From the NCBI GenBank assembly GCA_002005505.1, contig MVGU01001296.1, positions 1 to 64,000 on the forward strand: a stretch of 64,000 nt of DNA, given 5' to 3'. Origin of the DNA: Botryococcus braunii (lineage: Eukaryota > Chlorophyta > Trebouxiophyceae). Shown here in pieces: positions 1 through 64,000 of this stretch. The notes beneath the pieces are model-generated. The model saw only the letters and a list, made by a program, of their open reading frames with translations. It was not told the origin of the DNA and ran no database searches. Made by a program: the position numbers and the translations under genes. Position 1 is the first letter of the stretch. Each line of letters begins with the position of its first letter.

Positions 1-1036
1 CAAACTAATTCTAGGCGGCACATCAGTGTGTTTAATTAGGTACAGAAAATGGACCTTTAGGTATTTTGTCTAGGACACATCATCCGTATTGGATTACCAA
101 TTAGGGACCTTTTGGAGTAAGAAGCTTTCAGGGACTCGACTTTTATCGAGTCCCTTGGGCGCCAAACACGGTCAGGTATTTAACTGCTGGAGGCGACAGA
201 CTCGTCATTCGTTGGTTGGCCGAATCCTGTGCCACGGAATGGAAGTCCTGTCTGTTTGCTACAAGTTGAAGCTTGCTATTGCATATTTGATTTGTTTTTG
301 AGACAGTCGTACTTGCCTTTTGGTTGCCGCAAAGGAAGGCGCTCCTGTCGAACCTGTATCAGTCGCGCCAAAGGGTACGTTGTCATTTTGACAGAGGATA
401 GAATAGCATGATGTATTTGATAACCACTGCATTTGCAATGTTGCTCATTGCTCTGGCTAAATCGTAATGCTTGGGGCAATAGGTGTGTCGAGGTCTGACT
501 GACGAAACCTCTACAGTGCATTGACAAATCCTTTTGCGGACTTACAGGTACTGATGTAGTTGTGATTTAATGAGATAATTCCTATTTGGTTAGATATTTT
601 GTTGACTGTCGCAAAGCTGTGATGTTAGGTCGTCAAGGGAACGAGTGTGCCGGACTCAGGTCCGGCACAGAACATGTCTGAGACGATGCTATGAAACCAG
701 CTGATGTGAGAAGTAATTTATGCGTATATGAGATTGTGCCAGTAGGGCAAGCAGTAATATTGTCCCATGTAATCGATTCGTTGGTTGGCCGAATCCTGTG
801 CCACGGAATGGAAGTCCTGTCTGTTTGCTACAAGTTGAAGCTTGCTATTGCATATTTGATTTGTCTTTGAGACAGTCGTACTTGCCTTTTGGTTGCCGCA
901 AAGGAAGGCGCTCCTGTCGAACCTGTATCAGTCGCGCCAAAGGGTGTGTCGAGGTCTGACTGACGAAACCTCTACAGTGCATTGACAAATCCTTTTGCGG
1001 ACTTACAGGTGTTCTCTCTGCCCATAACCTTTCACA
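1..1036 (+). repeat. Copia family A, 5' LTR of element A0, left end beyond the window
   Basis: Matches the last three quarters of the complete family A LTRs at 40958-42333 and 47934-49312. It ends in TTTCACA and is followed directly by the PBS, so it is the 5' LTR of a plus-strand element. Visible inside are hairpin GGGACTCGA/TCGAGTCCC (131-154), hairpin TGTGCCGGAC/GTCCGGCACA (646-669), and two copies of a duplicated block: 207-374 plus 483-549, and 776-943 plus 944-1010. Promoter and polyadenylation sites should lie here by family knowledge, but I could not place them. Confidence 0.93.
375..482 (+). other. Intron-like GT-AG segment in the family A LTR
   Basis: This 108-bp stretch starts GTACGT and ends CAATAG. 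It separates blocks R1 (207-374) and R2 (483-549). In the second copy of the same blocks (776-1010) R1 and R2 abut exactly as they would after splicing it out. The equivalent in A1 is 41672-41779. A deletion between two GGT triplets would leave the same product, so intron status is unproven. Confidence 0.5.
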
Positions 1037-1051
1037 GGTTATGGGCCCACC
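1037..1051 (+). promoter_or_regulatory. Primer-binding site of copia A, anticodon-arm type
   Basis: GGTTATGGGCCCACC directly follows the LTR end. It is complementary to the anticodon arm of an initiator methionine tRNA (GGGCCCAUAACC holds the CAU anticodon), not to a tRNA 3' end. Drosophila copia is the known precedent, primed by a 5' half of initiator tRNA. The LTR end (GCCCATAACC) is the reverse complement of the PBS start, giving a 10-bp hairpin across the LTR/PBS boundary. A third copy of the LTR terminus lies at 1170-1185, just before the gag ATG. Confidence 0.75.
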
Positions 1052-1187
1052 TGCCCATCGAGCTACGCCGAAGCCAAGGTTGCAGAGTACGAGGAGTCCG
1101 CCCTGAATACCTGCTGCACGTCATATCCAGAACGATTCATATCTGCAAAGTGACCCAGACTTGCAGAAACCCATAACCTTTCACACA

Positions 1188-1390
1188 ATGACCCAGTCTG
1201 CGGAATCATCTCCAATGGACCAGCTGAACCAACAGCCTCCTGTAAGTCTGGGTGGTCAATCCACAGAACAGGAGAAGACAGCACTCCCAGTGGTTTCGAT
1301 ACTGACAGCCTTACTGCACGAGGACACAACAAAGCCATCAACAACAAATGTTAAGGTAGCCCATCCCTTATTAAAGGATGGGTGGAATTT
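1188..1390 (+). pseudogene. A0 gag, N-terminal fragment
   Basis: Starts MTQSAESSPMDQ, the same start as the gag of the family A copies at 42485, 51231 and 62092. It is open for about 67 codons. At GTGGAATTT it passes into a copia C LTR that has lost its first bases, so only about a fifth of gag remains and the zinc knuckle and pol are absent. The joint shares only TTT with both parents, which suggests end joining rather than integration. Confidence 0.85.
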
Positions 1391-1656
1391 TATTGGACGT
1401 ATAATGTCTTAGCATAAGTTGCATGTTCGTATGAACCTTAGTTTATGGCCCTACAATAATGAACAGTTATCTTACTTTGCAAAAATTGGGTTTTTCCGTA
1501 AAATCCGGAGGTTCTTAGAGATACGGATATTTTAGGACGACAACGGATGTTTCGGACTCTTGTTGATTCGGTCGATTTCGAAGTACGAGTCGATCGGACA
1601 CGTACAATAAACAATTGGCTGCACAGTGTACTTGTTCTTAAGTACGATCGGTTATT
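1391..1656 (+). repeat. Copia C1, 5' LTR, left part
   Basis: Matches bases about 19 to 285 of the C2 5' LTR (20989-21766). The first 18 or so bases, including the terminal TG, are missing. The LTR is then interrupted after GGTTATT by insert G and resumes at 3291. Confidence 0.9.
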
Positions 1657-2670
1657 AACCTGCCCCCTCTGGGGTGCAGGTTTTCCGGTGTCGGGGGCCG
1701 ACAGCCTTGGATGCCCGCTGGGGAGGCCTATAATGGGGACGCGCTGGTAACGCCTTGCACGCGCCAGAGATCCGAGGCAGGCATATAAGAAAGTCAAAAA
1801 TTCGGTTGGCAACGGCACTAAAATAAACAGGGTTCAGCTCCGCCGAGATGCGGTGTAGCTCCGAGGTCCGGAAGCTGTCCGTAAGCCCTGTAAATCGCAA
1901 ATCTACTGTTTAAATCGGAAATCTAGCACGGAAAGATGGGATTTCGCGGCGTGGCAGCCTGAGCGGAGGCTTTTGTACAGCCTGTGTACAGCGCTGTATT
2001 GCGGTGTATTGCAGGTAACGCTGCGCCATGCACTCGCGCTGCAAGGCGCGTAATGCTGCCACCTCTTCCACGTGACCTGGTCATGTGCTCTGCTGCTGAG
2101 GGAGCCGCGCAGATGTGAACTCCGAAAAACCGTCGACACGAACTTGCAAAGTTCAGCACACGTGATGAGGCTCAGTCAAATATGCCGTTTTAATATTTAA
2201 TGATGTGCTGAAAAGTTTTGAGGGCTGCGAGGAGTGGTTCACAGGGATACGATGGAAACTGTTTTCCACGACGAGTGCGGACATCGATGTGCCCACTTTC
2301 AAGGATTCTGACTTCGGCCATCAAGAGTGAGACATTTTTAAGACATCTTAAGGCAATGGAAGTGGTATCTGTGCAGTAAGTCCGCGAGATCGCGTTTTCC
2401 GGGTGCGCCATTCGTTGAGCACCGATATCGATTTACCCACATACAAATTTCCAGAATTCTCCCAGCCACCTTAACCCTGTTGTTTTTACATTTTAATTCA
2501 TTGAAAGGGTTAAATGTTCAGTAAGCTTGCAGGAAACGTTTTGCGGTTCCGCCATCCGCCGACATCTGCCTACGACTTTTTACCGTATGTTTATAGTGCT
2601 GCCTTCAACTGTGCATGCATCTGGATCACAGCTCGTCAGTTTTAGGATGGCAGAACCAGATGTGCTATTA

Positions 2671-2775
2671 TGATGTTTGTCTCCCCGTGCACATCTCACA
2701 TACCCTGTTCGCATCCCAACCTAATTTCGCCTGCAGAGCTTTTCCGCACTGGACTGCGCCTGCCATCTGCAGGGA
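2671..2775 (+). repeat. Direct repeat, left copy, flanking the GA microsatellite
   Basis: TGATGTTTGTCTCCCCGTGC and the following sequence recur in diverged form at 3134-3240. Shared words include CACATCTCACATACC, CGCATCCCAACCTA and TGCGCCTGCC. Confidence 0.8.
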
Positions 2776-2960
2776 TTTACTATCAGTCTCAGGCCCCCAG
2801 TGCCCCAATCGTCACGTGTCGACAGCCGACGAGCTGCAGGTGTAAAAAATATATGGATCTGGCAAAATCATGCGTGAAAGGGAAGAGAACAAGAAAACAG
2901 AAAGATGGGAAGGAGACAAGGGGGCCCCGGGGGGGGGGGAGAGGGAGAGGAGAGAGGAAG

Positions 2961-3128
<168 letters not shown>

Positions 3129-3133
3129 CTGCA

Positions 3134-3240
3134 TGATGTTTTTGTCCCCCTGCACATCTCACATACCTCGCTCGCATCCCAACCTAGTTGCGCCTGCCAG
3201 CCTTTTCGGCCTTCCATTGCGCCTGCCTTTTGCCGGAATT
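3134..3240 (+). repeat. Direct repeat, right copy, flanking the GA microsatellite
   Basis: Diverged copy of 2671-2775. The microsatellite lies exactly between the two copies. Confidence 0.8.
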
Positions 3241-3290
3241 GGGGGCAGGTTCCGCCGATCCGCCTAAAGGGATGGCCCTATGTTTTTACG

Positions 3291-3777
3291 AATGAGTCGA
3301 CGAGGCCGATCGACAAGGCGTAGAAGTATTTCTGTCCATAAGTGTCGACGGAGCTGATCGACTGGGCCGATCGACGCGGCATATAGCATTCTGGCAAGTA
3401 GTATTCTGTCATTAGGAATCTGTTTTGCACGGAACAACGATTCTAGGTGGATAGAGGGGTAGAGACAGAGTCGTATCCTCAGACATTCGATTGCTGTCTC
3501 CGGTGCCTCAAGTCGGACCTCTGTATTTCCGTTTGGCACCGTCCTTTGCCTGCATTAACTCAGCTGTCGCTTGCTATGCAGGTGTGTTTAGTTGTTTCGA
3601 GCTTTATTGTATAGTTTGATATATGTAATAGACATTCGATTGCTGTCTCCGGTGCCTCAAGTCGGACCTCTGTATTTCCGTTTGGCACCGTCCTTTGCCT
3701 GCATTAACTCAGCTGTCGCTTGCTATGCAGGAATCCTGAAACTGTTTTTGATCAAATTGACATCAAATAATCGAATA
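3291..3777 (+). repeat. Copia C1, 5' LTR, right part
   Basis: Resumes the C LTR at AATGAGTCGACGAGG and ends directly at the PBS. It contains a 101-bp direct duplication, 3482-3582 and 3631-3731, separated by 48 bp. The LTR ends ...ATCGAATA here and ...ATCGAAAA in C2, not the usual CA. Confidence 0.92.
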
Positions 3778-3807
3778 TGGTATCGGCGACACCGTTTGGT
3801 GTCGATA
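3778..3807 (+). promoter_or_regulatory. Copia C1 primer-binding site in a hairpin
   Basis: TGGTATCGGCGA abuts the LTR and is shared with gypsy D and E, as expected for a tRNA 3'-end PBS (tRNA ending TCGCCGATACCA). The next bases fold back on it: GACACC (3788-3793) pairs with GGTGTC (3798-3803), and TATC (3781-3784) with GATA (3804-3807). The PBS would be partly hidden in RNA. Confidence 0.8.
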
Positions 3808-4128
3808 CTGGTCACTGCTCCCGCCAGCAGCGAGGAGAATAATACGCATACAACTATTTGCAAGCTTCAGCAAGTCTCCAGAAATTCTCGTCCATTTCTC
3901 TGCTTTCAACGTAGTTGTTTGTAGTGTCTTGGGTTGAACGATCGCTTGGAACTTCGGGTTGCTGGATTGTCTCGCTGGAAAGGCACTTGTGTTGATCCAG
4001 TAGTGAGAGACAATTGGATGTATTGGCTGTTGGGATCTGGTGGTTGTGGAATATCTGTTTAAAGTGCAAGCAAGTTTGTTTTCCTTTTAATCTTTCTTTG
4101 CCAGTTGCCCGTCAAGGCTTCTGGAATA
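3808..4128 (+). other. C1 untranslated leader
   Basis: About 320 bp between the PBS and the gag ATG, near-identical to 21797-22117 in C2. The gag frame is already open for a few codons before the ATG. No other feature is visible. Confidence 0.6.
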
Positions 4129-5261
4129 ATGTCACAGACAGAATCACAAGATGAAGGATTCAATGTCAGTATTGAGATAGAACCTGCCAGCCCAATGGGC
4201 AGGAATGTCTTTAGGAATCCTACCTATGATGCAGAAGCAGTCACTGATGATTCTGTGTCACATGTTACAGGGGTCCTCAATGGAATGCAGCAGCAAACTG
4301 ATGAGGGTCTACAAAGACCACAGGGAGACTCAGAATGGGAAGCATGGGGATATGATCCACAGACTCAAAACATACCTCTAAACCCTGCTTTCTCAAGACG
4401 AGACAACCTTGGTACCTTTGTACCTGCTCAGCAAGCTGCTGCATCTCCTGCCCCTATGTCTTCTAGAGTGCTAGGCTTTCAAACAAATTTGCCTGCATCT
4501 AGACCTGTCTTAAGCCCTTTGTTTGGGATACCTAGGACTGCAGTCAGGATGCCAGTGAGGCCTACACACTTACCTGTACCTAGTGCACCACTGGCAGGTG
4601 CACCAGTCAATGTTTCCTCATTCATGACAAGTGTACCACACACAGGTATTATGCTCCTTTCAGGAAACATAAATCAGGCAAGTACACCATCAGGTACTAC
4701 AGTAGTGCATGTTCCCTTGGCAACTGGTGGCACAATGCCAATCAGTTTGCCAACATCTACAATTTTAAACTCTATTGCACCAACTGTTCAAAGTGTTAGT
4801 GCTACACAGGGAACTGCTGCACAGTCAACGGCACAAGTGTCTGCCCCACCTCCTCCACCTCCACCAGGTGGTGGGCCTCCTTATAGTGGTCCACCAGGAG
4901 GTGGTGGCTGGCCTCCAAATCCACCAGGGGGTTCTTCCTCAGGCCCTCCCTGGTTTAGTGGTGTACCTGGCAGTTGGGGTATGGTGAATTCCAACCCCTA
5001 TGGTTACAGTGGGTATCCCTTCATGAAGTTCAATTCTCCTTCTCAAAGGCTTACTCCAAAGTTAGAGCCCCTGAAACTTAATGATGATAACTGGGTCATA
5101 TGGTCTAGATATGTTCATGCAATGCTTATAGAGATGGGGGTAGAATGCTGTATTCTTCATGACATGAGAGGTTATTTAGATGATTATAAGGCCCAGAGCA
5201 TTATAACACAGTCTTGTTCAGAGGAGTATCAAATACAAATCTCTGATCATTTGTCTGCCTA
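4129..5261 (+). pseudogene. gag: C1 gag, N-terminal part, cut by gypsy D
   Basis: Starts MSQTESQDEGF at the first ATG; the same start is in C2 at 22118. A Pro/Gly-rich stretch (codons near 4845-4950) precedes the usual copia gag opening (LEPLKLNDDNWVIW) from about 5065. The frame is intact up to SDHLSAY, where gypsy D enters; the target GCCTA is at 5257-5261 and again at 18322-18326. The gag continues at 18322. The long acidic and proline-rich N-terminus before the gag core is more than many copia gags have. Confidence 0.9.
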
Positions 5262-5452
5262 TGTAACGTTCCGAGTGCGAAGGGTCCGTTAGGGAGCCGA
5301 TCGGCATCGAGCCGATAGCGCGTGATCGGAGAGCGGGGTACGATGACCTCATTACGTAAACTGGCCAGCTTGGCTGGCGGGGTGCTATCAGACGGGTCGC
5401 ACCTGTGTGAGGTCATTCTCACACGAACTTGAGATCGGCACAAGATATTACA
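5262..5452 (+). repeat. Gypsy D 5' LTR
   Basis: 191 bp, TG...CA ends, no difference seen from 18131-18321. An imperfect inverted pair GATCGGCATCGAGCCGATAG lies near the middle. Confidence 0.96.
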
Positions 5453-5456
5453 TACT

Positions 5457-5468
5457 TGGTATCGGCGA
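5457..5468 (+). promoter_or_regulatory. Gypsy D first primer-binding site
   Basis: TGGTATCGGCGA, four bases after the LTR end. It is the same 12-mer as in C and E. A second copy follows LTR2 at 5888. Confidence 0.85.
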
Positions 5469-5600
5469 CGAGGGCTGATTTTTCCCCGTCGCGCGAGACT
5501 CGGGAAAACGGACTTGCCCGTAAGGGGGGATGAGATTCCAGGGTCCGTATGATCCGGAGTTGGTGGAGTTATCCGAGGGATGCTTCACGTGATCGCCATG

Positions 5601-5621
5601 GCGCGTGGTATGGGACGCGCG
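5601..5621 (+). promoter_or_regulatory. GTATGGG hairpin H1
   Basis: GCGCGT (5601-5606) and ACGCGC (5615-5620) close a loop holding GGTATGGG. See H2-H5 for the same loop with other stems. Confidence 0.65.
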
Positions 5622-5649
5622 TCCTGACCGGTCGGCCGGGTTGCCTTGG

Positions 5650-5669
5650 CTCGTGGTATGGGACGCGAG
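5650..5669 (+). promoter_or_regulatory. GTATGGG hairpin H2
   Basis: CTCGTG (5650-5655), loop GTATGGGA, CGCGAG (5664-5669); five Watson-Crick pairs and one G-U pair. The following GTCTAGGC is also shared with H4. Confidence 0.65.
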
Positions 5670-5730
5670 TCTAGGCTGATCCGACGGGAAGAGCACAATC
5701 GAGGACGATTGTGGTCTAAGCGGGGGAGAG

Positions 5731-5884
5731 TGTAACGTGCGAGCGGATCGGGCCTGGCGACCCCGGTCCGGCTCGGGTACATTAGCCGCTTAGAATTCCA
5801 TCGAAGACCTGGATCGTACCTCTTTTCAAGATGTTACGATGGCCCCCTAGCGACTGGGCAGTCGCGGGTTCGATTCTCGTTACA
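5731..5884 (+). repeat. LTR2, a different short LTR inside the D leader
   Basis: 154 bp running from TGTAACGTGCGAG to CTCGTTACA. It is preceded by a PPT-like CGGGGGAGAG and followed three bases later by a second TGGTATCGGCGA. These are all the marks of a gypsy LTR, but its sequence is unlike the D LTR beyond the first seven bases. Near its end are a 6-bp hairpin (GCGACT 5850-5855, AGTCGC 5860-5865) and GGTTCGATTCT (5867-5877), close to a polymerase III B box. No copy is present at the D 3' end. Confidence 0.7.
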
Positions 5885-5887
5885 CTT

Positions 5888-5899
5888 TGGTATCGGCGA
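5888..5899 (+). promoter_or_regulatory. Gypsy D second primer-binding site, after LTR2
   Basis: TGGTATCGGCGA three bases after LTR2. Which of the two D sites primes reverse transcription cannot be told. Only the first is next to the D LTR. Confidence 0.75.
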
Positions 5900-5973
5900 C
5901 GCAGCTGCACCTCCAGGTAACTGGAGAGGGCGGCTTTAAGCCGGGTTTCGACTCGGTGGCGCATTTTGCCGAA

Positions 5974-7032
5974 ATGCAGAGGCTCGCGACGGCGAAACTA
6001 GAATACGAAACGAGAGTTTGGCAGTTGTACTTCATCGCTGCCGAGCTCGATACGGATTCTTCCGTGGGTCGTACGGAGGACCGCGTGGATATGCTCGAGG
6101 CCGAAGTGGCCGTGCTCACTCAGCGTGTTGCCGGTAAGCACCCCACTTCTGGTCTGTCCTCTGACGTGTTGAACTCTGATTTCAATGCGAGACGAACAAC
6201 GGAACCGTCACGTGGGCCCTTTCGGCGCCCACCGGCCCCGTTATTCAATGGAGAAAAGGAGGGGACGGATATCATCACATGGTTCGGTCAATTTGATGAC
6301 TACTCGTCTATTTTGGGCCTTCGTGATGATGAATTAGTGTCCCACGCGTCCCTTTGCCTTACTGGTCGAGCCGCTAAGGAATGGGCGCTCCTAAAAAGGT
6401 CTCTTTCTGTTCAAGGAAAGGACGTGAAGGACTTTGCCATTTTCAGGACCTCCCTTCTCGCACATTTCGTTGAAGTGGAAGTTGAAAATACTGTGCGTCC
6501 ACGCTTGGCGCGATTGAGGCAAACTAAGTCCGTGGCAGCTTACCATGCTATGTTTCGTGCTATCATGGTTGAAGCTATCAAGTATCCTATCTCGGGCCCT
6601 GAAGCGTGTGCCTACTTTAGGGCGGGGTTAAAACCGAACATTTTGGAGGTTTTAACAAGAGATTCACTCGTTCGGAACGAGCTTGGTAACCTGGACATTG
6701 TTGTTCAAGCTGCCAAGGAAGCTGAATCCTTCTTGCGTATGTTGCCCGGTGCAGCGAACGAGAAGGAGATTCAGGAGCTGAAGGCCTTGATCAAGGGCAA
6801 GCGCCTGGCAGACGGGGATGCTATTCCACCTCCTAAGCGCGCTGCCTTTGGGAAGCCTCCGGGCTCGAATGGATCTGGTGCTGGGCCTTCGGGCACGCAG
6901 CCCAATGCGTATGCCGCGAGGATGAAGCGCGAAGGCCGCTGCTACAAGTGCGGGGAACTGGGCCACACGGCTAAGTTCTGCAAGAAGCCTGATGCCCACG
7001 ACAAGGGCAAGGGCAAGGGACCTGCTTCCTGA
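5974..7032 (+). CDS. gag: Gypsy D gag (capsid-nucleocapsid)
   Basis: 352 codons from the first ATG; the frame is open further up, through the second PBS. Residues about 80-290 have the alpha-helical gypsy gag layout (FNGEKEGTDIITWFGQFDDY, then a DFAIFRTSLLAHF-type segment). A zinc knuckle CX2CX4HX4C (CYKCGELGHTAKFC) lies at residues 323-336, followed by a Lys/Gly tail. It would assemble the particle and bind the RNA. It ends at TGA 7030-7032. The pol frame is the same and open from that TGA, so readthrough or reinitiation at 7075 must supply pol. Confidence 0.9.
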   Translation: MQRLATAKLEYETRVWQLYFIAAELDTDSSVGRTEDRVDMLEAEVAVLTQRVAGKHPTSGLSSDVLNSDFNARRTTEPSRGPFRRPPAPLFNGEKEGTDIITWFGQFDDYSSILGLRDDELVSHASLCLTGRAAKEWALLKRSLSVQGKDVKDFAIFRTSLLAHFVEVEVENTVRPRLARLRQTKSVAAYHAMFRAIMVEAIKYPISGPEACAYFRAGLKPNILEVLTRDSLVRNELGNLDIVVQAAKEAESFLRMLPGAANEKEIQELKALIKGKRLADGDAIPPPKRAAFGKPPGSNGSGAGPSGTQPNAYAARMKREGRCYKCGELGHTAKFCKKPDAHDKGKGKGPAS

Positions 7033-7048
7033 AGGTATGGGCCTTCAG
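7029..7048 (+). promoter_or_regulatory. GTATGGG hairpin H3 over the gag stop codon
   Basis: CTGAAGG (7029-7035), loop TATGGG, CCTTCAG (7042-7048), a perfect 7-bp stem. The gag TGA (7030-7032) is inside the 5' arm. It shares the loop with H1, H2, H4 and H5, which are elsewhere in D. Confidence 0.65.
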
Positions 7049-7074
7049 ACCAAGCAGGGGCTGATGTAAGTCCA

Positions 7075-10041
7075 ATGCAGATAGTCGCTAATGCTTTCCA
7101 CCCAGATGCTGAGGTGCAAAAGCTGACTATGATTTTTGATGGCCAGGTGCAAGGCGTGCACTGCCAGGTATTGGCTGACTCTGGAGCTAGCTGCAACATC
7201 ATCAGCGCAGCGCTCGCGGATAGACTTGGTCTACAAATAGAGTCACCACCGGAGAAGGCAGTGTTGCAAATGGCCAATGGCATGGAAGTTGATCATCTTG
7301 GGCATGTTACAATCTCTGTGACGATCCAGGGTTACCGTTTTGCTGCTGTAACTTGTACAGTGATGCATGTTCACTCCTGTGAGTGGGATGTGTTGTTAGG
7401 GCAGCAATGGTTGACCAGAGCTCGTGCTAGTGTGAACTTCGATGACAAATGTGTCACTGGGTACACTAGGAAGGGTAAGCCCTTTCGGTTACGATGTAAG
7501 GACAACATCGCCATGACTGACTCTGATTGTACAGATGCAAAGAAGTTAGTCATAACGATGGTACAGGCCAAGCGTCTTGCGCGCGCGGGGTGTAAAACGT
7601 TCTTATCATCTGTAACGCAATTGCTGTCTTCTGAAGCATCGCTTGTGGAAGTACCTGTGAGTGTGCACTCTTTGCTACAAGAGTTTGCAGATGTCTTCCC
7701 TGAAGACGTGCCAGGGCTGCCCCCTGACCGTCCTGGGGTTTCTCACACAATCCCTCTGATTGATCCACATGCGAAGCCTCCATCTCGACCCTTCTACCGA
7801 CTGTCTCGTTCGGAGGTGATGGAAGCTGAACGACAGGTGAAGCTGCTCCTGGAGAAGAAGTTCATAGAACCTTCAACTTCTCCTTACGGTGCACCTATCC
7901 TGTTTGTCCAGAAGAAGGACGGTGGTTTGCGGATGGTTATTGACTATCGCGCACTTAACAAACTCACCGTCAAGAACAAGTACCCAATGCCTCGCATTGA
8001 TGATGCACTGGATCAGCTTCAAGGTGCGACCTTGTTTACAAGTCTGGACTTGACATCAGGGTACCATCAGATCCGGATATCCGACGAGGATGTACCTAAG
8101 ACTGCCATTCGTACACCCGATGGATTGTTTCACTGGCGTGTCTTGCCGTTCGGATTGACGAACGCGCCGGCAACTTTCCAGACGGCAATGAATACAATAT
8201 TCCGGCCGTATCTGCATAAGTTTGTCTTGGTGTACTTAGATGACATCCTCATCTACAGTAAGACACCAGAGGAGCATTGCCAGCATTTGCGGCAAGTGTT
8301 GGAGCTTCTTCGAGAGCATCGGCTCTATGCAAATATGAAGAAGTGCTCCTTCGCTAAGTCCGAGGTGGCTTACTTAGGCCATATTGTCTCTTCTGAGGGC
8401 GTGAAGGTTGACCCACGCAAGACTGCTGCAGTCTACAATTGGCCTAAGCCCACGTGCTTGACGGAGCTGCGATCCTTTCTTGGATTAGCAACATACTTCC
8501 GTAAGTTCATTCGAGACTTTGCAAGGCTGGCCATGCCCCTGCATGGCATGACTCGCAAAGGTGTCCTTTGGGACTGGAAGAGCTCGTGTCAGCAAGCCTT
8601 TGATGCTATTAAGCAGGCTTTGACTCAAGCTCCGTGCTTGGCTTTCCCGGATTTCTCTAAGCCGTTTGAGGTGCATACGGATGCCTCACTGGCAGGTCTT
8701 GGGGCCGTCTTATATCAAGAGGGCCGCCCCATTGCCTTTGAGAGTCGTCGCCTCACACCGGCAGAAATCAATTATCCAACTGGGGAACAAGAGCTGCTAG
8801 CAGTGGTTCACGCCTTAACGGTGTGGCGCTGTTATCTTGAAGGTGGGCCGGAGTTCCGCGTGGTCACTGACCACAAGGCTATTACCTACCTTGATACTGT
8901 GGCACAGTTGAGCCGCCGCCAGACACGTTGGGCAGAGTTTCTCTCCCGGTTCCATTTCACATGGGAACATATGGCGGGTGCCTCAAATGTGGTTGCCGAT
9001 GCGCTGAGCCGCACGCCGGTGGGATATTCACCTCCAAACTCATTGGTGAACACTGTTGTGGTTCGTTCCACTCGTTCATACGTTTCGGAGGGTCCCCCTT
9101 GTCTTCCAAATCGCTCCCTTCGGGATGTCATTTGCGCCGTTACCCGGGCACAGGGTACTCCCTTGGCTGCAGAGGCTCGTGGTATGGGACACGAGTCTAG
9201 GCCTCCTTCAGGTGGGGGAGAGGGCATGACGTGGAAGGACAAGTTTGTGCGTGGTTATCAGGAAGACCTTTGGTTCAAGGAACCTAGCAATGTGGCGCCT
9301 CTGGTCGCACACGACGGCTTCCTGTTACACGAAGGAAAGATTGTTGTGCCGCATGCATTTGGGCTTAGATCCCACCTTATGGAAGAAATGCATGATAGCC
9401 CGTATGCTGGACACCAAGGTGTGAACAAAACCCTGAAGTTGGTTGCCCGCCATTATTGGTGGCCGACGATGACACAGGATGTGACGCAGTACGTGACTCA
9501 CTGTCACCTCTGCCAGAAGAACAAGGCAAGACATGCAAAGCCTTCGGGGCTGTTGCATCCTCTTGAGCTTCCGCATAAACCGTGGGACACGGTGACCATG
9601 GACTTCATCACCCAGTTGCCTCGCACCACAGATGGGCATGATGCCATCGTGGTGGTGGTGGACAAGCTGACGAAGATGGTCCATTTGGTGGCTACGCAGA
9701 CCACGGCGACTGCTGAGCAGACAGCGAAGCTGTTTGTGGATCATATCTGGAAGCTCCACGGAGTGCCTAGAAAAGTGGTGTCTGACAGGGATCCCCTGTT
9801 TACGAGCCACTTCACTCGAGCCTTGTGTCGGATGCTTGGGACCAAGCAGGCCATGTCCACGGCGTATCATCCTCAGACGGATGGGCAGACAGAGCGTGTG
9901 AACCGTGTTCTTGAGGACATGCTTCGCATGTATGTGTCTAAGTCACAGACTGACTGGGACGAGAAGCTGTCGTGTGCTGAGTTTGCTATCAACAATGCAG
10001 AGCACTCCAGCACAGGCTTCACGCCGTTCATGTTGAACTAT
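7075..10041 (+). pseudogene. pol: Gypsy D pol, main part (protease, RT, RNase H, integrase core), cut by E
   Basis: Open for 989 codons from ATG 7075. Protease has LADSGAS at residues 34-40. RT begins about residue 230 with the YLDD active site at 387-390 (8233-8244). RNase H follows (TDASLAGLGAVLY, then GEQELLAVVHAL). Integrase has a zinc-binding HHCC region (HAGH-type H...H, then CHLC) near residues 780-815, D of MDFITQLP, D of SDRD, and E of GQTERVNR. The frame leaves D at 10041 where E enters (target ACTAT at 10037-10041 and 16917-16921) and resumes at 16922. A spacer between RNase H and integrase holds hairpin H4. All catalytic residues are present, so apart from E this is an intact pol. 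Confidence 0.93.
9176..9195 (+). promoter_or_regulatory. GTATGGG hairpin H4 within D pol
   Basis: CTCGTG (9176-9181), loop GTATGGGA, CACGAG (9190-9195), a perfect 6-bp stem. It lies in the RNase H-integrase spacer, where it is also translated. Confidence 0.65.
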
Positions 10042-10340
10042 TGATACAGTAGAAACGGCCAAAGGATGCGAAAACAATGGTTACAAGTTGTTTGGGCTCC
10101 ACCTCAGTACCCGTCCAGTCCGGCCCGGTCCTTCCTCTGCCAAAGCCTTATTCTATCCTGTTCTAAGTGTGTCCCTGTCTCCATCGCCAATGCGCCTTGT
10201 CAAGTAAGGGGTCACTCCCTTAGCGCGTGAAGTAGCCACTTCTTGGCGTGGAGGAACATAACTCACGAAGGGACCTTTATGGAGGTCCAAATCCTCGTGG
10301 TCCGGTCATTTTCCTATAACACGCGACTATTCCTGTTACA
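10042..10340 (-). repeat. Gypsy E 3' LTR
   Basis: 299 bp; on the minus strand it runs TGTAACAGG...CTGTATCA. No difference seen from 16618-16916. Confidence 0.96.
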
Positions 10341-10929
10341 CCCTCCCCCCCTTAGATTGGACGTCACGGCCAAGAGGGAGACTCACTCTAAACAACTACA
10401 CTACGCACCTAACACACTTGGCAGAGGTACGGTCCTGTCACGTCCTGTCCGCGGGTACTAGTCTGGCGTCCCCAGCCCAAGCCAGACCCCTGTCCTGTCC
10501 TGTCTTGTCCAGCCCTGTCCGTATAACAATGTAAAATCTGTCCCGTCCATACATAAATTCGCCCGTCCTGTCCAATAGGAATTCTACCCAACGGCAGTGG
10601 GGCCACCCATCTGCGTCGGGCGTTACGCTACAGCGCGAGCTAGCACGGATGTCGCGACATTACATGATTGACGTTCGAAACCTGACAAGGGTGAGCAGTC
10701 AGCACCGCACGCACCCGAGGTAGACGACACCCTACCTCGACGAGTCCTGTCCAGGGTGAGCGGTCATCACCGCACGCACCCGAGGTAGACATTCTACCCC
10801 GCTTACGTCCTATTCATCCGAGTGCGCTCTAGTACTGGGATACCCCCAGGGTACACTCTAAGGGCCAAGCTTAGAGCTTCCAAGGTGGCCCAAGGACGCA
10901 CCGAGGGGCCGACCCGACCTGCCAGAGCA
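10341..10929 (-). other. Gypsy E 3' untranslated region with polypurine tract
   Basis: The polypurine tract (GGGGGGGAGGG on the minus strand) is 10341-10351, touching the LTR. Also present are a CCTGTCC-rich stretch (10431-10575) and a diverged direct repeat sharing CACCGCACGCACCCGAGGTAG (cores at about 10702 and 10769). No gene is seen. Confidence 0.8.
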
Positions 10930-13900
10930 CTAAGCGCGCCTAGCGCGCTTCCGCTGCTTCTCAGCATTTTTACCACGTCCTTTACGTTTCTTGTCCACCT
11001 TTTCTTTTTGTTCCGGCCTGTGCTCCGTGGTTAAATCCCAGTACCGCTGTAACGCCTCCCTGGCGTGTTCTAAGTTATCCTCTGGCTCCCAAGTATTATG
11101 AATATCCTGATACCCGGTCCACTTTACAAGATATTCTCGCGCAGTTTTTCGACCTCGTAACTTTCGTTCCCTATGAGCTAGCACAGCCTCGACCTCATAC
11201 TCCTCTTCTCCATCAATAATCTCAGGTAGAGGAGGAGGTTGTACCGTCCCACCTTCCTTATAAGGCTTAAGCATAGAAACATGGAAGACATCATGAACCC
11301 TCAGAGTTTTTGGAAGCCTAACTCTGAAAGCTACCGATGATACCTCCTGGACGATGGGAAAAGGCCCAATAAACCGAGGTAAGAGTTTTCTTGTCCGAGT
11401 ATGCTTGAATTTCAGATTCTTTGTTGAGAGGAGGACAGGTTGGCCTATTTTTAAAATAGGAGCATCTTTTCTCCTCGCGTCCGCATATGCCTTCATGCGG
11501 TCCTGCGCAGCTTTGAGACATGTCCGCGCCCTTTCTAGATCCCATCTCATCCTTCGTACAAACTCTGCTGCTGCCGGTACATACTCACGTGCAGAAGATG
11601 TCACACCTTCATAGACTTCCTGGAAGGGAATCGTGGGATCCTGACCGAAAGTCAACCTAAATGGAGTAGTGTTGATTGATTGCTGAAAATTGTTGTTGTA
11701 AGAAAATTCAGCTTCACACAAATGTTTATCCCAGTCGTTGTGTCTTCCAGTGACGTAATGACGCAAATAATCCTCCAAGATCCTATTAATTCGTTCCGTT
11801 TGACCGTCGGTCTGCGGATGAAACGCTGTAGATAGCGCAGAGCGACAACCGGTCAACCGAAAGAGCTCTTGACAGAAGCGACCCACCCACCTAGGATCTC
11901 TGTCTGATACAATGTGAGTGGGAAACCCATGCAAGGTGAAAACCCGGGTCCGTAACAGTTGAGCTATCACTTCTGCACTTGCGTCAGTGGTCGTCGGAGC
12001 GAAGTGCGCATACTTTGACAACCTATCAACAGCAACCCAGATAGCGTCATATCCTTCCTTAGTTCTTGGCAGTCCAGTGATTAGGTCCATAGACATTGAT
12101 TGCCACTTTCTGTCAGGTATTTCTAGAGGGTGTAGTAACCCTACAGGTAAGTGTGCTGGGGCTTTGACACGCTGACACGAGTCACATTGGGCCACAAAGT
12201 CAGCCACATCTGAGGCCATCCCTGGCCACCACCAGGAACGTTGAACTAATTCGAGGGTCCTGTCCCTGCCTGGATGACCAACTATAGGTGGTCCATGCAA
12301 ATTTTCCAGGATTTCTCTACGAAGGTTACGTTCGACACCGTCAGAACTCATATGGTGGGAGGGAACGTAAATGCGCGCACCGCGCTTCCACAAGCCACTA
12401 TGGAAGCTTAACTTGCGGCGATTTTGTTTACGATGGAGCCAATCATCTATCTCATATGCCTCACTTAAAACCCTTCCCCATCCCCTCAACCCGTCCATCG
12501 GCGTGGGTAGGGTGGTGGAGTCTGCAGCCTCCCCAACCCCCATCGCTCCTACTCCGACAGGGGGAGAGTGCTCCCCCAGGGGCCCTGCCCTAGCCTGAAC
12601 CGACGCCTGAACCCCAGCCTGGGCCCGAGCTAGGGCTCGGACGTGGGCCCCGGCTAAGTGAGGACTCCTAGACAATGGGTCAGCAGGGTTAGTGGATCCC
12701 GGCGCATATTCCCATTGGATGTCGAATAACTGTAGAAACTCCGCCCAGCGCGCCCGTCTGGGTGAGAGTAGGGTTTGGGTTTGCAAAAAACTATTCGCGC
12801 GATGGTCCGTAACAACTGTGAAAGTTTGCCCTAATAAGTAACACCTCCACTCCTTGAGGGCATACAACACACCTGCAAGCTCTTTCTCAGTTGTGGAATA
12901 ATTGCGTTCGGCATTACTAAGCTTTTTACTGAAGTATGCTACAGGTCTACCTTCTTGCAATAGTACTGCACCCACCCCATAGTCACTGGCATCTGAGATC
13001 ACTTTGAAAGGCTTGCTACTGTCTGGGAGTGCTAGTACAGGAGCATTGGACAAAGTTTCTTTTAAACTTTGAAACGCGTGCTCTTCAGCTTCTCCCCACG
13101 TCCAAGGAACTTTGCCAGTGAGCCGGGTTAAGGGGGCCGCGAGCGTACTGTAACCCGGGACGAACTTGCGGAAGTAGTTGGCTAGTCCCAAGAATTGTCG
13201 TACGTGCGTGCTCCCCGTGGGTGTTGGCCAGTCCACAATAGTCCGAACTTTGGCAGGGTCAACTTTGATGCCGTCGCGCCCCACGACATGTCCCAAATAC
13301 CGCAACTCGTCAGCAAAAAACTCACACTTGGATAATTTTGCATAAAGTTTTTCCTCTCTCAGCCGAGTAAGGATGCGAGTTAAGTGCTCTAAGTGCTGTT
13401 CCCTGGACTTGCTGTATACCAACAAATCATCTAGGTAAACCACAACAAAACCCTCTCGAATAAAATCATGAAACACACTGTTCATCAGTCTCTGAAACGT
13501 GGAGGGAGCATTCGTGAGACCAAAAGGAAGCACCAAAAATTCAAATGAACCTAAGGGTGTTCTAAAGGCGGTTTTGGGAACATCGGATTCATGTAATCGC
13601 ACTTGATGGTAACCTGACAAGAGATCAAAAGAGGTAAAGAACTTTGAACCCTGCAGCTTGTCCAGAAGATCGTCTATCCGTGGCAACGGATATTTGTCCT
13701 TCCTTGTTAAGTTATTAACTGCCCTGTAATCTATAACCATTCGGAATGTTCCGTCTTTCTTTCTCACAAACAATATGGGGCTACCATACGGTGATGCACT
13801 CGGCCTGATGAAACCCTGTGCTAGTAATTCCTCAACCTGCCTCCGACACTCCGCCACTTCTGGTTCAGCCAACCTATAAGTGGGGCGACAGGGCGGCGTA

Positions 13901-14535
13901 TGGCCGGGTGTCATAGGTATAGTGTGCAAGATGCCCCTGTCTGGAGGTAAATCTGGCAATTTCTCTGGAAAAACATCCAAAAACTCTAACAACAATTGCT
14001 TCAAGTCTTGTGGCTTGTCAGTCATACCCTCAATAACACGCCGGGAGTTTTCGTTTAAATCTAGGCCGGTGGCTCCGCTGTCTTCGTCCCAAGGATTATC
14101 CCCCTCTGTAGTTGCCACTGCAACCCTATGGAGATAGTGTGTTGCACAAACTGAGTCCTGTCCACTCCTTGCCTCTCGCACAACCCCCCAAAACCCTGGA
14201 CAACCCTTTCGCATAGCCCGCCTAGCTTGACCCTCACTTATAACATTCACTTTTTGCGCCGGTAAGGTACCTCTTTCACTAGGGGGCAGCGGGTTGAGGA
14301 GTGTAATGTAGTGTGAGGAATGAGGCGGTTTAAGATGAACTGCGCCATGATTGTAGTCAATTAAAGCTTTTCTTTCTTTCAGAAAATCCTCCCCAAGGAT
14401 TAAGTCCACCCCATCCAACAGAGTTTCGCAGACAATGAAATCTCTGTTCCACATATGTTTGAGATAAGTGCACCCTGAGCTTAGCTGTCCCCGCCGAGCG
14501 CATGGTCTGTCCATCTGCCAGCTGGACATCCACAC
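10930..14535 (-). CDS. pol: Gypsy E pol (end of protease, RT, RNase H, integrase, chromodomain)
   Basis: About 1200 codons without a stop. It begins inside the protease (DLILGEDFLKE region). RT has the YLDD active site at 13426-13437 and LPFGLTNAPSTFQ just before it. RNase H (SDASDYGVGAVLL; TTEKELAGVLYAL) follows. Integrase has H...H...CDSC, MDLITGLP, SDRDPRW and GQTERINR. A chromodomain (YEVEAVLAHR...YLVKWTGY...WEPEDNL) is near the C-terminus, which then ends in a Lys/Arg-rich tail that could be a nuclear signal. Chromodomains are thought to steer integration towards modified histones. The true start is in the upstream frame; a one-base frame change near 14441-14448 separates them. Confidence 0.93.
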   Translation of the reverse strand: MWMSSWQMDRPCARRGQLSSGCTYLKHMWNRDFIVCETLLDGVDLILGEDFLKERKALIDYNHGAVHLKPPHSSHYITLLNPLPPSERGTLPAQKVNVISEGQARRAMRKGCPGFWGVVREARSGQDSVCATHYLHRVAVATTEGDNPWDEDSGATGLDLNENSRRVIEGMTDKPQDLKQLLLEFLDVFPEKLPDLPPDRGILHTIPMTPGHTPPCRPTYRLAEPEVAECRRQVEELLAQGFIRPSASPYGSPILFVRKKDGTFRMVIDYRAVNNLTRKDKYPLPRIDDLLDKLQGSKFFTSFDLLSGYHQVRLHESDVPKTAFRTPLGSFEFLVLPFGLTNAPSTFQRLMNSVFHDFIREGFVVVYLDDLLVYSKSREQHLEHLTRILTRLREEKLYAKLSKCEFFADELRYLGHVVGRDGIKVDPAKVRTIVDWPTPTGSTHVRQFLGLANYFRKFVPGYSTLAAPLTRLTGKVPWTWGEAEEHAFQSLKETLSNAPVLALPDSSKPFKVISDASDYGVGAVLLQEGRPVAYFSKKLSNAERNYSTTEKELAGVLYALKEWRCYLLGQTFTVVTDHRANSFLQTQTLLSPRRARWAEFLQLFDIQWEYAPGSTNPADPLSRSPHLAGAHVRALARAQAGVQASVQARAGPLGEHSPPVGVGAMGVGEAADSTTLPTPMDGLRGWGRVLSEAYEIDDWLHRKQNRRKLSFHSGLWKRGARIYVPSHHMSSDGVERNLRREILENLHGPPIVGHPGRDRTLELVQRSWWWPGMASDVADFVAQCDSCQRVKAPAHLPVGLLHPLEIPDRKWQSMSMDLITGLPRTKEGYDAIWVAVDRLSKYAHFAPTTTDASAEVIAQLLRTRVFTLHGFPTHIVSDRDPRWVGRFCQELFRLTGCRSALSTAFHPQTDGQTERINRILEDYLRHYVTGRHNDWDKHLCEAEFSYNNNFQQSINTTPFRLTFGQDPTIPFQEVYEGVTSSAREYVPAAAEFVRRMRWDLERARTCLKAAQDRMKAYADARRKDAPILKIGQPVLLSTKNLKFKHTRTRKLLPRFIGPFPIVQEVSSVAFRVRLPKTLRVHDVFHVSMLKPYKEGGTVQPPPLPEIIDGEEEYEVEAVLAHRERKLRGRKTAREYLVKWTGYQDIHNTWEPEDNLEHAREALQRYWDLTTEHRPEQKEKVDKKRKGRGKNAEKQRKRARRA

Positions 14536-15073
14536 ACTTCTTTGACAGCCTCACTCCGAGAGTAGCTAGGAAGTCTTGTCTGACGAACGAGTGCGTCGCC
14601 CCGGTATCGACTAAAGCGACGCCCTTCACACCAGTACAGTTAACATGAAAAAGCATTGCTAAATGCCTATTTGAAAAAGCTTGAGCAAAAGATACGCTAA
14701 ATTTGGGTCCGGCATGGTAAACTACATAGGAGTAGGGGACATCAGGTCCCTTGGTACCTTGCAGGATAACTCTCATGCCTTTTAGCCATGGGTACACTAC
14801 CTTGGATTTCGCCACTTTACTACCCATTAGAAAACAAGCACTTAAATGTTTATTTGCTTGTTGCTCACGAGCGAAAGTGGATAAGGTGTCCTCCGCTTTA
14901 CCTATAGGTACTGCAACAAATGTCGGTTTAGACGTTCCATCGGGTAGGGTATTGTCAAAGGGGCCTCTAGAAAAAGAACAATGCAAAAACTCAGAACAAC
15001 GTTGCTCGATAGAAGAATGAAAAGATTCCCAAGGAACAAAAGTGTGGAGGTTTCCTTCTCTAACTCCACTCAT
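14357..15073 (-). CDS. pol: Gypsy E protease (N-terminal part of the pol reading frame)
   Basis: ATG 15073-15071 overlaps the gag stop as ATGA. The active site is VALVDTGATHSFV, around 14605-14640. The frame then leaves the protease fold after QTYVEQR and runs into unrelated residues, while the fold continues in the frame of the downstream pol. As both LTRs look identical the element is young, so the frame change may be a sequencing error or a very recent mutation. An in-frame TAG two codons before the ATG argues against frameshifting from gag and for termination-reinitiation. Confidence 0.8.
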   Translation of the reverse strand: MSGVREGNLHTFVPWESFHSSIEQRCSEFLHCSFSRGPFDNTLPDGTSKPTFVAVPIGKAEDTLSTFAREQQANKHLSACFLMGSKVAKSKVVYPWLKGMRVILQGTKGPDVPYSYVVYHAGPKFSVSFAQAFSNRHLAMLFHVNCTGVKGVALVDTGATHSFVRQDFLATLGVRLSKKCVDVQLADGQTMRSAGTAKLRVHLSQTYVEQRFHCLRNSVGWGGLNPWGGFSERKKSFN

Positions 15074-16401
15074 GGCCTACCGCGTCCCCTTGCCCGGCCC
15101 CGTCCACGGCCCCGTCCTCTGATTCTCCGTCCCCGTCCGGCCCCACCCTGTGCTGTCCACCCTTGCATAGGGGCTGCTCCCATACCGAGGGACCTAAAGT
15201 TGTTGTGGCCCCCTCCTACCCGTCGCCGCAGCAAATCACCAGCCAGACCTGGAATTGGTGGAGCAGGCTGGTTTACCTCCTGTCTGGCCTTCACAATGTG
15301 TTGCAAGATGTCCCACTGTTGTTGATTAAGATAGGCGTTAGGGTCCTCTCTAAGTTTTTTGAGTGGGCAAAACCAAGATTCATGGCCAGGGGTATTGCAC
15401 GCGTAACAGCTTCTGTTGAGGGGAAAGGCAACTCTAGTGTCCCTCCGATACTCGGGAGGTAAACCATCCCTGCGGGGATAAGGAGTCGCGCCTTGGATCG
15501 CGGCGACCGTGGCGAGCGGCGCAGGGTAACCATGGGCCATCTGGATTGGCGCTGCCACCATCGGTGCAGCTGCCATCATCCCAAATTCATGACTGTAGTA
15601 GGGGATTGTCCAGTCCTGTCCGACGCCAGCAACGTGCGGTGCTGGGCCAATGGTGGCGGTTGCAATGCTTGAGTTAGGGCCCCCGGGGCCGGTTCTCAGT
15701 CTCTTTGCCTGTAAGGGCCCGCCCACCGCGGCATCGTACCGTGTGAGTAAACTTATCAAGGCATCCAAATCATCAAAACCTTTGCCTGTTGTAGGGTTAA
15801 TTGCTGAATATTTCTTTAAATCCTCACGTAGGCCTTTACGAAACCTATGGATTTTCTCCCCCATGGATAGGTCCCCACTGACTTCTACCTCTGCTAGCAA
15901 GGTTGTAAAGCGCTCAACATACTTCTCAACTGATTCGTTGCCCTGATATACGGAATCAAGTTTATCCCTTGCCTTTGCAACCTTATCAGTGTTATCATAG
16001 ACAGAAGACAACAGATCCCCAAAGAGAGCTAAATCCACGACAGCACCTGGATTTTGCCTCACGTAAGCTGCTTTTTTTGTTAACCACACCTTTTTCACGC
16101 TCTTTCCTAAACAGCGCACTGCGTAATCAACCCTGAGGTTCGCGGGCACACCGGTGAGTTCACAATATGACCTCACATCGTCTAGGAATTGTTCGAGATC
16201 GTCCCTGCGTCCCTCGAATTTTTCCGGTAAATGCGTTCGAACTGTCGGGATTCTTGCCTGTGGGTTCGCGGGGATTTGAGCCGCGACTTCAGCGTTTTCT
16301 GCCTGTTGTCGTAACTCAGCCAGTTCGGCAGCCATTGCCGCTTCACGCCCCTCGGCCTCGGCCAAAGCAGCCTGCAGCTCTTCGACTTGTCGTCTAGCCA
16401 T
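15070..16401 (-). CDS. gag: Gypsy E gag (capsid-nucleocapsid)
   Basis: 443 codons from ATG 16401. The start MARRQVEELQAALAEAEG is strongly helical with heptad-like Leu/Ala spacing, likely a coiled coil. The gag core follows (FEGRRDDLEQFLDDVRSYCE, then YVERFTTLLAEV), then a zinc knuckle CYACNTPGHESWFC, and an Arg/Gly-rich C-terminus (GRGRRIRGRGRGRGR), a typical RNA-binding tail. The stop TGA overlaps the protease ATG by one base step. A longer frame upstream lacks an ATG. Confidence 0.9.
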   Translation of the reverse strand: MARRQVEELQAALAEAEGREAAMAAELAELRQQAENAEVAAQIPANPQARIPTVRTHLPEKFEGRRDDLEQFLDDVRSYCELTGVPANLRVDYAVRCLGKSVKKVWLTKKAAYVRQNPGAVVDLALFGDLLSSVYDNTDKVAKARDKLDSVYQGNESVEKYVERFTTLLAEVEVSGDLSMGEKIHRFRKGLREDLKKYSAINPTTGKGFDDLDALISLLTRYDAAVGGPLQAKRLRTGPGGPNSSIATATIGPAPHVAGVGQDWTIPYYSHEFGMMAAAPMVAAPIQMAHGYPAPLATVAAIQGATPYPRRDGLPPEYRRDTRVAFPLNRSCYACNTPGHESWFCPLKKLREDPNAYLNQQQWDILQHIVKARQEVNQPAPPIPGLAGDLLRRRVGGGHNNFRSLGMGAAPMQGWTAQGGAGRGRRIRGRGRGRGRARGRGRP

Positions 16402-16604
16402 TTCTGAGCTGTCAGTGCTGGCGAGGCTCGGTGACACAGGAAATCGAGAAAGTCCGGGTGGGGGCCCTAAACTCGGTGACCCGAGTCGTAGGCCCCTAAA
16501 AGCGCCACACACACCACAACTAACCCAATCCGAATCTATAGAATTCTCTGAAAAACTTATTTGGGAAATCTTTTCAACGAGAGGAGCTCAAAATTTGGCC
16601 CCTC

Positions 16605-16616
16605 TCGCCGATACCA
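16605..16616 (-). promoter_or_regulatory. Gypsy E primer-binding site
   Basis: TGGTATCGGCGA on the minus strand, one base inside the 5' LTR. It is the same 12-mer as in C and D, pointing to one host tRNA used by three families. Confidence 0.88.
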
Positions 16617-16617
16617 G

Positions 16618-16916
16618 TGATACAGTAGAAACGGCCAAAGGATGCGAAAACAATGGTTACAAGTTGTTTGGGCTCCACCTCAGTACCCGTCCAGTCCGGC
16701 CCGGTCCTTCCTCTGCCAAAGCCTTATTCTATCCTGTTCTAAGTGTGTCCCTGTCTCCATCGCCAATGCGCCTTGTCAAGTAAGGGGTCACTCCCTTAGC
16801 GCGTGAAGTAGCCACTTCTTGGCGTGGAGGAACATAACTCACGAAGGGACCTTTATGGAGGTCCAAATCCTCGTGGTCCGGTCATTTTCCTATAACACGC
16901 GACTATTCCTGTTACA
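16618..16916 (-). repeat. Gypsy E 5' LTR
   Basis: 299 bp, no difference seen from the 3' LTR at 10042-10340. Followed by the second ACTAT (16917-16921) and D sequence. Confidence 0.96.
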
Positions 16917-16921
16917 ACTAT

Positions 16922-17509
16922 GGTCATCACCCGTACCTACCAGTATCGGTGTTGCCAGAGTTCAGGGTCCCGGCTGCCTCGAGCTTTGTCCAACGCATTC
17001 AGCGTTTAGTGGCAGAAGCTCGGCGCACACATCGCATTGCGACGGAACGCCAGGCACGTTACGCTAACACGAAGCGTAAGGATGTCACGTTCGCTCCAGG
17101 AGATTGGGTCCTGTTGTCGGCTAAGAACCTAAGGTTCAAAGAGGGCACACCGAAGCTGTTGCCTCGGTGGGTCGGGCCGTTCCAAATTGCCAAGTCTGTT
17201 GGAGGCAACTCCTATGAGTTGATCCTCCCGGCACGCTGGAGGATACATGACGTGTTCCATGTGTCACGGCTGGAACGATACCGCCGGGATGGCAGTGTCC
17301 AACCACCACCACCTGCTGAGGTGCTGAAGGGGGAGGACGAGTACGAGGTGGAGAAAATTCTTCACCACCGGAAGGCTCGCCGCTCGTATGAGTTCCTGGT
17401 TCGGTGGGTGGGATACTCCCCTGAACATGACACGTGGGAATCAGAGGCGAACTTGCGGAATGCCCCTGGGGCGTTGAAGGAGTATTGGGCACGGGTCAAG
17501 ACGGGCTAG
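16922..17509 (+). pseudogene. pol: Gypsy D pol, end of integrase with chromodomain
   Basis: Continues the D frame after E. It holds the basic integrase C-terminal domain (GDWVLLSAKNLRFK, then LLPRWVGPFQI and HDVFHVSRLERY) and a chromodomain (YEVEKILHHRKARRSYEFLVRW, WVGYSPEHDTWE, LKEYWARVK). The stop is TAG 17507-17509. It has no promoter of its own and is only meaningful as part of D. Confidence 0.92.
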
Positions 17510-18130
17510 GACCCAGGAGACACACAAATGGCCTTGAGTCGGGCTGTTGTCACTTCTGGGGTCGTGGCATTCGATCCACATGTCCAGTCGATGGGACATC
17601 CCTCGTTAGCGGCGAAGTGGTTGCATTGTTCAACATGTCGTCCTACTCAATAGCTCCTCCCTGTCCCTGGCTATGCCAATGGAAGGGCCCTATTCCGTTC
17701 ACTGCGGACTTAGTAGCACCTCAGATAGTCTCAAGGGCATGGTGCACCCCGGGTCTTGGACTCGGTGTCTGAGAGGCTCTGCTGATGGTGGGTTGTGACT
17801 CTAGAGTAACCATGTACTCTAAGCGCTATGGTGATGGTCAGTGAAACCCCCAATAGCTGGATTAGCCAGATGGATTTCTGGTGACGGAGGTTGTACTTCC
17901 GGGAGTGCTCCGCGGGCAGTCCAAATGAGCATGGGTGTGGATTGTCGTTACCACTAGTCTGCCGGGACTAGGGTGGCGGGTGGCTGGGCAAGAGGTATGG
18001 GACTCTTGTCTGTAGGGCTTCCTGCGAAGGTGGCTGGTCAGGACGTGATACACTCTTGACTGTAGTGCTTCCTGTGTGGGAGATGCATCCCCCTCAATCC
18101 GAGACGGCTTGAGCCTAGGTGGGGGAGGGG
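17510..18130 (+). other. Gypsy D 3' untranslated region with polypurine tract
   Basis: About 620 bp without a gene. A tandem repeat of about 50 bp (17981-18030 and 18031-18080) holds hairpin H5 in its first copy. GTGGGGGAGGGG (18119-18130) is the polypurine tract. Confidence 0.85.
17989..18008 (+). promoter_or_regulatory. GTATGGG hairpin H5
   Basis: CAAGAG (17989-17994), loop GTATGGGA, CTCTTG (18003-18008), a perfect stem with bases unlike H1-H4. Confidence 0.65.
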
Positions 18131-18321
18131 TGTAACGTTCCGAGTGCGAAGGGTCCGTTAGGGAGCCGATCGGCATCGAGCCGATAGCGCGTGATCGGAG
18201 AGCGGGGTACGATGACCTCATTACGTAAACTGGCCAGCTTGGCTGGCGGGGTGCTATCAGACGGGTCGCACCTGTGTGAGGTCATTCTCACACGAACTTG
18301 AGATCGGCACAAGATATTACA
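18131..18321 (+). repeat. Gypsy D 3' LTR
   Basis: 191 bp, no difference seen from 5262-5452; followed by GCCTA (18322-18326), the target duplication. Confidence 0.96.
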
Positions 18322-20988
18322 GCCTACTCTATGTGGGACTACTTGATGGCCTTATTTGTTACAAAAGCAAATGGCAAAATCATATCTCTCCAGAAAGAGT
18401 CCCGCACCTTCAAGATGCATACAAATGAGAAACCTTCCTCATATGTGTTAAGGGGTAGAAAAATAGCCAACACAATTAAAAGCTTAGGACATGAGTTCAG
18501 TGACCTCTCACTCTGCACTATGCTTTTAAATGGACTCCCTGAGGAGTATAATATACATAAGCAGGTTCAACAATCTATTATAGTGTCCAATCCTGATGTG
18601 AATCTGCTACAACACTCTTTAGAGCTGGCACATATGCAGATAGTGAATAAGAAACTCCAAACCCCACCACCTAAAAACAACACCTTTAACCAGAAGTCCT
18701 CTCCTGGTCAAGGTTACAACCTTAAGTATAAGGCACCAAATTCTCCTACTTCAAATGCTGTAGAGAAAGGTGCTAATCAAGGTGGTGGTGGGCAGAGTGG
18801 TAAAACAGCCTTCCAACAGATAGGGAGGCCTTTACCATTTTGCAGGTACTGCAAGCAGGATGGACACAGCATAGAGACCTGCCCAAAGTTGGAGGGGAAG
18901 AGAGTTAGCTTTGCTTCTCCACCAAAGCAGAGCCACTGCACACAGCTATATACAGTTTGCTCTGAACCCTCTATTTCTGGTTGGCTGATAGATTCTGGTT
19001 CAACAGATCATATTTCCCCTGAATGTGAGAATATGATGAATTATGTCAAGTTTGATAAACCAGATATCCTGATAGTAGCAAATGGTGGTAGGGAGGAAAT
19101 CATTGGTGAGGGTATTGTGCAGGTCTTCCTGGAAACAGGAAACTCTCTTTACCTGTACAATTTTAAACATGTACCCTCAGCTAAAAAGCGTTTATTGTCT
19201 GTAGGGAAGGCCTATCATGATGGGTTAGATGTTCATATAAATGGCATTCACTGTCACCTTACAGATTCAAATGGTGATCTTGTGGGCATTGCTGAACATG
19301 TATACCCTTATCAGTGGCTCACAGACCTTTCTATACAAAACAGTGGTTCCCTACCAGTGTCAAATGAAAAGACACAGTGCAACCATACAAAGGTGGATGT
19401 AGATCTGGTAAACATATGGCATCAGCGTTTTGGTCATCTCTCTGCTCAAAACTTGCAAAGGTTGAGCAGGGAGAAAATGGTAGAAGGCTTAAAACTCCCA
19501 TCAGGTGACCTATCCAAGTGCATTGGTCATCAAGGTACTTGCGATGCCTGTATGCATGGGAGGCAGACAGCCTCACCATTTAAATCAACCCAAAATACTT
19601 GTTCAAAACCTCTTGAAGTCATTCACATGGACCTTATGGGCCCCATAGATCCTGAAACTCCTGAAGGATACAAGTATGCCCTTGTCATTTTGGATGAGTT
19701 CACAGAGTACTCATTTGTTGTTCTGATTAATTCTAAGAGTGATGCAGCAAAAGAAACTACATACATTCTCACAGCTTTGCAAAACCAGCAAGACTGTAAA
19801 GTACAATTTATCAGAACAGATAATGGTACTGAGTTCAATGGGTTGTTCAAATTCTGTAGGGAGCATGGGGCAGTTCACCAGAGGACTGCCCCATATGCAC
19901 ATCAGCAGAATGGGAAAATAGAGAGGCTCAACCGTACGCTACAGGAGAAAGCAAGATGTTTGCTAGCTGCCTCAGGTTTATCATCTGAAAACTGGGGTGA
20001 AGCTCTTCTTACTTCATTTATGTTAGAAATATGTCTCCTGTTAAGCACTTGAGCAAAACCCCATTTGAAATGATGCATGGAAAGGCTCTTAATGTTTCAC
20101 ATATCAGAATCTTTGGCTCCAAATGTTTTCTCCTTCTTCCTAAGTCAAAGAGGGGAGGGAAATTTGAGCCTGTCAGTGCTGAGCGTATCTTTGTAGGTTA
20201 TGATGGCCTTAGCAAGAACTACAAAGTTCTTGTTGATGGAAAGATTGATGTTTACTGCAGAGAATATGTCAAATTCTCTAAACATGCTGTTCATGATCTG
20301 CCTGAAGCATTGGCTGAAGACGATGAGGATGACACTTGCCCATCACTAGTGAGTGTCTCTGATTCTGACTCAGAAGATGGACATTCTGATGATGGTGATA
20401 ACACAGAGCAAATGCCTGATGTCTCTTCTGCATTAGATATCCCAGAAATTAGCTTAGAGATAGATCAGGGTACTACACTAATTAGTGCTGGAGAGCAAAC
20501 GGGAAAGGATCAGGACCACTTTGGTCTTGATCCTAGTGGGACTAAGCATGGTAAATGTGCAGCCGCAGGAAGTACGGACGCTTTAGATCCAGAACCCTGT
20601 TACACAAGTGCTGCAAGTCCGCGCCCACTTAAGGGTGTTCCACAAGCGACTATCCATGAAACGAGTGGGGGGAGTGTCCCAGACCCCCAATTAGAACCTG
20701 GAGTAGACCAGGATGTGGTCCCTAAGCCTCCAGCAGGTGGTTTCAGCAGTAAATATCCAGTTAGGAATAGGAAAAATGCAGAAACACATCCCTGGTGGTC
20801 TGGTGCACACACTACAGAAACCCAAACCTCTTTCCTTGGATATGTTCAAGTCCAAAAAGACACAATATATGTTGAACCTGTCACTTACTTTCAAGCTATC
20901 AACTCTCCTGAAGCTGAAAAATGGTTGGATGCCTTGAAAGATGAAATGCAGTCTCTCTCTGCTCTTGGCACCTGGACATATGTGGAAG
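18322..20988 (+). pseudogene. gag-pol: C1 gag end, protease and integrase, between the D and C2 insertions
   Basis: Continues C1 after gypsy D. Holds the rest of gag, a zinc knuckle CRYCKQDGHSIETC, protease WLIDSGSTDHI, and integrase with the HHCC zinc region (WHQRFGHLS...CDAC), D of MDLMGP, D of RTDNGTEF and E of NGKIERLNR. A one-base deletion near 20016 (TTCATTTATG; C2 has TTCAAATTATG) shifts the frame after the integrase core. The interdomain acidic region and the start of RT follow in the new frame. C2 enters after GGAAG at 20984-20988. Confidence 0.92.
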
Positions 20989-21766
20989 TGTTGGCAAAGA
21001 CATCTTTTATTGGACATATAATGTCTTAGCATAAGTTGCATGTTCGTATGAACCTTAGTTTATGGCCCTACAATAATGAACAGTTATCTTACTTTGCAAA
21101 AATTGTGTCTTTCCGTAAAATCCGGAGGTTCTTAGAGATACGGATATTTTAGGACGACAACGGATGTTTCGGACTCTTGTTGATTCGGTCGATTTCGAAG
21201 TACGAGTCGATCGGACACGTACAATAAACAATTGGCTGCAAAGTGTACTTGTTTTTAAGTACGATTGATTATTTCAGGAATGAGTCGACGAGGCCGATCG
21301 ACAAGGCGTAGAAGTATTTCTGTCCATAAGTGTCGACGGAGCTGATCGACTGGGCCGACCGACGCGGCATATAGCATTCTGGCAAGTAGTATTCTGTCAA
21401 TAGGAATCTGTTTTGCACGGAACAACGATTCTAGGTTGATAAAAGGGGTAGAGACAGAGTCGTATCCTCAGACATTCGATTGCTGTCTCCGGTGCCTCAA
21501 GTCGGACCTCTGTATTTCCGGTTGGCACCGTCCTTTGCCTGCATTAACTCAGCTGTAGCTTGCTATGCAGGTGTGTTCAGTTGTTTCGAGCTTCATTGTA
21601 TAGTTTGATATATGTAATAGACATTCGATTGCTGTCTCCGGTGCCTCAAGTCGGACCTCTGTATTTCCGTTTGGCACCGTCCTTTGCCTGCATTAACTCA
21701 GCTGTCGCTTGCTATGCAGGAATCCTGAAACTGTTTTTGATCAAATTGACATCAAATAATCGAAAA
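20989..21766 (+). repeat. C2 5' LTR
   Basis: Runs TGTTGGCAAAG...ATCGAAAA directly into the PBS TGGTATCGGGGA. Contains the family's 101-bp internal duplication. The 3' terminus is AA, not CA. Confidence 0.93.
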
Positions 21767-22117
21767 TGGTATCGGGGACACCGTTTGGTGTCGATACTGG
21801 TCACTGCTCCCGCCAGCAGCGAGGAGAATAATACGCATACAACTATTTGCAAGCTTCAGCAAGTCTCCAAAAATTCTCGCCCATTTTTCTGCTTTCAACG
21901 TAGTTGTTTTTAGTGTCCTGGGTTGAACGATCGCTTGGCACTTCGGGTTGCTGGATTGTCTCGCTGGAAAGGCACTTGTGTTGATCCAGTAGTGAGAGAC
22001 AATTGGATGTATTGGCTGTTGGGATCTGGTGGTTGTGGAATATCTGTTTAAAGTGCAAGCAAGTTTGTTTTCCTTTTAATCTTTCTTTGCCAGTTGCCCG
22101 TCAAGGCTTCTGGAATA
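21767..22117 (+). other. C2 PBS and leader
   Basis: The PBS reads TGGTATCGGGGA, with one change from the TGGTATCGGCGA of C1, D and E. The fold-back GGTGTCGATA follows. The leader matches that of C1. Confidence 0.75.
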
Positions 22118-24427
22118 ATGTCACAGACAGAATCACAAGATGAAGGATTCAATGTTAGTATTGAGATAGAACCTGCCAGCCCAATGGGCAGGAATGTCTT
22201 TAGGAATCCTACCTATGATGCAGAAGCAGTCACTGATGATTCTGTGTCACATGTTACAGGGTTCCTCAATGGAATGCAGCAGCAAACTGATGAGGGTCTA
22301 CAAAGACCACAGGGAGACTCAGAATGGGAAGCATGGGGATATGATCCACAGACTCAAAACATACCTCTAAACCCTGCTTTCTCAAGACGAGACAACCTTG
22401 GTACCTTTGTTCCTGTTCAGCAAGCTGCTGCATCTCCTGCCCCTATATCTTCTAGAGTGCTAGGCTTTCAAACAAATTTGCCTGCCTCTAGACCTGTCTT
22501 AAGCCCTTTGTTTGGGATACCTAGGACTGCAGTCAGGATGCCAGTGAGGCCTACACATTTACCTGTATCTAGTGCACCACTGGCAGGTGCACCAGTCAAT
22601 GTTTCCTCATTCATGACAAGTGTACCACACACAGGTATTATGCTCCTTTCAGGAAACATAAATCAGGCAAGTACAGCATCAGGTACTACAGTAGTGCATG
22701 TTCCCTTGGCAACTGGTGGCACAATGCCAATCAGTTTGCCAATATCTACAATTTTAAACTCTATTGCACCAACTTTTCAAAGTGTGAGTGCTACACAGGG
22801 AACTGCTGCACAGTCAACGGCACAAGTGTCTGCCCCACCTCCTCCACCTCCACCAGGTGGTGGGCCTCCTTATAGTGGTCCACCAGGAGGTGGTGGCTGG
22901 CCTCCAAATCCACCAGGGGGTTCTTCCTCAGGCCCTCCCTGGTTTAGTGGTGTACCTGGCAGTTGGGGTATGGTGAATTCCAACCCCTATGGTTACAGTG
23001 GGTATCCCTTCATGAAGTTCAATTCTCCTTCTCAAAGGCTTACTCCAAAGTTAGAGCCCCTGAAACTTAATGATGATAACTGGGTCATATGGTCTAGATA
23101 TGTTCATGCAATGCTTATAGAGATGGGGGTAGAATACTGTATTCTTCATGACATGAGAGGTTATTTAGATGATTATAAGGCCCAGAGCATTATAACACAG
23201 TCTTGTTCAGAGGAGTATCAAATACAAATCTCTGATCATTTGTCTGCCTACTCTATGTGGGACTACTTGATGGCCTTATTTGTTACAAAAGCAAATGGCA
23301 AAATCATATCTCTCCAGGAAGAGTCCCGCACCTTCAAGATGCATACAAATGAGAAACCTTCCTCATATGTGTTAAGGGGTAGAAAAATAGCCAACACAAT
23401 TAAAAGCTTAGGACATGAGTTCAGTGACCTCTCACTCTGCACTATGCTTTTAAATGGACTCCCTGAGGAGTATAATATACATAAGCAGGTTCAACAATCT
23501 ATTGCAGTGTCCAATCCTGATGTGAATCTGTTACAACACTCTTTAGAGCTGGCACATATGCAGATAGTGAATAAGAAACTCCAAACCCCACCACCTAAAA
23601 ACAACACCTTTAACCTGAAGTCCTCTCCTGGTCAAGGTTACAACCCTAAGTATAAGGCACCAAATTCTCCTACTTCAAATGCTGTAGAGAAAGGTGCTAA
23701 TCAAGGTGGTGGTGGGCAGAGTGGTAAAACAGCCTTCCAACAGATAGGGAGGCCTTTACCATTTTGCAGGTACTGCAAGCAGGATGGACACAGCATAGAG
23801 ACCTGCCCAAAGTTGGAGGGGAAGAGAGTTAGCTTTGCTTCTCCACCAAAGCAGAGCCACTGCACACAGCTATATACAGTTTGCTCTGAACCCTCTATTT
23901 CTGGTTGGCTGATAGATTCTGGTTCAACAGATCATATTTCCCCTGAATGTGAGAATATGATGAATTATGTCAAGTATGATAAACCAGATATCCTGATAGT
24001 AGCAAATGGTGGTAGGGAGGAAATCATTGGTGAGGGTACTGTGCAGGTCTTCCTGGAAACAAGAAACTCTCTTTACCTGTACAATGTTAAACATGTACCC
24101 TCAGCTAAAAAGCGTTTATTGTCTGTAGGGAAGGCCTATCATGATGGGTTAGATGTTCATATAAATGGCATTCACTGTCACCTTACAGATTCAAATGGTG
24201 ATCTTGTGGGCATTGCTGAACATGTATACCCTTATCAGTGGCTCACAGACCTTTCTATACAAAACAGTGTTCCCCTTTCAGTGTCAAATGAAAAGACACA
24301 GTGCAACCATACAAAGGTGGATGTAGATCTGGTAAACATATGGCATCAACGTTTTGGTCATCTCTCAAAACTTGCAAAGGTTGAGCAGGGAGAAAATGGT
24401 AGAAGGCTTAAAACTCCCATCAGGTGA
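22118..24427 (+). pseudogene. gag-pol: C2 gag, protease and start of integrase
   Basis: Full-length gag from MSQTESQDEGF, including the Pro/Gly stretch that C1 also has, zinc knuckle, and protease WLIDSGSTDHI. Against C1, five bases are missing at about 24365 (in GHLSAQNLQ), inside the integrase zinc region; the frame then ends at TGA 24425-24427. Confidence 0.92.
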
Positions 24428-27351
24428 CCTATCCAAGTGCATTGGTCATCAAGGTACTTGCGATGCCTGTATGCATGGGAGGCAGACAGCCTCACCATTT
24501 AAATCAACCCAAAATACTTGTTCAGAACCTCTTGAAGTCATTCACATGGACCTAATGGGCCCCATAGATCCTGAAACTCCCGAAGGATACAAGTATGCCC
24601 TTGTCATTTTGGATGAGTTCACAGAGTACTCATTTGTTGTTCTGATTAAATCTAAGAGTGATGCAGCAAAAGAAGCTACATACATTCTCACAGCTTTGCA
24701 AAACCAGCAAGACTGTAAAGTACAATTTATTAGAACAGATAATGGTACTGAGTTCAATGGGTTGTTTTTTCTATAAAATTCTGTAGGGAGCATGGGGCAG
24801 TTCACCAGAAGACTGCCCCATATGCACATCAGCAGAACGGGAAAATAGAGAGGCTCAACCGTACGTTACAGGAGAAAGCAAGGTGTTTGCTAGCTGCCTC
24901 GGGTTTATCATCTGAAGACTGGGGTGAAGCTCTTCTTACTTCAAATTATGTTAGAAATATGTCTCCTGTTAAGCACTTGAGCAAAACCCCATTTGAAATG
25001 ATGCATGGAAAGGCTCCCAATGTTTCACATCTCAGAATCTTTGGCTCCAAATGTTTTCTCCTTCTTCCTAAGTCAAAGAGGGGAGGGAAATTTGAGCCTG
25101 TCAGTGCTGAGGGTATCTTTGTAGGTTATGATGGCCTTAGCAAGAACTACAAAGTTCTTGTTGATGGAAAGATTAATGTTTACTGCAGAGAATATGTCAA
25201 ATTCTCTGAACATGCTGTTCATGATCTGCCTGAAGCATTGGCTGAAGACGATGAGGATGACACTTGCCCATCACTAGTGAGTGTCTCTGATTCTGACTCA
25301 GAAGATGGTCATTCTGATGATGGTGATACCACTGAGCAAATGCCTGATGTCTCTTTTGCATTAGATATCCCAAAAATTAGCTTAGAGCTTGATCAGGGTA
25401 CTACACTAGTTAGTGCTGGAGAGCAAACGGGAAAGGATCAGGATCACTTTGGTCTTGATCCTAGTGGGACTAAGCATGGTAAAAGTGCAGCCGCGTGAAG
25501 TACGGACGCTTTAGATCCAGAACCCTGTTACACAAGTGCTGCAAGTCCGCGCCCACTTAAGGGTATTCCACAAGCGACTATCCATGAAATGAGTGGGGGG
25601 AGTGTCCCAGACCCCCAATTAGAACCTGGAGTAGACCAGGATGTGGTCCCTAAGCCTCCAGCAGGTGGTTTCAGCAGTAAATATCCAGTTAGGAATAGGA
25701 AAAACGCAGAAACACATCCCTGGTGGTCTGGTGCACACACTACAGAAACCCAAACCTCTTTCCTTGGATATGTTCAAGTCCAAAAAGACACAATATATGT
25801 TGAACCTGTCACCTACTTTCAAGCTATCAACTCTCCTGAAGCTGAAAAATGGTCAGATGCCATGAAAGATGAAATGCAGTCTCTCTCTGCTCTTGGCACC
25901 TGGACATATGTGGAAGTTTCAGATGCACAACGCAAAAAGGCCCTCCCTGTCAAATGGGTCTACAAAATAAAGCTCACTGAAACAGGGGAGGTGGATAGAT
26001 TTAAAGCAAGACTGGTAGCAAAGGGTTTCAAACAGATATATGGCATAGATTACACTGAAGTCTATGCCCCTGTGTCTAAACATACCACACTAAGGTACCT
26101 GTTGGCGAAGGCTGTGAACAGGGACATGCATGTGCATCAGATGGATGTCAGCACAGCCTTCCTACATGGGAAATTAGCAGAGGAAATTTATGTGCAACAA
26201 CCAGAGGGTTTTCATGTAGGTGGACCCAATACTGTTTGCAAGCTGCACAAGGCCCTCTATGGGCTCAAGCAGGCGCCCAAGGCTTGGTATGACACTATCA
26301 GTCATGTCCTTGTGAGTTCAGGTTTTACTATCTCAGATGCTGATCCATCCCTATTCATCCTGAACAAGTCAGAGGGGTCTGTAGTCTATCTTCTGCTGTA
26401 TGTTGATGACATACTATTACTATCACAGAGCATGTCTGTCATAACAGAAGTCAAATCACTTTTGTCCAGTCATTTCAGCATAAGGACTTAGGGGAGGCAA
26501 AACACTTTCTAGGCATGCAAATAAAACAAGAGAGAGATGCAAATGGGGCTTTGTTGTCAATTACACTCTCAAATGAGAAATTGATCAGTGACATGCTTGA
26601 GAGTTTCGATTTAAAAGGGGACAAGCCCAAATCTACTCCTCTCGATAGATCAATGAAACTTAAAAAGGGAGAAGGCAAACCACTTCCCCAGAATTCCAGA
26701 TATAGGGAACTGGTTGGGGGTGTTCTTTACTTGTCAAACACAACCAGACCAGACATTTCTTACTCTGCTTCTCTCCTGGCAAGATTCTCAAACTCCCCGA
26801 CTACTATTCACTGGGGGGCTGGGATTCATCTGCTCCAGTATCTGTCGGGGACCAAGGAGTTAGGTCTCAAATGGGAAAGGAGCAAGGGAGGGATCATAGG
26901 ATATGTTGATTCAGACTTTGCAGGGGATCTGGATGGGTACAGATCCACCTCTGGTTTTATCTTCCTGTCTGATGGCACGGCTATGTCTTGGGGTAGCAAA
27001 CTCCAAAAGCTGGCTGCCCTGTCAACTGTTGAGGCTGAATTCATAGCAATGAGCACTGGTGTCCAGGAGGCACTTTGGCTGTCCAAGTTGGTGCAGGATG
27101 TTGGAGAGGATCTGGGAGCTGCAGTCATACTCTCAGATAATACTGGAGCCCTGGCCAACATTAGAGGCATACCCATTTTACCCAGGACGAAGCACATTGG
27201 AGTCCGCTATCACAGAGTCAGGGGTGAAGTGGTCAAAGGGAACATTAATCCTCAATACATCCACACATCAGAAAATGTTGCTGATATGTTCACCAAAATT
27301 CTACCAAAAGCCTCATTTGTTAAGTTCAGGGAGATGGCAGGAATGAAATGA
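24428..27351 (+). pseudogene. pol: C2 integrase, RT and RNase H, with several breaks
   Basis: Reads in three frames. An insertion at about 24766-24775 (GTTTTTTCTATAA against GTTCAA) breaks the integrase next to the second catalytic Asp. TGA 25496-25498 interrupts the interdomain spacer (CGCGTGAAG; C1 has CGCAGGAAG). A one-base deletion at about 26482 lies just after RT. The RT active site YVDD (26399-26410) and RNase H (GYVDSDFAGDLDGYR, LSTVEAEFIA) are unchanged. With these lesions no complete polyprotein can be made. Confidence 0.9.
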
Positions 27352-27632
27352 TTTTTTTTATTGTGCTTTTGAATATCAAGATAAATCAGACACCCTGCGC
27401 ATCAACAGATACTCCCCACCATAAACCCACCTTGAAGAAGGGGGAGGTGACACCGCACCCAATAAAAAAGAGGGGGGGTCATTTGGTGGCTGGATGTCAA
27501 GGGGTTTGTGGCTGACACGGTTTGGAGCACCGAGCCATTGGAACATCTGATGATTTTCTTGATGCTCATTAGCCTTAAAATGTTACCAGTTAAAGAATTA
27601 CATAAAAGTTTCATACTTCACATGAGGGGAGG
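27352..27632 (+). other. C2 3' untranslated region and polypurine tract
   Basis: A T-rich start, a purine stretch at about 27432-27448, and GAGGGGAGG (27624-27632) touching the 3' LTR as polypurine tract. No gene. Confidence 0.8.
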
Positions 27633-28409
27633 TGTTGGCAAAGACATCTTTTGTTGGACATATAATGTCTTAGCATAAGTTGCATGTTCGTATGAACCTT
27701 AGTTTATGGCCCTACAATAATGAACAGTTATCTTACTTTGCAAAAATTGGGTCTTTCCGTAAAATCCGGAGGTTCTTAGAGATACGGATATTTTAGGACG
27801 ACAACGGATGTTTCGGACTCTTGTTGATTCGGTCGATTTCGAAGTACGAGTCGATCGGACACGTACAATAAACAATTGGCTGCAAAGTGTACATGTTTTT
27901 AAGTACGATTGATTATTTCAGGAATGAGTCGACGAGGCCGATCGACAAGGCGTAGAAGTATTTCTGTCCATAAGTGTCGACGGAGCTGATCGACTGGGCC
28001 GATCGACGCGGCATATAGCATTCTGGCAAGTAGTATTCTGTCAATAGGAATCTGTTTTGCACGGAACAACGATTCTAGGTTGATAAAGGGGTAGAGACAG
28101 AGTCGTATCCTCAGACATTCGATTGCTGTCTCCGGTGCCTCAAGTCGGACCTCTGTATTTCCGTTTGGCACCGTCCTTTGCCTGCATTAACTCAGGTGTC
28201 GCTTGCTATGCAGGTGTGTTTAGTTGTTTCGAGCTTTATTGTATAGTTTGATATATGTAATAGACATTCGATTGCTGTCTCCGGTGCCTCAAGTCGGACC
28301 TCTGTATTTCCGTTTGGCACCGTCCTTTGCCTGCATTAACTCAGCTGTCGCTTGCTATGCAGGAATCCTGAAACTGTTTTTGATCAAATTGACATCAAAT
28401 AATCGAAAA
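27633..28409 (+). repeat. C2 3' LTR
   Basis: 777 bp, followed by GGAAG of C1. The TTTAG at 27792-27796 corresponds to the target later hit by the copia A composite in the C1 3' LTR. Confidence 0.94.
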
Positions 28410-29850
28410 GGAAGTTTCAGATGCACAACGCAAAAAGGCCCTCCCTGTCAAATGGGTCTACAAAATAAAGCTCACTGAAACAGGGGAGGTGGATAGATTT
28501 AAAGCAAGACTGGTAGCAAAGGGTTTCAAACAGATATATGGCATAGATTACACTGAAGTCTATGCCCCTGTGTCTAAACATACCACACTAAGGTACCTGT
28601 TGGCGAAGGCTGTGAACAGGGACATGCATGTGCATCAGATGGATGTCAGCACAGCCTTCCTACATGGGAAATTAGCAGAGGAAATTTATGTGCAGCAACC
28701 AGAGGGTTTCATGTAGGTGGACCCAATACTGTTTGCAAGCTGCACAAGGCCCTCTATGGGCTCAAGCAGGCGCCCAAGGCTTGGTATGACACTATCAGTC
28801 ATGTCCTTGTGAGTTCAGGTTTTACTATCTCAGATGCTGATCCATCCCTATTCATCCTAAACAAGTCAGAGGGGTCTGTAGTCTATCTTCTGCTGTATGT
28901 TGATGACATACTATGACTATCACAGAGCATGTCTGTCATAACAGAAGTCAAATCACTTTTGTCCAGTCATTTCAGCATAAAGGACTTAGGGGAGGCAAAA
29001 CACTTTCTAGGCATGCAAATAAAACAAGAGAGAGATGCAAATGGGGCTTTGTTGTCAATTACATTCTCAAATGAGAAATTGATCAGTGACATGCTTGAGA
29101 GTTTCGATTTAAAAGGAGACAAGCCCAAATGTACTCCCCTCGATAGATCAATGAAACTCAAAAAGGGAGAAGGCAAACCACTTCCCCAAAACAACAGATA
29201 TAGGGAACTGGTTGGGGGTGTTCTTTACTTGTCAAACACTACCAGACCAGACATTTCCTACTCTGCTTCTCTCCTAGCAAGATTCTCAAACTCCCCGACT
29301 TCTATTCACTGGGGGGCTGGGATTCATCTGCTCCAGTATCTGTCGGGGACCAAGGAGTTAGGTCTCAAATGGGAAAGGAGCAAGGGAGGGATCATAGGAT
29401 ATGTTGATTCAGACTTTGCAGGGGATCTGGATGGGTACAGATCCACCTCTGGTTTTATCTTCCTGTCTGATGGCACGGCTATCTCTTGGGGTAGCAAACT
29501 CCAAAAGCTGGCTGCCCTGTCAACTGTTGAGGCTGAATTCATAGCAATGAGCACTGGTGTCCAGGAGGCACTTTGGCTGTCCAAGTTGGTGCAGGATGTT
29601 GGAGAGGATCTGGGAGCTGCAGTCATACTCTCAGATAATACTGGAGCCCTGGCCAACATTAGAGGCATACCCATTTTACCCAGGACGAAGCACATTGGAG
29701 TCCGCTATCAGAGTCAGGGGTGAAGTGGTCAAGGGGAACATTAATCCTCAATACATCCACACATCAGAAAATGTTGCTGACATGTTCACCAAAATTCTAC
29801 CAAAAGCCTCATTTGTTAAGTTCAGGGAGATGGCAGGAATGAAATGATTT
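28410..29850 (+). pseudogene. pol: C1 RT and RNase H, after C2
   Basis: Completes C1 pol from the second GGAAG. RT begins [14 protein letters not shown]. Breaks: a one-base deletion at about 28706 (GGGTTTCATG), TGA 28914-28916 directly after YVDDIL, and a two-base loss at about 29709. RNase H GYVDSDFAGDLDGYR is present. It shares variants with 53372-54812 that C2 lacks (AAATGTACTCCC, CAAAACAACAG), which shows the later copy derives from this C1 segment. Confidence 0.92.
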
Positions 29851-30127
29851 TTTTTATTGTGCTTTTGAATATCAAGATAAATCAGACACCCTGCGCATCA
29901 ACAGATACTCCCCACCATAAACCCACCTTGAAGAAGGGGGAGGTGACACCGCACCCAATAAAAAAGAGGGGGGTCATTTGGTGGCTGGATGTCAAGGGGT
30001 TTGTGGCTGACACGGTTTGGAGCACCGAGCCATTGCAACATCTGATGATTTTCTTGATGCTCATTAGCCTTAAAATGTTACCAGTTAAAGAATTGCATAA
30101 AAGTTTCATACTTCACATGAGGGGAGG
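29851..30127 (+). other. C1 3' untranslated region and polypurine tract
   Basis: Same as 27352-27632, ending GAGGGGAGG before the LTR start. Confidence 0.78.
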
Positions 30128-30291
30128 TGTTGGCAAAGACATCTTTTATTGGACATATAATGTCTTAGCATAAGTTGCATGTTCGTATGAACCTTAGTTT
30201 ATGGCCCTACAATAATGAACAGTTATCTTACTTTGCAAAAATTGGGTCTTTCCGTAAAATCCGGAGGTTCTTAGAGATACGGATATTTTAG
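30128..30291 (+). repeat. C1 3' LTR, left 164 bp
   Basis: Starts TGTTGGCAAAG and stops after TTTAG (30287-30291) where the minus-strand copia A composite enters. The LTR continues at 52753 with a second TTTAG. Confidence 0.94.
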
Positions 30292-31666
30292 TGTGAAAGG
30301 TTATGGGCAGAGAAAACACCTGTAAGTCCGCAAAAGGATTTGTCAATGCACTGTAGAGGTTTCGTCAGTCAGACCTCGACACACCCTTTGGCGCGACTGA
30401 TACAGGTTCGAAAGGAGCGCCTTCCCTTGCGGCAACCAATAAGCAAGTGCGACTGTCTCAAAGACAAATCAAATATGCAATAGCAAGCTTCAACTTGTAG
30501 CAAACAGACAGGACTTCCATTCCGTGGCACAGGATTCGGCCAACCAACGAATCGATTACATGGGACAATGTTACTGCTTGCCCTACTGGCACAATCTCAT
30601 ATACGCATAAATTACTTCTCTCATCAGCTGGTTTCATAGCATCGTCTCAGACATGTTCTGTGCCGGACCTGAGTCCGGCACACTCGTTCCCTTGACGACC
30701 TAACAGCACAGTTTTGCGACAGTCAACAAAATATCTAACCAAATAGGAATTATCTCATTAAATCACAACTACATCAATACCTGTAAGTCCGCAAAAGGAT
30801 TTGTCAATGCACTGTAGAGGGTTCGTCAGTCAGACCTCGACACACCTATTGCCCCAAGCATTACGATTTAGCCAGAGCAATGAGCAACATTGCAAATGCA
30901 GTGGTTATCAAATACATCATGCTATTCTATCCTCTGTCAAAGTGACAACGTACCCTTTGGCGCGATTGATACAGGTTCGAAAGGAGCGCCTTCCCTTGCG
31001 GCAACCAATAAGCAAGTGCGACTGTCTCAAAGACAAATCAAATATGCAATAGCAAGCTTCAACTTGTAGCAAACAGACAGGACTTCCATTCCGTGGCACA
31101 GGATTCGGCCAACCAACGAATGACGAGTCTGTCGCCTCCAGCAGTTAAATACCTGACCGTGTTTGGCGCCCAAGGGACTCGATAAAAGTCGAGTCCCTGA
31201 AAGCTTCTCACTCCAAAAGGTCCCTAATTGGTAATCCAATACGGATGATGTTTCCTAGACAAAATACCTAAAGGTCCCATTTTCTGTACCTAATTAAACA
31301 CACTGATGTGGCCGCCTAAGAATTAGTTTGACTGACCTCGAATACATATTTGAGGTCCCAAAACAAGTTCCACTGAGTGCCACGATGCTGTGTGAGTCAA
31401 TGCAAAGTTGTCCAAACCTCTATGTGAAGTTACGTGAGGAAGACTGAGGTCTGTCAAGGAATTATGTCGCTTCACAGCCAAGTTCCTAGGACTAGCTGGA
31501 AGAACTATGCAGAAGTTTGCACCTAAGGCCCAACAGTGTTGTGCTGTCCAGGGCAGCCTGGCATGCACGACTGTTTTGCCTAGGATGAGTCAGAAGAATA
31601 CCTCTGAATAAGTCCAACAGTAATGCTCCCTAAGTAATTACCTGATCTAGGTCATTACCTACAACA
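30292..31666 (-). repeat. Copia A 3' LTR of the composite, subtype 1
   Basis: 1375 bp; on the minus strand TGTTGTAGG...TTTCACA. Subtype marks (plus strand here): TTCGAAAGG, CAATAAGCAAG, GGTTTCATAGC. The near-palindrome GACCTCGAATAC/ATATTTGAGGTC at about 31336-31359 is imperfect here. Confidence 0.94.
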
Positions 31667-31853
31667 CTTCCCCTTGGACGTTTCAGAGGTCCAGCTATTG
31701 TACTACTTCTCAGGCAACGCCCACTGTAGTACATGCTTCTGGGTCAGGCGTGCTTCGGGGGAGTTACTAGTGAAGAAGGTAGCTAATCTCCTCACCCTCC
31801 GCCTTTGCCCGTGGTCACTCGGTCGTGGTAAACACCAGCCGGAAAATAAGATG
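31667..31853 (-). other. Copia A 3' untranslated region
   Basis: Polypurine tract CCAAGGGGAAG on the minus strand touches the LTR. No gene. Confidence 0.75.
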
Positions 31854-34800
31854 TCACTCGCGTGAAACGACACCAAGTGTATTGCGGTGAATCTTGAACA
31901 ACACAGGGACGAGTGGTTTCGTAAAGATGTCCGCCACAGTCTTCTGGGTGGGTACATACTTCACGTCCACGTCACCCTGAATGACAGCAGCACGTGCATG
32001 GTGAAATGCCACAGCAACATGCTTGGTGTACTTGGAATTTACAAGATTCCGTAAATTCCGAACGCACCCAGAGTTATCAATGAACAGAGGAGGTTTCCAC
32101 ACATCAACATGAATCTCCTCCAAGAAACCGCGAAGCCAAATGGCTTCTTTGATAGCATGACTAGCAGCTCGAAACTCTGATTCCACTGTTGATGTAGCAG
32201 TGGCACTTTGTTTCTTGCTGCCCCAAACAACTGATCCACCATAAACTTGGAACACGAAACCTGTAGTGGATGCTCGCATATCTAGATCACCCGCATAGTC
32301 GGCATCGACATAACCCTCAAGAGGAGATGTGCCCCCACCAAGCTGGAGTGCAAGATCCCGAGTGTCCTTCAAATACCGGACCACTCGAAGACCTTCTTGC
32401 ATATGTGCAGTGGTAGGTGTGCCTCTATACCGTGAAAGAACCCCTACCGCATGAGCAATATCAGGACGTGTGGTATTAGCTAAATACAGAAGAGAGCCAA
32501 TCAGCTCACAGTAACGATGCCCGGGTTCCAAAGCAACCCCAGCCCCATCAATGGGATTGGACTGAGTGGAGTGACTGGTGTGCACAAATGATTTACTCAT
32601 GGGTGTGTCATAGGCCCGTGTGTCACCACTAAGTCCAAAACTGTCCACCAATGCATCTATCTTCAGCCCACTACTCATCCACATCAGCTTCCGCTCTCGA
32701 TCTCGAACAATCTGACATCCCAGGAAATCCTTGACTTCCCCAAGATCATGAATAGAGAACTCTTTCCCTATAGTCTCCTTAAAGGCCAATACACGTGGGA
32801 GAGCCTTTGACATGATCAGCATGTCGTCTACAAAAAGAACCAAATACACAGGATCTTCCCCTGGAACATTTGACATATAGATTCCTGCATCTGACATGCA
32901 TGCAGTAAATCCATGTTTAGCCAGTGTGGCATCAAGCGTATGATACCCGGCACGTGGAGCTTGTTTGAGGCCGTACAGAGCCTTACGCAAGCGACACACT
33001 TGGGGACCACCATTGTGAAATCCTGGAGGTTGGGTAACGTAAACCTCTTCCTCCAGATCCCCATTCAAAAAGGCCGTTTTTATATCGAGCTGATGAATTT
33101 CCATATCCTCAGCAGCTGCCTTACACAGAAGAACACGTCGAGCCCCAAAGCTACTGGTGGGTGCGAAGACTTCGTCCACATCAATACCCTGAATTTGACG
33201 ACATCCTTGTGCAACAAGACGAGCTTTGTACCTTATAACATTACCATGGGCATCGACTTTTACAGAATAGATCCAGTGAACTGGGATGACTTTCTTTCCT
33301 CTGGGTCTTTCAGTGTACTCAAAGCACTCATGAGCATCGAGAGAGTTCTTCTCCTCGATCATGGCTTGTTCCCAAAACACCCACTGATCAGACATTCGTG
33401 CCTCACGATAGTTACTTGGTACAGGAATCTTGCTAAATCTCACTCCTGCAGGACTAGCAAGGCAAGCACGTAGAAAAGCAATACTGGCAGGTTCACTGGG
33501 ATCCCCTCCTGAATCCGCGGTACGGAACACACATGAAGGCATCTCCCCACTGGGTTCTGCCCCATCTTGCTCATGCAAAATGTCTCTAACAATCCTCGCA
33601 GATCCTGCCCACGGATTATCTGAGCTCTGCCTTGTGGCAAATGGCAGATTATCAAAGAATGCAACCTTGCCTCTGGATCTCATCTGACCCACTACTCTCC
33701 GTGCTTCCTGACTCCCGCTCTCATCTTCTCTCGCAGCAGCAGCAGTTATCATCTCTTCATGTTCACATACCATCTCAGAATGGTCCACTGCGTCATGCAC
33801 ATTGCTAACTCGAAGTCGAGTTTCACGATCAGATTCACATTTTGCATTAGCAAGCCTCCCTACAGCCTCATCACGTACATGCATAGCAACAGCATTGTCA
33901 TCGCTACACTGATCAACAGCACTTGAATCACCCTCCACTGCAGAGTCAGTGTCAACTCCAGTACCCCTCCCAGTACATTCAGCTTCCCCTGCTTCCCCTA
34001 CGTCTCCTGCTTCCCCTGGTTCCCTGGACGTTGGAATCCCCCCTTCTTCTGTACTAGTGTCATCATGTACAGTGACGGTGGTAGGAGCTTCATCAGCAGC
34101 TTCGATCCCAGCCTGCTCTGTGATGTTACCAGACTTGGGTTGCTCTTTACGAGCATTTCGTTGCTGCAGACGCTCTGCACGTGTCAAAGCTCCAGGCTGC
34201 AGCTGGAAACGTGCCGTACCACCAGGCCAGGGGAATGCGCCCGGGGTGCGTGATGTTGGAGACTTGGCCAGTGGTACTGCCATGAGTCTCAGTCGGGCTA
34301 TGGTGCGAATCCCTCCACTGGTGGTTGGTGCAGAGGTCCCATGCCTGGTAGCAGCATGCATGCGCCTGGGCACCTCACTGACTCCAGGTGATTGGCTTGA
34401 GGATGCTGAACTGGGCGCAGTAGAACCAGGAGACCCCACTGGGGATGGCGCAAAGGGGGCGCAGGGTGCAGTGAGGTTGGAGTGCCTAGTGCGCGCAGGG
34501 GTTGCACAAGGTGCGCGGGGTGGAGTGGGGTCTGGATGCAGTCGGGCAGTTTGAGGGCGAGCTGGGGAGGGTTCATCGTCCTCGCTACTGTTGTCCTCCA
34601 TGGGAATTGTTGCCTCAGTGGATGCAGGGGTCTCCAATTCCACAGGATTCAGGTCCTGGTCCAGGCTGGGTCCCGGTTGGGGTGAGGCTGGGTCCGGATC
34701 CAGGCTAGATCCAGGCTGGGTTGCAGATACAGGACCGGGCCCAGCAGCTTGCAGCCCAATGGCAGACGCACCACTCTGGCTCTCCACAAAATGTACACTC

Positions 34801-36260
34801 GGAGACACCACTGTCCTACCAGGCAGTCGGACCTTGTACCCCTTGGTGTGTGGACAGTATCCCACAAACATACCTGCCTCAGACTGTGCACCCAAAGATG
34901 ACACCTGGTGTTTGGCATGTTTCACGTATGCCAAACAACCCCACTTGCGCAAATGGGACAGATCAGGGACAGTGCCAGTGAACATTTCAAATGGGGTTTT
35001 CTCCTGACCAGAGACTGGCATCACATTATGTAAATATGCAGCAGTAAGCATTGCATCCACCCAAAGACTCTCATCTGCCTGAACACCCAACAGCAATGTT
35101 CTGGCCTTCTCTTCCAATGTTCGGTTCATTCTCTCAGCAACTCCATTCTGCTGTGGAGTATACGCGGCAGAGGTCTCAGTGTGAATGCCATTCTCTGTAC
35201 AGAACCCATGAAACGTTTTATTCAAGAACTCTGTGCCCCTGTCAGTCCTAACCGCCTTAACCTTGGATTCTGTCTGTCTCTCCCAGTATGTAATAGTGTC
35301 TGTCAAATGAGATGCAATGGTAGCCTTGCTAGTGACTGGTAACACTGAAACGAAATTAGACAACTCATCCACTACTGTGACAGAAAACTTTTCCCCTTCA
35401 ACGCCAGGAGTTGACATGGCACCAACCGTATCCGCATGTATTGGATGCAGTACTCGAGGCGGCTCATGTGAACTTGGCTTGAAAGATGGTTTACACTGCT
35501 TTCCCCGAACACAAGGGTCACAGTGAGTATCGCACTTTGAACAAGGAAGAAGGGACACAGGTATCCCAGTACACAACTCCTCCCTGCTCAAACGCTCTGT
35601 GGCTGTCTTCCCAGGATGCCCTAACCTCTCATGCCAAAGTTTTCGCAACTTGCAGTTATGTGCAGGTTTGTGCGCAGCATGATGTGCAGACATAGGGTTC
35701 ACAAACACTTGACAAGCCACCTTATATTTGGTGGAATAAATTCCCCTCAGAACATACAACCCATATCTTTCTACAATGCTGCACTCCCAACCCATGGGTC
35801 CCACCAGACTGCTGTAGGTCCCATTCTCACGTGGAACAAATTGAATACCATCCCTTACCCCAGCTGATACAGACAAGAGATTTGTGCTGGCCTGTGGAAC
35901 ACATTGTACATTATGGAGCCACAGTAACTGCCCTTCTGCATTCACCAGACACACACTCCCACTAGCAATGATGGAACCATGAGACTCTGATGTAGCCAAC
36001 TGCAGTTGACGTGGTTCTGTGTACACCGTGGGGTTCTGCAATACACCAAAGTCATTAACCAGGTGGACAGTAGCTCCAGAGTCCACAAGCCATTCCTCGC
36101 ACGAGTGCCCTATCCCACCACTCTGTAATACATTAAACGTCACACTGGGCAGTGAGATAGGAACGGCTTCTGCGTTTTTAGGACATGGAACATGGGTACT
36201 GTTGGATGCAGAGGGAACACTTGGCAGTGAATGCTTACTTCTGTCGCCAGCTTGCTCCTC
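31854..36260 (-). pseudogene. pol: Copia A pol (protease, integrase, RT, RNase H) without gag
   Basis: The longest unbroken A pol in the window, over 1400 codons. In order: protease EWLVDSGATVHLV, integrase HHCC (LWHERLGHPG...CDPC), DDE (HADTVGA, RTDRGTEF, NGVAERMNR), a long Pro/Ser/acidic spacer, RT with FVDD (32823-32834), and RNase H (GYVDADYAGDLDMR, STVESEFRAAS). The stop is TGA 31856-31854. At 36261, within the linker after the zinc knuckle, the sequence changes to foreign DNA, so gag, PBS and 5' LTR are missing and it has no start codon of its own. Confidence 0.92.
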
Positions 36261-36278
36261 TTTTAACGAAGTGAGACG

Positions 36279-36751
36279 TGTAACTAAGATTTATAACAAG
36301 CTAAGCAAGGGTATCAGGCAAGGGTGACACCGAAGGTAGAAATCGAAGTTCCAATCCGTTACAAGTTCGCAGCCCTCCTCACGCAGGTCGTCCGAGTCTC
36401 CAAAGAACAATATATAATGAACAATATAGGACTTTCTAGATGCCCCGCTTGTTGCAGAAAACCCAAAGACAATGATAACCACCCGAGTTCCTAGTCCACC
36501 TATGCGCGGATCCGGCTACGTCGTCCCTCTACGAGATGCTCTCGCGAGCATAACGATATGGATGACGAGAGGAGACCCACTAGGATGTTACAGTCATTTT
36601 CCTACACACAAGGACAACGAGATCTACTCGTATCCCAAAGGGCACGAAGAAACATGAACTACGCGCACACCATTACGAACATTATGCTTACGCTCACATC
36701 CAACGCGCAGGGGACGTGAGACGCGTCGCGCTGACGCGGCACCTCACTACA
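36279..36751 (-). repeat. Gypsy F 3' LTR (probable)
   Basis: On the minus strand it runs TGTAGTGAGG...TTAGTTACA, with TG/CA ends, and is preceded by a G-rich polypurine tract (36752-36762). Only one copy is in the window, so the ends are inferred. 36261-36278 is filler of unknown origin between it and the A pol. Confidence 0.6.
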
Positions 36752-38328
36752 TACTCCCCCCCTTATTCCTGTGCGTCCCCGCGCAGAAGGCAGAGCGCAA
36801 CAACAAACAGACAAGACAAACAAAGGAACAAGACCTTCCAACATGCGGAGACTCAGACTTAGACCTACGGGCAACCCGCCTCCCGTGTTGCCAGACCCCA
36901 GCCGAATGCTGCGTATCGGGGTCCCCACCATAATGCAATAAGAACAAGGATCAGGCATGACTAACAGAACAAAAGACAAAACACTGAAAGAAAAACGAAA
37001 GTCCACATGATGAACAGCCAAAATGAGACACAAGGGCAGAGCTAAAAGTCCAGATGTCCAAAAGTCCAGAGTCCAAGGGGAGTCCAATTTCCACATATAG
37101 TCCAGTATTACGCCAGTATTGCACCATATTGATCAGGTGTGGTCGTGAAGTGAAAAGGCCATACACCTAATGTGCACAAAAATCTATCCAGGTAAGGGAC
37201 CCATGGTCAACCCTACCGGGTAAGGCAGCCTTACCCTAGCCTGTCCAAAGTCCATATGGCCATACAGAGAGACCCCTCCAAGGAGGGCCAACCGGTCGAC
37301 GGGACCCTAAGGGTGGACCCTAGGAGTCGTGCCCTTGGGAGGCAATGGCGGGAGCCCGTGACTCTCACTGTATTCTTCCACTTTCTTGTGGCAACAACGC
37401 GTGACCTGTGCAAGTTATTTCCAGCTATCCTCATTTGGCTCGTTCGGATCGTCCAGAGTGCGGCCGCGTTCGCCAGTGAGTGGCTTGTGATCCACAATGC
37501 CCCCACACCCGGGATCCACGATACATCCACACCCATGTCCTTAACAATTGTGCTAGAGTATAAGCATCAGCATTCATTGTTGTAGCAGCAAAATGAGCAC
37601 ACTTGTTAAGCCTATCCACGACAAATCAAATAGCATCATTTCCACTTGGGGTCTGTGGGAGGTTGATAATAAAGTCCATAGACACACTTTGCCACTTCCT
37701 TGCTGGTATTTGTAAGGGGTGAAGAAGACCAGCAGGCAAGGTATTCCGAGCCTTGACTCGTTGACAAGAGTCACAATGAGCAACATAGGCTGTGACATCC
37801 TCATACATTCCCGGCCAATACCATTCCCTTGTGACAAGCTCGTACATGCGAGTTACTCCAGGGTGACCAACATGAGGTGGATCATGTAAAGCTTACAAAA
37901 TTCCACGTCGTAGGTTCTCCACGACAAGTTCCCCATCTTTCCTTTCCTCAAACAATGCAGGAACATATTTCCGTCCATTCCTCTCCCAAAAGCCTCCCTT
38001 TAGACTAACCTTCCTTCTATTCGCACGCGCTGCCAACCACGGATCGTATGTGTAAGCCTTCTCAAGTTTGCCAAGTAGGGATTCGCACCCATCGGTCTCG
38101 CGGGTAAGCTCACTCGGGCTGGCCAACCCGATTTGCTCCATCGTGCCGAGGGAGCTTGGGGTCTCGTGAGCGGGCCCCGGGAGCGTGACCTTGGGGACCT
38201 TGCGGACCCGAGCTGTGAGGGTACCCTCGACATCCCGGCTGGAGGGGGTGAGGGAGTCCGGACTGGTGCGCCGACGCTTGCGCCGGAGGGCAGCCCCGGC
38301 CACAGCAGCCCCATTGTCCCTCCCCCCA
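36752..38328 (-). pseudogene. Gypsy F, 3' fragment with broken integrase
   Basis: 36752-37530 is noncoding. From about 37530 up to 38300 there are pieces of a gypsy integrase: WLAARANRRKVSLKGGFWE, a zinc-binding GHPGVTRMYELV...CDSCQRVK, then MDFIINLPQTPSGNDAI and VDRLNKCAHFAATT. TAA near 37894 and TGA near 37627 interrupt it, and the catalytic core stops after LLRTWV, joined to 3' noncoding sequence. It is a dead internally deleted relic. At about 38328 it meets the A RT region, with AGGCCCG shared at the joint. Confidence 0.8.
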
Positions 38329-40957
38329 GGCCCGTGTGTCACCACTAAGTCCAAAACTGTCCACCAATGCATCTATCTTCAGCCCACTACTCATCCACAT
38401 CAGCTTCCGCTCTCGATCTCGAACAATCTGACATCCCAGGAAATCCTTGACTTCCCCAAGATCATGAATAGAGAACTCTTTCCCTATAGTCTCCTTAAAG
38501 GCCAATACACGTGGGAGAGCCTTTGACATGATCAGCATGTCGTCTACAAAAAGAACCAAATACACAGGATCTTCCCCTGGAACATTTGACATATAGATTC
38601 CTGCATCTGACATGCATGCAGTAAATCCATGTTTAGCCAGTGTGGCATCAAGCGTATGATACCAGGCACGTGGAGCTTGTTTGAGGCCGTACAGAGCCTT
38701 ACGCAAGCGACACACTTGGGGACCACCATTGTGAAATCCTGGAGGTTGGGTAACGTAAACCTCTTCCTCCAGATCCCCATTCAAAAAGGCCGTTTTTATA
38801 TCGAGCTGATGAATTTCCATATCCTCAGCAGCTGCCTTACACAGAAGAACACGTCGAGCCCCAAAGCTACTGGTGGGTGCGAAGACTTCGTCCACATCAA
38901 TACCCTGAATTTGACGACATCCTTGTGCAACAAGACGAGCTTTGTACCTTATAACATTACCATGGGCATCGACTTTTACAGAATAGATCCAGTGAACTGG
39001 GATGACTTTCTTTCCTCTGGGTCTTTCAGTGTACTCAAAGCACTCATGAGCATCGAGAGAGTTCTTCTCCTCGATCATGGCTTGTTCCCAAAACACCCAC
39101 TCATCAGACATTCGTGCCTCACGATAGTTACTTGGTACAGGAATCTTGCTAAATCTCACTCCTGCAGGACTAGCAAGGCAAGCACGTAGAAAAGCAATAC
39201 TGGCAGGTTCACTGGCATCCCCTCCTGAATCCGCGGTACGGAACACACATGAAGGCATCTCCTTACTGGGTTCTGCCCCATCTTGCTCATGCAAAATGTC
39301 TCTAACAATCCTGGCAGATCCTGCCCACGGATTATCTGAGCTCTGCCTTGTGGCAGATGGCAGATTATCAAAGAATGCAACCTTGCCTCTGGATCTCATC
39401 TGACCCACTACTCTCCGTGCTTCCTGACTCCCGCTCTCATCTTCTCTCGCAGCAGCAGCAGTTATCATCTCTTCATGTTCACATACCATCTCAGAATGGT
39501 CCACTGCGTCATGCACATTGCTAACTCGAAGTCGAGTTTCACGATCAGATTCACATTTTGCATTAGCAAGCCTCCCTACAGCCTCATCACGTACATGCAT
39601 AGCAACAGCATTGTCATCGCTACACTGATCAACAGCACTTGAATCACCCTCCACTGCAGAGTCAGTGTCAACTCCAGTACCCCTCCCAGTACATTCAGCT
39701 TCCCCTGCTTCCCCTACGTCTCCTGCTTCCCCTGGTTCCCTGGACGTTGGAATCCCCCCTTCTTCTGTACTGGTGTCATCATGTACAGTGACGGTGGTAG
39801 GAGCTTCATCAGCAGCTTCGATCCCAGCCTGCTCTGTGATGTTACCAGACTTGGGTTGCTCTTTACGAGCATTTCGTTGCTGCAGACGCTCTGCACGTGT
39901 CAAAGCTCCAGGCTGCAGCTGGAAACGTGCCGTACCACCAGGCCAGGGGAATGCGCCCGGGGTGCGTGATGTTGGAGACTTGGCCAGTGGTACTGCCATG
40001 AGTCTCAGTCGGGCTATGGTGCGAATCCCTCCACTGGTGGTTGGTGCAGAGGTCCCATGCCTGGTAGCAGCATGCATGCGCCTGGGCACCTCACTGACTC
40101 CAGGTGATTGGCTTGAGGATGCTGAACTGGGCGCAGTAGAACCAGGAGACCCCACTGGGGATGGCGCAAAGGGGGCGCAGGGTGCAGTGAGGTTGGAGTG
40201 CCTAGTGCGCGCAGGGGTTGCACAAGGTGCGCGGGGTGGAGTGGGGTCTGGATGCAGTCGGGCAGTTTGAGGGCGAGCTGGGGAGGGTTCATCGTCCTCG
40301 CTACTGTTGTCCTCCATGGGAATTGTTGCCTCAGTGGATGCAAGGGTCTCCAATTCCACAGGATTCAGGTCCTGGTCCAGGCTGGGTCCCGGTTGGGGTG
40401 AGGCTGGGTCCGGATCCAGGCTAGATCCAGGCTGGGTTGCAGATACAGGACCGGGCCCAGCAGCTTGCAGCCCAATGGCAGACGCACCACTCTGGCTCTC
40501 CACAAAATGTACACTCGGAGACACCACTGTCCTACCAGGCAGTCGGACCTTGTACCCCTTGGTGTGTGGACAGTATCCCACAAACATACCTGCCTCAGAC
40601 TGTGCACCCAAAGATGACACCTGGTGTTTGGCATGTTTCACGTATGCCAAACAACCCCACTTGCGCAAATGGGACAGATCAGGGACAGTGCCAGTGAACA
40701 TTTCAAATGGGGTTTTCTCCTGACCAGAGACTGGCATCACATTATGTAAATATGCAGCAGTAAGCATTGCATCCACCCAAAGACTCTCATCTGCCTGAAC
40801 ACCCAACAGCAATGTTCTGGCCTTCTCTTTCAATGTTCGGTTCATTCTCTCAGCAACTCCATTCTGCTGTGGAGTATACGCGGCAGAGGTCTCAGTGTGA
40901 ATGCCATTCTCTGTACAGAACCCATGAAACGTTTTATTCAAGAACTCTGTGCCCCTG
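38329..40957 (-). pseudogene. pol: Copia A pol, RT part to integrase, second interior of the composite
   Basis: Open frame from the integrase (LNKTFHGFC, NGVAERMNR) through the spacer and RT including FVDD, up to SGDTRA, where it enters antisense F sequence. The last part of RT, RNase H and 3' LTR are absent. The upstream integrase half lies at 49337-51231, beyond A1. It overlaps in content with 32610-36260, so this is a second interior, not a continuation. Confidence 0.9.
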
Positions 40958-42333
40958 TGTTGTAGGTAATGACCTAGATCAGGTAATTACTTAGGGAGCA
41001 TTACTGTTGGACTTATTCAGAGGTATTCTTCTGACTCATCCTAGGCAAAACAGTCGTGCATGCCAGGCTGCCCTGGACGGCACAACACTGTTGGGCCTTA
41101 GGTGCAAACTACTGCATATTTCTTCCAGCTAGTCCTAGGAACTTGGCTGTGAAGCGACATAATTCCTTGACAGACCTCAGTCTTCCTCACGTAACTTCAC
41201 ATAGAGGTTTGGACAACTTTGCATTGACTCACACAGCATCGTGGCAGTCAGTGGAACTTGTTTTTGGGACCTCGAATACGTATTCGAGGTCAGTCAAACT
41301 AATTCTTAGGCGGCCACATCAGTGTGTTTAATTAGGTACAGAAAATGGGACCTTTAGGTATTTTGTCTAGGACACATCATCCGTATTGGATTACCAATTA
41401 GGGACCTTTTGGAGTGAGAAGCTTTCAGGGACTCGACTTTTATCGAGTCCCTTGGGCGCCAAACACGGTCAGGTATTTAACTGCTGGAGGCGACAGACTC
41501 GTCATTCGTTGGTTGGCCGAATCCTGTGCCACGGAATGGAAGTCCTGTCTGTTTGCTACAAGTTGAAGCTTGCTATTGCATATTTGATTTGTCTTTGAGA
41601 CAGTCGCACTTGCTTATTGGTTGCCGCAAGGGAAGGCGCTCCTTTCGAACCTGTATCAGTCGCGCCAAAGGGTACGTTGTCACTTTGACAGAGGATAGAA
41701 TAGCATGATGTATTTGATAACCACTGCATTTGCAATGTTGCTCATTGCTCTGGCTAAATCGTAATGCTTGGGGCAATAGGTGTGTCGAGGTCTGACTGAC
41801 GAAACCTCTACAGTGCATTGACAAATCCTTTTGCGGACTTACAGGTATTGATGTAATTGTGATTTAATGAGATAATTCCTATTTGGTTAGATATTTTGTT
41901 GACTGTCGCAAAGCTGTGCTGTTAGGTCGTCAAGGGAACGAGTGTGCCGGACTCAGGTCCGGCACAGAACATGTCTGAGACGATACTATGAAACCAGCTG
42001 ATGTGAGAAGTAATTTATGCGTATATGAGATTGTGCCAGTAGGGCAAGCAGTAACATTGTCCCATGTAATCGATTCGTTGGTTGGCCGAATCCTGTGCCA
42101 CGGAATGGAAGTCCTGTCTGTTTGCTACAAGTTGAAGCTTGCTATTGCATATTTGATTTGTCTTTGAGACAGTCGCACTTGCTTATTGGTTGCCGCAAGG
42201 GAAGGCGCTCCTTTCGAACCTGTATCAGTCGCGCCAAAGGGTGTGTCGAGGTCTGACTGACGAAACCTCTACAGTGCATTGACAAATCCTTTTGCGGACT
42301 TACAGGTGTTCTCTCTGCCCATAACCTTTCACA
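40958..42333 (+). repeat. A1 5' LTR, subtype 1
   Basis: 1376 bp, TGTTGTAGG...TTTCACA. Holds R1 41504-41671, the 108-bp GT-AG segment 41672-41779, R2 41780-41846, then R1' 42073-42240 directly joined to R2' 42241-42307. A perfect 24-bp palindrome (GACCTCGAATAC and its reverse complement) is at 41268-41291. Confidence 0.95.
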
Positions 42334-42348
42334 GGTTATGGGCCCACC
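42334..42348 (+). promoter_or_regulatory. A1 primer-binding site
   Basis: GGTTATGGGCCCACC, as in A0. It pairs with GCCCATAACC at the LTR end. The third copy before the gag ATG has one change (CCTATAACC). Confidence 0.75.
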
Positions 42349-42484
42349 TGCCCATCGAGCTACGCCGAAGCCAAGGTTGCAGAGTACGAGGAGTCCGCCT
42401 TGAATACCTGCTGCACGTCATATCCAGAACGATTCATATCTGCAAAGTGACCCAGACTTGCAGAAACCTATAACCTTTCACACA

Positions 42485-45400
42485 ATGACCCAGTCTGCGG
42501 AATCATCTCCAATGGACCAGCTGAACCAACAGCCTCCTGTAAGTCTGGGTGGTCAATCCACAGAACAGGAGAAGACAGCACTCCCAGTGGTTTCGATACT
42601 GACAGCCTTACTGCACGAGGACACAACAAAGCCATCAACAACAAATGTTAAGGTAGCCCATCCCTTATTAAAGGATGGGTGGAATTTCAAGTCCTGGCTT
42701 TATGATCTGACCACTGCAGCTATCCACAAGGAGTGCACGGAGGCCTTTCAGAAACCCCTTCCTTTCACGAGAGCAAATGCTGCTGCCATGATGCTGATCA
42801 CTGGCAGTGTCCCAGTGGAGTGGAGTCCTATGTTGACAATGAAGCCCTCTGCCTTTGATGCCCTGTTATACATAGCCAATAAGTTCACTCGAGGACACAA
42901 CAAGTCTGTTAACCGCCAGTGGCTACATACACTCAAAACAGAGCACATGACCAGGGAGGAGACGTTCGAGACATTTGTCATGAAAAAATTCATACTTTTC
43001 CAGAACCTCCTGGACAACTCCCACTCCATTGACCCCGAAGATGTCACTAATGCTATTGTGGATTGTCTCCCCACTGAGCTAGCACAGTTCAAAGGAGCAC
43101 TCCATGGGCATTGTTGCGGGCGCTCCTCAGAAGATGTGGTAAAAATCCTGCAGAGCCATGCCTATGGTGCTGGCTGCAATGACCAGCTCCCTCGACCTCT
43201 TCCCAAGGCAGCGGCAGTCCTTCCAAAGTCCCAGGACCCTGAGGCAGACCAGTCAGAGCAAGACAGAAAGAGGCACGAAAAGTCAGGTGCTGGGAGTGTG
43301 GGAGCCGTGGACACATCAGCAAGGAGTGCACAAAATGGAAAAAGGGTACTGGAGAGGAGCAAGCTGGCGACAGAAGTAAGCATTCACTGCCAAGTGTTCC
43401 CTCTGCATCCAACAGTACCCATGTTCCATGTCCTAAAAACGCAGAAGCCGTTCCTATCTCACTGCCCAGTGTGACGTTTAATGTATTACAGAGTGGTGGG
43501 ATAGGGCACTCGTGCGAGGAATGGCTTGTGGACTCTGGGGCTACTGTCCACCTGGTTAATGACTTTGGTGTATTGCAGAACCCCACGGTGTACACAGAAC
43601 CACGTCAACTGCAGTTGGCTACATCAGAGTCTCATGGTTCCATCATTGCTAGTGGGAGTGTGTGTCTGGTGAATGCAGAAGGGCAGTTACTGTGGCTCCA
43701 TAATGTACAATGTGTTCCACAGGCCAGCACAAATCTCTTGTCTGTATCAGCTGGGGTAAGGGATGGTATTCAATTTGTTCCACGTGAGAATGGGACCTAC
43801 AGCAGTCTGGTGGGACCCATGGGTTGGGAGTGCAGCATTGTAGAAAGATATGGGTTGTATGTTCTGAGGGGAATATATCCCACCAAATATCAGGTGGCTT
43901 GTCAAGTGTGTGTGAACCCTATGTCTGCACATCATGCTGCGCACAAACCTGCACATAACTGCAAGTTGCGAAAACTTTGGCATGAGAGGTTAGGGCATCC
44001 TGGGAAGACAGCCACAGAGCGTTTGAGCAGGGAGGAGTTGTGTACTGGGATACCTGTGTCCCTTCTTCCTTGTTCAAAGTGCGATACTCACTGTGACCCT
44101 TGTGTTCGGGGAAAGCAGTGTAAACCATCTTTCAAGCCAAGTTCACATGAGCCGCCTCGAGTACTGCATCGAATACATGCGGATACGGTTGGTGCCATGT
44201 CAACTCCTGGCGTTGAAGGGGAAAAGTTTTCTGTCACAGTAGTGGATGAGTTGTCTAATTTCGTTTCAGTGTTACCAGTCACTAGCAAGGCTAGCATTGC
44301 ATCTCATTTGACAGACACTATTACATACTGGGAGAGACAGACAGAATCCAAGGTTAAGGCGGTTAGGACTGACAGGGGCACAGAGTTCTTGAATAAAACG
44401 TTTCATGGGTTCTGTACAGAGAATGGCATTCACACTGAGACCTCTGCCGCGTATACTCCACAGCAGAATGGAGTTGCTGAGATAATGAATCGAACATTGA
44501 AAGAGAAGGCCAGAACATTGCTGTTGGGTGTTCAGGCAGATGAGAGTCTTTGGGTGGATGCAATGCTTACTGCTGCATATTTACATAATGTGATGCCAGT
44601 CTCTGGTCAGGAGAAAACCCCATTTGAAATGTTCACTGGCTCTGTCCCTGATCTGTCCCATTTGCGCAAGTGGGGCTGTTTGGCATACGTGAAACATGCC
44701 AAACACCAGGTGTCATCTTTGGGTGCACAGTCTGAGGCAGGTATGTTTGTGGGATACTGTCCACACACCAAGGGGTACAAGGTCCGACTGCCTGGTAGGA
44801 CAGTGGTGTCTCCGAGTGTACATTTTGTGGAGAGCCAGAGTGGTGAGTCTGCCATTGGGCTGCAAGCTGCTGGGCCCAGTCCTGTATCTGCAACCCAGCC
44901 TGGATCTAGCATGGATCCGGACCCAGCCTCACCCAACCGGGACCCAGCCTGGACCAAGACCTGGATCCTGTGGAATTGGAGACCCCTGCATCCACTGAGA
45001 CAACAATTCCCATGGAGGACAACAGTAGCGAGGACGATGAACCCTCCCCAGCTCGCCCTCAAACTGCCCGACTGCACCAGACCCCACTGCACCCCGCGCA
45101 CCTTGTGCACCCCCTGCGCGCACTAGGCACTCCGACCCCACTGCACCCTGCGCCCCCTGCGCCATCCCCAGTGGGTCTCCTGGCTCTGCTGCGCCTAGTC
45201 CAGCATCCTCAAGCCAATCACCTGGAGTCATTGAGGTGCCCAGGCGCATGCATGCTGCTACCAGGCATGGGACCACTGCACCAACCACCAGTGGAGGGAT
45301 TCGCACCATAGCCCGACTGAGACTCATGGCAGTACCACTGGCCAAGTCTCCAACTTCACGCACCCCGGGCGCATTCCCCTGGCCTGGTGGTACGGCACGT

Positions 45401-47748
45401 TTCCAGCTGCAGCCTGGAGCTTTGACACGTGCAGAGCGTCTACAGCAACGAAATGCTCGTAAAGAGCAACCCAAGTCTGGTGACATCACAGAGCAGGCTG
45501 GGATCGAAGCTGCTGATGAAGCTCCTACCACCGTCACTGTACGTGATGACACCAGTACAGAAGAAGGGGGGATTACAACGTCCAGGGAACCAGGGGAAGC
45601 AGGAGACGTAGGGGAAGCAGGAGAAGCAGAATGTACTGGGAGGGGTACTGGAGTTGACACTGACTCTGCAGTGGAGGGTGATTCAAGTGCTGTTGATCAG
45701 TGTAGCGATGACAATGCTGTTGCTATGCATGTACTGATGAGGCTGTAGGGAGGCTTGTTACTGCAAAATGTGAATCTGATCGTGAAACTCGACTTCGAGT
45801 TAGCAATGTGCATGACGCAGTGGACCATTCGGAGATGGTATGTGAACATGAAGAGATGATAACTGCTGCTGCTGTGAGAGAAGATGAGAGCGGGAGTCAG
45901 GAAGCACGGAGAGTAGTGGGTCAGATGAGATCCAGAGGCAAGGTTGCATTCTTTGATAATCTGCCATCTGCCACAAGGCAGAGCTCAGATAATCCATGGG
46001 CAGGATCTGCCAGGATTGTTAGAGACATTTTGCATGAGCAAGATGGGGCAGAACCCAGTGGGGAGATGCCTTCATGTGTGTTCCGTACCGGCGGATTCAG
46101 GAGGGGATGCCAGTGAACCTGCCAGTATTGCTTTTCTACGTGCTTGCCTTGCTAGTCCTGCAGGAGTGAGATTTAGCAAGATTCCTGTACCAAGTAACTA
46201 TCGTGAGGCACGAATGTCTGATGAGTGGGTGTTTTGGGAACAAGCCATGATCGAGGAGAAGAACTCTCTCGATGCTCATGAGTGCTTTGAGTACACTGAA
46301 AGACCCAGAGGAAAGAAAGTCATCCCAGTTCACTGGATCTATTCTGTAAAGTCGATGCCCATGGTAATGTTATAAGGTACAAAGCTCGTCTTGTTGCACA
46401 AGGATGTCGTCAAATTCAGGGTATTGATGTGGACGAAGTCTTCGCACCCACCAGTAGCTTTGGGGCTCGACGTGTTCTTCTGTGTAAGGCAGCTGCTGAG
46501 GATATGGAAATTCATCAGCTCGATATAAAAACGCCTTTTTGAATGGGGATCTGGAGGAAGAGGTTTACGTTACCAACCTCCAGGATTTCACAATGGTGGT
46601 CCCCAAGTGTGTCGCTTGCGTAAGGCTCTGTACGGCCTCAAACAAGCTCCACGTGCCTGGTATCATACGCTTGATGCCACACTGGCTAAACATGGATTTA
46701 CTGCATGCATGTCAGATGCAGGAATCTATGTGTCAAATGTTCCAGGGGAAGATCCTGTGTATTTGGTTCTCTTTGTAGCGACATGCTGATCATGTCAAAG
46801 GCTCTCCCACGTGTATTGGCCTTTAAGGAGACCATAGGGAAAGAGTTCTCTATTCATGATCTGGGGAAGTCAAGGATTTCCTGGGATGTCAGATTGTTCG
46901 AGATCGAGAGCGGAAGCTGATGTGGATGAGTAGTGGGCTGAAGATAGATGCATTGGTGGACAGTTTTGGACTTAGTGGCGACACACGGGCCTATGACACA
47001 CCCATGAGTAAATCATTTGTGCACACAGTCACTCCAGTCAGTCCAACCCATTGACGGGGCTGGGGTTGCTTTGGAACCCGGGCATCGTTACTGTGAGCTG
47101 ATTGGCTCTCTTCTGTATTTAGCTAATACCACACGTCCTGATATTGCTCATGCGGTAGGGGTTCTTTCACGGTATAGAGGCACACCTACCACTGCACATA
47201 TGCAAGAAGGTCTTCGAGTGGTCCGGTATTTGAAGGACACTCGGGATCTTGCACTCCAGCTTGGTGGGGGCACATCTCCTCTTGAGGGTTATGTCGATGC
47301 CGACTATGCGGGTGATCTAGATATGCGAGCATCCACTACAGGTTTCGTGTTCCAAGTTTATGGTGGGTCAGTTGTTTGGGGCAGCAAGAAACAAAGTGCC
47401 ACTGCTACATCAACAGTGGAATCAGAGTTTCGAGCTGCTAGTCATGCTGTCAAAGAAGCCATCTGGCTTCGCGGTTTCTTGGAGGAGATTCATGTTGATG
47501 TGTGGAAACCTCCTCTGTTCATTGATAACTCTGGGTGTGTTCGGAATTTACGGAATCTTGTAAATTCCAAGTACACCAAGCATGTTGCTGTGGCATTTCA
47601 CCATGCACGTGCTGCTGTCATTCAGGGTGACGTGGACGTGCAGTATGTACCCACCCAGAAGAATGTGGCGGACATCTTTACGAAACCACTCGTCCCTGTG
47701 TTGTTCAAGATTCATCGCAATACACTTGGTGTCGTTTCACGCGAGTGA
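42485..47748 (+). pseudogene. gag-pol: A1 gag-pol with many frame breaks
   Basis: All copia domains are present in order from MTQSAESS to RNase H and the stop at 47746-47748, but single-base changes break the frame. Examples compared with the sister copies: near 43279 (before the zinc knuckle), 44934, 45749, 46091, 46351, 46533, 46574, 46777, 46862 and 47028. Most are one-base deletions and they cluster between 45.7 and 47.1 kb. The integrase and RNase H regions themselves read well. One integrase change is visible (NGVAEIMNR for NGVAERMNR). Confidence 0.9.
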
Positions 47749-47933
47749 CGTCTTATTTCCGGCTGGTGTTCACCACGACCGAGTGACCACGGGCAAAGGC
47801 GGAGGGTGAGGAGATTAGCTACCTCCTTCACTAGTAACTCCCCGAAGCACGCCTGACCCAGAAGCATGTACTACAGTGGGCGTTGCCTGAGAAGTAGTAC
47901 AATAGCTGGACCTCTGAAACGTCCAAGGGGAAG
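47749..47933 (+). other. A1 3' untranslated region and polypurine tract
   Basis: CCAAGGGGAAG (47923-47933) touches the 3' LTR. No gene. Confidence 0.78.
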
Positions 47934-49312
47934 TGTTGTAGGTAATGACCTAGATCAGGTAATTACTTAGGGAGCATTACTGTTGGACTTATTCAGAGGT
48001 ATTCTTCTGACTCATCCTAGGCAAAACAGTCGTGCATGCCAGGCTGCCCTGGACGGCACAACACTGTTGGGCCTTAGGTGCAAACTACTGCATATTCTTC
48101 CAGCTAGTCCTAGGAACTTGGCTGTGAAGCGACATAATTCCTTGACAGACCTCAGTCTTCCTCACGTAACTTCACATAGAGGTTTGGACAACTTTGCATT
48201 GACTCACACAGCATCGTGGCACTCAGTGGAACTTGTTTTTGGGACCTCGAATACGTCTTCGAGGTCAGTCAAACTAATTCTTAGGCGGCCACATCAGTGT
48301 GTTTAATTAGGTACAGAAAATGGGACCTTTAGGTATTTTGTCTAGGACACATCATCCGTATTGGATTACCAATTAGGGACCTTTTGGAATGAGAAGCTTT
48401 CAGGGACTCGACTTTTATCGAGTCCCTTGGGCGCCAAACACGGTCAGGTATTTAACTGCTGGAGGCGACAGACTCGTCATTCGTTGGTTGGCCGAATCCT
48501 GTGCCACGGAATGGAAGTCCTGTCTGTTTGCTACAAGTTGAAGCTTGCTATTGCATATTTGATTTGTGTTTGAGACAGTCGCACTTGCTTTTTGGTTGCC
48601 GCAAGGGAAGGCGCTCCTGTCGAACCTGTATCAGTCGCGCGCAAAGGGTACGTTGGCACTTTGACAGATGATAGAATAGCATGATGTATTTGATAACCAC
48701 TGCATTTGCAATGTTGCTCATTGCTCTGGCTAAATCGTAATGCTCGGGGCAATAGGTGTGTCGAGGTCTGACTGACGAAACCTCTACAAGTGCATTGACA
48801 AATCCTTTTGCGGACTTACAGGTATTGATGTAGTTGTGATTTAATGATATAATTCCTATTTGGTTAGATATTTCGTTGACTGTCGCAAAGCTGTGCTATT
48901 AGGTCGTCAAGGGAACGAGTGTGCCGGACTCAGGTCCGGCACAGAACATGTTTGAGACGATGCTATAAAACCAGCTGATGTGAGAAGTAATTTATGCGTA
49001 TATGAGATTGTGCCAGTAGGGCAAGCAGTAATATTGTCCCATGTAATCGATTCGTTGGTTGGCCGAATCCTGTGCCACGGAATGGAAGTCCTGTCTGTTT
49101 GCTACAAGTTGAAGCTTGCTATTGCATATTTGATTTGTGTTTGAGACAGTCGCACTTGCTTTTTGGTTGCCGCAAGGGAAGGCGCTCCTGTCGAACCTGT
49201 ATCAGTCGCGCGCAAAGGGTGTGTCGAGGTCTGACTGACGAAACCTCTACAAGTGCATTGACAAATCCTTTTGCGGACTTACAGGTGTTCTCTCTGCCCA
49301 TAACCTTTCACA
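47934..49312 (+). repeat. A1 3' LTR, subtype 2
   Basis: 1379 bp. Subtype marks: CTGTCGAACC, GCTTTTTGG, GCGCGCAAAGG, GTTTGAGACGATGCTATAAAACC. These match the LTR at 62244-63621 rather than the A1 5' LTR. Confidence 0.95.
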
Positions 49313-49336
49313 ACCCATGACGTTTTTCAGACTCTG
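49313..49336 (-). other. Degenerate copy of the A1 left flank
   Basis: ACCCATGACGTTTTTCAGAC and the next bases resemble the left flank at 40920-40957 (ACCCATGAAACGTTTTATTC...) with several short deletions, before the clean integrase sequence resumes at CCCTGTCAGTCC. Confidence 0.65.
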
Positions 49337-51231
49337 TCCCTGTCAGTCCTAACCGCCTTAACCTTGGATTCTGTCTGTCTCTCCCAGTATGTAATAGTGT
49401 CTGTCAAATGAGATGCAATGGTAGCCTTGCTAGTGACTGGTAACACTGAAACGAAATTAGACAACTCATCCACTACTGTGACAGAAAACTTTTCCCCTTC
49501 AACGCCAGGAGTTGACATGGCACCAACCGTATCCGCATGTATTCGATGCAGTACTCGAGGCGGCTCATGTGAACTTGGCTTGAAAGATGGTTTACACTGC
49601 TTTCCCCGAACACAAGGGTCACAGTGAGTATCGCACTTTGAACAAGGAAGAAGGGACACAGGTATCCCAGTACACAACTCCTCCCTGCTCAAACGCTCTG
49701 TGGCTGTCTTCCCAGGATGCCCTAACCTCTCATGCCAAAGTTTTCGCAACTTGCAGTTATGTGCAGGTTTGTGCGCAGCATGATGTGCAGACATAGGGTT
49801 CACACACACTTGACAAGCCACCTGATATTTGGTGGGATAAATTCCCCTCAGAACATACAACCCATATCTTTCTACAATGCTGCACTCCCAACCCATGGGT
49901 CCCACCAGACTGCTGTAGGTCCCATTCTCACGTGGAACAAATTGAATACCATCCCTTACCCCAGCTGATACAGACAAGAGATTTGTGCTGGCCTGTGGAA
50001 CACATTGTACATTATGGAGCCACAGTAACTGCCCTTCTGCATTCACCAGACACACACTCCCACTAGCAATGATGGAACCATGAGACTCTGATGTAGCCAA
50101 CTGCAGTTGACGTGGTTCTGTGTACACTGTGGGGTTCTGCAATACACCAAAGTCATTAACCAGGTGGACAGTAGCCCCAGAGTCCACAAGCCATTCCTCG
50201 CACGAGTGCCCTATCCCACCACTTTGTAATACATTAAACGTCACACTGGGCAGTGAGATAGGAACGGCTTCTGCGTTTTTAGGACATGGAACATGGGTAC
50301 TGTTGGATGCAGAGGGAACACTTGGCAGTGAATGCTTACTTCTGTCGCCAGCTTGCTCCTCTCCAGTACCCTTTTTCCATTTTGTGCACTCCTTGCTGAT
50401 GTGTCCACGGCTCCCACACTCCCAGCACCTGACTTTTCGTGACCTCTTTCTGTCTTGCTCTGACTGGTCTGCCTCAGGGTCCTGGGACTTTGGGAGGACT
50501 GCCGCTGCCTTGGGAAGAGGTCGAGGGAGCTGGTCATTGAAGCCAGCACCATAGGCATGGCTCTGCAGGATTTTTACCACATCTTCTGAGGAGCGCCCGC
50601 AACAATGCCCATAGAGTGCTCCTTTGAACTGTGCTAGCTCAGTGGGGAGACAATCCACAATAGCATTAGTGACATCTTCGGGGTCAATGGAGTGGGAGTT
50701 GTCCAGGAGGTTCTGGAAAAGTATGAATTTTTTCATGACAAATGTCTCGAACGTCTCCTCCCTGGTCATGTGCTCTGTTTTGAGTGTGTGTAGCCACTGG
50801 CGGTTAACAGACTTGTTGTGTCCTCCAGTGAACTTATTGGCTATGTATAACAGGGCATCAAAGGCAGAGGGCTTCATTGTCAACATAGGACTCCACTCCA
50901 CTGGGACACTGCCAGTGATCAGCATCATGGCAGCAGCATTTGCTCTCGTGAAAGGAAGGGGTTTCTGAAAGGCCTCCGTGCACTCCTTGTGGATAGCTGC
51001 AGTGGTCAGATCATAAAGCCAGGACTTGAAATTCCACCCATCCTTTAATAAGGGATGGGCTACCTTAACATTTGTTGTTGATGGCTTTGTTGTGTCCTCG
51101 TGCAGTAAGGCTGTCAGTATCGAAACCACTGGGAGTGCTGTCTTCTCCTGTTCTGTGGATTGACCACCCAGACTTACAGGAGGCTGTTGGTTCAGCTGGT
51201 CCATTGGAGATGATTCCGCAGACTGGGTCAT
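49337..51231 (-). pseudogene. gag-pol: Copia A gag, protease and integrase start, cut by A1
   Basis: Unbroken from ATG 51231. Zinc knuckle CWECGSRGHISKEC at residues 269-282, protease EWLVDSGATVHLV around 346-358, integrase zinc region H500, H504, C537, C540 (approximate), first Asp of HADTVGA and second Asp of RTDR. The frame ends there at the A1 insertion; the rest is at 38329-40957. Confidence 0.92.
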
Positions 51232-51382
51232 TGTGTGAAAGGTTATGGGTTTCTGCAAGTCTGGGTCACTTTGCAGATATGAATCGTTCTGGATATGACG
51301 TGCAGCAGGTATTCAAGGCGGACTCCTCGTACTCTGCAACCTTGGCTTCGGCGTAGCTCGATGGGCAGGTGGGCCCATAACC
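51232..51382 (-). other. Copia A leader and primer-binding site
   Basis: GGTTATGGGCCCACC (minus strand) is 51368-51382, touching the 5' LTR. A copy of the LTR terminus CCCATAACCTTTCACA precedes the gag ATG at 51234-51249. Confidence 0.8.
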
Positions 51383-52752
51383 TGTGAAAGGTTATGGGCA
51401 GAGAGAACACCTGTAAGTCCGCAAAAGGATTTGTCAATGCACTGTAGAGGTTTCGTCAGTCAGACCTCGACACACCCTTTGCGCGCGACTGATACAGGTT
51501 CGACAGGAGCGCCTTCCCTTGCGGCAACCAAAAGCAAGTGCGACTGTCTCAAAACAAATCAAATATGCAATAGCAAGCTTCAACTTGTAGCAAACAGACA
51601 GGACTTCCATTCCGTGGCACAGGATTCGGCCAACCAACGAATCGATTACATGGGACAATATTACTGCTTGCCCTACTGGCACAATCTCATATACGCATAA
51701 ATTACTTCTCTCATCAGCTGGTTTCATAGCATCGTCTCAGACATGTTCTGTGCCGGACCTGAGTCCGGCACACTCGTTCCCTTGACGACCTAACAGCACA
51801 GTTTTGCGACAGTCAACAAAATATCTAACCAAATAGGAATTATCTCATTAAATCACAACTACATCAATACCTGTAAGTCCGCAAAAGGATTTGTCAATGC
51901 ACTGTAGAGGTTTCGTCAGTCAGACCTCGACACACCTATTGCCCCAAGCATTACGATTTAGCCAGAGCAATGAGCAACATTGCAAATGCAGTGGTTATCA
52001 AATACATCATGCTATTCTATCTCTGTCAAAGTGCAACGTACCCTTTGGCGCGACTGATACAGGTTCGACAGGAGCGCCTTCCCTTGCGGCAACCAATAAG
52101 CAAGTGCGACTGTCTCAAAGACAAATCAAATATGCAATAGCAAGCTTCAACTTGTAGCAAACAGACAGGACTTCCATTCCGTGGCACAGGATTCGGCCAA
52201 CCAACGAATGACGAGTCTGTCGCCTCCAGCAGTTAAATACCTGACCGTGTTTGGCGCCCAAGGGACTCGATAAAAGTCGAGTCCCTGAAAGCTTCTCATC
52301 CAAAAGGTCCCTAATTGGTAATCCAATACGGATGATGTGTCCTAGACAAAATACCTAAAGGTCCCATTTTCTGTACCTAATTAAACACACTGATGTGGCC
52401 GCCTAAGAATTAGTTTGACTGACCTCGAATATGTATTTGAGGTCCCAAAACAAGTTCCACTGAGTGCCACGATGCTGTGTGAGTCAATGCAAAGTTGTCC
52501 AAACCTCTTGTGAAGTTACGTGAGGAAGACTGAGGTCTGTCAAGGAATTATGTCGCTTCACAGCCAAGTTCCTAGGACTAGCTGGAAGAACTATGCAGTA
52601 GTTTGCACCTAAGGCCCAACAGTGTTGTGCCGTCCAGGGCAGCCTGGCATGCACGACTGTTTTGCCTAGGATGAGTCAGAAGAATACCTCTGAATAAGTC
52701 CAACAGTAATGCTCCCTAAGTAATTACCTGATCTAGGTCATTACCTACAACA
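51383..52752 (-). repeat. Copia A 5' LTR of the composite, mixed subtype
   Basis: 1370 bp. The R1' block near 51480-51545 has subtype 2 marks (GCGCGCGACTG) while the R1 block near 52040-52110 has subtype 1 marks (GGCGCGACTG, CAATAAGCAAG), so it may itself be a recombinant. It is followed by TTTAG of C1. Confidence 0.93.
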
Positions 52753-53371
52753 TTTAGGACGACAACGGATGTTTCGGACTCTTGTTGATTCGGTCGATTT
52801 CGAAGTACGAGTCGATCGGACACGTACAATAAACAATTGGCTGCAAAGTGTACTTGTTTTTAAGTACGATTGATTATTTCAGGAATGAGTCGACGAGGCC
52901 GATCGACAAGGCGTAGAAGTATTTCTGTCCATAAGTGTCGACGGAGCTGATCGACTGGGCCGATCGACGCGGCATATAGCATTCTGGCAAGTAGTATTCT
53001 GTCAATAGGAATCTGTTTTGCACGGAACAACGATTCTAGGTTGATAAAGGGGTAGAGACAGAGTCGTATCCTCAGACATTCGATTGCTGTCTCCGGTGCC
53101 TCAAGTCGGACCTCTGTATTTCCGTTTGGCACCGTCCTTTGCCTGCATTAACTCAGCTGTCGCTTGCTATGCAGGTGTGTTTAGTTGTTTCGAGCTTTAT
53201 TGTATAGTTTGATATATGTAATAGACATTCGATTGCTGTCTCCGGTGCCTCAAGTCGGACCTCTGTATTTCCGTTTTGGCACCGTCCTTTGCCTACATTA
53301 ACTCAGCTGTCGCTTGCTATGCAGGAATCCTGAAACTGTTTTTGATCAAATTGACATCAAATAATCGAAAA
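52753..53371 (+). repeat. C LTR, right part, start of the duplicated unit
   Basis: Starts with the second TTTAG and completes the C LTR to ATCGAAAA, where GGAAG and C pol follow as at 28409-28414. It contains the 101-bp duplication. Confidence 0.93.
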
Positions 53372-54812
53372 GGAAGTTTCAGATGCACAACGCAAAAAGG
53401 CCCTCCCTGTCAAATGGGTCTACAAAATAAAGCTCACTGAAACAGGGGAGGTGGATAGATTTAAAGCAAGACTGGTAGCAAAGGGTTTCAAACAGATATA
53501 TGGCATAGATTACACTGAAGTCTATGCCCCTGTGTCTAAACATACCACACTAAGGTACCTGTTGGCGAAGGCTGTGAACAGGGACATGCATGTGCATCAG
53601 ATGGATGTCAGCACAGCCTTCCTACATGGGAAATTAGCAGAGGAAATTTATGTGCAGCAACCAGAGGGTTTTCATGTAGGTGGACCCAATACTGTTTGCA
53701 AGCTGCACAAGGCCCTCTATGGGCTCAAGCAGGCGCCCAAGGCTTGGTATGACACTATCAGTCATGTCCTTGTGAGTTCAGGTTTTACTATCTCAGATGC
53801 TGATCCGTCCCTATTCATCCTGAACAAGTCAGAGGGGTCTGTAGTCTATCTTCTGCTGTATGTTGATTACATACTATTACTATCACAGAGCATGTCTGTC
53901 ATAACAGAAGTCAAATCACTTTTGTCCAGTCATTTCAGCATAAAGGACTTAGGGGAGGCAAAACACTTTCTAGGCATGCAAATAAAACAAGAGAGAGATG
54001 CAAATGGGGCTTTGTTGTCAATTACACTCTCAAATGAGAAATTGATCAGTGACATGCTTGAGAGTTTCGATTTAAAAGGAGACAAGCCCAAATGTACTCC
54101 CCTCGATAGATCAATGAAACTCAAAAAGGGAGAAGGCAAACCACTTCCCCAAAACAACAGATATAGGGAACTGGTTGGGGGTGTTCTTTACTTGTCAAAC
54201 ACTACCAGACCAGACATTTCCTACTCTGCTTCTCTCCTAGCAAGATTCTCAAACTCCCCGACTTCTATTCACTGGGGGGCTGGGATTCATCTGCTCCAGT
54301 ATCTGTCGGGGACCAAGGAGTTAGGTCTCAAATGGGAAAGGAGCAAGGGAGGGATCATAGGATATGTTGATTCAGACTTTGCAGGGGATCTGGATGGGTA
54401 CATATCCACCTCTGGTTTTATCTTCCTGTCTGATGGCACGGCTATCTCTTGGGGTAGCAAACTCCAAAAGCTGGCTGCCCTGTCAACTGTTGAGGCTGAA
54501 TTCATAGCAATGAGCACTGGTGTCCAGGAGGCACTTTGGCTGTCCAAGTTGATGCAGGATGTTGGAGAGGATCTGGGAGCTGCAGTCATACTCTCAGATA
54601 ATACTGGAGCCCTGGCCAACATTAGAGGCATACCCATTTTACCCAGGACGAAGCACATTGGAGTCCGCTATCACAGAGTCAGGGGTGAAGTGGTCAAGGG
54701 GAACATTAATCCTCAATACATCCACACATCAGCAAAAGTTGCTGATATGTTCACCAAAATTCTACCAAAAGCCTCATTTGTTAAGTTCAGGGAGATGGCA
54801 GGAATGAAATGA
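53372..54812 (+). pseudogene. pol: C1 RT and RNase H, second copy
   Basis: Unbroken frame from EVSDAQRKK to the stop, but the RT active site reads YVDY: the second Asp codon is TAC at 53868-53870 (GAC in C2 and in the first copy). RT should be inactive. It shares the C1-specific variants of 28410-29850 but lacks that copy's frameshift at 28706 and TGA at 28914, so those arose after the duplication, or are errors. Confidence 0.92.
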
Positions 54813-55093
54813 TTTTTTTTATTGTGCTTTTGAATATCAAGATAAATCAGACACCCTGCGCATCAACAGATACTCCCCACCATAAACCCACCTTGAAGAA
54901 GGGGGAGGTGACACCGCACCCAATAAAAAAGAGGGGGGGTCATTTGGTGGCTGGATGTCAAGGGGTTTGTGGCTGACACGGTTTGGAGCACCGAGCCATT
55001 GCAACATCTGATGATTTTCTTGATGCTCATTAGCCTTAAAATGTTACCAGTTAAAGAATTGCATAAAAGTTTCATACTTCACATGAGGGGAGG
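54813..55093 (+). other. C 3' untranslated region, second copy
   Basis: Same as 29851-30127, ending in the polypurine tract GAGGGGAGG. Confidence 0.78.
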
Positions 55094-55257
55094 TGTTGGC
55101 AAAGACATCTTTTATTGGACATATAATGTCTTAGCATAAGTTGCATGTTCGTATGAACCTTAGTTTATGGCCCTACAATAATGAACAGTTATCTTACTTT
55201 GCAAAAATTGGGTCTTTCCGTTAAATCCGGAGGTTCTTAGAGATACGGATGTTTTAG
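55094..55257 (+). repeat. C 3' LTR, left 164 bp, second copy
   Basis: Same length and same break (after TTTAG) as 30128-30291. Confidence 0.93.
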
Positions 55258-56632
55258 TGTGAAAGGTTATGGGCAGAGAGAACACCTGTAAGTCCGCAAA
55301 AGGATTTGTCAATGCACTGTAGAGGTTTCGTCAGTCAGACCTCGACACACCCTTTGGCGCGACTGATACAGGTTCGAAAGGAGCGCCTTCCCTTGCGGCA
55401 ACCAATAAGCAAGTGCGACTGTCTCAAAGACAAATCAAATATGCAATAGCAAGCTTCAACTTGTAGCAAACAGACAGGACTTCCATTCCGTGGCACGGGA
55501 TTCGGCCAACCAACGAATCGATTACATGGGACAATGTTACTGCTTGCCCTACTGGCACAATCTCATATACGCATAAATTACTTCTCTCATCAGCTGGTTT
55601 CATAGCATCGTCTCAGACATGTTCTGTGCCGGACCTGAGTCCGGCACACTCGTTCCCTTGACGACCTAACAGCACAGTTTTGCGACAGTCAACAAAATAT
55701 CTAACCAAATAGGAATTATCTCATTAAATCACAACTACATCAATACCTGTAAGTCCGCAAAAGGATTTGTCAATGCACTGTAGAGGTTTCGTCAGTCAGA
55801 CCTCGACACACCTATTGCCCCAAGCATTACGATTTAGCCAGAGCAATGAGCAACATTGCAAATGCAGTGGTTATCAAATACATCATGCTATTCTATCCTC
55901 TGTCAAAGTGACAACGTACCCTTTGGCGCGACTGATACAGGTTCGAAAGGAGCGCCTTCCCTTGCGGCAACCAATAAGCAAGTGCGACTGTCTCAAAGAC
56001 AAATCAAATATGCAATAGCAAGCTTCAACTTGTAGCAAACAGACAGGACTTCCATTCCGTGGCACAGGATTCGGCCAACCAACGAATGACGAGTCTGTCG
56101 CCTCCAGCAGTTAAATACCTGACCGTGTTTGGCGCCCAAGGGACTCGATAAAAATCGAGTCCCTGAAAGCTTCTCACTCCGAAAGGTCCCTAATTGGTAA
56201 TCCAATACGGATGATGTTTCCTAGACAAAATACCTAAAGGTCCCATTTTCTGTACCTAATTAAACACACTGATGTGGCCGCCTAAGAATTAGTTTGACTG
56301 ACCTCGAATACGTATTTGAGGTCCCAAAACAAGTTCCACTGAGTGCCACGATGCTGTGTGAGTCAATGCAAAGTTGTCCAAACCTCTATGTGAAGTTACG
56401 TGAGGAAGACTGAGGTCTGTCAAGGAATTATGTCGCTTCACAGCCAAGTTCCTAGGACTAGCTGGAAGAACTATGCAGTAGTTTGCACCTAAGGCCCAAC
56501 AGTGTTGTGCCGTCCAGGGCAGCCTGGCATGCACGACTGTTTTGCCTAGGATGAGTCAGAAGAATACCTCTGAATAAGTCCAACAGTAATGCTCCCTAAG
56601 TAATTACCTGATCTAGGTCATTACCTACAACA
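55258..56632 (-). repeat. Copia A 3' LTR, second unit, subtype 1
   Basis: 1375 bp, same entry point into the C LTR as 30292-31666. Subtype 1 marks TTCGAAAGG and CAATAAGCAAG. Confidence 0.94.
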
Positions 56633-56819
56633 CTTCCCCTTGGACGTTTCAGAGGTCCAGCTATTGTACTACTTCTCAGGCAACGCCCACTGTAGTACAT
56701 GCTTCTGGGTCAGGCGTGCTTCGGGGGAGTTACTAGTGAAGGAGGTAGCTAATCTCCTCACCCTCCGCCTTTGCCCGTGGTCACTCGGTCGTGGTAAACA
56801 CCAGCCGGAAAATAAGATG

Positions 56820-59470
56820 TCACTCGCGTGAAACGACACCAAGTGTATTGCGGTGAATCTTGAACAACACAGGGACGAGTGGTTTCGTAAAGATGTCCGC
56901 CACAGTCTTCTGGGTGGGTACATACTTCACGTCCACGTCACCCCGAATGACAGCAGCACGTGCATGGTGAAATGCCACAGCAACATGCTTGGTGTACTTG
57001 GAATTTACAAGATTCCGTAAATTCCGAACGCACCCAGAGTTATCAATGAACAGAGGAGGTTTCCACACATCAACATGAATCTCCTCCAAGAAACCGCGAA
57101 GCCAAATGGCTTCTTTGACAGCATGACTAGCAGCTCGAAACTCTGATTCCACTGTTGATGTAGCAGTGGCACTTTGTTTCTTGCTGCCCCAAACAACTGA
57201 TCCACCATAAACTTGGAACACGAAACCTGTAGTGGATGCTCGCATATCTAGATCACCCGCATAGTGGGCATCGACATAACCCTCAAGAGGAGATGTGCCC
57301 CCACCAAGCTGGAGTGCAAGATCCCGAGTGTCCTTCAAATACCGGACCACTCGAAGACCTTCTTGCATATGTGCAGTGGTAGGTGTGCCTCTATACCGTG
57401 AAAGAACCCCTACCGCATGAGCAATATCAGGACGTGTGGTATTAGCTAAATACAGAAGAGAGCCAATCAGCTCACAGTAACGATGCCCGGGTTCCAAAGC
57501 AACCCCAGCCCCATCAATGGGATTGGACTGAGTGGAGTGACTGGTGTGCACAAATGATTTACTCATGGGTGTGTCATAGGCCCGTGTGTCACCACTAAGT
57601 CCAAAACTGTCCACCAATGCATCTATCTTCAGCCCACTACTCATCCACATCAGCTTCCGCTCTCGATCTCGAACAATCTGACATCCCAGGAAATCCTTGA
57701 CTTCCCCAAGATCATGAATAGAGAACTCTTTCCCTATAGTCTCCTTAAAGGCCAATACACGTGGGAGAGCCTTTGACATGATCAGCATGTCGTCTACAAA
57801 AGAACCAAATACACAGGATCTTCCCCTGGAACATTTGACATATAGATTCCTGCATCTGACATGCATGCAGTAAATCCATGTTTAGCCAGTGTGGCATCAA
57901 GCGTATGATACCAGGCACGTGGAGCTTGTTTGAGGCCGTACAGAGCCTTACGCAAGCGACACACTTGGGGACCACCATTGTGAAATCCTGGAGGTTGGGT
58001 AACGTAAACCTCTTCCTCCAGATCCCCATTCAAAAAGGCCGTTTTTATATCGAGCTGATGAATTTCCATATCCTCAGCAGCTGCCTTACACAGAAGAACA
58101 CGTCGAGCCCCAAAGCTACTGGTGGGTGCGAAGACTTCGTCCACATCAATACCCTGAATTTGACGACATCCTTGTGCAACAAGACGAGCTTTGTACCTTA
58201 TAACATTACCATGGGCATCGACTTTTACAGAATAGATCCAGTGAACTGGGATGACTTTCTTTCCTCTGGGTCTTTCAGTGTACTCAAAGCACTCATGAGC
58301 ATCGAGAGAGTTCTTCTCCTCGATCATGGCTTGTTCCCAAAACACCCACTGATCAGACATTCGTGCCTCACGATAGTTACTTGGTACAGGAATCTTGCTA
58401 AATCTCACTCCTGCAGGACTAGCAAGGCAAGCACGTAGAAAAGCAATACTGGCAGGTTCACTGGATCCCCTCCTGAATCCGCGGTACGGAACACACATGA
58501 AGGCATCTCCCCACTGGGTTCTGCCCCATCTTGCTCATGCAAAATGTCTCTAACAATCCTGGCAGATCCTGCCCACGGATTATCTGAGCTCTGCCTTGTG
58601 GCAGATGGCAGATTATCAAAGAATGCAACCTTGCCTCTGGATCTCATCTGACCCACTACTCTCCGTGCTTCCTGACTCCCGCTCTCATCTTCTCTCACAG
58701 CAGCAGCAGTTATCATCTCTTCATGTTCACATACCATCTCAGAATGGTCCACTGCGTCATGCACATTGCTAACTCGAAGTCGAGTTTCACGATCAGATTC
58801 ACATTTTGCATTAACAAGCCTCCCTACAGCCTCATCACGTACATGCATAGCAACAGCATTGTCATCGCTACACTGATCAACAGCACTTGAATCACCCTCC
58901 ACTGCAGAGTCAGTGTCAACTCCAGTACCCCTCCCAGTACATTCTGCTTCCCTGCTTCCCCTACGTCTCCTGCTTCCCCTGGTTCCCTGGACGTTGTAAT
59001 CCCCCCTTCTTCTGTACTGATGTCATCATGTACAGTGACGGTGGTAGGAGCTTCATCAGCAGCTTCGATCCCAGCCTGCTCTGTGATGTCACCAGACTTG
59101 GGTTGCTGTTTACGAGCATTTCGTTGCTGCAGACGCTCTGCACGTGTCAAAGCTCCAGGCTGCAGCTGGAAACGTGCCGTACCACCAGGCCAGGGGAATG
59201 CGCCCGGGGTGCGTGAAGTTGGAGACTTGGCCAGTGGTACTGCCATGAGTCTCAGTCGGGCTATGGTGCGAATCCCTCCACTGGTGGTTGGTGCAGAGGT
59301 CCCATGCCTGGTAGCAGCATGCATGCGCCTGGGCACCTCACTGACTCCAGGTGATTGGCTTGAGGATGCTGGACGAGGCGCTGTAGAGCCAGGAGACGCC
59401 ACTGGGGATGACGCGGCGGGGGCGCAGGGTGCAGTGAGGTTGGAGTGCCTAGTGCGCGCAGGGGTGCACA
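56820..59470 (-). pseudogene. pol: Copia A RNase H, RT and spacer, frame broken four times
   Basis: Reads as RNase H (56820 onward; GYVDAHYAGDLD has His for the Asp seen in the other copies), RT, and the Pro/Ser spacer. Breaks versus 31854-36260: one A lost from an A5 run at about 57797 just behind the FVDD codons, one G near 58465, one C near 58951 and one T near 59465. Three lie in homopolymers, so read error is as likely as decay. Confidence 0.88.
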
Positions 59471-62092
59471 AGGTGCGCGGGGTGCAGTGGGGTCTGGATG
59501 CAGTCGGGCAGTTTGAGGGCGAGCTGGGGAGGGTTCATCGTCCTCGCTACTGTTGTCCTCCATGGGAATTGTTGCCTCAGTGGATGCAGGGGTCTCCAAT
59601 TCCACAGGATTCAGGTCCTGGTCCAGGCTGGGTCCCGGTTGAGGTGAGGCTGGGTCCGGATCCAGGCTAGATCCAGGCTGGGTTGCAGATACAGGACCGG
59701 GCCCAGCAGCTTGCAGCCCAATGGCAGACGCACCACTCTGGCTCTCCACAAAATGTACACTCGGAGACACCACTGTCCTACCAGGCAGTCGGACCTTGTA
59801 CCCCTTGGTGTGTGGACAGTATCCCACAAACATACCTGCCTCAGACTGTGCACCCAAAGATGACACCTGGTGTTTGGCATGTTTCACGTATGCCAAACAG
59901 CCCCACTTGCGCAAATGGGACAGATCAGGGACAGAGCCAGTGAACATTTCAAATGGGGTTTTCTCCTGACCAGAGACTGGCATCACATTATGTAAATATG
60001 CAGCAGTAAGCATTGCATCCACCCAAAGACTCTCATCTGCCTGAACACCCAACAGCAATGTTCTGGCCTTCTCTTTCAATGTTCGATTCATTCTCTCAGC
60101 AACTCCATTCTGCTGTGGAGTATACGCGGCAGAGGTCTCAGTGTGAATGCCATTCTCTGTACAGAACCCATGAAACGTTTTATTCAAGAACTCTGTGCCC
60201 CTGTCAGTCCTAACCGCCTTAACCTTGGATTCTGTCTGTCTCTCCCAGTATGTAATAGTGTCTGTCAAATGAGATGCAATGGTAGCCTTGCTAGTGACTG
60301 GTAACACTGAAACGAAATTAGACAACTCATCCACTACTGTGACAGAAAACTTTTCCCCTTCAACGCCAGGAGTTGACATGGCACCAACCGTATCCGCATG
60401 TATTCGATGCAGTACTCGAGGCGGCTCATGTGAACTTGGCTTGAAAGATGGTTTACACTGCTTTCCCCGAACACAAGGGTCACAGTGAGTATCGCACTTT
60501 GAACAAGGAAGAAGGGACACAGGTATCCCAGTACACAACTCCTCCCTGCTCAAACGCTCTGTGGCTGTCTTCCCAGGATGCCCTAACCTCTCATGCCAAA
60601 GTTTTCGCAACTTGCAGTTATGTGCAGGTTTGTGCGCAGCATGATGTGCAGACATAGGGTTCACACACACTTGACAAGCCACCTGATATTTGGTGGGATA
60701 AATTCCCCTCAGAACATACAACCCATATCTTTCTACAATGCTGCACTCCCAACCCATGGGTCCCACCAGACTGCTGTAGGTCCCATTCTCACGTGGAACA
60801 AATTGAATACCATCCCTTACCCCAGCTGATACAGACAAGAGATTTGTGCTGGCCTGTGGAACACATTGTACATTATGGAGCCACAGTAACTGCCCTTCTG
60901 CATTCACCAGACACACACTCCCACTAGCAATGATGGAACCATGAGACTCTGATGTAGCCAACTGCAGTTGACGTGGTTCTGTGTACACTGTGGGGTTCTG
61001 CAATACACCAAAGTCATTAACCAGGTGGACAGTAGCCCCAGAGTCCACAAGCCATTCCTCGCACGAGTGCCCTATCCCACCACTTTGTAATACATTAAAC
61101 GTCACACTGGGCAGTGAGATAGGAACGGCTTCTGCGTTTTTAGGACATGGAACATGGGTACTGTTGGATGCAGAGGGAACACTTGGCAGTGAATGCTTAC
61201 TTCTGTCGCCAGCTTGCTCCTCTCCAGTACCCTTTTTCCATTTTGTGCACTCCTTGCTGATGTGTCCACGGCTCCCACACTCCCAGCACCTGACTTTTCG
61301 TGACCTCTTTCTGTCTTGCTCTGACTGGTCTGCCTCAGGGTCCTGGGACTTTGGGAGGACTGCCGCTGCCTTGGGAAGAGGTCGAGGGAGCTGGTCATTG
61401 AAGCCAGCACCATAGGCATGGCTCTGCAGGATTTTTACCACATCTTCTGAGGAGCGCCCGCAACAATGCCCATAGAGTGCTCCTTTGAACTGTGCTAGCT
61501 CAGTGGGGAGACAATCCACAATAGCATTAGTGACATCTTCGGGGTCAATGGAGTGGGAGTTGTCCAGGAGGTTCTGGAAAAGTATGAATTTTTTCATGAC
61601 AAATGTCTCGAACGTCTCCTCCCTGGTCATGTGCTCTGTTTTGAGTGTGTGTAGCCACTGGCGGTTAACAGACTTGTTGTGTCCTCCAGTGAACTTATTG
61701 GCTATGTATAACAGGGCATCAAAGGCAGAGGGCTTCATTGTCAACATAGGACTCCACTCCACTGGGACACTGCCAGTGATCAGCATCATGGCAGCAGCAT
61801 TTGCTCTCGTGAAAGGAAGGGGTTTCTGAAAGGCCTCCGTGCACTCCTTGTGGATAGCTGCAGTGGTCAGATCATAAAGCCAGGACTTGAAATTCCACCC
61901 ATCCTTTAATAAGGGATGGGCTACCTTAACATTTGTTGTTGATGGCTTTGTTGTGTCCTCGTGCAGTAAGGCTGTCAGTATCGAAACCACTGGGAGTGCT
62001 GTCTTCTCCTGTTCTGTGGATTGACCACCCAGACTTACAGGAGGCTGTTGGTTCAGCTGGTCCATTGGAGATGATTCCGCAGACTGGGTCAT
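59261..62092 (-). CDS. gag-pol: Copia A gag-protease-integrase, second unit
   Basis: The longest intact gag-to-integrase frame of family A, from ATG 62092. Gag core about residues 60-260, zinc knuckle CWECGSRGHISKEC 269-282, protease DSG 350-352, integrase HHCC about 500-540, catalytic D (HADTVGA), D (RTDRGTEF) and E (NGVAERMNR), then the spacer. The frame is lost at about 59465 by one missing base, and the last 65 or so codons are out of frame. Gag and integrase could be made, RT not in the same frame. Confidence 0.9.
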   Translation of the reverse strand: MTQSAESSPMDQLNQQPPVSLGGQSTEQEKTALPVVSILTALLHEDTTKPSTTNVKVAHPLLKDGWNFKSWLYDLTTAAIHKECTEAFQKPLPFTRANAAAMMLITGSVPVEWSPMLTMKPSAFDALLYIANKFTGGHNKSVNRQWLHTLKTEHMTREETFETFVMKKFILFQNLLDNSHSIDPEDVTNAIVDCLPTELAQFKGALYGHCCGRSSEDVVKILQSHAYGAGFNDQLPRPLPKAAAVLPKSQDPEADQSEQDRKRSRKVRCWECGSRGHISKECTKWKKGTGEEQAGDRSKHSLPSVPSASNSTHVPCPKNAEAVPISLPSVTFNVLQSGGIGHSCEEWLVDSGATVHLVNDFGVLQNPTVYTEPRQLQLATSESHGSIIASGSVCLVNAEGQLLWLHNVQCVPQASTNLLSVSAGVRDGIQFVPRENGTYSSLVGPMGWECSIVERYGLYVLRGIYPTKYQVACQVCVNPMSAHHAAHKPAHNCKLRKLWHERLGHPGKTATERLSREELCTGIPVSLLPCSKCDTHCDPCVRGKQCKPSFKPSSHEPPRVLHRIHADTVGAMSTPGVEGEKFSVTVVDELSNFVSVLPVTSKATIASHLTDTITYWERQTESKVKAVRTDRGTEFLNKTFHGFCTENGIHTETSAAYTPQQNGVAERMNRTLKEKARTLLLGVQADESLWVDAMLTAAYLHNVMPVSGQEKTPFEMFTGSVPDLSHLRKWGCLAYVKHAKHQVSSLGAQSEAGMFVGYCPHTKGYKVRLPGRTVVSPSVHFVESQSGASAIGLQAAGPGPVSATQPGSSLDPDPASPQPGPSLDQDLNPVELETPASTEATIPMEDNSSEDDEPSPARPQTARLHPDPTAPRAPCAPLRALGTPTSLHPAPPPRHPQWRLLALQRLVQHPQANHLESVRCPGACMLLPGMGPLHQPPVEGFAP

Positions 62093-62243
62093 TGTGTGAA
62101 AGGTTATGGGTTTCTGCAAGTCTGGGTCACTTTGCAGATATGAATCGTTCTGGATATGACGTGCAGCAGGTATTCAAGGCGGACTCCTCGTACTCTGCAA
62201 CCTTGGCTTCGGCGTAGCTCGATGGGCAGGTGGGCCCATAACC
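62093..62243 (-). other. Copia A leader and primer-binding site, second unit
   Basis: PBS (minus strand) 62229-62243. A copy of the LTR terminus lies before the gag ATG at 62095-62110. Confidence 0.8.
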
Positions 62244-63621
62244 TGTGAAAGGTTATGGGCAGAGAGAACACCTGTAAGTCCGCAAAAGGATTTGTCAATG
62301 CACTGTAGAGGTTTCGTCAGTCAGACCTCGACACACCCTTTGCGCGCGACTGATACAGGTTCGACAGGAGCGCCTTCCCTTGCGGCAACCAAAAAGCAAG
62401 TGCGACTGTCTCAAACACAAATCAAATATGCAATAGCAAGCTTCAACTTGTAGCAAACAGACAGGACTTCCATTCCGTGGCACAGGATTCGGCCAACCAA
62501 CGAATCGATTACATGGGACAATATTACTGCTTGCCCTACTGGCACAATCTCATATACGCATAAATTACTTCTCACATCAGCTGGTTTTATAGCATCGTCT
62601 CAAACATGTTCTGTGCCGGACCTGAGTCCGGCACACTCGTTCCCTTGACGACCTAACAGCACAGCTTTGCGACAGTCAACGAAATATCTAACCAAATAGG
62701 AATTATATCATTAAATCACAACTACATCAATACCTGTAAGTCCGCAAAAGGATTTGTCAATGCACTGTAGAGGTTTCGTCAGTCAGACCTCGACACACCT
62801 ATTGCCCCAAGCATTACGATTTAGCCAGAGCAATGAGCAACATTGCAAATGCAGTGGTTATCAAATACATCATGCTATTCTATCATCTGTCAAAGTGCCA
62901 ACGTACCCTTTGCGCGCGACTGATACAGGTTCGACAGGAGCGCCTTCCCTTGCGGCAACCAAAAAGCAAGTGCGACTGTCTCAAACACAAATCAAATATG
63001 CAATAGCAAGCTTCAACTTGTAGCAAACAGACAGGACTTCCATTCCGTGGCACAGGATTCGGCCAACCAACGAATGACGAGTCTGTCGCCTCCAGCAGTT
63101 AAATACCTGACCGTGTTTGGCGCCCAAGGGACTCGATAAAAGTCGAGTCCCTGAAAGCTTCTCATTCCAAAAGGTCCCTAATTGGTAATCCAATACGGAT
63201 GATGTGTCCTAGACAAAATACCTAAAGGTCCCATTTTCTGTACCTAATTAAACACACTGATGTGGCCGCCTAAGAATTAGTTTGACTGACCTCGAATACG
63301 TATTCGAGGTCCCAAAAACAAGTTCCACTGAGTGCCACGATGCTGTGTGAGTCAATGCAAAGTTGTCCAAACCTCTATGTGAAGTTACGTGAGGAAGACT
63401 GAGGTCTGTCAAGGAATTATGTCGCTTCACAGCCAAGTTCCTAGGACTAGCTGGAAGAAGTATGCAGTAGTTTGCACCTAAGGCCCAACAGTGTTGTGCC
63501 GTCCAGGGCAGCCTGGCATGCACGACTGTTTTGCCTAGGATGAGTCAGAAGAATACCTCTGAATAAGTCCAACAGTAATGCTCCCTAAGTAATTACCTGA
63601 TCTAGGTCATTACCTACAACA
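62244..63621 (-). repeat. Copia A LTR shared by two interiors, subtype 2
   Basis: 1378 bp with the palindrome GACCTCGAATAC intact at 63287-63310. Subtype 2 marks GCGCGCGACTG, CAAAAAGCAAG, GGTTTTATAGC. Confidence 0.94.
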
Positions 63622-64000
63622 CTTCCCCTTGGACGTTTCAGAGGTCCAGCTATTGTACTACTTCTCAGGCAACGCCCACTGTAGTACATGCTTCTGGGTC
63701 AGGCGTGCTTCGGGGAGTTACTAGTGAAGGAGGTAGCTAATCTCCTCACCCTCCGCCTTTGCCCGTGGTCACTCGGTCGTGGTGAACACCAGCCGGAAAA
63801 TAAGACGTCACTCGCGTGAAACGACACCAAGTGTATTGCGATGAATCTTGAACAACACAGGGACGAGTGGTTTCGTAAAGATGTCCGCCACATTCTTCTG
63901 GGTGGGTACATACTTCACGTCCACGTCACCCTGAATGACAGCAGCACGTGCATGGTGAAATGCCACAGCAACATGCTTGGTGTACTTGGAATTTACAAGA
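63622..64000 (-). pseudogene. pol: Next copia A interior: 3' region and end of RNase H, cut by the window
   Basis: 63622-63807 is the 3' untranslated region with polypurine tract. From 63808 (stop codon on the minus strand) the RNase H C-terminus reads without a break to the window end (ending VVSRE, with TKPLVPVLFKIH before it). Whether the rest is intact cannot be seen. Confidence 0.88.

Follow-up and report, generated by a model that had tools for sequence, protein, structure and literature searches.

The window analyzed here, 64,000 nucleotides (64 kb) of contig MVGU01001296.1 from the green alga Botryococcus braunii, carries an LTR element, D, whose features are compiled in Table 1. D is a gypsy chromovirus: the Pfam domains PR-RT-RH-IN follow in order, and the element has a zinc-knuckle gag, a C-terminal chromodomain, identical LTRs and a target-site duplication, GCCTA (5257-5261 and 18322-18326). 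The alignment of its gag to P0004 begins only at P0004 residue 104. Neither tRNA genes nor Rfam families at gathering score were found in the window, and no relatives were confirmed in viral contigs.

Table 1. Features of element D and of the captured element T within the window
Feature	Position	Strand	Remarks
5' LTR of D	5262-5452	+	191 bp, TGTAACG..TTACA; 100% identical to 18131-18321
T internal part, leader of this D copy	5453-5730	+	same 278 nt between two LTR_T in free T elements
PBS TGGTATCGGCGA	5457-5468	+	complement of initiator tRNA-Met 3' end, by sequence (tRNA genes L072/L077)
H1	5602-5621	+	CGCGTG-GTATGGGA-CGCGCG; within T
H2	5650-5669	+	CTCGTG-GTATGGGA-CGCGAG; positional counterpart of E1 in element E
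Second T hairpin	5695-5712	+	ACAATCG-AGGA-CGATTGT; in 28-nt word common to T and E, absent from D
T polypurine tract GCGGGGGAGAG	5720-5730	+	directly before LTR_T; by sequence
3' LTR of T	5731-5884	+	TGTAACG..CGTTACA; box A/box B-like motifs near 3' end (by eye)
gag open frame, stop to stop	5851-7032	+	Retrotrans_gag, zinc knuckle; TGA at 7030-7032
Second PBS, after LTR_T	5888-5899	+	by sequence
H3	7029-7048	+	C-TGA-AGG-TATGGG-CCTTCAG at gag stop; pol goes on in same frame
pol: protease, RT, RNase H, integrase	7033-10044	+	broken by nested gypsy element
H4	9176-9195	+	RNase H-integrase spacer of pol, in frame
Candidate central polypurine tract GGGGGAGAGGG	9214-9224	+	18 nt downstream of H4
pol end with chromodomain	16838-17509	+	beyond nested gypsy element
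H5	17989-18008	+	3' untranslated region, 110 nt upstream of 3' polypurine tract
Degenerate tandem copy of H5 unit	18039-18058	+	no loop motif; 80.9% repeat, 50-bp spacing
3' LTR of D	18131-18321	+	polypurine tract GTGGGGGAGGGG directly upstream

Five hairpins with a GTATGGG loop had been described in D from its letters alone, and all five (H1 to H5) were confirmed at the positions given. In a common register each spans 20 nt, consisting of 6 bp, G-TATGGG-A/C and 6 bp. The hexamer TATGGG (also GTATGG) is common to the five loops, and it is not over-represented in the 64-kb window (36 occurrences vs 28.2 expected); the excess lies in its occurrence within hairpin loops. In 1000 dinucleotide shuffles of D, no loop hexamer was shared by more than three hairpins, the maximum being one in 536 shuffles, two in 459 and three in 5; five hairpins with one loop hexamer were thus reached in 0/1000. 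With the T leader removed from D, leaving H3, H4 and H5, a sharing of three was reached in 2/1000 shuffles. Folding in contexts of 161-280 nt gave a stem-pair probability of at least 0.9 for the five hairpins, with the loop open in H1, H2, H4 and H5.

Since one 29-bp unit recurs as near-copies in H1, H2 and H4 (identities of 89.7 and 96.6%), the five hairpins do not have five independent origins. These near-copies would also be found if the sites were DNA palindromes, such as transcription factor sites, or duplicated sequence with no RNA function; nevertheless, a DNA-binding protein should fix the arms, and here it is the arms that differ and the spacer that stays constant. Moreover, all five lie on the sense strand of D, and no TATGGG-loop hairpin of such strength was found on the opposite strand. 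An explanation at the DNA level is hardly tenable.

The sequence-only reading had assigned all five hairpins to D. The constant loop and the paired stems stand, but H1 and H2 lie in a non-autonomous TRIM, T (~584 bp), which was captured as the leader of this D copy and whose internal part has an RNA fold z-score of -3.84. Another TRIM, E (585 bp), carries a hairpin, E1, with the same loop at the position that H2 takes in T; five of the six stem pairs differ between E1 and H2, all still pair, and each of the two hairpins is followed by the 28-nt word common to T and E and by a polypurine tract. The stem-pair probability of E1 in context is 0.84, and in its loop, as in that of H3, the end bases U and G are mostly paired with each other. 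That T and E are TRIMs is seen in their two short LTRs, their PBS and polypurine tract, and their own target-site duplications: matching 5-bp duplications flank 8/9 complete T copies checked (L003 has none) and 7/8 E copies checked, the latter covering 8 of the 15 E loci (L028 is undelimited). T is joined to LTR_D at L001, L008 and L011, and in two overlapping loci, L024/L025, E comes after the LTR end of a related gypsy family, the 79% family; these junctions suggest co-packaging. T and E share the short LTR-PBS-PPT-LTR layout of Helenus (TRIMp3), whose LTR has tRNA-like boxes A and B and which makes 5-bp duplications in fungi and plants, as described in part of PMC10886601. Motifs resembling these boxes were noted by eye in T (TGGCC..TGG and GGTTC) and E (CGGCC..TGG and GGTAC), and ARAGORN reported no tRNA gene in LTR_T or LTR_E; many of the tRNA predictions for Helenus look unfunctional according to the same part of that paper. 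Fungi, animals and one plant (Selaginella) are the Helenus hosts named there, and the term 'hairpin' is absent from the accessible text of PMC10886601; T and E are candidate members.

In H1-H5 and E1 all six pairs form in 6/6 hairpins and both sides change at 5/6 pairs, a comparison that shows stem diversity and not independence, given that these hairpins were picked for pairing. The idea that RNA structure is the likely selected feature is strengthened by E1, where five of six pairs changed at the counterpart place. A covariation test across the copies of D, which had been proposed as a check, was run on H5 and gave no information, the copies being too alike. The H5 matches with at most three mismatches number 84 in the genome (control 5), 74 being identical, five with one change and five with three. 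Of the five single-base variants, two alter the loop, two disrupt a stem pair and one, a C to T, keeps a G-U pair, and none of them is compensated; covariation across D copies was accordingly set aside as proof. In the 30 D loci examined, H3 is unchanged in 29/29 that could be aligned and H4 in 25/27.

A search of the whole genome for an outer C-G pair with the GTATGGG loop returned 668 matches vs 322 in the control. The 100 matches listed represent 58 distinct strings, of which six are fully paired, all of them from D, T or E; 0.73 are expected when the arms are re-dealt, and six were reached in 0/2000 trials on the matches listed. With an outer G-C pair there were 434 matches vs 345, and among the 100 listed (96 distinct) two are fully paired vs 1.15 expected, a level reached in 634/2000 trials and hence chance; neither has a PBS or GGGGGAG inside its 501 bp. 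When C, G or T was placed at the second loop position with a G-C closing pair, 157 matches were found vs 214 in the control. Inspection by eye of the 100 listed gave, as fully paired, H3 of the 79% family, a variant of H4 and another of H5, each with one base changed, and one further single place with a G-U pair.

H3 stands apart from the other hairpins. It had been counted among those with covarying stems, a claim that fails, as its stem is invariant and its loop reads TCTGGG in the 79% family and TGTGGG in a second related family, the 73% family (TNTGGG). As a junction motif of this kind it was removed from the class formed by the others. H3 is the gag-UGA-pol junction element TGAAGGTNTGGGCCTTC, identical at 16/17 columns in three gypsy families whose flanks agree at 14/45 and 18/60 columns and in which gag and pol share one frame across the UGA. 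The pattern TGANNGTNTGGGCNNTC has 197 genome matches vs 4 in the control, and 98 of the 100 matches listed are TGAAGGTNTGGGCCTTC. Judged by its sequence, H3 thus has the in-frame stop, the same-frame pol and the conserved context of a predicted gag-stop readthrough element. At the junctions of Tca2 and MLV, too, gag and pol are separated by an in-frame stop codon accompanied by RNA structure; in Tca2 a pseudoknot follows after an 8-nt spacer, whereas the stem of H3 contains the stop codon itself (PMC2194720, in part). From this conservation it could be argued that H3 is purely a readthrough element, and that the remaining loops match it through a copied piece (D, T) or by chance. Copying leaves the fully different, paired stems of H1, H2, H4, H5 and E1 unexplained, and so does chance, given the 0/1000 shuffles with five hairpins described above. 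We consider this account unlikely as a whole, and its first half, the predicted recoding element, is likely true and is compatible with the reading that we favor, as follows.

D, T and E have the PBS TGGTATCGGCGA, which fits the 3' end of the initiator tRNA-Met genes of the same genome, and the PBS pattern occurs 1302 times in the genome vs 2 in the control. The loop sequence UAUGGG is the exact complement of CCCAUA(A) in the anticodon loop of this tRNA; only 2 of the 4096 hexamers fit the 7-nt anticodon loop, and the computed energy of the duplex between the two loops is -7.7 to -8.4 kcal/mol. At the level of sequence the hairpin loop is, as in the A-rich loop of HIV-1, complementary to the anticodon loop of the tRNA named by the PBS, a feature missing from the roles listed in the sequence-only reading. 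In addition, four PBS belonging to copia-like elements in the window are perfectly complementary to the anticodon half of this tRNA. The complementarity between loop and tRNA was recognized post hoc. Elsewhere on tRNA-iMet, complementarity to D and T is at chance level and was set aside: for stretches of at least 8 nt, PBS included, D has 5 vs 5.0 and 1 vs 1.7 expected, and with the PBS aside its matches are at chance level. T has the PBS alone, and E has the PBS plus one 9-nt match to the D arm, present in both LTR copies.

We tentatively favor a loop-loop contact with the primer tRNA, similar to that of the HIV-1 A-rich loop, over a packaging hairpin bound by Gag. The hairpins would be RNA elements of the genomic RNA that display the loop G-UAUGGG-(A/C), and the loops of H4, H5 and perhaps H3 in D, of H1 and H2 in T, and of E1 in E would pair with CCCAUA of initiator tRNA-Met. 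PBS and loop would address the same tRNA; the contact itself, its timing and its effect are inferred, namely a second contact that would recruit or hold the primer. The stem would be a scaffold only, and under this proposal it would therefore drift by paired changes, the loop being kept fixed by the unchanging host tRNA. T and E, non-autonomous, would use related helpers, and H3 may, in addition or instead, act in translation at the in-frame UGA of gag. Several observations count against the contact. In two T copies (L012, L013) the H2 loop reads GTAAGGGG and H1 is intact. The 79% family also has a tRNA-iMet PBS, and its TCTGGG loop gives -5.3 kcal/mol against the anticodon loop; the 73% family has a different PBS, and its TGTGGG loop reaches -7.7 kcal/mol with a G-U. 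These H3 loops show that a T-TGGG core exists without a perfect match to the tRNA. A modified A37 could weaken a contact with the anticodon loop. No TATGGG-loop hairpin was found in 20 leaders of other families with the same PBS, a search that covered about 0.8 kb of each leader.

The competing proposal is that the nucleocapsid zinc knuckle of Gag recognizes the G-rich loop GUNUGGG whatever the stem, and that the TRIMs carry the hairpin as a putative packaging signal that would bring their RNA into helper particles. D Gag does have a zinc knuckle, the T-TGGG core recurs in H3 of the TCTGGG and TGTGGG families, and apart from the PBS the exact words of at least 11 nt common to T and D fall only within the hairpin unit. 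The non-autonomous T and E carry the hairpin and have the junctions that point to co-packaging, and packaging signals of TRIMs are conserved in structure only, as stated in part of PMC4558846. However, this proposal does not predict exact complementarity to the anticodon loop of the primer. In addition, the 79% family, the apparent partner of E, has only H3 of such kind in the stretches examined (3' region, leader and spacer), and neither the 79% nor the 73% family showed H4 or H5. We regard it as possible and somewhat less probable than the tRNA contact.

The hairpins could also help RNase H choose the tracts for plus-strand priming, given that a 3' polypurine tract follows H5, H1/H2 and E1 and the candidate central tract follows H4. 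A precedent is the inverted repeat of Sireviruses, a conserved stem-loop near the polypurine tract of these LTR elements (PMC2829016); there the tract is within the repeat, and a constant loop elsewhere is not described in the accessible text. In the elements studied here the distances to the tract vary, being 18 nt (H4), ~50 (H2, E1), ~100 (H1) and 110 (H5), a fixed loop would be needless, and H3 has no such tract on record. The tract after H4 is itself a candidate only: GGGGGAG appears again in D at 17329, and the spacer of the nested gypsy element has GGGGGAG with no long purine run. G-rich purine tracts are also present in the spacers of two related families. A role in plus-strand priming is decidedly improbable.

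Returning to the contact with the primer tRNA, additional contacts of this sort have precedents (PMC3185550, PMC7793103, PMC4974528 and PMC5371799, each in part). The A-rich loop of HIV-1 is closed by a G-A pair according to part of PMC3185550, and G and A likewise face each other in H1, H2, H4 and H5. The HIV-1 loop is located 5' of the PBS, and its contact is disputed within HIV-1 itself, which counts against the analogy, whereas here a contact is predicted with initiator tRNA-Met in an algal gypsy element and TRIMs, through several copies away from the PBS. Ty1 and Ty3, with a bipartite PBS, use the same primer tRNA-iMet and make extra contacts with the genome, in Ty3 also in the 3' region; these involve the T and D arms, and not the anticodon loop or hairpins with a constant loop, in the available parts of PMC4974528 and PMC5371799. 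No report of a constant-loop hairpin of such kind, or of such algal elements, was found in a literature search that left most subscription journals outside.

It is conceivable, if somewhat speculative, that the hairpin is a modular 'anticodon-kissing' element, repeated, with a fixed loop directed at the primer anticodon loop and a drifting stem, and that the TRIMs hold it in a minimal set formed by LTR tips, PBS, hairpin and polypurine tract; we likewise infer a relation of helper and parasite. This 20-nt module, fixed in its loop and free in its stem, is common to a 584-bp parasite and a full element that have little else in common. Independently of this module, H3 provides another target: a motif of 17 nt, conserved between gypsy families of an alga, in which the hairpin includes the stop codon. 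If the contact is true, tRNA-primed gypsy elements would gain a second step of tRNA recognition, of a kind debated even in HIV-1, which bears on how LTR elements choose or hold their primer tRNA and how TRIMs devoid of coding sequence may enter helper particles.

Element D is a gypsy chromovirus with a gag that carries a zinc knuckle, the PR-RT-RH-IN domains and a chromodomain; it is bounded by identical 191-bp LTRs and a GCCTA duplication, sits by eye inside a copia-like frame, and has a second gypsy element nested in its pol. Its gag gave 16 protein matches, and both of those bearing organism names come from Botryococcus braunii (eukprot Botrbrau1, P0004/P0005). The five hairpins with the loop core TATGGG that the sequence-only reading had claimed for D (H1 to H5) are present as described. 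When the two D stretches were shuffled apart, five hairpins with one common loop hexamer appeared in 0 of 1000 shuffles, and an earlier run of 200 shuffles with these stretches joined agrees on the sharing of the hexamer. Each hairpin folds in context with a stem-pair probability of 0.9 or more. The leader of the window copy, formed by the ~584-bp TRIM (non-autonomous element) T, folds as a whole better than its shuffles (z -3.84, 0/200), and the result for the D 3' region is less clear (z -2.04, 7/200). A palindrome of this region is also found at 991 in the copy L003, where the antisense strand loop reads CATGGG.

Positions of the features in the window
Feature	Position	Strand	Remarks
SEQ9 copies in copia-like elements	1037-1051; 42334-42348; 51368-51382; 62229-62243
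GA dinucleotide repeat	2939-3125		about 95 units
Chimeric part of D	5262-7032		LTR_D - T - LTR_T - PBS - gag without start
H1	5602-5621
H2	5650-5669
3' LTR of T	5731-5884		ends in box A/box B-like sequence
H3	7029-7048		gag stop
H4	9176-9195		RNase H-integrase spacer
Candidate central polypurine tract	9214-9224		RNase H-integrase spacer
Nested gypsy element	10042-16916	minus	duplication ACTAT
Further GGGGGAG	17329		chromodomain part of D
Palindrome TAGAGTA..TACTCTA	about 17801-17822		3' region; loop ACCATG
H5	17989-18008		3' region

Genome searches were carried out in one 176-Mb assembly of a single genome; the hairpin patterns admitted only C-G or G-C as the sixth stem pair, and their results come from the first 100 matches listed. 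The leader gave matches of 94 bp or more at 15 places (40 scored of 75 candidates), comprising nine free elements LTR_T - 278 nt - LTR_T (L002-L007, L009, L010, L012), three partial T elements (L013-L015) and three LTR_D-T junctions (L001, which is the window, L008 and L011). The 5-bp duplications match in eight of the nine free elements, L003 being without. Given these free elements at mapped loci, H1 and H2 are hairpins of T; the description of five hairpins of gypsy D therefore stands for the existence of the sites and fails for the ownership of two. The gag alignment to P0004 begins at residue 104 in the window copy and at residue 1 in L008, so the window copy lacks the start of gag. Since this chimera is enclosed by identical LTRs and a perfect duplication (GCCTA flanks the whole element), it probably integrated as one unit. 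D copies on contigs C6, C13 and C32 carry H3, H4 and H5 at equal spacings, and no H1 or H2 is listed beside them.

The leader search also gave many 45-bp matches to query part 134-178, among them 15 loci (L016-L030) of a second TRIM, E. This element is 585 bp long with an LTR of its own, and seven of eight copies checked are flanked by matching duplications. Its hairpin E1, CCACGTG-TATGGG-CACGTGG, is intact in 13 of the 15 loci (15 occurrences, as the overlapping L024 and L025 contain two); in L021 the loop is damaged, and in L016 masking covers the site. The word GCACAATCGAGGACGATTGTGGTCTAAG and a polypurine tract stand after E1 in E and after H2 in T, which makes the two hairpins positional counterparts. 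Their stems differ at five of six positions and remain fully paired around an identical loop core; this comparison is the best evidence that the stem keeps structure and not sequence, and it bears out the proposal of changing but paired stems on a constant loop. In L017, L024 and L025 the sequence to which E is directly joined upstream is not its own LTR; one E in L024/L025 follows the LTR end of a related gypsy family (the 79% family), with which E shares a 23-nt tract-LTR junction; these junctions suggest template switching between co-packaged RNAs. Box A/box B-like sequence ends the LTRs of T and E (LTR_E in L018). T and E may be Helenus-type TRIMs, which the available part of their description reports from fungi, animals and one plant.

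At the gag stop, the H3 motif TGANNGTNTGGGCNNTC occurs 197 times versus 4 for the control, and 98 of 100 matches listed are TGAAGGTNTGGGCCTTC. At its variable N, D has A, the 79% family (L064) has C and the related 73% family (L067) has G; in all three the TGA of H3 is the gag stop and pol continues in the same frame. The motif has 16 of 17 columns identical, and its flanks 14/45 and 18/60. Across these families the stem is invariant and shows no covariation, so that stems differing while paired do not describe H3. As N changes, the second codon after the stop encodes Tyr, Ser or Cys, an argument for a constraint on RNA rather than protein. H3 is a predicted readthrough element with the stop codon within its stem.

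Neither H4 nor H5 was seen in the fetched stretches of the 79% and 73% families; a damaged 86% relative of D (C287, L063) has an intact H5 and a decayed H4 with the loop GTATGAGA. The 3' polypurine tract comes after H5, H1/H2 and E1. Eighteen nt after H4 begins GGGGGAGAGGG, and the corresponding, poorly aligning spacers of two related families (L065, L066) hold G-rich purine tracts. A central polypurine tract near H4 is only a candidate, because the chromodomain part also contains a GGGGGAG, and the nested element's spacer has one that is not accompanied by a long purine run.

Seven places matched a pattern for an initiator anticodon arm; two of them (L072, L077) are tRNA-Met genes by ARAGORN and read ATCGGCGTAGCTCAGCGGAAGAGTGGTGGGCCCATAACCCACAGGTCAGAGGATCGAAACCTCTCGCCGATA. 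The 3' end of these genes accounts for the primer binding site (PBS) found in D, T and E, in the 79% family and in the nested element. The pattern of TGGTATCGGCGA, 22 further nt and then any base but A matches 1302 times, versus 2 for the control. The PBS of the 73% family differs by eye (TGGTGCCCC..), being TGGTGCCCCATATCGG at about 667-860 of L069. In PBS rows such as C11:290512, C14:180181 and C2:836485, the last PBS bases form pairs with sequence lying a few nt downstream; PBS-proximal hairpins scoring 7 or more, with differing stems, were seen in 9 of 30 rows examined, a raw count in which some rows are related. In L079 and related rows, CTTATGG lies a few nt after the PBS and holds TTATGG, complementary to the tRNA-iMet anticodon loop. 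Copia-like elements carry GGTTATGGGCCCACC, the exact complement of the initiator tRNA-Met half that ends in the anticodon loop, which suggests half-tRNA priming; GCCCATAACC, immediately before the copy at 1037, could pair with it.

CCCAUA in the tRNA anticodon loop is exactly complementary to the hairpin loop UAUGGG. At the loop mouth of H1, H2, H4 and H5 a G faces an A, and the A-rich loop of HIV-1 MAL is described as closed by a G-A pair (PMC3185550). A contact between hairpin loop and tRNA is a tentative prediction; one random loop would match the anticodon loop of the PBS-named tRNA over a hexamer with a chance of about 1 in 2000, and this match was noticed only after several possible partners had been considered. 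Putative binding of Gag to the loop GUNUGGG, which we regard as slightly less likely, accounts better than tRNA contact for the H3 loops of the other families and worse for the tRNA match; the D-T junctions and the few common words suit both. As for the favoured tRNA contact, 20 leaders of other families with a tRNA-iMet PBS, picked among 100 matches listed, have no TATGGG-loop hairpin, so that a real contact would be peculiar to the D/T/E group.
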